25,142 bases of DNA. Origin: a virus. The position numbers and the translations under genes are program-made. The notes beneath the pieces were generated by a model, which saw only the letters and a program-made list of their open reading frames with translations, did no database searches and was not told the DNA's origin. The DNA lies in the IMG/VR virus record IMGVR_UViG_3300020220_003109, positions 1-25,142 of that record, one strand, 5' to 3'. Within the stretch, counting starts at the first letter, position 1. The number at the start of each line of letters is the position of its first letter. Below, piece after piece: positions 1 through 25,142 of the stretch.

Positions 1-1773
1 AAGCTTGGTTCAGCCATCATGATTGACTTCTCTCCCAAGGAGAGGGTGTTGGTCCAGATGGTTGAGAATTGTGAATCGTTTGCCGAGGTTGTTGAGGCTG
101 CGAAGGCAATCTATGCTTATTGCAAGCTTCATAAAGAAGAGCAGCCTGAACAGGAAGAAGACGACTATATTGGATCTGGTTCTAATCAGTATCCTGATGA
201 AGATGAATTCTTCATGGGCGAGAATTCTGACTCCGAGGATTCCAACAAGGAAGATACAACCAAGAAGATGACGGAGTCTGATGAGGATGGTTCTTCATCT
301 GGTGATGAAGACTCCGATGAAGATGCATCTGCTAATGATGATTCCGATGACGAGTCCGGAGAAGTTTCTGACGAAGATTCTATCAATGATGTAGGAACTC
401 GTAACGAAAATCCGACTTCTGAAACTCAGGAAAGCTGGGAAAGAATGAAAGATAAGCTTCTCTCCGGCGATGTTCGCGGTTATCAATATGTCAACATTCC
501 TGAGATTGATGGACATAAGTGGATTGTGCCGTACAAGCAGGTCCATTATGGCAACAATGATGTTAGTGGTCTATCCACTATTGTTGAGCAGAATTGCTAT
601 AATTCTAATATGCCCGGACCTAATTCGGCTCAGCGTTTTGAACTTCTGAACAAGTTCAAGAGTGAGAATTCACCTGTTATTTCCTTCATGGTGAAGGAAT
701 TTGAAATGCGTAAGGCTGCCGAGCAGTACGCTCGTCAATCCATCGCAAAGACTGGTATGATCAACACCAACAAGCTTCACACATACAAGTACAATGATGA
801 TATCTTTCGTCGCATCACAAGTGTGCCGAATGGTAAGAATCATGGTCTTGTGATGATCATTGATTGGTCTGGCTCAATGTCTCCTGAAATTGCAGGAACT
901 ATTGAACAGCTTCTGAACATGACAATTTTCTGTCAGCGTGTTCAGATTCCGTTTGAGGTGTTTGCTTTTAGTGATCACTATTATCCTATGCCAGTCTCAA
1001 TTTTGGACAATTCCATGTATAAACATGGCGATATTAAGGTTGCGGATCGTCTTTCGCTTCTTCAGCTTCTATCTTCTACGATGAAGCCCAAGGAGATGAA
1101 TGATGCTCTTGGGAATCTTCTGGCACTTCGTGATATCTTTGATCGGAGAAATAAAGGTTCCGTTCCATTGATGCATTTTGGCCTTGGTGGGACACCGCTT
1201 GATGGTTCTCTGCTCTGCCTTCCGAGTATCGTGAATGCTTTTCGCAAGCGTAATAAACTTCAGATTGTCAACACCATTGTTCTTACCGATGGCGAAGATT
1301 CCTATCATTTTGATGTAAATGACAAGGAATTTGTGCGTTACACCACTAAGCTAACTATTCTTCGCGATACTATTACCAAGGCTGAGTATACTGTTCATTC
1401 TGGATATGACTCCGGTCTGACCAAGGCTCTACTACAGAATCTTCATCAGCGGACAAACACAAATGTCATTGGTTACTATCTAATGTCTGGTAGGCCGAGT
1501 GCTATCAAACAACAGCTAGCTGCCCGAGTTGATATTGATGATGTGGAAAAGACTATTGAGTCTTTCAATTCAAAGAGGTTTGTGGAACTTTCTAGTCTTG
1601 GATACAATACATACTATGTACTCAAGGCGAACGATCTTCACATTGAGTCCGAAGAACTGGATATTGGTAAGTCTACCTCGACAAAGTCCATCGCAAAGGC
1701 TTTTGGTAAGTATGCCAAGAAGAAGCAGGAAAATCGTGTCATGCTTTCCAGATTCATTGAGAAAATTAGCTAA
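1..1773 (+). CDS. CobT-like VWA-domain protein (5' end cut by window)
   Basis: The reading frame is open to the first base. The first ATG (position 19) has no ribosome-binding site, so the true start probably lies upstream. Counting from that ATG, residues about 45-125 form a highly acidic Asp/Glu/Ser linker. A C-terminal von Willebrand A domain follows, with a MIDAS motif DWSGSMS (about 282-288), the threonine motif GGTPL (about 390-394) and TDGED (about 423-427). This layout, acidic linker plus C-terminal VWA, is that of CobT, the partner of the AAA+ protein CobS in aerobic cobaltochelatase. A CobS-like gene lies downstream at 2569. In a phage with no cobalamin genes in view I infer a general MoxR/VWA-type remodelling or metal-insertion module rather than B12 synthesis; the substrate is unknown. 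The gene ends 6 bp from the convergent GIY-YIG gene, with no clear terminator between. Confidence 0.8.
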   Translation, partial: KLGSAIMIDFSPKERVLVQMVENCESFAEVVEAAKAIYAYCKLHKEEQPEQEEDDYIGSGSNQYPDEDEFFMGENSDSEDSNKEDTTKKMTESDEDGSSSGDEDSDEDASANDDSDDESGEVSDEDSINDVGTRNENPTSETQESWERMKDKLLSGDVRGYQYVNIPEIDGHKWIVPYKQVHYGNNDVSGLSTIVEQNCYNSNMPGPNSAQRFELLNKFKSENSPVISFMVKEFEMRKAAEQYARQSIAKTGMINTNKLHTYKYNDDIFRRITSVPNGKNHGLVMIIDWSGSMSPEIAGTIEQLLNMTIFCQRVQIPFEVFAFSDHYYPMPVSILDNSMYKHGDIKVADRLSLLQLLSSTMKPKEMNDALGNLLALRDIFDRRNKGSVPLMHFGLGGTPLDGSLLCLPSIVNAFRKRNKLQIVNTIVLTDGEDSYHFDVNDKEFVRYTTKLTILRDTITKAEYTVHSGYDSGLTKALLQNLHQRTNTNVIGYYLMSGRPSAIKQQLAARVDIDDVEKTIESFNSKRFVELSSLGYNTYYVLKANDLHIESEELDIGKSTSTKSIAKAFGKYAKKKQENRVMLSRFIEKIS

Positions 1774-1779
1774 TCATAG

Positions 1780-2430
1780 CTATAGTTGATGAGAATGTTT
1801 TTTGTATTTTTTGCCTTTTCTGGCAATACTCATCGCGAGTATATGTTCTGGTGATTTAGATTTTCCTTTTAGAGAATTACTAAGCGCAGCTCTATGTTCT
1901 GGTGAAAGAGTTTTACCTTTATTGTGAGCAGATCTACCTTTGTGGGCAAAACTCATCATAGCTTTAGTTTTAGATGTATGTGTTTTCCCAAACATGGGAT
2001 GATTTTTATCTTTCTTGGCATTAGCTATCGCACGCCTATGCTCTGGTGAAAGAATTTTGCCCTTGCGAATTGCACTCATTTTAGCTTTTGTTTCTAATGA
2101 AAGAGTTTTTCCTTTGCGAATTATGCTCATTTTCGTTTTCATTTCTGGTGAAAAGTTATTACCACCATCACCACCATCTGTCATGTTGCGAAGAATACCT
2201 GTATCAAGATCTTTGCGACCATACCAGCGAATGTAACGTCGCTCTAATGCACAAGCACCAATATTTGATAGATTAGTTTCCAAAAATATTATTCTATTTT
2301 TATCTTTAGGTACTGGAATATGTTTGTGATTTGCATATGCTCTTCCATTGCAGCCCTTACCAATGTAGTAAGGTGTTCCATCTAGACGTAAATATACATA
2401 AACATAGTAGCAATAAATATTGTTTGACAT
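1780..2430 (-). CDS. GIY-YIG homing endonuclease with NUMOD3 repeats
   Basis: A 216-residue protein on the minus strand. The N-terminal GIY-YIG nuclease domain shows YVY (about 9-11), YYIGKG (21-26), Arg30 and the catalytic-type Glu63 in [11 protein letters not shown]. The C-terminal half holds several repeats of the NUMOD3 DNA-binding type (SPEHR...KGK, SLETK...RKGK), as in phage Seg-type and intron-encoded GIY-YIG enzymes. The start is supported by AAGGAG on the minus strand, 8 nt before the ATG. The gene is free-standing and antisense to both neighbours, inserted between the CobT-like and CobS-like genes. This is typical of a homing endonuclease that cuts a related genome lacking it and spreads by repair. 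No intron or intein boundary is visible. Family call is firm; the target site is unknown. Confidence 0.88.
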
Positions 2431-2515
2431 TGCTGTGTCTCCTTGATAAAGTTATAGACATAGGGTGGATGGAAGTTGGTAGCTTCGCGATCCACATCTA
2501 TTTAGCAAAAAGTCC

Positions 2516-2544
2516 TTGATTTTCCCAATCTTGTATAGTAATAT
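2516..2544 (+). promoter_or_regulatory. Candidate sigma-70-type promoter of the CobS-like gene
   Basis: TTGATT (2516-2521), a 17-nt spacer and TAATAT (2539-2544). Transcription would begin near 2551, just before AGAGGAAA and the ATG at 2569. It is a moderate consensus match and the only one seen in the 138-bp gap between the divergent endonuclease and ATPase genes. Confidence 0.45.
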
Positions 2545-2568
2545 TAGATCATAATTTGAGAGGAAAAT

Positions 2569-3786
2569 ATGTCTCTGACAAGCAAGCAGATTGCCTTCAT
2601 CAAGCTGGCAAATGACAATGGTTTTGTTGATACAATTTCTAGACAGGATGCAAAGGCGCTTTGTCTCGCACATGACTTTAAGTGGCCATCTTGGCTTGCC
2701 AAGGACGATGTACATCGTCACTCGCGAGGCGTCTATAAGCTTCCCAATATTGATAGTGAAAGTGTAAGTATGCCCAAGGTTTCCCGAGTTGATACACCCG
2801 CACCGCAGGCACCAACTTCGGCTCTAAATCTTCAGACTCTTGGTACGAACATCTCGGAATCTCTGATTCCAATGCCCAATCGCAAGTATGTGTCTTTTGG
2901 CAACTTTGCTGATGTTGAGGCTATTATTTCGTCCAACATCTTCTATCCGATCTATGTCACGGGTCTTTCTGGTAATGGAAAGACGATGATGATTGAGCAG
3001 GTCTGCGCCAAGGCTCGTCGTGAAATGGTGCGTGTAAACATCACTGCCGAGACGGATGAAGATGACCTGATTGGTGGTTTCCGTCTTGTTGATGGTCAGA
3101 CCGTGTGGCATAACGGTCCTGTCGTCATGGCGATGGAGCGTGGCGCTGTTCTTCTTCTGGACGAGGTTGACCTCGGTTCAATCAAGCTTATGTGCCTTCA
3201 GCCTGTGCTTGAAGGCAAGTCCATCTTCATCAAGAAGATCAACAAGCTTGTCCAACCTGCCAAGGGATTCACGATTGTCGCAACTGCGAACACCAAGGGT
3301 AAGGGCTCAGATGATGGTCGTTTCATCGGCACCAATGTGATGAACGAGGCTTTCCTTGAGCGTTTTTCCATTACGCTTGAGCAGGAGTATCCGCCCGCCG
3401 TCACCGAGAAGAAGATTCTTCTTAACATTTTGGATCGTTCATCGGACGATGACAAGATGTTTATTGAGATGCTTATCAAGTGGGCAGAGGCAATTCGGCG
3501 CACCTATTATGATGGTGGTGTGACCGAGATCATTTCGACTCGTCGTCTGGTTCATATCTGTGAAGCTTATAACATTTTTGCGAAGGATCGCAAGAAGGCT
3601 ATCCAGCTATGTCTTAATCGTTTTGATACTGATACCAAGACTTCGTTCATGGATTTGTATACTAAGATTGATGCTGAGGTAAATCCTCCTGCTCCAGTTG
3701 TAACGCCGGAAATTGTTGTAACTTTTCCGGAAGCTGAAAAGTCAGTTGAACAGATGATCAAGGCTGCAGACGAAATTCCGTTCTGA
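2569..3786 (+). CDS. CobS/MoxR-like AAA+ ATPase
   Basis: A 405-residue AAA+ ATPase. After an N-terminal region (about 1-100) that may bind a partner come Walker A GLSGNGKT (132-139), Walker B LLLDEVD (195-201), a sensor-1-like Asn in ATANT (238-242) and an arginine-finger region FLERF (about 262-266). The order and spacing fit the MoxR/CobS clade, whose members work with VWA proteins. The VWA partner is the gene at 1-1773, separated only by the inserted endonuclease. In bacteria CobS-CobT drive cobalt insertion by CobN. T4-like cyanophages also carry cobS-like genes, whose role is unsettled. I infer an ATP-dependent chaperone or remodeller. The start is supported by GAGGAAAAT before the ATG. 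Lys is mostly AAG, unlike the AAA-rich sugar cluster further right. Confidence 0.85.
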   Translation: MSLTSKQIAFIKLANDNGFVDTISRQDAKALCLAHDFKWPSWLAKDDVHRHSRGVYKLPNIDSESVSMPKVSRVDTPAPQAPTSALNLQTLGTNISESLIPMPNRKYVSFGNFADVEAIISSNIFYPIYVTGLSGNGKTMMIEQVCAKARREMVRVNITAETDEDDLIGGFRLVDGQTVWHNGPVVMAMERGAVLLLDEVDLGSIKLMCLQPVLEGKSIFIKKINKLVQPAKGFTIVATANTKGKGSDDGRFIGTNVMNEAFLERFSITLEQEYPPAVTEKKILLNILDRSSDDDKMFIEMLIKWAEAIRRTYYDGGVTEIISTRRLVHICEAYNIFAKDRKKAIQLCLNRFDTDTKTSFMDLYTKIDAEVNPPAPVVTPEIVVTFPEAEKSVEQMIKAADEIPF

Positions 3787-3790
3787 ACTC

Positions 3791-3819
3791 TTGACAAATA
3801 ACTTCAACATTGATATAAT
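3791..3819 (+). promoter_or_regulatory. Perfect-consensus sigma-70 promoter
   Basis: TTGACA (3791-3796), exactly 17 nt, then TATAAT (3814-3819), starting 4 bp after the stop of the CobS-like gene. Transcription would start near 3826 and read the winged-helix gene at 3898. It is one of the two strongest promoter matches in the window. Confidence 0.85.
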
Positions 3820-3825
3820 GTTGAA
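3803..3825 (+). promoter_or_regulatory. Operator-like palindrome over the -10 box
   Basis: Perfect inverted repeat TTCAACAT, 7-nt spacer, ATGTTGAA, covering the spacer end, the -10 element and the expected start point of the promoter at 3791. Placement and symmetry fit a repressor site for a dimeric protein; the small DNA-binding protein encoded immediately downstream is the obvious candidate for autoregulation. This is an inference from position only. AT-rich DNA gives short palindromes by chance, but 8-bp perfect arms centred on a -10 box are uncommon. Confidence 0.5.
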
Positions 3826-3843
3826 TAATGAGGCAATGTTCTT

Positions 3844-3877
3844 GGTTGCTCATCGCTTCATTTCTTTTAATGCAACC
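3844..3877 (+). promoter_or_regulatory. Possible stem-loop in the leader of the winged-helix gene
   Basis: GGTTGC (3844-3849) can pair with GCAACC (3872-3877), followed by TTTTG and then the ribosome-binding site. The loop is 22 nt, so the structure is weak. It might act as a leader hairpin or attenuator, or be chance. Confidence 0.25.
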
Positions 3878-3897
3878 TTTTGTTATGGAGTAAATAT

Positions 3898-4167
3898 ATG
3901 GCTAAGATTTCTGCTAAGACTCGTATGCTTCAGGTTTTGAAGAGCGGCGGTGAGTATAATAGCTTTTCGGTTGCTCAGGGTCGCAATCGGTTTGGCGTAA
4001 CGAATGTTTCGGCTCGTATTGCCGAGCTTCGTGCGGATGGTCATCCGATTTATACAAACATCAAGCGTCGTGGCGATGGCAGCAAGGTTAGCGTTTATCG
4101 TCTTGGCACTCCGACCAAGGCAATGAAGGCTGCTGCTCGCAAGACGAAGACTCGTCGTTCTGCCTGA
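3898..4167 (+). CDS. Small winged-helix/HTH-like DNA-binding protein
   Basis: An 89-residue basic protein. The ATG at 3898 is chosen because GGAG lies 8 nt upstream. The sequence TRMLQVLKSGGEYNSFSVA, then VTNVSARIAELRADGHPI, then a short beta-wing (NIKRRGDGSKVSVYRL) reads as a winged helix: helix, turn, recognition helix with conserved Arg, then the wing. The tail (about 75-89) is rich in Lys/Arg. Such single-domain proteins are common in T4-like phages of alphaproteobacteria and cyanobacteria and have no assigned function. It stands alone between a consensus promoter with a palindrome and a terminator, which suggests an independently controlled, possibly autoregulated factor. Fold call is moderate; the target is unknown. 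Confidence 0.72.
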   Translation: MAKISAKTRMLQVLKSGGEYNSFSVAQGRNRFGVTNVSARIAELRADGHPIYTNIKRRGDGSKVSVYRLGTPTKAMKAAARKTKTRRSA

Positions 4168-4191
4168 TTCAATAGTTCATATTGAGTCTAT

Positions 4192-4222
4192 GAAGGGGAA
4201 GAGAAATCTTCCCCTTCTTTAT
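4192..4222 (+). terminator. Rho-independent terminator
   Basis: Perfect 10-bp stem GAAGGGGAAG / CTTCCCCTTC (4192-4201 and 4208-4217) with a 6-nt loop, followed by TTTATAT. It closes the winged-helix transcription unit 25 bp after its stop codon. Confidence 0.85.
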
Positions 4223-4278
4223 ATCTAAGAACTAAATAGGAGTATGATTTAGTAATTATTTTTTGATTGGAGTATAAC

Positions 4279-5094
4279 ATGGAAATTTCTATCTCAGTTG
4301 AAGAATTACGCAAAAGAAAGTTGTTTATTGCTACACCAATGTATGGTGGTATGGCAAATGGACTTTACATGAAGTCCTGTCTTGATCTACAATCAATTTT
4401 AAATCAGTATGGTATTGAAGCAAAGTTTTCGTTTCTGTTTAATGAATCTCTAATTACTCGTGCAAGAAATTATTTGACTGACGAGTTTTTGCGTAACGAA
4501 GGTTTTACACACCTTCTATTTCTTGATTCAGATATTCATTTCAATCCACAAGATGTTGTTACACTTCTTGCGTTAGACAAAGAAATCATTGGCGGCCCAT
4601 ATCCCAAAAAGTCAATTAATTGGGGTAATGTTGCAACTGCGGTAAAAAATAAGACAGATATAGAAGCTGGAGAACTTGAAGGCTTGGTCGGAGAATTTGT
4701 TTTTAATCCCGTTGCAGGAACAAAACAATTTACAATTACCGAGCCACTTGAGGTCATGGAAATTGGCACGGGATTTATGATGATCAAGCGTGAAGTTTTT
4801 AAGAAGTTTGAAGATGCATATCCAGAATATCGTTATAAGCCAGATCATGTTGGTCAAAAACATTTTGATGGATCACGATATATTCATGCTTATTTTGACA
4901 CAATTATTGATCGCGGACCAAATGCACCAGGCTCTTCGGAACGTTATCTCTCCGAAGATTATTTTTTCTGTCAAATGTGTCGTAAATTGAGCATTAAAGT
5001 TTGGCTGTGCCCTTGGATGAAAACACAGCATGTTGGCACATATGCCTTTACTGGTGATCTTTCAAAGATTGCACAATACACAGGACGTATATGA
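4279..5094 (+). CDS. Glycosyltransferase-like protein (GT-A fold)
   Basis: A 271-residue protein; the ATG at 4279 has TTGGAG 8 nt upstream. The N-terminal region LFIATPMYGG, the segment SLITRARNYL and the metal-binding-type motif LFLDSDIHF (DSD at 83-85) fit the nucleotide-diphospho-sugar transferase (GT-A) fold. A long insert and a C-terminal LSEDYFFCQMCRKLSIKVW follow; the SEDYFFC pattern is typical of these phage and eukaryote-like transferases. Similar proteins occur in T4-like cyanophages. Donor and acceptor cannot be read from sequence. It is apart from the large sugar cluster and overlaps the dNMP kinase by ATGA, which suggests coupled expression with a nucleotide-metabolism gene. A role in DNA-base or virion glycosylation is possible but not shown. 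Confidence 0.7.
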   Translation: MEISISVEELRKRKLFIATPMYGGMANGLYMKSCLDLQSILNQYGIEAKFSFLFNESLITRARNYLTDEFLRNEGFTHLLFLDSDIHFNPQDVVTLLALDKEIIGGPYPKKSINWGNVATAVKNKTDIEAGELEGLVGEFVFNPVAGTKQFTITEPLEVMEIGTGFMMIKREVFKKFEDAYPEYRYKPDHVGQKHFDGSRYIHAYFDTIIDRGPNAPGSSERYLSEDYFFCQMCRKLSIKVWLCPWMKTQHVGTYAFTGDLSKIAQYTGRI

Positions 5095-5699
5095 TCATAG
5101 GATTTGTCGGCAACATTGGCAGTGGAAAAGGAACTGCTGGTGATATTCTGATGGAGCGAGGCTTTCTTTGTGAAAGCTTTGCTGCCCCTTTAAAAGCAAT
5201 TACATCCAATCTCTTTGATTGGCCTAGACATCTTTTAGAGGGTAACACTCAACAATCGCGTGAGTTTCGTGAGAAAAATGATGAATGGTGGTCAAATAGA
5301 TTGGGAAAAAATATTACGCCTCGTTCGATGCTTCAAATAATAGGAACCGAATGTATGCGTGATTGTATACACCCAGATTTTTGGGTTGCTTGTTTGGAGA
5401 GACGAATAAAGATAAATCAAGATTACGTGATTACTGATGTTCGTTTTCCCAATGAAATTGATTCCATTCATAACATGAAGGGTAAAATTGTTGAAATACA
5501 ACGAGGCCAATCTGTTGATTGGTATGTACATGCTTGCATGTATAACAATGGGGATTCTGGTGTAAAACCAAACGCTCATTATTCCGAGTGGGCCTGGATG
5601 GGATATAAAACAGATTATACCATAAACAATAATGGATCTATAGAAGATCTTGAAAAAGAAATTGAGTTAATGCTTGAGTGCTTGACACCACCAGAGTAA
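5091..5699 (+). CDS. 1: Deoxynucleoside monophosphate kinase (T4 gp1 family)
   Basis: A 202-residue P-loop kinase: GNIGSGKGT (7-15) and VITDVRFPNE, the conserved segment of the phage dNMP kinase family whose model is T4 gp1 (241 residues). The enzyme phosphorylates dNMPs to dNDPs for phage DNA synthesis in the cytoplasm. It begins by ATGA overlap with the preceding gene. The last codons contain the promoter of the replication operon (5682-5710), so its 3' end has a double role. It is shorter than T4 gp1. Nucleotide specificity cannot be inferred. Confidence 0.88.
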   Translation: MIIGFVGNIGSGKGTAGDILMERGFLCESFAAPLKAITSNLFDWPRHLLEGNTQQSREFREKNDEWWSNRLGKNITPRSMLQIIGTECMRDCIHPDFWVACLERRIKINQDYVITDVRFPNEIDSIHNMKGKIVEIQRGQSVDWYVHACMYNNGDSGVKPNAHYSEWAWMGYKTDYTINNNGSIEDLEKEIELMLECLTPPE

Positions 5700-5710
5700 A
5701 GTGATACTAT
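5682..5710 (+). promoter_or_regulatory. Sigma-70-type promoter of the replication operon
   Basis: TTGACA (5682-5687), 17 nt, TACTAT (5705-5710). The -35 box lies inside the dNMP kinase coding sequence. The start point would be near 5717, giving a leader of about 22 nt to the sliding-clamp ATG at 5739. Confidence 0.75.
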
Positions 5711-5738
5711 TATCTTCATATAACCATGGAGTTTTGTT

Positions 5739-6404
5739 ATGAAATTTTCACAAGAGACGGTAAATATTTTGAAGAATTTTTCCCAAATTAATACGGGAAT
5801 TTGCTTCAAGCCAGGCAATGTGATTTCAACTATTTCACCACAGAAAAATATTTTGGTTGAAGCCACAGTCAAGGAAAACTTTCCCAAAGAATTTGGTATA
5901 TATGATCTTCCAACTTTGTTAAGTACTCTTTCTCTTAGCGGGGAAGATACCGAGTTGTCGTTTCATGAAAAGCATTTGACCATTGTCGGAAATAATGGTC
6001 GTTCAACAATCACATTTCGTTATACTGATGCATCAATGATTGTATGTCCGCCAGACAAGAAGTTGGCAGTTCCTTCACCTACTGTATCTTTTGATCTATC
6101 CGAAGTTGATCTTGCATGGATTTCGCGTTGTGCGGCTGTTCTTCAACAGCCAAACGTATCCGTAGAAAGTGATGGAAAAAAGGTGTACGTAACTACATTT
6201 GATTCTACAAATGATGCATCTCATACACAGAAACTCACGATTGCTGATGGTAATGGTGAGACGTACAAGTTTGTTCTTCGTACCGAAAATCTAAAGATTC
6301 TTTCTACCGATTATAAGGTAGATGTAACAAAGGGAATTGTCACTTTCTCTGGTAAGAACATACCAATCAAGTATTGGATTGCAACTGAAAAGCCAAAGGA
6401 GTAA
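5739..6404 (+). CDS. 45: DNA polymerase sliding clamp (gp45)
   Basis: A 221-residue protein (T4 gp45 is 228). The opening MKFSQETVNILKNFSQINTG matches the T4 opening closely, followed by IYDLPTLLSTLSL (T4 IYDLNGFLGILSL), NGRSTITF and the C-terminal beta-strand GIVTFSGKN. It forms the trimeric ring that tethers DNA polymerase to DNA and, in T4, also activates late transcription. GGAG lies 7 nt before the ATG. First gene of the operon read from the promoter at 5682; genes for the loader (44 and 62) follow. Family call is firm. Confidence 0.95.
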   Translation: MKFSQETVNILKNFSQINTGICFKPGNVISTISPQKNILVEATVKENFPKEFGIYDLPTLLSTLSLSGEDTELSFHEKHLTIVGNNGRSTITFRYTDASMIVCPPDKKLAVPSPTVSFDLSEVDLAWISRCAAVLQQPNVSVESDGKKVYVTTFDSTNDASHTQKLTIADGNGETYKFVLRTENLKILSTDYKVDVTKGIVTFSGKNIPIKYWIATEKPKE

Positions 6405-6407
6405 TAC

Positions 6408-6689
6408 ATGTCTACAATTGGAAACAATAGTGGTGTTCCTAGCTTGTCTCCAGAGGAGATCAAGAAGATTATTGATGCGGTCGAGGTTATCAATGATAGC
6501 ATGACTCGTGTTGCAGCAGAGAAAGATCTTGTGAAGGATACTGTGAACAAGATTCATGAGGAAACTGGCTTTCCTAAAAAACTCTTGCGTCGTATTGCAA
6601 GAACGCATTATAATAGATCCTTTGAAATGGATCTACAGGAAAATCGTGATTTTGAAAGCACATATGAAACAATTGCAAATCAAAAGTAA
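6408..6689 (+). CDS. dsbA: DsbA-like dsDNA-binding late-transcription protein
   Basis: A 93-residue protein resembling T4 DsbA (89 residues): a helical N-terminal half, then KDTVNKIHEETGFPKKLLRR, which parallels the T4 segment with IRIRAKDELGVDGKMFNRLL, and an acidic end (RDFESTYETI compared with VVELYDTVF). In T4, DsbA binds double-stranded DNA near late promoters and enhances late transcription. AAGGAG, inside the end of gene 45, serves as its ribosome-binding site. In T4, dsbA lies near genes 33 and rnh; here it sits between 45 and 44, which would tie it to clamp expression. Assignment rests on remembered T4 sequence and is moderately sure. Confidence 0.75.
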   Translation: MSTIGNNSGVPSLSPEEIKKIIDAVEVINDSMTRVAAEKDLVKDTVNKIHEETGFPKKLLRRIARTHYNRSFEMDLQENRDFESTYETIANQK

Positions 6690-6704
6690 CTTTGGAGATT
6701 TGGA

Positions 6705-7646
6705 ATGTCTAATAATGATCAATTTTTGTGGACCGAAAAGTATCGACCACAAAAAGTTGCAGATTGCATTCTTCCAGAAAGTATAAAGAGTGTTTTTCAG
6801 GAATATGTAAATAAAAAGAATATTCCGAATCTCCTTTTGACAGGTGGCCCTGGTGTTGGTAAAACCACTATTGCCAAGGCTATGTGTAATGAAGTTGGTT
6901 GTGACTTCATGGTGATCAATGGTTCCGATGAACGTGGTATTGATGTTCTTCGCTACAAGATCAAGACATATGCATCTTCCATGAGTTTTTCTGGCGGAAG
7001 AAAAGTCATCATCATTGATGAAGCAGACTATCTAACACCAGACACGCAAGCAGCCATGCGAGCTGCCATTGAAGAGTTTGCCTCAAACTGTTCTTTTATC
7101 TTTACTTGCAACTACAAGGCTCGTTTAACTCCGGCCATTCATTCACGCTGTTCCGTCATCGAATTTAAGATCAAGAATGGAAATAAGGTGAAGATGGCAG
7201 CTGGTTTTCTAAAGAGAATCCAGAATATACTTGATCGGGAAAAGATCAAGTATGATAATGGCGCCATTGTTCAGATCATTCAAAAGCATTTTCCAGATTA
7301 TCGCCGTGTATTGAATGAGTTGCAGAGATATGCAGTTTGCGGTGAGATTGATTCTGGAGTGCTTGCACAAGTTGGTGATGTTAATCTAAAGGAACTTGTT
7401 GATTTCTTGAAGAAGAAAGACTTCACATCCATGCGTAAATGGGTTGCAACAAACTCTGATGCCGATCAAAATAAAATCTTTCGTCAGATCTATGATGCGT
7501 TGTATGATATCGTGCAACCACAGTCTATTCCACAGACTGTAATTGTGTTGGCCGATTATCAGTACAAGTCTGCTTTTGTTGCCGATCAAGAAATAAATAT
7601 GGTTGCATGTTTGACAACCATCATGATGGAGTGTTCGTTCAAGTGA
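6705..7646 (+). CDS. 44: Clamp-loader large subunit (gp44), AAA+ ATPase
   Basis: A 313-residue AAA+ protein (T4 gp44 is 319). Motifs: WTEKYRP near the N-terminus, Walker A GGPGVGKT (47-54), Walker B IIIDEAD with DEAD at 105-108, and the SRC motif (147-149) with its arginine finger. With gp62 it opens the sliding clamp and loads it at primer-template junctions using ATP. GGAG stands 7 nt before the ATG. Its stop is shared with the GTG start of the next gene (GTGA), so the inserted GIY-YIG gene, not gene 62, is directly coupled to it. Firm call. Confidence 0.95.
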   Translation: MSNNDQFLWTEKYRPQKVADCILPESIKSVFQEYVNKKNIPNLLLTGGPGVGKTTIAKAMCNEVGCDFMVINGSDERGIDVLRYKIKTYASSMSFSGGRKVIIIDEADYLTPDTQAAMRAAIEEFASNCSFIFTCNYKARLTPAIHSRCSVIEFKIKNGNKVKMAAGFLKRIQNILDREKIKYDNGAIVQIIQKHFPDYRRVLNELQRYAVCGEIDSGVLAQVGDVNLKELVDFLKKKDFTSMRKWVATNSDADQNKIFRQIYDALYDIVQPQSIPQTVIVLADYQYKSAFVADQEINMVACLTTIMMECSFK

Positions 7647-8260
7647 GTATTTTTTGTGATATTGTAGAGTCCGAACTAGAGATTCTATCTTGGATGTTCA
7701 TGACTAGAGCTGATATCAAAAAGATCATCAATATTCCTTATGGAGTATATGCATTTACAAAGCCAATGAAGTCTTTACCAAAAGACAACATTTGGCCACA
7801 CACGATTGAAGAAACTCAATATTTTGGAATGGCGGGCAAGAGTGAATCATATTTAGATTTTCATCATGATAGAAAACGTGATACTGTAAACAACGCATAT
7901 TGGTCACAAAGTATATTGCATAAAAGAATATGTGCACATATAAAGAAGCTAAACACCAATATTTTGACTGAAGAAAAAATGTATAATCTTTATCATGAGT
8001 TATATGGTGTAAATGATGTAGATAAGATTACATTGTGTGTCATGCGGCCTAGAAAAACAATAAAAAATAGCGAGATTAGGGCATGGTTAAAAGCAATGGA
8101 AAGCAATATAATTTTAGCATATTCAAATAAGTTTGATCAGATTCCGATACTAAATTCAGATCATAAAGTAAATATTGGAAATAATTTGAGAAGGGAAAAT
8201 TCATACTGTCAAGCTAGAAGAAAGCAGCTTGAAAACAACTTGGAAGGATTTTTTGCATAA
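7643..8260 (+). CDS. GIY-YIG-domain protein between clamp-loader genes
   Basis: I choose the GTG at 7643: it overlaps the gene 44 stop as GTGA and has TGGAG upstream (GGAG about 11 nt away), giving 205 residues. ATGs at 7694 and 7700 lack good ribosome-binding sites. Signs of a GIY-YIG nuclease are YGVYAF (33-38), YFGMAGKS (60-67) and a later ESNIILAY...IPILN block, which matches the family's catalytic Glu helix and PxLN end. No NUMOD3 repeats are seen, so target recognition must lie in the unfamiliar middle and C-terminal parts. In T4, genes 44 and 62 are adjacent, so this gene is an insertion, most simply a homing endonuclease or a derived one. A non-nuclease role cannot be excluded. Base composition resembles its neighbours. 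Confidence 0.65.
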   Translation: MSIFCDIVESELEILSWMFMTRADIKKIINIPYGVYAFTKPMKSLPKDNIWPHTIEETQYFGMAGKSESYLDFHHDRKRDTVNNAYWSQSILHKRICAHIKKLNTNILTEEKMYNLYHELYGVNDVDKITLCVMRPRKTIKNSEIRAWLKAMESNIILAYSNKFDQIPILNSDHKVNIGNNLRRENSYCQARRKQLENNLEGFFA

Positions 8261-8688
8261 TGGATCTATTCAAGGATATTATACCCTCAATTCAAAAGAC
8301 AAAAAAGGACTTGTCAAATGAGCCAGACTTTAAAAAGTCGTATAACGCATTTGTGGTCAATCGTGCGCTATCATATCATGTGGATTCTATACTCTACGCC
8401 AATGAAATGAATAGTAGGCATGGACTGGACGAAAATCTACAATATCATTTTTATCTAAATACTATAAGATCTATGAAACGCAAGTTTCAGCCGTGGGTCA
8501 AAAAAGAGAAGAATGATATTCTGGAGGCCGTAAAAGAGTACTACCAGTTTTCTAACGCAAAGGCATTAGAGGCAATGCGTCTTCTCTCCACTGATCAGGT
8601 TGATCATATAATAACTATAACAAAAAAAGGTGGAGTGAGTAATGTGGAGCGTAGAGGACATGGTGGAGGTGACGCTAAAAGAGCGTGA
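8260..8688 (+). CDS. 62: Clamp-loader small subunit (gp62)
   Basis: A 142-residue protein (T4 gp62 is 187). It opens MDLFKD as T4 opens MSLFKD, and SYNAFVVNRALSYHVDSILY followed by YHFYLNTIRSMKRKFQPWVK parallels the T4 segment YSKFMVENALSQ...[20 protein letters not shown]. It is the non-ATPase subunit of the gp44/62 clamp loader. The start overlaps the previous stop (TAATG), with AAGGA 11 nt upstream. The C-terminus is short and its last 47 nt overlap the start of regA in another frame; the end (GGVSNVERRGHGGGDAKRA) looks unstructured, as if shaped by that overlap. Position just before regA supports the call. Confidence 0.85.
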   Translation: MDLFKDIIPSIQKTKKDLSNEPDFKKSYNAFVVNRALSYHVDSILYANEMNSRHGLDENLQYHFYLNTIRSMKRKFQPWVKKEKNDILEAVKEYYQFSNAKALEAMRLLSTDQVDHIITITKKGGVSNVERRGHGGGDAKRA

Positions 8689-9049
8689 TGACTTCCTAAA
8701 AGTCAAAGAAACACTAACTAGAATAGGCGTAGCTTCGAAGAAAGACCAAACACTTTATCAGTCTTGTCATATTCTTCACAAGCAAGGTAAATACTACATC
8801 GCACATTTTAAGGAATTATTTGCACTTGATGGTAAGCCAACAAACTTTTCAGAGGGTGATGTCGCAAGAAGAAACTCAATTGCAAATTTACTAGCAGAAT
8901 GGGGTTTGATAGCAATTGTGAAGCCAGAAAAGACCACAGATCCAGTATCACCTCTAAATCAAATCAAGATATTAGCTTTCAAAGATAAAAATGATTGGCA
9001 ACTTGTAGCAAAATACAATATTGGTAAGAAAAAAATTGAAACTGAATAA
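8642..9049 (+). CDS. regA: RegA translational repressor
   Basis: A 135-residue protein (T4 RegA is 122). DDFLKVKETLTRIGVA, then LYQSCHILHKQGKYYIAHFKE and the block SIANLLAEWGLIAIV match T4 RegA nearly residue for residue. RegA binds the start regions of early phage mRNAs and blocks ribosome loading; its T4 targets include genes 44, 45 and regA itself. The start at 8642 is preferred because GGAG is 6 nt upstream. The ATG at 8660 aligns with T4's start but has its GAGG only 2 nt away. The product thus carries six extra N-terminal residues. It begins inside gene 62 (47-nt overlap). In T4 the polymerase gene 43 follows; here dut does. Confidence 0.95.
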   Translation: MWSVEDMVEVTLKERDDFLKVKETLTRIGVASKKDQTLYQSCHILHKQGKYYIAHFKELFALDGKPTNFSEGDVARRNSIANLLAEWGLIAIVKPEKTTDPVSPLNQIKILAFKDKNDWQLVAKYNIGKKKIETE

Positions 9050-9067
9050 TTGATGGAGAGTTATATT

Positions 9068-9613
9068 ATGACAACAAAGTTGAAGTATTTTAAGTTACAT
9101 CCTCAAGCATTGGCACCAGTATACTCAACAACCAATGCTGCCTGCTTCGATATTTTTTCCTGTACATTTGCCAATATGGGTTTCGATGGATATGATGATA
9201 CAGGAAAAAAGTTTACTCGACTATTGACAACAGATGGTGGTATAACTGTATGTCCAAAAGAACGTATTCTTGCTCCAACAGGATTAATTTTTGACATACC
9301 TAAAGAGTACTCAATTCGTATTCATCCTCGTTCTGGATTATCTCTCAAAGAAGGTCTAACTTTGGCTAATGCTGAAGGAGTAATTGATTCCGATTACATG
9401 GAAGAAACATATGTTATGTTAACAAATATTTCAACAAAAAATATTATTATTCCCAATCTATCAAGAATTTGTCAGGGCGAACTTGTACGAAATAATAAAG
9501 CAACATTTGAAGAGATTAAGAAAAGACCAACTCGTGATGATACAAATCGTAAAGGTGGATTTGGTTCTACAGGTTCAAAAGTACTTGACAATTCATCAGC
9601 AAATACTATATAA
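9068..9613 (+). CDS. dut: dUTPase (trimeric type)
   Basis: Start at 9068: GGAG is about 10 nt upstream and the ATGs before it are poorly placed. The 181-residue product carries the trimeric dUTPase motifs: AACFDIFS (motif 1 region), HPRSGLSLKEGLTLANAEG and VIDSDY (motifs 2 and 3), ICQGEL (motif 4) and RKGGFGSTG (motif 5, closing over the nucleotide). It hydrolyses dUTP to dUMP and PPi, keeping uracil out of phage DNA and supplying dUMP for dTMP synthesis. An insert of about 30 residues separates motifs 1 and 2. Last gene of the replication operon; its end holds the -35 box and spacer of the next promoter. Confidence 0.9.
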   Translation: MTTKLKYFKLHPQALAPVYSTTNAACFDIFSCTFANMGFDGYDDTGKKFTRLLTTDGGITVCPKERILAPTGLIFDIPKEYSIRIHPRSGLSLKEGLTLANAEGVIDSDYMEETYVMLTNISTKNIIIPNLSRICQGELVRNNKATFEEIKKRPTRDDTNRKGGFGSTGSKVLDNSSANTI

Positions 9614-9614
9614 T
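9585..9614 (+). promoter_or_regulatory. Sigma-70-type promoter of hsp20
   Basis: TTGACA (9585-9590), 18 nt, TATAAT (9609-9614), overlapping the last codons of dut. The start point would be near 9621, inside the hairpin at 9617-9646. Confidence 0.7.
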
Positions 9615-9616
9615 AG

Positions 9617-9649
9617 ATACTCTAGCGCCATTTTGGGCTAGAGTATTTT
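9617..9649 (+). terminator. Hairpin after dut (terminator, or leader hairpin of hsp20)
   Basis: Perfect 10-bp stem ATACTCTAGC / GCTAGAGTAT (9617-9626 and 9637-9646), a 10-nt loop, then TTT. It would end the replication operon transcript. Transcripts from the promoter at 9585 would begin within the left arm and so lack the full stem, which would let them escape termination. The short T-run makes it weaker than the other terminators. Confidence 0.55.
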
Positions 9650-9674
9650 AAACTTGCTTAAAAGGAGTTAAAAA

Positions 9675-10118
9675 ATGACATTCGCATACGGACGCAGTCT
9701 ACTTCCTTCAACTGTTGGTTTTGATAGGCTTCTATCTACGCTGGATGAAGCACTAAATATACCTGAGAAGGTACTCACCTCGTATCCACCATACAATATC
9801 GCGAAGATAAGCGAAGATAAGTATGTAATTGAACTGGCCGTTGCTGGCTTCAAGAGAGAGGATATTGATATTACTCTTGAGGACAACAAACTAACAATTC
9901 AAGGAAATGCAAATAAAGATGAGATCGCAGATAAAACTTATTATCATCGTGGTATTGCTCTTCGTAATTTTACCCGTGTATTTACTCTCGCAGATACAGT
10001 TGTAGTAAGTAATGCTGATCTTGTTGATGGACTGCTTGTGATTAAATTACAGAACATCATTCCAGAAAGTAAGAAACCAAGAAAAATTTCACTAATAAAT
10101 GAAAAAGTTGTTGTGTAA
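9675..10118 (+). CDS. hsp20: Small heat-shock protein (Hsp20/alpha-crystallin)
   Basis: A 147-residue Hsp20: N-terminal arm with GFDRLLSTLD, an alpha-crystallin domain from PPYNIAKISEDKYVIELAVAGF through DITLEDNKLTIQG and YYHRGIALRNFTRVFTL to the strand DGLLVIKL, then a short tail with KKPRKISL in place of a classic IxI tail. It is an ATP-independent holdase that binds unfolding proteins; hsp20 genes are frequent in T4-like cyanophages. AAGGAG sits 8 nt before the ATG. It is a single-gene unit between its own promoter (9585) and terminator (10166). Confidence 0.93.
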   Translation: MTFAYGRSLLPSTVGFDRLLSTLDEALNIPEKVLTSYPPYNIAKISEDKYVIELAVAGFKREDIDITLEDNKLTIQGNANKDEIADKTYYHRGIALRNFTRVFTLADTVVVSNADLVDGLLVIKLQNIIPESKKPRKISLINEKVVV

Positions 10119-10165
10119 AAAATAATTTCTGAATAAATAATCACACTTACTTTCAACAATCAACC

Positions 10166-10200
10166 AGTCACCGTGAACAGAAAGTTCACGGTGACTTTCT
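10166..10200 (+). terminator. Strong terminator hairpin after hsp20
   Basis: Perfect 13-bp stem AGTCACCGTGAAC / GTTCACGGTGACT (10166-10178 and 10184-10196) with a 5-nt loop, followed by a short, broken T tract (TTCTATCT). Confidence 0.8.
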
Positions 10201-10219
10201 ATCTAGAAAGGATACTTTG

Positions 10220-10576
10220 ATGGAACAATACTGGGGTTATCACACCATGCTTGATTGTCGCGCTTGTGATATTGAATCAATTAAGAGTCATGATAATATC
10301 TATAATTTTGCTAAAAGTCTTGTGAATGCAATTGATATGAAAGCTTTTGGGGAACCCCAGATTGTTCACTTTGGCGAAGGAAATAAAGCAGGTTATACAC
10401 TTGTTCAACTCATTGAAACAAGCAATATCTGTGCTCATTTCTGCAATGATTCAGGTGATGCATACATTGATGTATTCTCTTGCAAACCTTATGATCGTGA
10501 TGTTGTTCGCGATGAGATTATCAAGTTCTTCAATCCTCGTCAAATTACAGTAAATTATATTGAACGACAGGCATAA
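10220..10576 (+). CDS. Divergent SpeD-family pyruvoyl decarboxylase (phage type)
   Basis: Start at ATG 10220, AAAGGA 7 nt upstream; 118 residues. The fold-defining SpeD pattern is present (IVHFGEGNKAGYTLVQLIE, then AYIDVFSC). Aligned to the classical SpeD next door, the pyruvoyl-forming Ser68, processing His73 and Cys88 keep exact 5- and 20-residue spacing, as in Thermotoga SpeD (Ser63, His68, Cys83). But the residue before the cleavage serine is Thr, not Glu, and the HTWPE motif of AdoMet decarboxylases reads HFCND. Phage proteins annotated speD in T4-like cyanophages look like this form. It should self-cleave and decarboxylate something; substrate may be AdoMet or a basic amino acid, since SpeD homologues with altered substrate have been reported (from memory). 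Confidence 0.75.
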   Translation: MEQYWGYHTMLDCRACDIESIKSHDNIYNFAKSLVNAIDMKAFGEPQIVHFGEGNKAGYTLVQLIETSNICAHFCNDSGDAYIDVFSCKPYDRDVVRDEIIKFFNPRQITVNYIERQA

Positions 10577-10578
10577 AA

Positions 10579-10926
10579 ATGAGTGGCGTATCATATATGG
10601 GTCGCCATGTCATTGCCGATCTTCATAATGTATCAACTGAAATTCTTGGCTCCATCAATTTTTGGAAAGATATTCTAATTGATGGAGCCATAAAATCCGG
10701 TGCCACAGTTCTAAGTGATCACTTTCATCATTTCGGAGATGGTTATGGTATTACCGGTGTAATTATTTTGGCCGAGAGTCATATTTCAATTCATACTTGG
10801 CCAGAAAAAAACTATGCAGCAATTGATGTGTTCATGTGCGGCACTTGCGATCCTGAGGTTGCAATAGATCATATTACAAGCAAGATAAATACTTTTGTTA
10901 AGAAAGACTTGATTTATCGTAAATAA
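10579..10926 (+). CDS. speD: S-adenosylmethionine decarboxylase proenzyme (classical SpeD)
   Basis: A 115-residue protein with the canonical SpeD signature: MGRHVIADL near the N-terminus, GATVL, and LAESHISIHTWPE. Ser67 after Glu66 is the autocleavage site that becomes the pyruvoyl cofactor; His72 and Cys87 stand at the usual spacing. The enzyme decarboxylates AdoMet to supply aminopropyl groups for spermidine. No spermidine synthase (speE) is seen in the window. Its start lies 2 nt after the previous stop with a weak ribosome-binding site, so it is probably coupled to the upstream paralogue. ATG at 10597 is an alternative start that would trim six residues. Firm family call. Confidence 0.92.
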   Translation: MSGVSYMGRHVIADLHNVSTEILGSINFWKDILIDGAIKSGATVLSDHFHHFGDGYGITGVIILAESHISIHTWPEKNYAAIDVFMCGTCDPEVAIDHITSKINTFVKKDLIYRK

Positions 10927-10937
10927 TTTGATATATT
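10909..10937 (+). promoter_or_regulatory. Candidate promoter leading into the sugar cluster
   Basis: TTGATT (10909-10914), 17 nt, TATATT (10932-10937), overlapping the end of speD. The start point would be near 10944, before GGAGA and the ATG at 10962. It is the only promoter-like match I see ahead of the long same-strand run that follows. Confidence 0.45.
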
Positions 10938-10961
10938 GTAATTAAGTTTTGGAGATTTATC

Positions 10962-11285
10962 ATGAGATATATTGGATACTCAGTCTCTCGCTGTGTGCGT
11001 GATATTGTAAAAAAACGCATCAATATCTACGCCATAGAAATTATTATTGGTCGCACTTCAATAGAAAATGAGCAACATGTTGCTGAAGTTGCTCGCTCAT
11101 ATCATAATCTACCAAAAAATGATTATCATTCTTGGTATGATTTGGATTATAATGCGTGTCATTCAGTTCTTTTAGAACTATATCGTGACGGTAAATTACA
11201 TCAGCCAAAATTATTTGGTAAGTATCCTATTCGTATGGATAATCATTGGGGTGTAATTTCACCATTTCCCATGAGCGCATTTTGA
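10962..11285 (+). CDS. Unknown small phage protein
   Basis: A 107-residue protein that I do not recognise. It starts well (TTTTGGAGA 6 nt before the ATG). Visible traits are an N-terminal basic segment (RDIVKKR), a middle with several His and Trp/Tyr pairs (YHSWYDLDYNACH) and a C-terminus rich in Pro and aromatic residues. There is no signal peptide, membrane segment or recognised motif. It follows a candidate promoter and its stop overlaps the start of the first glycosyltransferase (TGATG), so it may be the first gene of the sugar operon. Confidence 0.7.
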   Translation: MRYIGYSVSRCVRDIVKKRINIYAIEIIIGRTSIENEQHVAEVARSYHNLPKNDYHSWYDLDYNACHSVLLELYRDGKLHQPKLFGKYPIRMDNHWGVISPFPMSAF

Positions 11286-12010
11286 TGAAAGCCGTTGTTA
11301 TCATACCAACAACGGGCGACAAGAAAGTCTTACAAGCAATTAAGAGCGTTGAAAATCAAACTTACGCTAATACAAGTTATCTCATCGTTGTTGATGGTGA
11401 CAAGTTCAAGCATGAGTTTGATGATCTATTTGTAAATTCCAATTTTTACACGCCACCAAAAGATGTTGTGTATTTAAAGTACAATACTGGAGCTAATGGT
11501 TTTTATGGACATCGTATATATGCAGCATTTTCACATCTTGTAAACGAAGACATTATTCTTTTTCTAGATCAAGATAATTGGTTTGAATCTAATCATGTTG
11601 AGAATCTTGTTGAAACAATAAAAACACAAAATCTTGCATGGGCTCATAGTCTTCGCAATATCTATGACAAAAATGATAATTTTCTTTGTGAAGATGATTG
11701 TGAAAGTCTAGGCAAATGGCCAGCATGGAATGGACTTGACAATTTTCATGTAGATACATCTTCATATGCATTTAGACGAGAGTTTCTCATACAAGTTGCA
11801 TCTTTATGGCACTCTGGTTATGCGGGAGATCGTCGCTTTTTTAATATAGTTAAATCAATACCAAATGCACCATACGGAACGAGTGGCGTATATACATTGA
11901 ATTATAGGCTTGATGGTAATCCAAATTCAGCATCACCAGAATTTTTTCTACATGGCAACAAGATGATGGAACAAAAATATTACGGAAAATTTCCTTGGAG
12001 AAAATTATGA
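11285..12010 (+). CDS. Family-2-type glycosyltransferase
   Basis: A 241-residue GT-A glycosyltransferase. It opens with a family-2 core: AVVIIPTTGDKKVLQAIKSV, ENQTYANTSYLIVVDGD and the metal-binding FLDQDNW (DQD at 95-97), then acceptor-side features (DTSSYAFRREFL, GYAGDRRFF). The donor sugar is not predictable. The start is shared with the previous stop (TGATG). The last 69 nt of this gene are included in the first copy of a 102-bp tandem duplication; the stop at 12008-12010 lies inside that copy and overlaps the start ATG of the short stub ORF (ATGA). No membrane segment is seen. Confidence 0.85.
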   Translation: MKAVVIIPTTGDKKVLQAIKSVENQTYANTSYLIVVDGDKFKHEFDDLFVNSNFYTPPKDVVYLKYNTGANGFYGHRIYAAFSHLVNEDIILFLDQDNWFESNHVENLVETIKTQNLAWAHSLRNIYDKNDNFLCEDDCESLGKWPAWNGLDNFHVDTSSYAFRREFLIQVASLWHSGYAGDRRFFNIVKSIPNAPYGTSGVYTLNYRLDGNPNSASPEFFLHGNKMMEQKYYGKFPWRKL

Positions 12011-12145
12011 GCAACATAAAAATTGAATACATGCAAAAATATGTTTTTTCTACATGGTAACAAGATGATGGAACAAAAATATTACGGAAAATTTCCTTGG
12101 AGAAAATTATGAGCAACATAAAAATTGAATACATGCAAAAATATG
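11942..12145 (+). repeat. 102-bp tandem duplication (two copies, one mismatch)
   Basis: Copy 1 is 11942-12043 and copy 2 is 12044-12145. They differ only at 11956 (C) versus 12058 (T). Each copy holds the end of the glycosyltransferase gene, a GGAG ribosome-binding site (11997-12000 and 12099-12102) and the ATG plus first 12 codons of the next gene. The unit is 34 codons exactly, so the duplication keeps frame. The near-identity indicates a recent event. Confidence 0.97.
12007..12060 (+). pseudogene. Stub ORF: duplicated start of the next gene
   Basis: The first copy of the duplication carries a start (12007) with its own GGAG and encodes 17 residues, MSNIKIEYMQKYVFSTW, before TAA (12058-12060). 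The first 12 residues equal those of the real gene at 12109. The TAA exists only because of the single C-to-T difference between the copies. With C the frame would read through copy 2 and add 34 residues to the next protein. Probably translated as a short by-product and without function. Confidence 0.6.
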
Positions 12146-12687
12146 GATCAAATAAAGTTTTTGTGGAAACAGGAACATATTTGGGTGATACTGTTCAACT
12201 TGCACTAGATGCGGGATTTGATTTTGTTCATACAATTGAAGTAAACCAAGGTATGTATGATAAATGCAATTCTCGTTTTCAGAATAATGATAAAGTAAAA
12301 TTGTGGCTTGGCGATTCGGTAGATATTATTCCAAAAATTGTAGACGAACTAACAGAACCCGCAACATTTTGGCTTGATGCACATGCAAGCGGCCCATTAC
12401 CGGGAGGAAGATATGCACCTTGTCCTCTTATTTTGGAGCTAGAAGCTATCTATGGTAAAAAGAAATTACAATTTACTGAGAATGAAACAAAAGTATTTCG
12501 TGAAAAGTCTTCCATTAATACACATACAATTATGATCGATGATCGTCGTCTTTTGGGCTCAGCTGAATGGGGATATGTGCAAGAAAAGCAAATTATGGAT
12601 CTTATTTTTGCCATAAATTCAAATTATAAGATTCATTATCTTGATGGTCATCAAGCAAACGATATCATTTGTGCTACGGTGAAATGA
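12109..12687 (+). CDS. Rossmann-fold methyltransferase-like protein
   Basis: A 192-residue protein; start at 12109 (second copy of the duplicated start), GGAG 6 nt upstream. KVFVETGTYLGDTVQLAL resembles motif I of class I AdoMet methyltransferases, followed by the acidic HTIEVN (motif II), LWLGDS and ATFWLDAHASG (motif IV region), then TIMIDDRRLL. Proteins of this pattern, common in environmental viruses and polysaccharide clusters, are annotated as SAM-dependent methyltransferases, usually without experimental support. In a sugar cluster it would methylate a sugar or an acceptor; the substrate is unknown. A TTG in frame at 12097 could extend it by four residues but is unneeded. Confidence 0.65.
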   Translation: MSNIKIEYMQKYGSNKVFVETGTYLGDTVQLALDAGFDFVHTIEVNQGMYDKCNSRFQNNDKVKLWLGDSVDIIPKIVDELTEPATFWLDAHASGPLPGGRYAPCPLILELEAIYGKKKLQFTENETKVFREKSSINTHTIMIDDRRLLGSAEWGYVQEKQIMDLIFAINSNYKIHYLDGHQANDIICATVK

Positions 12688-12688
12688 T

Positions 12689-13552
12689 ATGAAAGATCTT
12701 ATTCTTGGATGTATAACAAATTATACTTTTGATAAAGTTGCAAACTGGGCAAACTCAATTGATCGTTCTGGTTTTGATGGACATAAAGTTGTCATAGCAT
12801 ACAATGTTGGCTTTGATATTGTAGATGAACTTACCAAAAGAAATTACACCGTAGTTACTTTCAATCGTGATGACGCAAATAGAAAATTTACATATCGTGA
12901 GAATTTTAATATTGTAGTTGATCGTTTTTATCATTCATGGCGTGTGTTAAACAATATTGAAGATCAAATAAGATATGTGATTGCTACGGATGTTAGGGAT
13001 ATTATATTTCAACGTAATCCAACGGAATGGTTAGATAATCTTTCTTCTTCTCATTCGAATACATTGATCGCTTCTACAGAAGGAATTAGATACAAGAATG
13101 AGGTTTGGGGAAACAATAATATGAGATCAAGTTTTCCTTTTGTTCATGAATACATGTCAAATAGAGTAATCTATAATGCTGGAGTGATAACGGGAAAGTC
13201 ACATACAATCAAGGATTTATTCTTGAATATCTATATGATTTGTGCTAACATGCCACATACTATTCCTGGTGGTGGTGGACCTGATCAAGCAGCATATAAT
13301 ATATTATTGACAATGAAGCAATATGAAAGTATTACTAGATTTACAAATGCAAAAGATGCATGGGCCGCACAACTTGGAACAGTTGCGGATCCCAGCAAGA
13401 TAAATCAATATAGACCGCATTTGACAGACTTTGAACCAATAATAAAAAATGGTGAAGTCTTGAACAATGAAGGTCATAAGTATTACATCGTACATCAGTA
13501 TGATAGAATACCAAATCTTCTTCCACTAATAAATTTAAAATATGGAATGTGA
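12689..13552 (+). CDS. Glycosyltransferase-like protein (nucleotide-diphospho-sugar fold)
   Basis: A 287-residue protein. Features of GT-A sugar transferases: an N-terminal strand DLILGCITNYTFDKV, a DxRD-type metal motif in YVIATDVRDIIFQRNP and the later NAGVITGKS followed by GGGGPDQAAYNILL, the N-G-V and D-Q pair typical of GT8-like and related families. I cannot assign a family number or donor. It starts 1 nt after the previous stop, so translation is coupled, and it ends with a Tyr-rich segment. There is no membrane segment; a soluble cytoplasmic enzyme is expected. Confidence 0.65.
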   Translation: MKDLILGCITNYTFDKVANWANSIDRSGFDGHKVVIAYNVGFDIVDELTKRNYTVVTFNRDDANRKFTYRENFNIVVDRFYHSWRVLNNIEDQIRYVIATDVRDIIFQRNPTEWLDNLSSSHSNTLIASTEGIRYKNEVWGNNNMRSSFPFVHEYMSNRVIYNAGVITGKSHTIKDLFLNIYMICANMPHTIPGGGGPDQAAYNILLTMKQYESITRFTNAKDAWAAQLGTVADPSKINQYRPHLTDFEPIIKNGEVLNNEGHKYYIVHQYDRIPNLLPLINLKYGM

Positions 13553-13553
13553 A

Positions 13554-14189
13554 ATGTCAGACATAATTAAAATCAACACGGCAACAAATTCATTTAAAAA
13601 AGTAGACAAGCCATTGACAATTGCGGAATATAAACAACAGGGAAAGTGGCCTTTTGATTTTATTTCAGGAAAAGGTCTTGTTAATGTAATTAATGATCAT
13701 TCTGTTCGTTTGAACAGAAATGTTGTAGGGCTTGAAATTGGTATTTGTAAAGGGGAAAACATTGTTCACTTTTTAGAACAAACAAATAGAATTGATAAAA
13801 TTTATTGTATTGATCCATATCTTCCTTATATGGATTGGGTTGGTCCCGTCACTCAAGAAGATATGGACCTTTGGTATGATATAACAATAAAAAACTTTGC
13901 GCCACATGCAGACAAGATTGTCATGTACAAAGAGGCATCTGATAAGTGTGTAAACAAATTTGAAAATAATCAATTTGACTATATTTTTATTGATGGTGAT
14001 CATTCGTATCAAGGTGTGACTAATGACTTAAATAACTTTTATGATAAACTAAAAATGGGTGGTATCTTTTCAGGTCATGATATTAATTTACCAGATGTTC
14101 AGAGAGCCTTGTCTGAATTTAGATCAACAAAAAATATTCAGAATGAAATGAAATTTACTGATATAAATGTTTGGTACTGGATAAAGTAA
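13554..14189 (+). CDS. Class I SAM-dependent methyltransferase (Methyltransf_24-like)
   Basis: Start at 13554, 1 nt after the previous stop; ATG at 13542 would overlap more and is less likely. The 211-residue product has a clear class I fold: motif I GLEIGICKGE (59-68), motif II YCIDPYL (84-90), and FDYIFIDGDHSYQGV followed by LKMGGIFSGHDI, the hallmark of the Methyltransf_24/TylF-type sugar and macrolide O-methyltransferases. The role would be O-methylation of a sugar. It ends TAATG into the fucosyltransferase gene, suggesting joint action on the same glycan. Confidence 0.8.
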   Translation: MSDIIKINTATNSFKKVDKPLTIAEYKQQGKWPFDFISGKGLVNVINDHSVRLNRNVVGLEIGICKGENIVHFLEQTNRIDKIYCIDPYLPYMDWVGPVTQEDMDLWYDITIKNFAPHADKIVMYKEASDKCVNKFENNQFDYIFIDGDHSYQGVTNDLNNFYDKLKMGGIFSGHDINLPDVQRALSEFRSTKNIQNEMKFTDINVWYWIK

Positions 14190-15058
14190 TGGAGAAAAAA
14201 CCATTAAAAGTTGGATTTGTTGATGTATGTACTTCTGAATTTTACGAAACAATATTGTCACAAAGATATAAATTAACAATAGATAATGAAAATCCAGATT
14301 TTCTTTTCTTTGGCGATGAAAATTTTGGAACAAGAAATTTACAATATTCAAAAGATAAATGCATAAAGATTTTTCATACGGGTGAAAATCGTAGACCAGA
14401 AAACTATGATTGTCATTATGCAATGACATTTGATCACAATTTCAATTCGTGGCATTATAGATTACCTGGTTGGGCTTTAGTTCCATTCTTCTATAAAAAA
14501 TTTGAATTTAATCATATATTCAATGCACATAATATTAGACATCCAAAAACAAAATTCTGTGTATTCATTCATAGAAATGGAAACAACAACGTAAGAAATG
14601 CTGCTTTTCACGAATTGTGCAAGTATAAAAAAGTTGATAGTGCTGGACCACTATTTAACAACATAGGTGCTGTGATTAGTCCTGACTATGATGCAAAACT
14701 TGATTTTATCAAGGATTATAAGTTTGTTCTCTCGTTTGAGAATAGCCCTCATCCGGGATATGTTACTGAAAAAATCATGGATGGTTTTTATGTGAATTCA
14801 GTTCCAATTTACTGGGGTTCGTCAACAGTTGATCTAGACTTCAATGAAAATTCATTTATCAATGCGGGTAAATTTAATTCAATGCAATCGCTAATTGATC
14901 ATATTATAAAAGTAGATAATGATGATGATCTATATAATAAGATGATGTCTGAATCTAAATTAAAATATGGTATTCCGCCATCTTGTTTGATTTATGAAAA
15001 TTTCTTAAATTGGTTTGATGCTATTGTATATAATAAAATTAATTCGAGAATTAAATGA
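14189..15058 (+). CDS. GT10-family fucosyltransferase
   Basis: A 289-residue protein; start ATG at 14189 shares the previous stop (TAATG). The C-terminal half carries the GT10 alpha-1,3/1,4-fucosyltransferase signature: FVLSFENSPHPGYVTEKI, then VPIYWGSSTVDLDFNENSFI (178-224). Upstream VRNAAFHELCKYKKVDSAG and FNNIG correspond to the Arg-Asn...YK.VDSGG...NNIG block of bacterial and animal GT10 enzymes. GT10 enzymes transfer fucose from GDP-fucose, forming for example Lewis-type structures, or act on related GDP-sugars. A GDP-L-fucose-synthase-type gene lies at 17972. The N-terminus lacks the membrane anchor of animal enzymes. Firm family call; acceptor unknown. Confidence 0.9.
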   Translation: MEKKPLKVGFVDVCTSEFYETILSQRYKLTIDNENPDFLFFGDENFGTRNLQYSKDKCIKIFHTGENRRPENYDCHYAMTFDHNFNSWHYRLPGWALVPFFYKKFEFNHIFNAHNIRHPKTKFCVFIHRNGNNNVRNAAFHELCKYKKVDSAGPLFNNIGAVISPDYDAKLDFIKDYKFVLSFENSPHPGYVTEKIMDGFYVNSVPIYWGSSTVDLDFNENSFINAGKFNSMQSLIDHIIKVDNDDDLYNKMMSESKLKYGIPPSCLIYENFLNWFDAIVYNKINSRIK

Positions 15059-16032
15059 AAAAACATAAAAAGATTATAGTATGGGGCGCAAAATATGAAA
15101 CAGGTCATACCCATGCATTTACACATGCTGCCTTTGTCAAAGGTGCCCAATATTTAAATGAAGAAGTTTATTGGCTAGATGACACCGATAATGTTGATCC
15201 TTCATTTTTTGACGATTCATTGATTGTATCAGAACATTGGATAGCAACAACACATCCAAGAAGTCATCGTTTGCCTCTAAGAAAATCATCAACATATTTC
15301 ATGAATTATCTTGGTAATAAGAAAGGCACAAATAATCCAGGTGCTTCACATTATCTTGATAAAGTTGGTAGAATAATAGATTTTAGATTTGCAAACGACT
15401 GGTCTGATAATTACTGGGAATACAAGTATGAACCAGTAAAGTATATTTCTATCAATGATGGATTTTCGCATCTTGAAAAGGGCGAAGAATATGATAATTT
15501 CTATAGCATGTGGGCTACGGATCTCATGCCAAACGAGATCAACTTTGATGATTGTCTAACACCTTGGAAAGAACCTAAGCATGTGTTTTTTTCGGGAACA
15601 ATTCGTCAAGATAATCAAGACCAATTTGAGCCATTCATTCGCGCATGTAAAGAAAATTCTATGACATTTTATTTTAATGATGTTTGGCGTCAGGTGTTAA
15701 CAATTGAATCTGTAAAGCAAGCATCACTTGATGCATTTTTGGCATTGGAATTACGTCCAAAGTTTCATGTTGATATCGGATATAAATCATGTCGTGCATT
15801 CAAAATTATTAGCTATGGACAACTCGGAATGACAAACTCACGCGCTGTGTATGATTTTTTTGATCAAGAAATAGCATTTCATGAGGACCCATATCAACTA
15901 TTTCATATCGCTTCTGAAATGAGAAATAATGTAAAGACAAGAGATTTGATGTTAAATCAAATGAAAAAAGTTAAAGAAAAGCATACATACGCTAGTAGAA
16001 TGAAGGATATTATTACGGCTTGTGAAATGTGA
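15055..16032 (+). CDS. Glycosyltransferase-like protein (CgeB-like, GT-B fold)
   Basis: A 325-residue protein overlapping the previous gene as ATGA. The N-terminal IIVWGAKYETGHTHAF is Rossmann-like. The C-terminal part (KHVFFSGTIRQDN, PKFHVDIGYKSCRAFKIISYGQLGMTNSRAVYDFF, and a final KEKHTYASRMKDII) resembles the C-terminal domain of CgeB-like glycosyltransferases, which end HTYxxR and place donor-binding residues around a Gly-rich turn. The middle is rich in aromatic and acidic residues. Family is probable but not certain; donor and acceptor are unknown. Confidence 0.55.
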   Translation: MKKHKKIIVWGAKYETGHTHAFTHAAFVKGAQYLNEEVYWLDDTDNVDPSFFDDSLIVSEHWIATTHPRSHRLPLRKSSTYFMNYLGNKKGTNNPGASHYLDKVGRIIDFRFANDWSDNYWEYKYEPVKYISINDGFSHLEKGEEYDNFYSMWATDLMPNEINFDDCLTPWKEPKHVFFSGTIRQDNQDQFEPFIRACKENSMTFYFNDVWRQVLTIESVKQASLDAFLALELRPKFHVDIGYKSCRAFKIISYGQLGMTNSRAVYDFFDQEIAFHEDPYQLFHIASEMRNNVKTRDLMLNQMKKVKEKHTYASRMKDIITACEM

Positions 16033-16039
16033 GGTTATT

Positions 16040-16981
16040 ATGAATACCATTTTGGTTACTGGTGGTGCTGGTTATATTGGTAGTATTTTTGTAGATCAAT
16101 TGTTAAAAATAGGTAATTATAAAGTTTGTGTAATTGACAATTTATATTACAACAATCAATCATCTTTAAATCACTTGATGCATAACAATCTTCTTGAAGT
16201 ACGAAGAGGTGATGTGCGAAAGCCAAGCGATATAGATCCATTACTCAAGAAAGCAGACATTATTATTCCACTGGCTGCTCTGGTTGGTGCACCAATATGT
16301 AATAGAGATCCGGTTGCAGCATCTTCCACAAATAAAGATGCAATATTCGATATGCTGGATAAGATTAGTCCAAATCAAACAGTAATTATGCCAACAACAA
16401 ATAGTGCATATGGTTCTGGAAACAATGATAATTTTTGTACTGAAGAGTCTCCGCTAAATCCAATTTCACTTTATGCAAAAGACAAAGTTGAAGTTGAAAA
16501 GAGACTAATGCAACATCAAAACGCAATTAGTTTACGACTAGCCACAGTATTTGGTATGTCTCCTCGTATGCGTCTTGATCTTCTAGTGAACGACTTTACA
16601 TATCGTGCTGTGCATGATGGATTTGTTGTTTTATTTGAAAGTCATTTCAAAAGAAATTATATTCATGTTCGTGATGTATCAAATACATTTATCCATTGCA
16701 TAAACAACTTCGATACAATGAATGGACAAATTTATAATGTAGGTCTTTCAAACGCGAACATATCAAAGCTTGAATTGTGCAAGACGATCAAGAATTTTAT
16801 TCCAAAGTTTACCTTCATGGAAGCACCATATGGACAAGATCCGGATCAAAGAAACTATATAGTATCAAATGCAAAGATTGAAGCAACAGGATTTAATCCA
16901 GAGTTTTCTCTGCAAGAAGGTCTTGTTGAATTAATCAAGGGTTATGAACTTATTCGTAATACTCGTCATGGAAATGTGTAA
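16040..16981 (+). CDS. NAD-dependent sugar epimerase/dehydratase (extended SDR)
   Basis: Start at 16040 (GAGGTT 5 nt upstream, just after the previous stop); 313 residues. An extended short-chain dehydrogenase: GGAGYIG (8-14) binds NAD, with the catalytic-type pair Tyr145 and Lys149 in YAKDK after TTNSAYGSG. The substrate loop ends NYIHVRDV. Closest in pattern to nucleotide-sugar 4-epimerases and dehydratases; reaction and donor are unassigned. The 27-nt stretch 16058-16084 is identical to 18934-18960 in the second epimerase. It overlaps the next gene, a sugar kinase, as TAATG. Confidence 0.8.
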   Translation: MNTILVTGGAGYIGSIFVDQLLKIGNYKVCVIDNLYYNNQSSLNHLMHNNLLEVRRGDVRKPSDIDPLLKKADIIIPLAALVGAPICNRDPVAASSTNKDAIFDMLDKISPNQTVIMPTTNSAYGSGNNDNFCTEESPLNPISLYAKDKVEVEKRLMQHQNAISLRLATVFGMSPRMRLDLLVNDFTYRAVHDGFVVLFESHFKRNYIHVRDVSNTFIHCINNFDTMNGQIYNVGLSNANISKLELCKTIKNFIPKFTFMEAPYGQDPDQRNYIVSNAKIEATGFNPEFSLQEGLVELIKGYELIRNTRHGNV

Positions 16982-17964
16982 TGATCATAATTAGAACTCC
17001 GTATAGAATTTCATTCTTTGGTGGCGGCACAGATTATCCTGCTTGGTATAGGGAGCATGGCGGCTGTGTTTTGTCCACCTCTATAAACAAGTGTAGTTTT
17101 CTTGTTCTTAGAAAACTACCAGAAATATTTGACTATAGATACAAGATTCGTTACTTCAATGATGAAACAACAAAGTCTGTAGACGATATTCAGATACCAG
17201 TCATTCGCGAAGCAATTAAATACATGAACTTTGAAGATGGTCTTGATATTACCCATCATGGTGATCTACCAAATCGCACAGGTATTGGATCAAGTTCAAG
17301 TTTTACAGTTTCTCTTATTCACGGATTAGCTACTCTTAAAAATGAACAAATTACCAAAAGAGATCTTGCTCGCAAATCAATCTATCTAGAGCAAAATGTT
17401 CTTCGTGAGGCAGTAGGATCACAAGATCAAGTTGCTGCAGCATTTGGTGGATTTAATAAAATTGAGTTTGGTGGATACACAGATTTTACATGTTATTCAT
17501 TACATCTAAAGAAAGATATTCTACAAGAACTTGAGTCGTGGGTTCAATTGTTCTTTACCGAAAAACTTCGCAATTCATTTGATATTGCTGAAAAGAAAAT
17601 AATCAATATTAGTTCAAAGAAGATTGATCTAAACATTATGAAAGACTTGACACACGAAGCAGAGCGTGTGTTATATGAACACAGAATATATGACTTTGCA
17701 AATCTTCTCAATGATCAATGGAAATTAAAAAAGAATATGGAATCATCAATTACGAATACTGAGATTGATGACATCTATGATAAAGGCATTCAAGCCGGAG
17801 CTGTTGGTGGAAAACTTCTTGGTGCTGGTGGTGGCGGATTTATTCTTTTTCTAACACCACCACACATGCAAAAGAAAGTTGCAGAAAAACTAAGACTTAG
17901 ACAAGTACCACTAAATTTTGATTATTTGGGAAGTCAATTAATTTATCACGATTATCAAAACTGA
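16981..17964 (+). CDS. HddA-type sugar kinase (GHMP family)
   Basis: A 327-residue GHMP kinase. Motif 1 RTPYRISFFGGGTDYP, motif 2 LPNRTGIGSSSSF (96-108), the ATP loop, and motif 3 GGKLLGAGGGGFILF. Length and the FGGGTDYP opening fit D-glycero-alpha-D-manno-heptose 7-phosphate kinase (HddA), which makes heptose 1,7-bisphosphate for GDP-heptose synthesis. Other GHMP sugar kinases of the same type cannot be excluded, since the sugar is not fixed by the motifs. No GmhA, GmhB or HddC is seen in the window, so the host or other phage genes must supply the rest. It is tightly packed (TAATG before, 7 nt after). Confidence 0.8.
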   Translation: MIIIRTPYRISFFGGGTDYPAWYREHGGCVLSTSINKCSFLVLRKLPEIFDYRYKIRYFNDETTKSVDDIQIPVIREAIKYMNFEDGLDITHHGDLPNRTGIGSSSSFTVSLIHGLATLKNEQITKRDLARKSIYLEQNVLREAVGSQDQVAAAFGGFNKIEFGGYTDFTCYSLHLKKDILQELESWVQLFFTEKLRNSFDIAEKKIINISSKKIDLNIMKDLTHEAERVLYEHRIYDFANLLNDQWKLKKNMESSITNTEIDDIYDKGIQAGAVGGKLLGAGGGGFILFLTPPHMQKKVAEKLRLRQVPLNFDYLGSQLIYHDYQN

Positions 17965-17971
17965 GGTTATC

Positions 17972-18922
17972 ATGAAAAAGATTTATGTTGCAGGTCACGC
18001 AGGTCTTGTTGGATCTGCCATTGTTAGAATGTTGCGAGAACAAGGTGAAACAAATATTATTACACGCACATCAAAAGAACTTGATTTAACAAACCCTATT
18101 GCAGTTAAAAATTTCTTTAAGCAAGAAAAACCAGATCAGGTTTACCTTGCTGCTGCAAAAGTTGGCGGTATTGTGGCAAACAATACTTTTCCAGCTGACA
18201 TGATTAATATAAATCTTCGTATACAAACAAATGTGATTGATACTGCATACCTTTATGGTGTAAATAATTTATTGTTTTTAGGCTCGACATGCATTTACCC
18301 TCGTGAATGTCCTCAACCAATTAAAGAAGAATATCTACTAACTGGTCATCTTGAAATTACAAATGATGCATATGCAATTGCAAAGATTGCAGGAATCAAG
18401 ATGTGTCAAGCATATAATCGCCAACACGGAACTGATTATCGTGCTGTCATGCCTAGCAATGTATATGGTCCTGGTGATAACTTTCATCCAGAAAACAATC
18501 ATCTTGCTGCTGGATTGATGCGTAAGTTTCATGAGGCAAAGTTTAGTAAAACAAAGGCAGTTCTATGGGGAACTGGAACTCCTCGTCGTGAATTTCTATA
18601 TTGCGATGATCTTGCTCGTGGTTGTATTCATGTATTGAATGCACCAAAAGAAGACTTTGCAAAGACAGGCGGATTTGTAAATCTTGGTCCAGGTTATGAT
18701 CTTAAAATTTGTGACTTTGCTGAAATACTTGCAAAAGTTGTGGGGTATAATGATAATTTTCTATATGACACATCTCGTCCTGATGGAACAATGCGTAAGT
18801 TGACCGATGTATCAAAAGCACATGCACTTGGTTGGAGACCGCAGATTTCTATTGAAGAGGGATTAAAAACAATGTATAATTGGTATGTTGATGGTCTCAA
18901 AAATGGAATAGTAAGAACATGA
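17972..18922 (+). CDS. fcl: GDP-L-fucose synthase
   Basis: A 316-residue SDR that matches E. coli Fcl (WcaG) closely: GHAGLVGS (8-15), LGSTCIYP with Ser105 and Cys107, NDAYAIAKIAGIKMCQAY with Tyr134 and Lys138, PSNVYGPGDNFHP and a conserved His-containing segment. Fcl epimerises GDP-4-keto-6-deoxy-mannose at C3 and C5 and reduces C4 with NADPH, giving GDP-L-fucose. GMD, the dehydratase before it, is not in the window. The donor may feed the GT10 transferase at 14189. Related enzymes act on GDP-6-deoxy-heptose intermediates, so, given the HddA-type kinase next door, a heptose version is possible. Leader TGAGGTTATCATG is nearly that of the gene at 16040. Confidence 0.9.
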   Translation: MKKIYVAGHAGLVGSAIVRMLREQGETNIITRTSKELDLTNPIAVKNFFKQEKPDQVYLAAAKVGGIVANNTFPADMININLRIQTNVIDTAYLYGVNNLLFLGSTCIYPRECPQPIKEEYLLTGHLEITNDAYAIAKIAGIKMCQAYNRQHGTDYRAVMPSNVYGPGDNFHPENNHLAAGLMRKFHEAKFSKTKAVLWGTGTPRREFLYCDDLARGCIHVLNAPKEDFAKTGGFVNLGPGYDLKICDFAEILAKVVGYNDNFLYDTSRPDGTMRKLTDVSKAHALGWRPQISIEEGLKTMYNWYVDGLKNGIVRT

Positions 18923-19890
18923 GATACGTTGTAACTGGTGGTGCTGGTTATATTGGTAGTCATGTAGTTGATGAACTACTAAGACGCGGTCATGAAGTTG
19001 TGGCCGTAGATAATCTTTCAACTGGTCAAATAAAATTTATTCAGCATAATTTGGATAATAAGAATTTTACTTTTGTTCAAGATGATATCAACGGAAATCT
19101 TTCTTATCTTACAAATACTGATGCAGTATATCATTTTGCTGCGAATGCCGACATAAGAAAAGGATTCAAGAATCCAAATCTTGACTTCAAGAATAACATT
19201 GAAGGCACAATGAATATATTACAAGCCATGAATTATCATGGTGTCAAGAGAATCATATTTGCATCAACATCAGCTGTATTGGGTGAGATTGATCAAAATA
19301 GATTACCCGCTTCTGAAACAATTTCAATGCCTGAACAAACATCTTTATATGGTGCGTCAAAGTTGGCTGGAGAAGGATTTATTTCGGCCTTTTGCGAGGG
19401 ATTTAATTTTGAAGCATATGTATTTCGTTTTGTGACTGTTCTTGGTCCTAGATATCCTCATGGATTTGCATTTGATTTTGTAAAGAAGTTATTGACTAAT
19501 CCTTATTATCTTGAAGTTCTTGGCGATGGAACAGGAATTAAAAGCTCCATACATGTTTCTGATGTAGTTTCTGCTGTCACAATGATAGGAGAAGATATTA
19601 GACCAGCAAGAGACAAGAAAAGAAAATATGAAGTGTTCAACATTGGTAATGATAAAACATATCGTGTATCAGATGCTGCACAGTGGGTTGCTCATGCTAT
19701 GGGTTTGACACCAAAAATAGTATATGGAAATACTCTAAAGGGCTGGCCGGGAGATATACCCTATATTCATCTTGACACATCCAAGATCAAGACATACGGA
19801 TGGAAATCAAATTATACATCAAAGCAAGCAATATATGAAACTGTAGACTGGCTTACACATAATCATTGGATATATGAGGTGCGTGAATGA
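18919..19890 (+). CDS. UDP-sugar 4-epimerase (GalE-like, extended SDR)
   Basis: A 323-residue extended SDR overlapping fcl as ATGA. GGAGYIGSH (7-15), HFAANADIR, ASTSAVLGE and YGASKLAGE with Tyr144 and Lys148. It ends with a GalE-like segment (WPGDIPYIHLDTSKI then YGWKSNYT). Overall pattern is nearest UDP-glucose/UDP-N-acetylglucosamine 4-epimerases. Donor not fixed. Start region shares a 27-nt identical stretch with the epimerase at 16040, the two genes being otherwise diverged. It is followed by an ATGA overlap with a nucleotidyltransferase. Confidence 0.82.
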   Translation: MRYVVTGGAGYIGSHVVDELLRRGHEVVAVDNLSTGQIKFIQHNLDNKNFTFVQDDINGNLSYLTNTDAVYHFAANADIRKGFKNPNLDFKNNIEGTMNILQAMNYHGVKRIIFASTSAVLGEIDQNRLPASETISMPEQTSLYGASKLAGEGFISAFCEGFNFEAYVFRFVTVLGPRYPHGFAFDFVKKLLTNPYYLEVLGDGTGIKSSIHVSDVVSAVTMIGEDIRPARDKKRKYEVFNIGNDKTYRVSDAAQWVAHAMGLTPKIVYGNTLKGWPGDIPYIHLDTSKIKTYGWKSNYTSKQAIYETVDWLTHNHWIYEVRE

Positions 19891-20348
19891 ATACAAATAC
19901 AATTGTAATTGTTAGTGGTGGATTTGATCCACTACATACTGGTCATATAGAGTATCTTAGATCTGCAAAAATGTTTGGTATGAGACTATTTGTAGGTGTT
20001 AATTCAGATGATTGGTTAAAACGTAAAAAAGGCAATTTTTTCATGCCATTTGAAGAGAGATTAAAGATTGTTGAAAGTATAAAATACGTTGATCAAGCAA
20101 TGGGCTTCAATGATGATGATGATAGTGCTGCCGATTTGATACGAACAATTCGTCAAAATTATCCCGATCTACTATTGATTTTTGCAAATGGCGGCGATAG
20201 AATAGGCGGCACTTATCAAAGTGAATTAGAGATGAAAGAGGCTGACGAAAGGATAATATTTGCAGTTGGCGTTGGTGGAACAAATAAGACAAATTCATCA
20301 ACAAATATTCTTGATAGATGGACTTCTATTACAAAATGGAAAATATAG
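19887..20348 (+). CDS. HxGH nucleotidyltransferase (HldE-C/TagD-like)
   Basis: A 153-residue nucleotidyltransferase of the cytidylyltransferase-like fold. VSGGFDPLHTGHIEYL carries the HxGH motif (17-20), followed by LFVGVNSDDWLKRKK and a FMPFEERLKIVESI segment; the C-terminal TNKTNSSTNIL occupies the place of the family's SSTxxR, without its Arg. Relatives are the adenylyltransferase half of HldE (ADP-heptose route) and TagD (CDP-glycerol). With the HddA-type kinase nearby a heptose-nucleotide role is attractive, but HddA-type pathways normally use HddC, a different fold, so the substrate stays open. Confidence 0.75.
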   Translation: MNTNTIVIVSGGFDPLHTGHIEYLRSAKMFGMRLFVGVNSDDWLKRKKGNFFMPFEERLKIVESIKYVDQAMGFNDDDDSAADLIRTIRQNYPDLLLIFANGGDRIGGTYQSELEMKEADERIIFAVGVGGTNKTNSSTNILDRWTSITKWKI

Positions 20349-21091
20349 TAAAAAAAGCAATCATATTTGTGCCAACAGGAAATTATCCTGACAAGTTTGA
20401 TGATAGATATGACAAAAATGCTCATTGGCGCTCAAAGCATTCTGACCGAACATATGAGATAGTTAGCTGTGTTTATAAAGAAGGGTTTGAACCAGACCCA
20501 AATACATACGATCATGTGTATCATGTTCGTGGTCATAAATGGCAAATGGTGCGCGATGTATTCAATCAATTTGATTATACAAAATATGATTATGTTGGAT
20601 GCATTGATGATGATCAAATTACAGATGTTTGGAATATAAATAAAGGTCTTCAAATGGCAAGAAGATTTGATTTTCGTCTATGGCAATTATCCATGGCAGA
20701 AGGTTCAGATCTATTTTATCAATGTCTAGCACAAGATAAGGGAATAGATTTTTCGGAGACAAATTTTTTGGAATGCGGTGTTCCCGTATTTAGAACTGAT
20801 ATATTTTCTCGTATACTTAAAGCTTTAAATTCATGGCCGGGGTATGAACAAGCTTGGGGGCTTGATAAAGCATATTGCGACATCGCACAATCACATGCAC
20901 ATGTGGTTCATAATGCATCAATATATCATCCGCCCAGAAATGCATATTATGATAAAACGGGTGCAATGAATGAATTGAATTCTTTCATGACATCTATCTA
21001 TCCTAGAATGGCACGTGAAGTATTTGGTCATGAATCAATGGTAATTGATCAACAAGTTACATATCATAGATTCAAAATGGGTAGTTGGTGA
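20336..21091 (+). CDS. DUF707-like putative glycosyltransferase
   Basis: A 251-residue protein from ATG 20336, which overlaps the previous gene by 13 nt (ATG 20318 would add six residues; neither has a strong ribosome-binding site). It has the DUF707 pattern: a hydrophobic start AIIFVPTG, YDYVGCIDDDQI with a DDD metal-type motif, and FLECGVPVFRTDIFSRILK followed by WGLDKAYCDIAQ, the conserved WGLD of the family. These are predicted glycosyltransferases known mainly from plants and bacteria, with little biochemistry. Donor and acceptor unknown. It shares the stop/start TGATG with the oxygenase. Confidence 0.65.
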   Translation: MENIVKKAIIFVPTGNYPDKFDDRYDKNAHWRSKHSDRTYEIVSCVYKEGFEPDPNTYDHVYHVRGHKWQMVRDVFNQFDYTKYDYVGCIDDDQITDVWNINKGLQMARRFDFRLWQLSMAEGSDLFYQCLAQDKGIDFSETNFLECGVPVFRTDIFSRILKALNSWPGYEQAWGLDKAYCDIAQSHAHVVHNASIYHPPRNAYYDKTGAMNELNSFMTSIYPRMAREVFGHESMVIDQQVTYHRFKMGSW

Positions 21092-21876
21092 TGTTTCAAA
21101 ATGTAGACTATAAACAGAAGTCACAAGAGTTTAAAAATGCTATTCCATTTAATCATGTAATTATTGATAATTTTTTTGATGATGATGTTGCTCGCAAATT
21201 GTCTCGTAGTTTTCCCAACTATGAAGATGATTCATGGAAAGGTATATATAATAATCCCATAGAAATCAAAAAGACAAATCAATCTTGGTCGCATTTTTCA
21301 TTAGAATTCTATAAAGTATTTCATCAACTTCTTAGTAATGAATTTGTTGATAATTTAAAAATTTTGGTGGGAATTAATAATTTATATGTTGATCATGGAT
21401 TGCACGGTGGGGGTTTACATTCTCATTCTTCTGGAGGAAAGTTGAATGTTCATCTTGATTATTCAATACATCCCAAACTAGGTCTTCAAAGAAAATTGAA
21501 TTTGATAGTTTACTTAAATGAAGAATGGCAATCACATTGGGGTGGACATATAGAATTTTGGTCTCATGATGATGAAAAGAATGTGCCAAGAAGATGCGAG
21601 AAAAGAATTGCACCATTGTTTAATCGTGCTGTGATTTTTGATACAACTCAAAATTCTTGGCATGGTTTACCAGAACCTTTGAAGTGTCCTCCGGACCAAA
21701 TGAGAAAAAGTTTGGCTGTTTATTATTTAACTGACATTGACGAAAATACAAGAGATAGATTTCGTGCAAAATTTGTTCCATACAAGGAACAAGAAAATGA
21801 CCCAAAAGTATTGGATTTAATAGAAAAGAGAAGTAATAATCAAACAGCAAGTTCTGTATATGTGATAGGAGTTTGA
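21091..21876 (+). CDS. 2-oxoglutarate/Fe(II)-dependent dioxygenase
   Basis: A 261-residue protein starting at 21091 on the previous stop (TGATG). Jelly-roll oxygenase with iron ligands His121 and Asp123 in NVHLDYS and His191 in SWHGLP, and the 2OG-binding Arg205 in MRKSLAVYYL. Related to the 2OG-Fe(II) oxygenases often carried by cyanophages and usually described as prolyl-4-hydroxylase-like. Reaction would be hydroxylation, using O2 and 2OG and releasing succinate and CO2. In this cluster a sugar, lipid or acceptor side chain is a plausible target; the protein substrate idea is not supported by anything in view. Confidence 0.87.
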   Translation: MFQNVDYKQKSQEFKNAIPFNHVIIDNFFDDDVARKLSRSFPNYEDDSWKGIYNNPIEIKKTNQSWSHFSLEFYKVFHQLLSNEFVDNLKILVGINNLYVDHGLHGGGLHSHSSGGKLNVHLDYSIHPKLGLQRKLNLIVYLNEEWQSHWGGHIEFWSHDDEKNVPRRCEKRIAPLFNRAVIFDTTQNSWHGLPEPLKCPPDQMRKSLAVYYLTDIDENTRDRFRAKFVPYKEQENDPKVLDLIEKRSNNQTASSVYVIGV

Positions 21877-21877
21877 T

Positions 21878-22426
21878 ATGATCATAGATCTTGGTAGTGG
21901 GCCATGGCCAAAGCCCGATGCAACAATTCGTGTGGACGTAAATCCTTGGCCACATGTAAATGTTCAACACGATTTGTCAAAGGTGCCTTATCCGTTTGAA
22001 TCTAATATAGCGGACAAGATATATTTCGGTGATGTTATTGAACATCTATCAAAGTTCATTGTTGATGATGTTCTAAAAGAAATTTATCGTGTTTTGAAGC
22101 CTGGTGGATTTCTTGAAATTACAACTCCAGATATTGAATGGGTTGCGGAAAGAATTTACAAGAAAGACTGGCACATCATGGCTAATGTTGATTGGCTTAA
22201 TAAAAACAGGGATCCGTTTGAAGATGCCATGGAAGTCATTTATGCCGGATGGCTTCATGAAACGGATCATAAGATTCCTGGTATGGGTCATATCAATGGA
22301 TTCAATCAAGAAAAATTAACAAAGTATTTGACTCGTGTCGGATTCAAGAGTACAATGAGAGTTCCTGATATGAGAAATCCTGAACCTGCTCGTGGTTCTG
22401 TATTAAAAATGTTGGCTTATAAATGA
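21878..22426 (+). CDS. SAM-dependent methyltransferase (Methyltransf_11-like)
   Basis: A 182-residue class I methyltransferase: motif I IIDLGSGP (2-9), acidic RVDVNPW (motif II region), GDVIEHL (motif IV region) and VLKPGGFLEITTPDIEW (motif VI region). The ribosome-binding site ATAGGAG is clear. The 1-nt gap before and ATGA overlap after show it belongs to the operon. It probably methylates a glycan; the alternative is a small-molecule or peptide substrate. Length is typical of single-domain sugar or ubiquinone-type methyltransferases. Confidence 0.85.
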   Translation: MIIDLGSGPWPKPDATIRVDVNPWPHVNVQHDLSKVPYPFESNIADKIYFGDVIEHLSKFIVDDVLKEIYRVLKPGGFLEITTPDIEWVAERIYKKDWHIMANVDWLNKNRDPFEDAMEVIYAGWLHETDHKIPGMGHINGFNQEKLTKYLTRVGFKSTMRVPDMRNPEPARGSVLKMLAYK

Positions 22427-23373
22427 AAAAACTTCTTGTCACTGGTGGCGCAGGCTTCATCGGAATAAACTTCATCAAGCACATACTTGATATTGAAAGA
22501 GTTGACGTAGTTGTTGCTGATAAGTTCACATATGCGAGTAATCCAGAAGAACTTGTAAACAACATGAAGATTGTGACACATTGCATGGATTTAGCTGATT
22601 CATCATCAGTAGAAAATCTATTTAATCTACATGAAATTTCTCATGTTGTGCATTTTGCAGCCGAAAGTCATGTTGATAGATCTATCAAGGATTGTAAACC
22701 TTTTATACAATCAAATATTATTGCTACAATTAATTTATTGAATGAGGTAATAAAACGAAAAATTAAAAAGTTTGTTCATATATCTACCGATGAAGTTTTT
22801 GGTGAAGTGCCAGTTCCCGCTAAGTTTAATGAATATTCAAATATATGTCCAAGAAATCCTTACTCGGCAAGCAAAGCTTCTGCTGAACACTTTGTGGAAG
22901 CATATGGTAATACATATGGATTACCATATACAATAATCAATTCTTCAAACAATTACGGTCCATGGCAATATCCCGAAAAGTTTATTCCTTTAGCAGTGAG
23001 CCGCATATTAAAGAATCAAAAGGTGCCTGTATATGGTACAGGTAGTCAAATTCGTGATTGGATATTTGTCAAAGATGCTGCCGAAGCAATTCGTTGTGTT
23101 TTACATCATGGAAATATACACGAAAGATATTGTATTGGTGGAGAGCAAGAAATAAGAAACATTGATCTTATTCGTACAATAATTCAAAAGATGAATGTTA
23201 ATGAATCGTTTATAGAATATGTTACGGATCGTCCCGGTCATGATGCAAGGTATGCCACGTCAATATTAAAGATTAAGAGAGAATTGAAATGGAGACCAAA
23301 ATATGATTTATCTGATGGATTAAATGAAACAATAGAATGGATAAAAAAATATGAAAATAGGATTCAATTGTAG
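22423..23373 (+). CDS. dTDP-glucose 4,6-dehydratase-like (RmlB family)
   Basis: A 316-residue extended SDR with every RmlB hallmark: GGAGFIG (8-14), HFAAESHVDRSI, HISTDEVFGE with Thr122, Asp123 and Glu124, YSASKASAEH with Tyr147 and Lys151, and RPGHDARYA. RmlB makes the 4-keto-6-deoxy sugar nucleotide from dTDP-glucose. No RmlA (thymidylyltransferase) or RmlC (epimerase) is seen, though an RmlD-like gene follows at 23827. The donor could therefore be another NDP-hexose. It overlaps the previous gene as ATGA and the next by 23 nt in a different frame. Confidence 0.9.
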   Translation: MKKLLVTGGAGFIGINFIKHILDIERVDVVVADKFTYASNPEELVNNMKIVTHCMDLADSSSVENLFNLHEISHVVHFAAESHVDRSIKDCKPFIQSNIIATINLLNEVIKRKIKKFVHISTDEVFGEVPVPAKFNEYSNICPRNPYSASKASAEHFVEAYGNTYGLPYTIINSSNNYGPWQYPEKFIPLAVSRILKNQKVPVYGTGSQIRDWIFVKDAAEAIRCVLHHGNIHERYCIGGEQEIRNIDLIRTIIQKMNVNESFIEYVTDRPGHDARYATSILKIKRELKWRPKYDLSDGLNETIEWIKKYENRIQL

Positions 23374-23830
23374 TAGCTTTGATTTGTTACATGCAGGTCA
23401 TGTAACGATGCTAAAAATGGAAAAAGAATTATGTGATTACTTGAAGGTTGCACTTCAAGTTGATCCTACGATTGATAGACCTGGTATCAAAAACAAACCA
23501 ATACAAAGTGTCTATGAGCGTTACGTTCAGTTACAAGCTTGTAAGTATGTTGATGAAATTTTGGTATATGAGACGGAATTTGATTTGTTGCAATTGTTAA
23601 TGACACAAACAATTCATGTTCGTTTTCTATCTGATGAATATCTAAATCGAGATTTTACAGGAAAGCAGTGGTGCATTAACAACGGCATTGAATTACACTA
23701 TCACAAGCGTCAACACATATACGGATCGTCCGAACTAAGAAAACGAACATACGAAATGGAAAAGAAACGATTGGATGAAATGATTTTTAAAGAAATGCCT
23801 CAACATCATCCGGAGCTATTGAAGCAATGA
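23351..23830 (+). CDS. HxGH nucleotidyltransferase (TagD-like), second copy type
   Basis: A 159-residue cytidylyltransferase-like protein: FDLLHAGHVTML carries the HxGH motif (14-17), VDPTIDRPG follows as substrate loop, and YGSSELRKRTY is the SSTxxR-type motif, here SSELR. It differs from the gene at 19887 outside these motifs, so they are not recent duplicates. The 23-nt overlap with rmlB is out of frame; no ribosome-binding site is obvious, so translation is likely coupled. Glycerol-3-phosphate or sugar-phosphate nucleotidyl transfer is expected; the substrate is unknown. Confidence 0.78.
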   Translation: MKIGFNCSSFDLLHAGHVTMLKMEKELCDYLKVALQVDPTIDRPGIKNKPIQSVYERYVQLQACKYVDEILVYETEFDLLQLLMTQTIHVRFLSDEYLNRDFTGKQWCINNGIELHYHKRQHIYGSSELRKRTYEMEKKRLDEMIFKEMPQHHPELLKQ

Positions 23831-24609
23831 TTACTCTAATTGGACATGGATATATTGGTAAAGCAATATGGACAAAACTCAATATTCATAATTATTTGCC
23901 AGTATATTGGATTTCACATAAAGACAAGGTCCCAAGAGATACGCAAGTAATAGTAAATGCTGCTGGATATACAGGATCTCCTAACGTAGATGCCTGCGAA
24001 CTATACAAGGAAGATACTATTGCAGGAAACGTATTGTGGCCAATTGAACTTGAAAGAAAAAGTTTGCATATTCCAATTATTCACATTTCTAGCGGATGTG
24101 TATATACAGGATATCAAAAAGATTTTACTGAGAATGACGAACCCAATTTTAATTTTGATAACGGAAGTTTTTATAGTGGATCAAAAACTTTGGAGCAAAA
24201 ACTTCTTGCGCCATATATGAACAAGTCCTATATATTGCGAATTCGTATGCCATTTGGTTCAGAAAAACATCCGAAGAACTTTTTGACAAAATTAGAAAAG
24301 TATGCAAAACTAATAAACTTTCGTAATAGTCTAAGTCACATTGATGACGTTGCTGATACCGTACTATTTTTTGTTAGAAATAGACCAAAGCCAGGAATCT
24401 ATAATGTTACCAATGGTGGCAGCAAGACCACAAAAGAAATTGTAGACATGATGAAGTTGAATAAGAATTGGTTTACAGAAGAACAATTTCGTGCTGCAGT
24501 TACTGCACCCAGATCAAACTGCGTTCTTGATAATACTAAATTAAAAAATATATTTCCAATTCGTGATATAGATGTTGCATTAAAGGACGCGATTGATAAG
24601 TATAAATGA
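23827..24609 (+). CDS. RmlD-like NAD(P)-dependent sugar reductase
   Basis: A 260-residue SDR, shorter than usual RmlD (near 300). IGHGYIGKAI (5-14) binds NAD(P), HISSGCVYTG and FYSGSKTLEQ (Tyr116, Lys120) form the active site, and ILRIRMPFG and LSHIDDV follow. It resembles dTDP-4-dehydrorhamnose reductases and the bifunctional epimerase-reductases of large DNA viruses and plants that act after an RmlB-type dehydratase, as here. The starting ATG is shared with the previous stop (ATGA), and its end overlaps the small ORF that follows. Substrate unassigned. Confidence 0.78.
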   Translation: MITLIGHGYIGKAIWTKLNIHNYLPVYWISHKDKVPRDTQVIVNAAGYTGSPNVDACELYKEDTIAGNVLWPIELERKSLHIPIIHISSGCVYTGYQKDFTENDEPNFNFDNGSFYSGSKTLEQKLLAPYMNKSYILRIRMPFGSEKHPKNFLTKLEKYAKLINFRNSLSHIDDVADTVLFFVRNRPKPGIYNVTNGGSKTTKEIVDMMKLNKNWFTEEQFRAAVTAPRSNCVLDNTKLKNIFPIRDIDVALKDAIDKYK

Positions 24610-24857
24610 AATCTGATAAACTTATTGCAACCAGCTTTTCAGAAAATGGAAGCAAAAGTCTTGCAAAATTATTGACAAAAAAGTATGGTTGTACTATAAT
24701 CAAAGAATCTACATATGATAAAGAACGTGGAATGTGGATATTTACATATGCCGATTCATTGTTGGAGACCATAAATGAAGATCCTAAAAATGAACGCACT
24801 CGCAGAAGCACTAAACAAAGTAAAAATAAAAGAACCAGTCGCTCTTCCATTAAATGA
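24606..24857 (+). CDS. Small unknown ORF with an embedded promoter
   Basis: An 83-residue ORF that I do not recognise. It begins by ATGA overlap with the reductase. Residues 1-57 look like a normal small protein (ATSFSENGSKSLAKLL, GMWIFTYADSLLETI). The rest is a Lys/Arg/Ser-rich run whose DNA is also the first 83 nt of the gene at 24775, in another frame. The tail may thus be an accidental extension or a basic nucleic-acid-binding tail. A perfect-consensus promoter (24672-24700) lies inside it. Real but low-certainty gene. Confidence 0.5.
   Translation: MKSDKLIATSFSENGSKSLAKLLTKKYGCTIIKESTYDKERGMWIFTYADSLLETINEDPKNERTRRSTKQSKNKRTSRSSIK
24672..24700 (+). promoter_or_regulatory. Perfect-consensus sigma-70 promoter inside the small ORF
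   Basis: TTGACA (24672-24677), exactly 17 nt, TATAAT (24695-24700). The start point would be near 24707, reading the gene at 24775 with a leader of about 68 nt. It marks the end of the sugar operon and the start of a new unit. Confidence 0.75.
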
Positions 24858-25142
24858 ATGGTCAAAATGGCAAGAAGAGCAAAAAAAGAATCGTCCAATA
24901 ATGTATTTTTGTCAACTTGTTGTTTGGCAAAAAATCAAGGACATTTGTGAAGATATTCAACGCAAGTTGTGGGATGATACAATCCATGCGATAAAGTTTC
25001 GCACGACTCACAAATACAATGTTCTTCATACTGGTCTAGAACCAAACTATTATGATTTAGACACTCGTATTCTTCACGGCTTGTTCAACGAGTTGGTCAA
25101 TTTCGTTGAATGCGAAAAGGCGTGGATGAACGTTGTGTGGGG
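24775..25142 (+). CDS. Conserved T4-like phage protein of unknown function (3' end cut)
   Basis: The frame is open from ATG 24775 to the right edge (122 codons visible). The start is well supported by GGAG (24764-24767), 7 nt upstream, and by the promoter at 24672. The visible part has a helical, Lys-rich start, then MYFCQLVVWQKIKDICEDIQ, IKFRTTHKYNVLHTGLEPNY and YDLDTRILHGLFNELVNFVE. The last blocks (LEPNYYDLDTRILH... NFVECEKAW) resemble a protein widespread in T4-like phages, to which no function has been assigned as far as I know. It overlaps the preceding small ORF by 83 nt in another frame. The C-terminus lies beyond the window. Confidence 0.75.
   Translation, partial: MKILKMNALAEALNKVKIKEPVALPLNEWSKWQEEQKKNRPIMYFCQLVVWQKIKDICEDIQRKLWDDTIHAIKFRTTHKYNVLHTGLEPNYYDLDTRILHGLFNELVNFVECEKAWMNVVW

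Follow-up and report, generated by a model that had tools for sequence, protein, structure and literature searches.

This locus raises the question of why a phage would carry two adjacent SpeD-family genes, and whether both encode the same decarboxylase. The window, that is, the whole stretch of DNA analyzed, covers 25,142 bases of an IMG/VR virus record. Open reading frame coordinates and matches to the Pfam model AdoMet_dc (PF02675) confirmed the two neighboring genes of the first-pass annotation, which lie on a common strand with 2 nt between them (10577-10578) and are called SpeD1 and SpeD2 here (Table 1). The gene content of the window is T4-like, the closest relatives of the clamp loader are found in cyanophages and Methylophilales phages (56-58%), and a search for psbA, an indicator of a cyanobacterial host, found none. 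Genes for a dUTPase and an Hsp20 precede the pair. The hairpin between Hsp20 and SpeD1 has 13 pairs in a terminator scan and an RNA fold of -29.6 kcal/mol (z -5.15), and it probably ends the transcript upstream of SpeD1; because it separates the pair from Hsp20, the pair looks like its own unit.

Table 1. Positions of the gene pair, its predicted cleavage sites and neighboring features in the window.
Feature	Position	Strand	Description
SpeD1	10220..10576	+	118 aa, ATG start, TAA stop; predicted pyruvoyl-dependent L-ornithine decarboxylase (SpeDC type)
SpeD2	10579..10926	+	115 aa; predicted class 1b S-adenosylmethionine decarboxylase proenzyme
Ser68 codon of SpeD1	10421..10423	+	predicted pyruvoyl/cleavage serine (T. 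maritima S63); from sequence and alignment
Ser67 codon of SpeD2	10777..10779	+	predicted pyruvoyl/cleavage serine; from sequence and alignment
Terminator-like hairpin	10166..10196	+	13-bp perfect stem between Hsp20 and SpeD1
Sliding clamp	5739-6404		match to annotated phage sliding clamps
Clamp loader	6705-7646
RegA-type translational regulator	8642-9049

Elsewhere in the window, positions 11246-24609, downstream of the pair, hold a long series of genes of the glycosyltransferase, methyltransferase and sugar-nucleotide types, the last including epimerase/dehydratase, kinase and nucleotidyltransferase look-alikes (translations judged by eye). An ORF containing NUMOD3 at 1780-2430 on the minus strand resembles a GIY-YIG homing endonuclease by eye, with flanking genes on the opposite strand, and a protein of 584 aa bearing a DWSGSMS motif, together with an AAA_5 ATPase (19-3786), resembles a CobT/CobS-like pair.

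Both proteins scored far over the PF02675 cut-off of 25 bits (SpeD1, 71.7 bits, E 7.7e-20; SpeD2, 108 bits, E 3.9e-31). The catalytic triad equivalent to S63/H68/C83 is Ser68, His73 and Cys88 in SpeD1 (motif ETSNICAHFCND) and Ser67, His72 and Cys87 in SpeD2 (motif AESHISIHTWPE), with His at +5 and Cys at +20 from Ser in each; the identical spacing and the motifs quoted earlier for both genes all agree with the sequence. Values of dN/dS were 0.02-0.04 for SpeD1 and 0.03-0.09 for SpeD2, indicating strong purifying selection on both, and therefore both are real, maintained genes.

SpeD2 scored 117.6 bits against TIGR03330, the AdoMet decarboxylase (AdoMetDC) equivalog with a cut-off of 75.65 bits, and matched T. 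maritima AdoMetDC with an E of 3e-23. It carries ESHISIHTWPE, in which Pro75 of HTWPE is the conserved Pro after the catalytic His, and in the tree its companions on the AdoMetDC side include T. maritima 1TLU and the SpeD of cyanophage S-PM2, an assayed enzyme; both are of class 1b and match it in sequence and motif. Judged by its sequence, SpeD2 is a typical AdoMet decarboxylase of class 1b. Neither ESH nor HTWPE, the residues of that class, is present in SpeD1, which reached only 35.0 bits against TIGR03330 and has Asn76 (HFCND) in place of the conserved Pro.

In the available text of Li et al. (JBC 2023, PMC10407285), the conserved Pro marks true AdoMetDCs against arginine decarboxylases (ADCs), whereas Gln, Thr, Phe and Tyr are diagnostic of SpeDC, the name of the ornithine type, a pyruvoyl-dependent ornithine decarboxylase derived from SpeD. 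SpeDC enzymes are described there from phages, bacteria and archaea (PMC9992855; PMC10407285), and five freshwater phage SpeDCs of 117-122 aa are reported as ornithine decarboxylases by assay (PNAS 2023, PMC9992855). SpeD1 has all four residue types, as Gln63, Thr67, Phe74 and Tyr82, in columns inferred from the text of the paper (PMC10407285). None of these positions varies among the 23 diverse viral relatives in the alignment, and the full set is present in 246 of 257 SpeD1-like matches, whose loci overlap between scans and are not all independent. The predicted structure of SpeD1 (pLDDT 95.4) aligns with T. maritima AdoMetDC (1vr7) at a TM of 0.87 and an rmsd of 1.6 A, and the length, fold and catalytic Ser/His/Cys are those of the SpeDCs as described, which occur in freshwater myophages (PMC9992855; PMC10407285). 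The assayed phage SpeDCs (LBP, UCP01-04) were not found among the phage-collection matches to SpeD1. What sets SpeD1 apart from the SpeDCs as described is its place in a T4-like phage, only 2 nt ahead of the gene for a true AdoMetDC.

The tree suggested by the first-pass annotation, one with neofunctionalised SpeD homologues, was built from 65 proteins without the assayed SpeDC sequences, so the placement of SpeD1 relies on the published description and on bacterial homologues with the same motif. SpeD1 fell into a 36-row cluster of SpeDC-type proteins from viruses and bacteria, with a support of 84/93, which is not decisive; phage phiN3 branches next, then the pelagiphage ADCs, and all of these split from the AdoMetDCs with a support of 99/90. 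This layout agrees with the published one as its text describes it. The earlier description of the two genes as paralogues holds only in a deep sense. A single SpeD1/SpeD2 clade was rejected (p-AU 1.4e-11), and therefore the pair is not a recent duplication; an identity of 31% across 106 aligned positions also speaks against recent tandem duplication. SpeD1 and SpeD2 share an ancient origin and have come to be neighbors. Constraining SpeD1 to the AdoMetDCs in an AU test gave p 0.13; as SpeD1 by itself can be placed at the foot of the deep branch between the two sides, this result does not distinguish the ideas.

A scan of bacterial genomes with the SpeD1 alignment returned 287 confirmed relatives, the best 80 of which share 44-60% identity, the top one 60%. 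In marine Alphaproteobacteria (e.g., L178) and in a gammaproteobacterium from Lake Baikal (L191), the gene order is SpeDC, spermidine synthase (SpeE), true SpeD, and the synthases of these two scored 281 and 286 bits against TIGR00417. Such a speDC-speE-speD operon covers the whole path from ornithine to spermidine, of which the phage pair holds the two decarboxylases. Bacterial speD-speDC-speE clusters and SpeD-SpeDC fusions from Anaerolinea, Atribacteria and Desulfotignum phosphitoxidans, as reported in the available text (JBC 2023, PMC10407285), likewise encode the two activities together, but the phage pair consists of separate genes in a phage genome, and the phage contigs lack speE. Other bacterial SpeDC homologues, those of the SMVQLIETSLISAHFAN type, are followed immediately by genes for a GNAT-domain protein, an ATP-grasp enzyme and a PLP decarboxylase (L193 4965-8909, L239 4965-8864), possibly a small specialised-metabolite cluster instead of one for spermidine synthesis. 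The earlier proposals that the first gene has a different substrate and that the two genes jointly give two decarboxylations toward spermidine are both well supported by the four SpeDC-type residues, the tree grouping and the homologous bacterial operons; of the two substrates given there as examples, ornithine is favored over arginine.

We consider it highly probable that SpeD1 is a phage SpeDC making putrescine and SpeD2 an AdoMetDC, and that the pair feeds a spermidine synthase. The present analysis contributes to this reading the fold, the catalytic residues, the family placement, the conservation and the gene order in phages and bacteria. By analogy with published assays on relatives, SpeD1, with its AdoMetDC fold, would cleave itself at Thr67-Ser68, Ser68 would become the pyruvoyl cofactor, and the enzyme would convert L-ornithine to putrescine; SpeD2 would decarboxylate AdoMet, likewise through self-cleavage and a pyruvoyl group. 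Made from one two-gene unit, the two proteins would supply both substrates of spermidine synthase, and the presumed benefit to the phage is drawn from the same assays. The last step, joining putrescine and decarboxylated AdoMet, would use host SpeE, since no spermidine synthase is present in the related contigs of 142 and 197 kb. More broadly, the synthase was absent from all 23 phage contigs behind the loci, and a search of 24 records (these contigs and Microcystis phage MaAM05) found it only in MaAM05; no PLP ornithine/arginine decarboxylase was found in the six records tested. All the phage contigs are classed as possible fragments, so these absences are not proof.

The survey of viruses comprised 82 distinct viral SpeD1 proteins, with pairing defined as a SpeD within 900 nt. 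SpeD1 was alone in 47, with room on both sides, and paired in 22, where the partner was an HTWPE-type SpeD downstream (16) or upstream (3) or an HWYNE-type downstream (3); 12 were close to contig ends and 1 was a split copy. SpeD1 is the sole AdoMet_dc gene in contigs of 159 and 174 kb, and those of 142 and 197 kb have exactly the pair. Most related phages, including those of the 159-174 kb contigs, carry SpeD1 alone, so SpeD1 does not need SpeD2. On a poorly resolved tree, at least 7 changes between the paired and the single state were counted, so that phages have acquired or lost the pairing several times. Partners with ESHLSWHWYNE, which lack the conserved Pro, were seen in L018 (3261-3614), L025 (4358-4711), L028 (4358-4711) and L063 (4281-4763); the HWYNE type is rare, with closely related copies (67-100% identical) on 5 contigs in one viral scan. 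In L028, a single short contig, the SpeD1 copy (4001-4354) reads ETRNICAHF and should not self-process because Arg replaces the cleavage serine. In L049 (2793-3887, minus strand), and also in L050, a 365-aa ORF that points away from a SpeD1 gene has an AdoMet_dc domain with an HSWWE motif and, after it, a weak match to GIY-YIG. MaAM05 (L083 4983-7761) has in one run speD, another speD that lacks the SpeDC residues, speE and an agmatinase gene, which suggests an arginine route to spermidine.

These distributions bear on the idea, also raised by the first-pass annotation, that the two proteins form one mixed enzyme. An obligate mixed enzyme resembling trypanosome AdoMetDC with its prozyme would be in keeping with adjoining genes and with class 1b enzymes being dimers. 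However, SpeD1 is often alone, even as the one AdoMet_dc gene of near-genome-length contigs, and no SpeD1 lies within 3 kb at 70 of 80 SpeD2-type loci. From phage to phage, the order of the two genes can be reversed and the partner can be of another type. The prozyme arrangement has one dead partner that always accompanies an active one, whereas both proteins here have the full catalytic triad. An obligate heteromer is thus not supported, nor is a mixed enzyme needed, and we regard the obligate form as extremely unlikely. A pair acting as a metabolic unit, in which a mixed oligomer would couple the supply of putrescine and decarboxylated AdoMet for host spermidine synthase, is improbable too, if somewhat less so.

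Phage SpeD homologues can also be arginine decarboxylases, as in pelagiphage HTVC201P according to the available text (PNAS 2023, PMC9992855), and SpeD1 could be such a SpeDA, yielding agmatine. The HTVC201P enzyme, whose gene stands alone, is likewise a neofunctionalised phage SpeD, the pelagiphage ADCs have the Gln and Thr of SpeD1 and branch beside the SpeDC-type group, and the assayed phage SpeDC UCP01 is reported to accept arginine too (PMC9992855). However, in HTVC201P and S35C6 the His is followed by Ser in place of Phe and the Tyr is missing, and the HTVC clade excludes SpeD1 with a support of 100/96. No arginase/agmatinase-family gene was found in the window or the related 142-197 kb contigs (six records, possible fragments), whereas MaAM05, whose second SpeD is not of the SpeDC type, does carry an agmatinase. 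We therefore find arginine very improbable as the substrate. There is less still to be said for SpeD1 having remained an AdoMetDC with an altered loop, like the SpeD of phiN3, which is the best match among named phages (32%), shares Q, F and Y with SpeD1, and complemented an AdoMetDC mutant, restoring spermidine in E. coli, as described in PMC9992855. At the position of the Thr of SpeD1 and the SpeDC-type proteins, phiN3 carries Asp; it branches outside their group, and a second AdoMetDC would be redundant beside SpeD2, making this reading a most unlikely one.

As to a phage SpeDC next to an AdoMetDC, our preferred reading, the ornithine-type SpeD was already known in phages, and its combination with SpeD is neat but expected. 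The pairing of the two in phages is not mentioned in the available text of PMC9992855 or PMC10407285, and the adjacent phage pair, seen for 22 of the 82 distinct SpeD1 proteins from viruses, is a modest addition. With it, phages would carry the two steps that make the precursors of spermidine next to each other, in fewer than 710 bases and without a PLP enzyme. Hundreds of viral genes likely to be annotated as AdoMet decarboxylases are probably ornithine decarboxylases, and their reannotation as such would alter the reading of viral polyamine metabolism.
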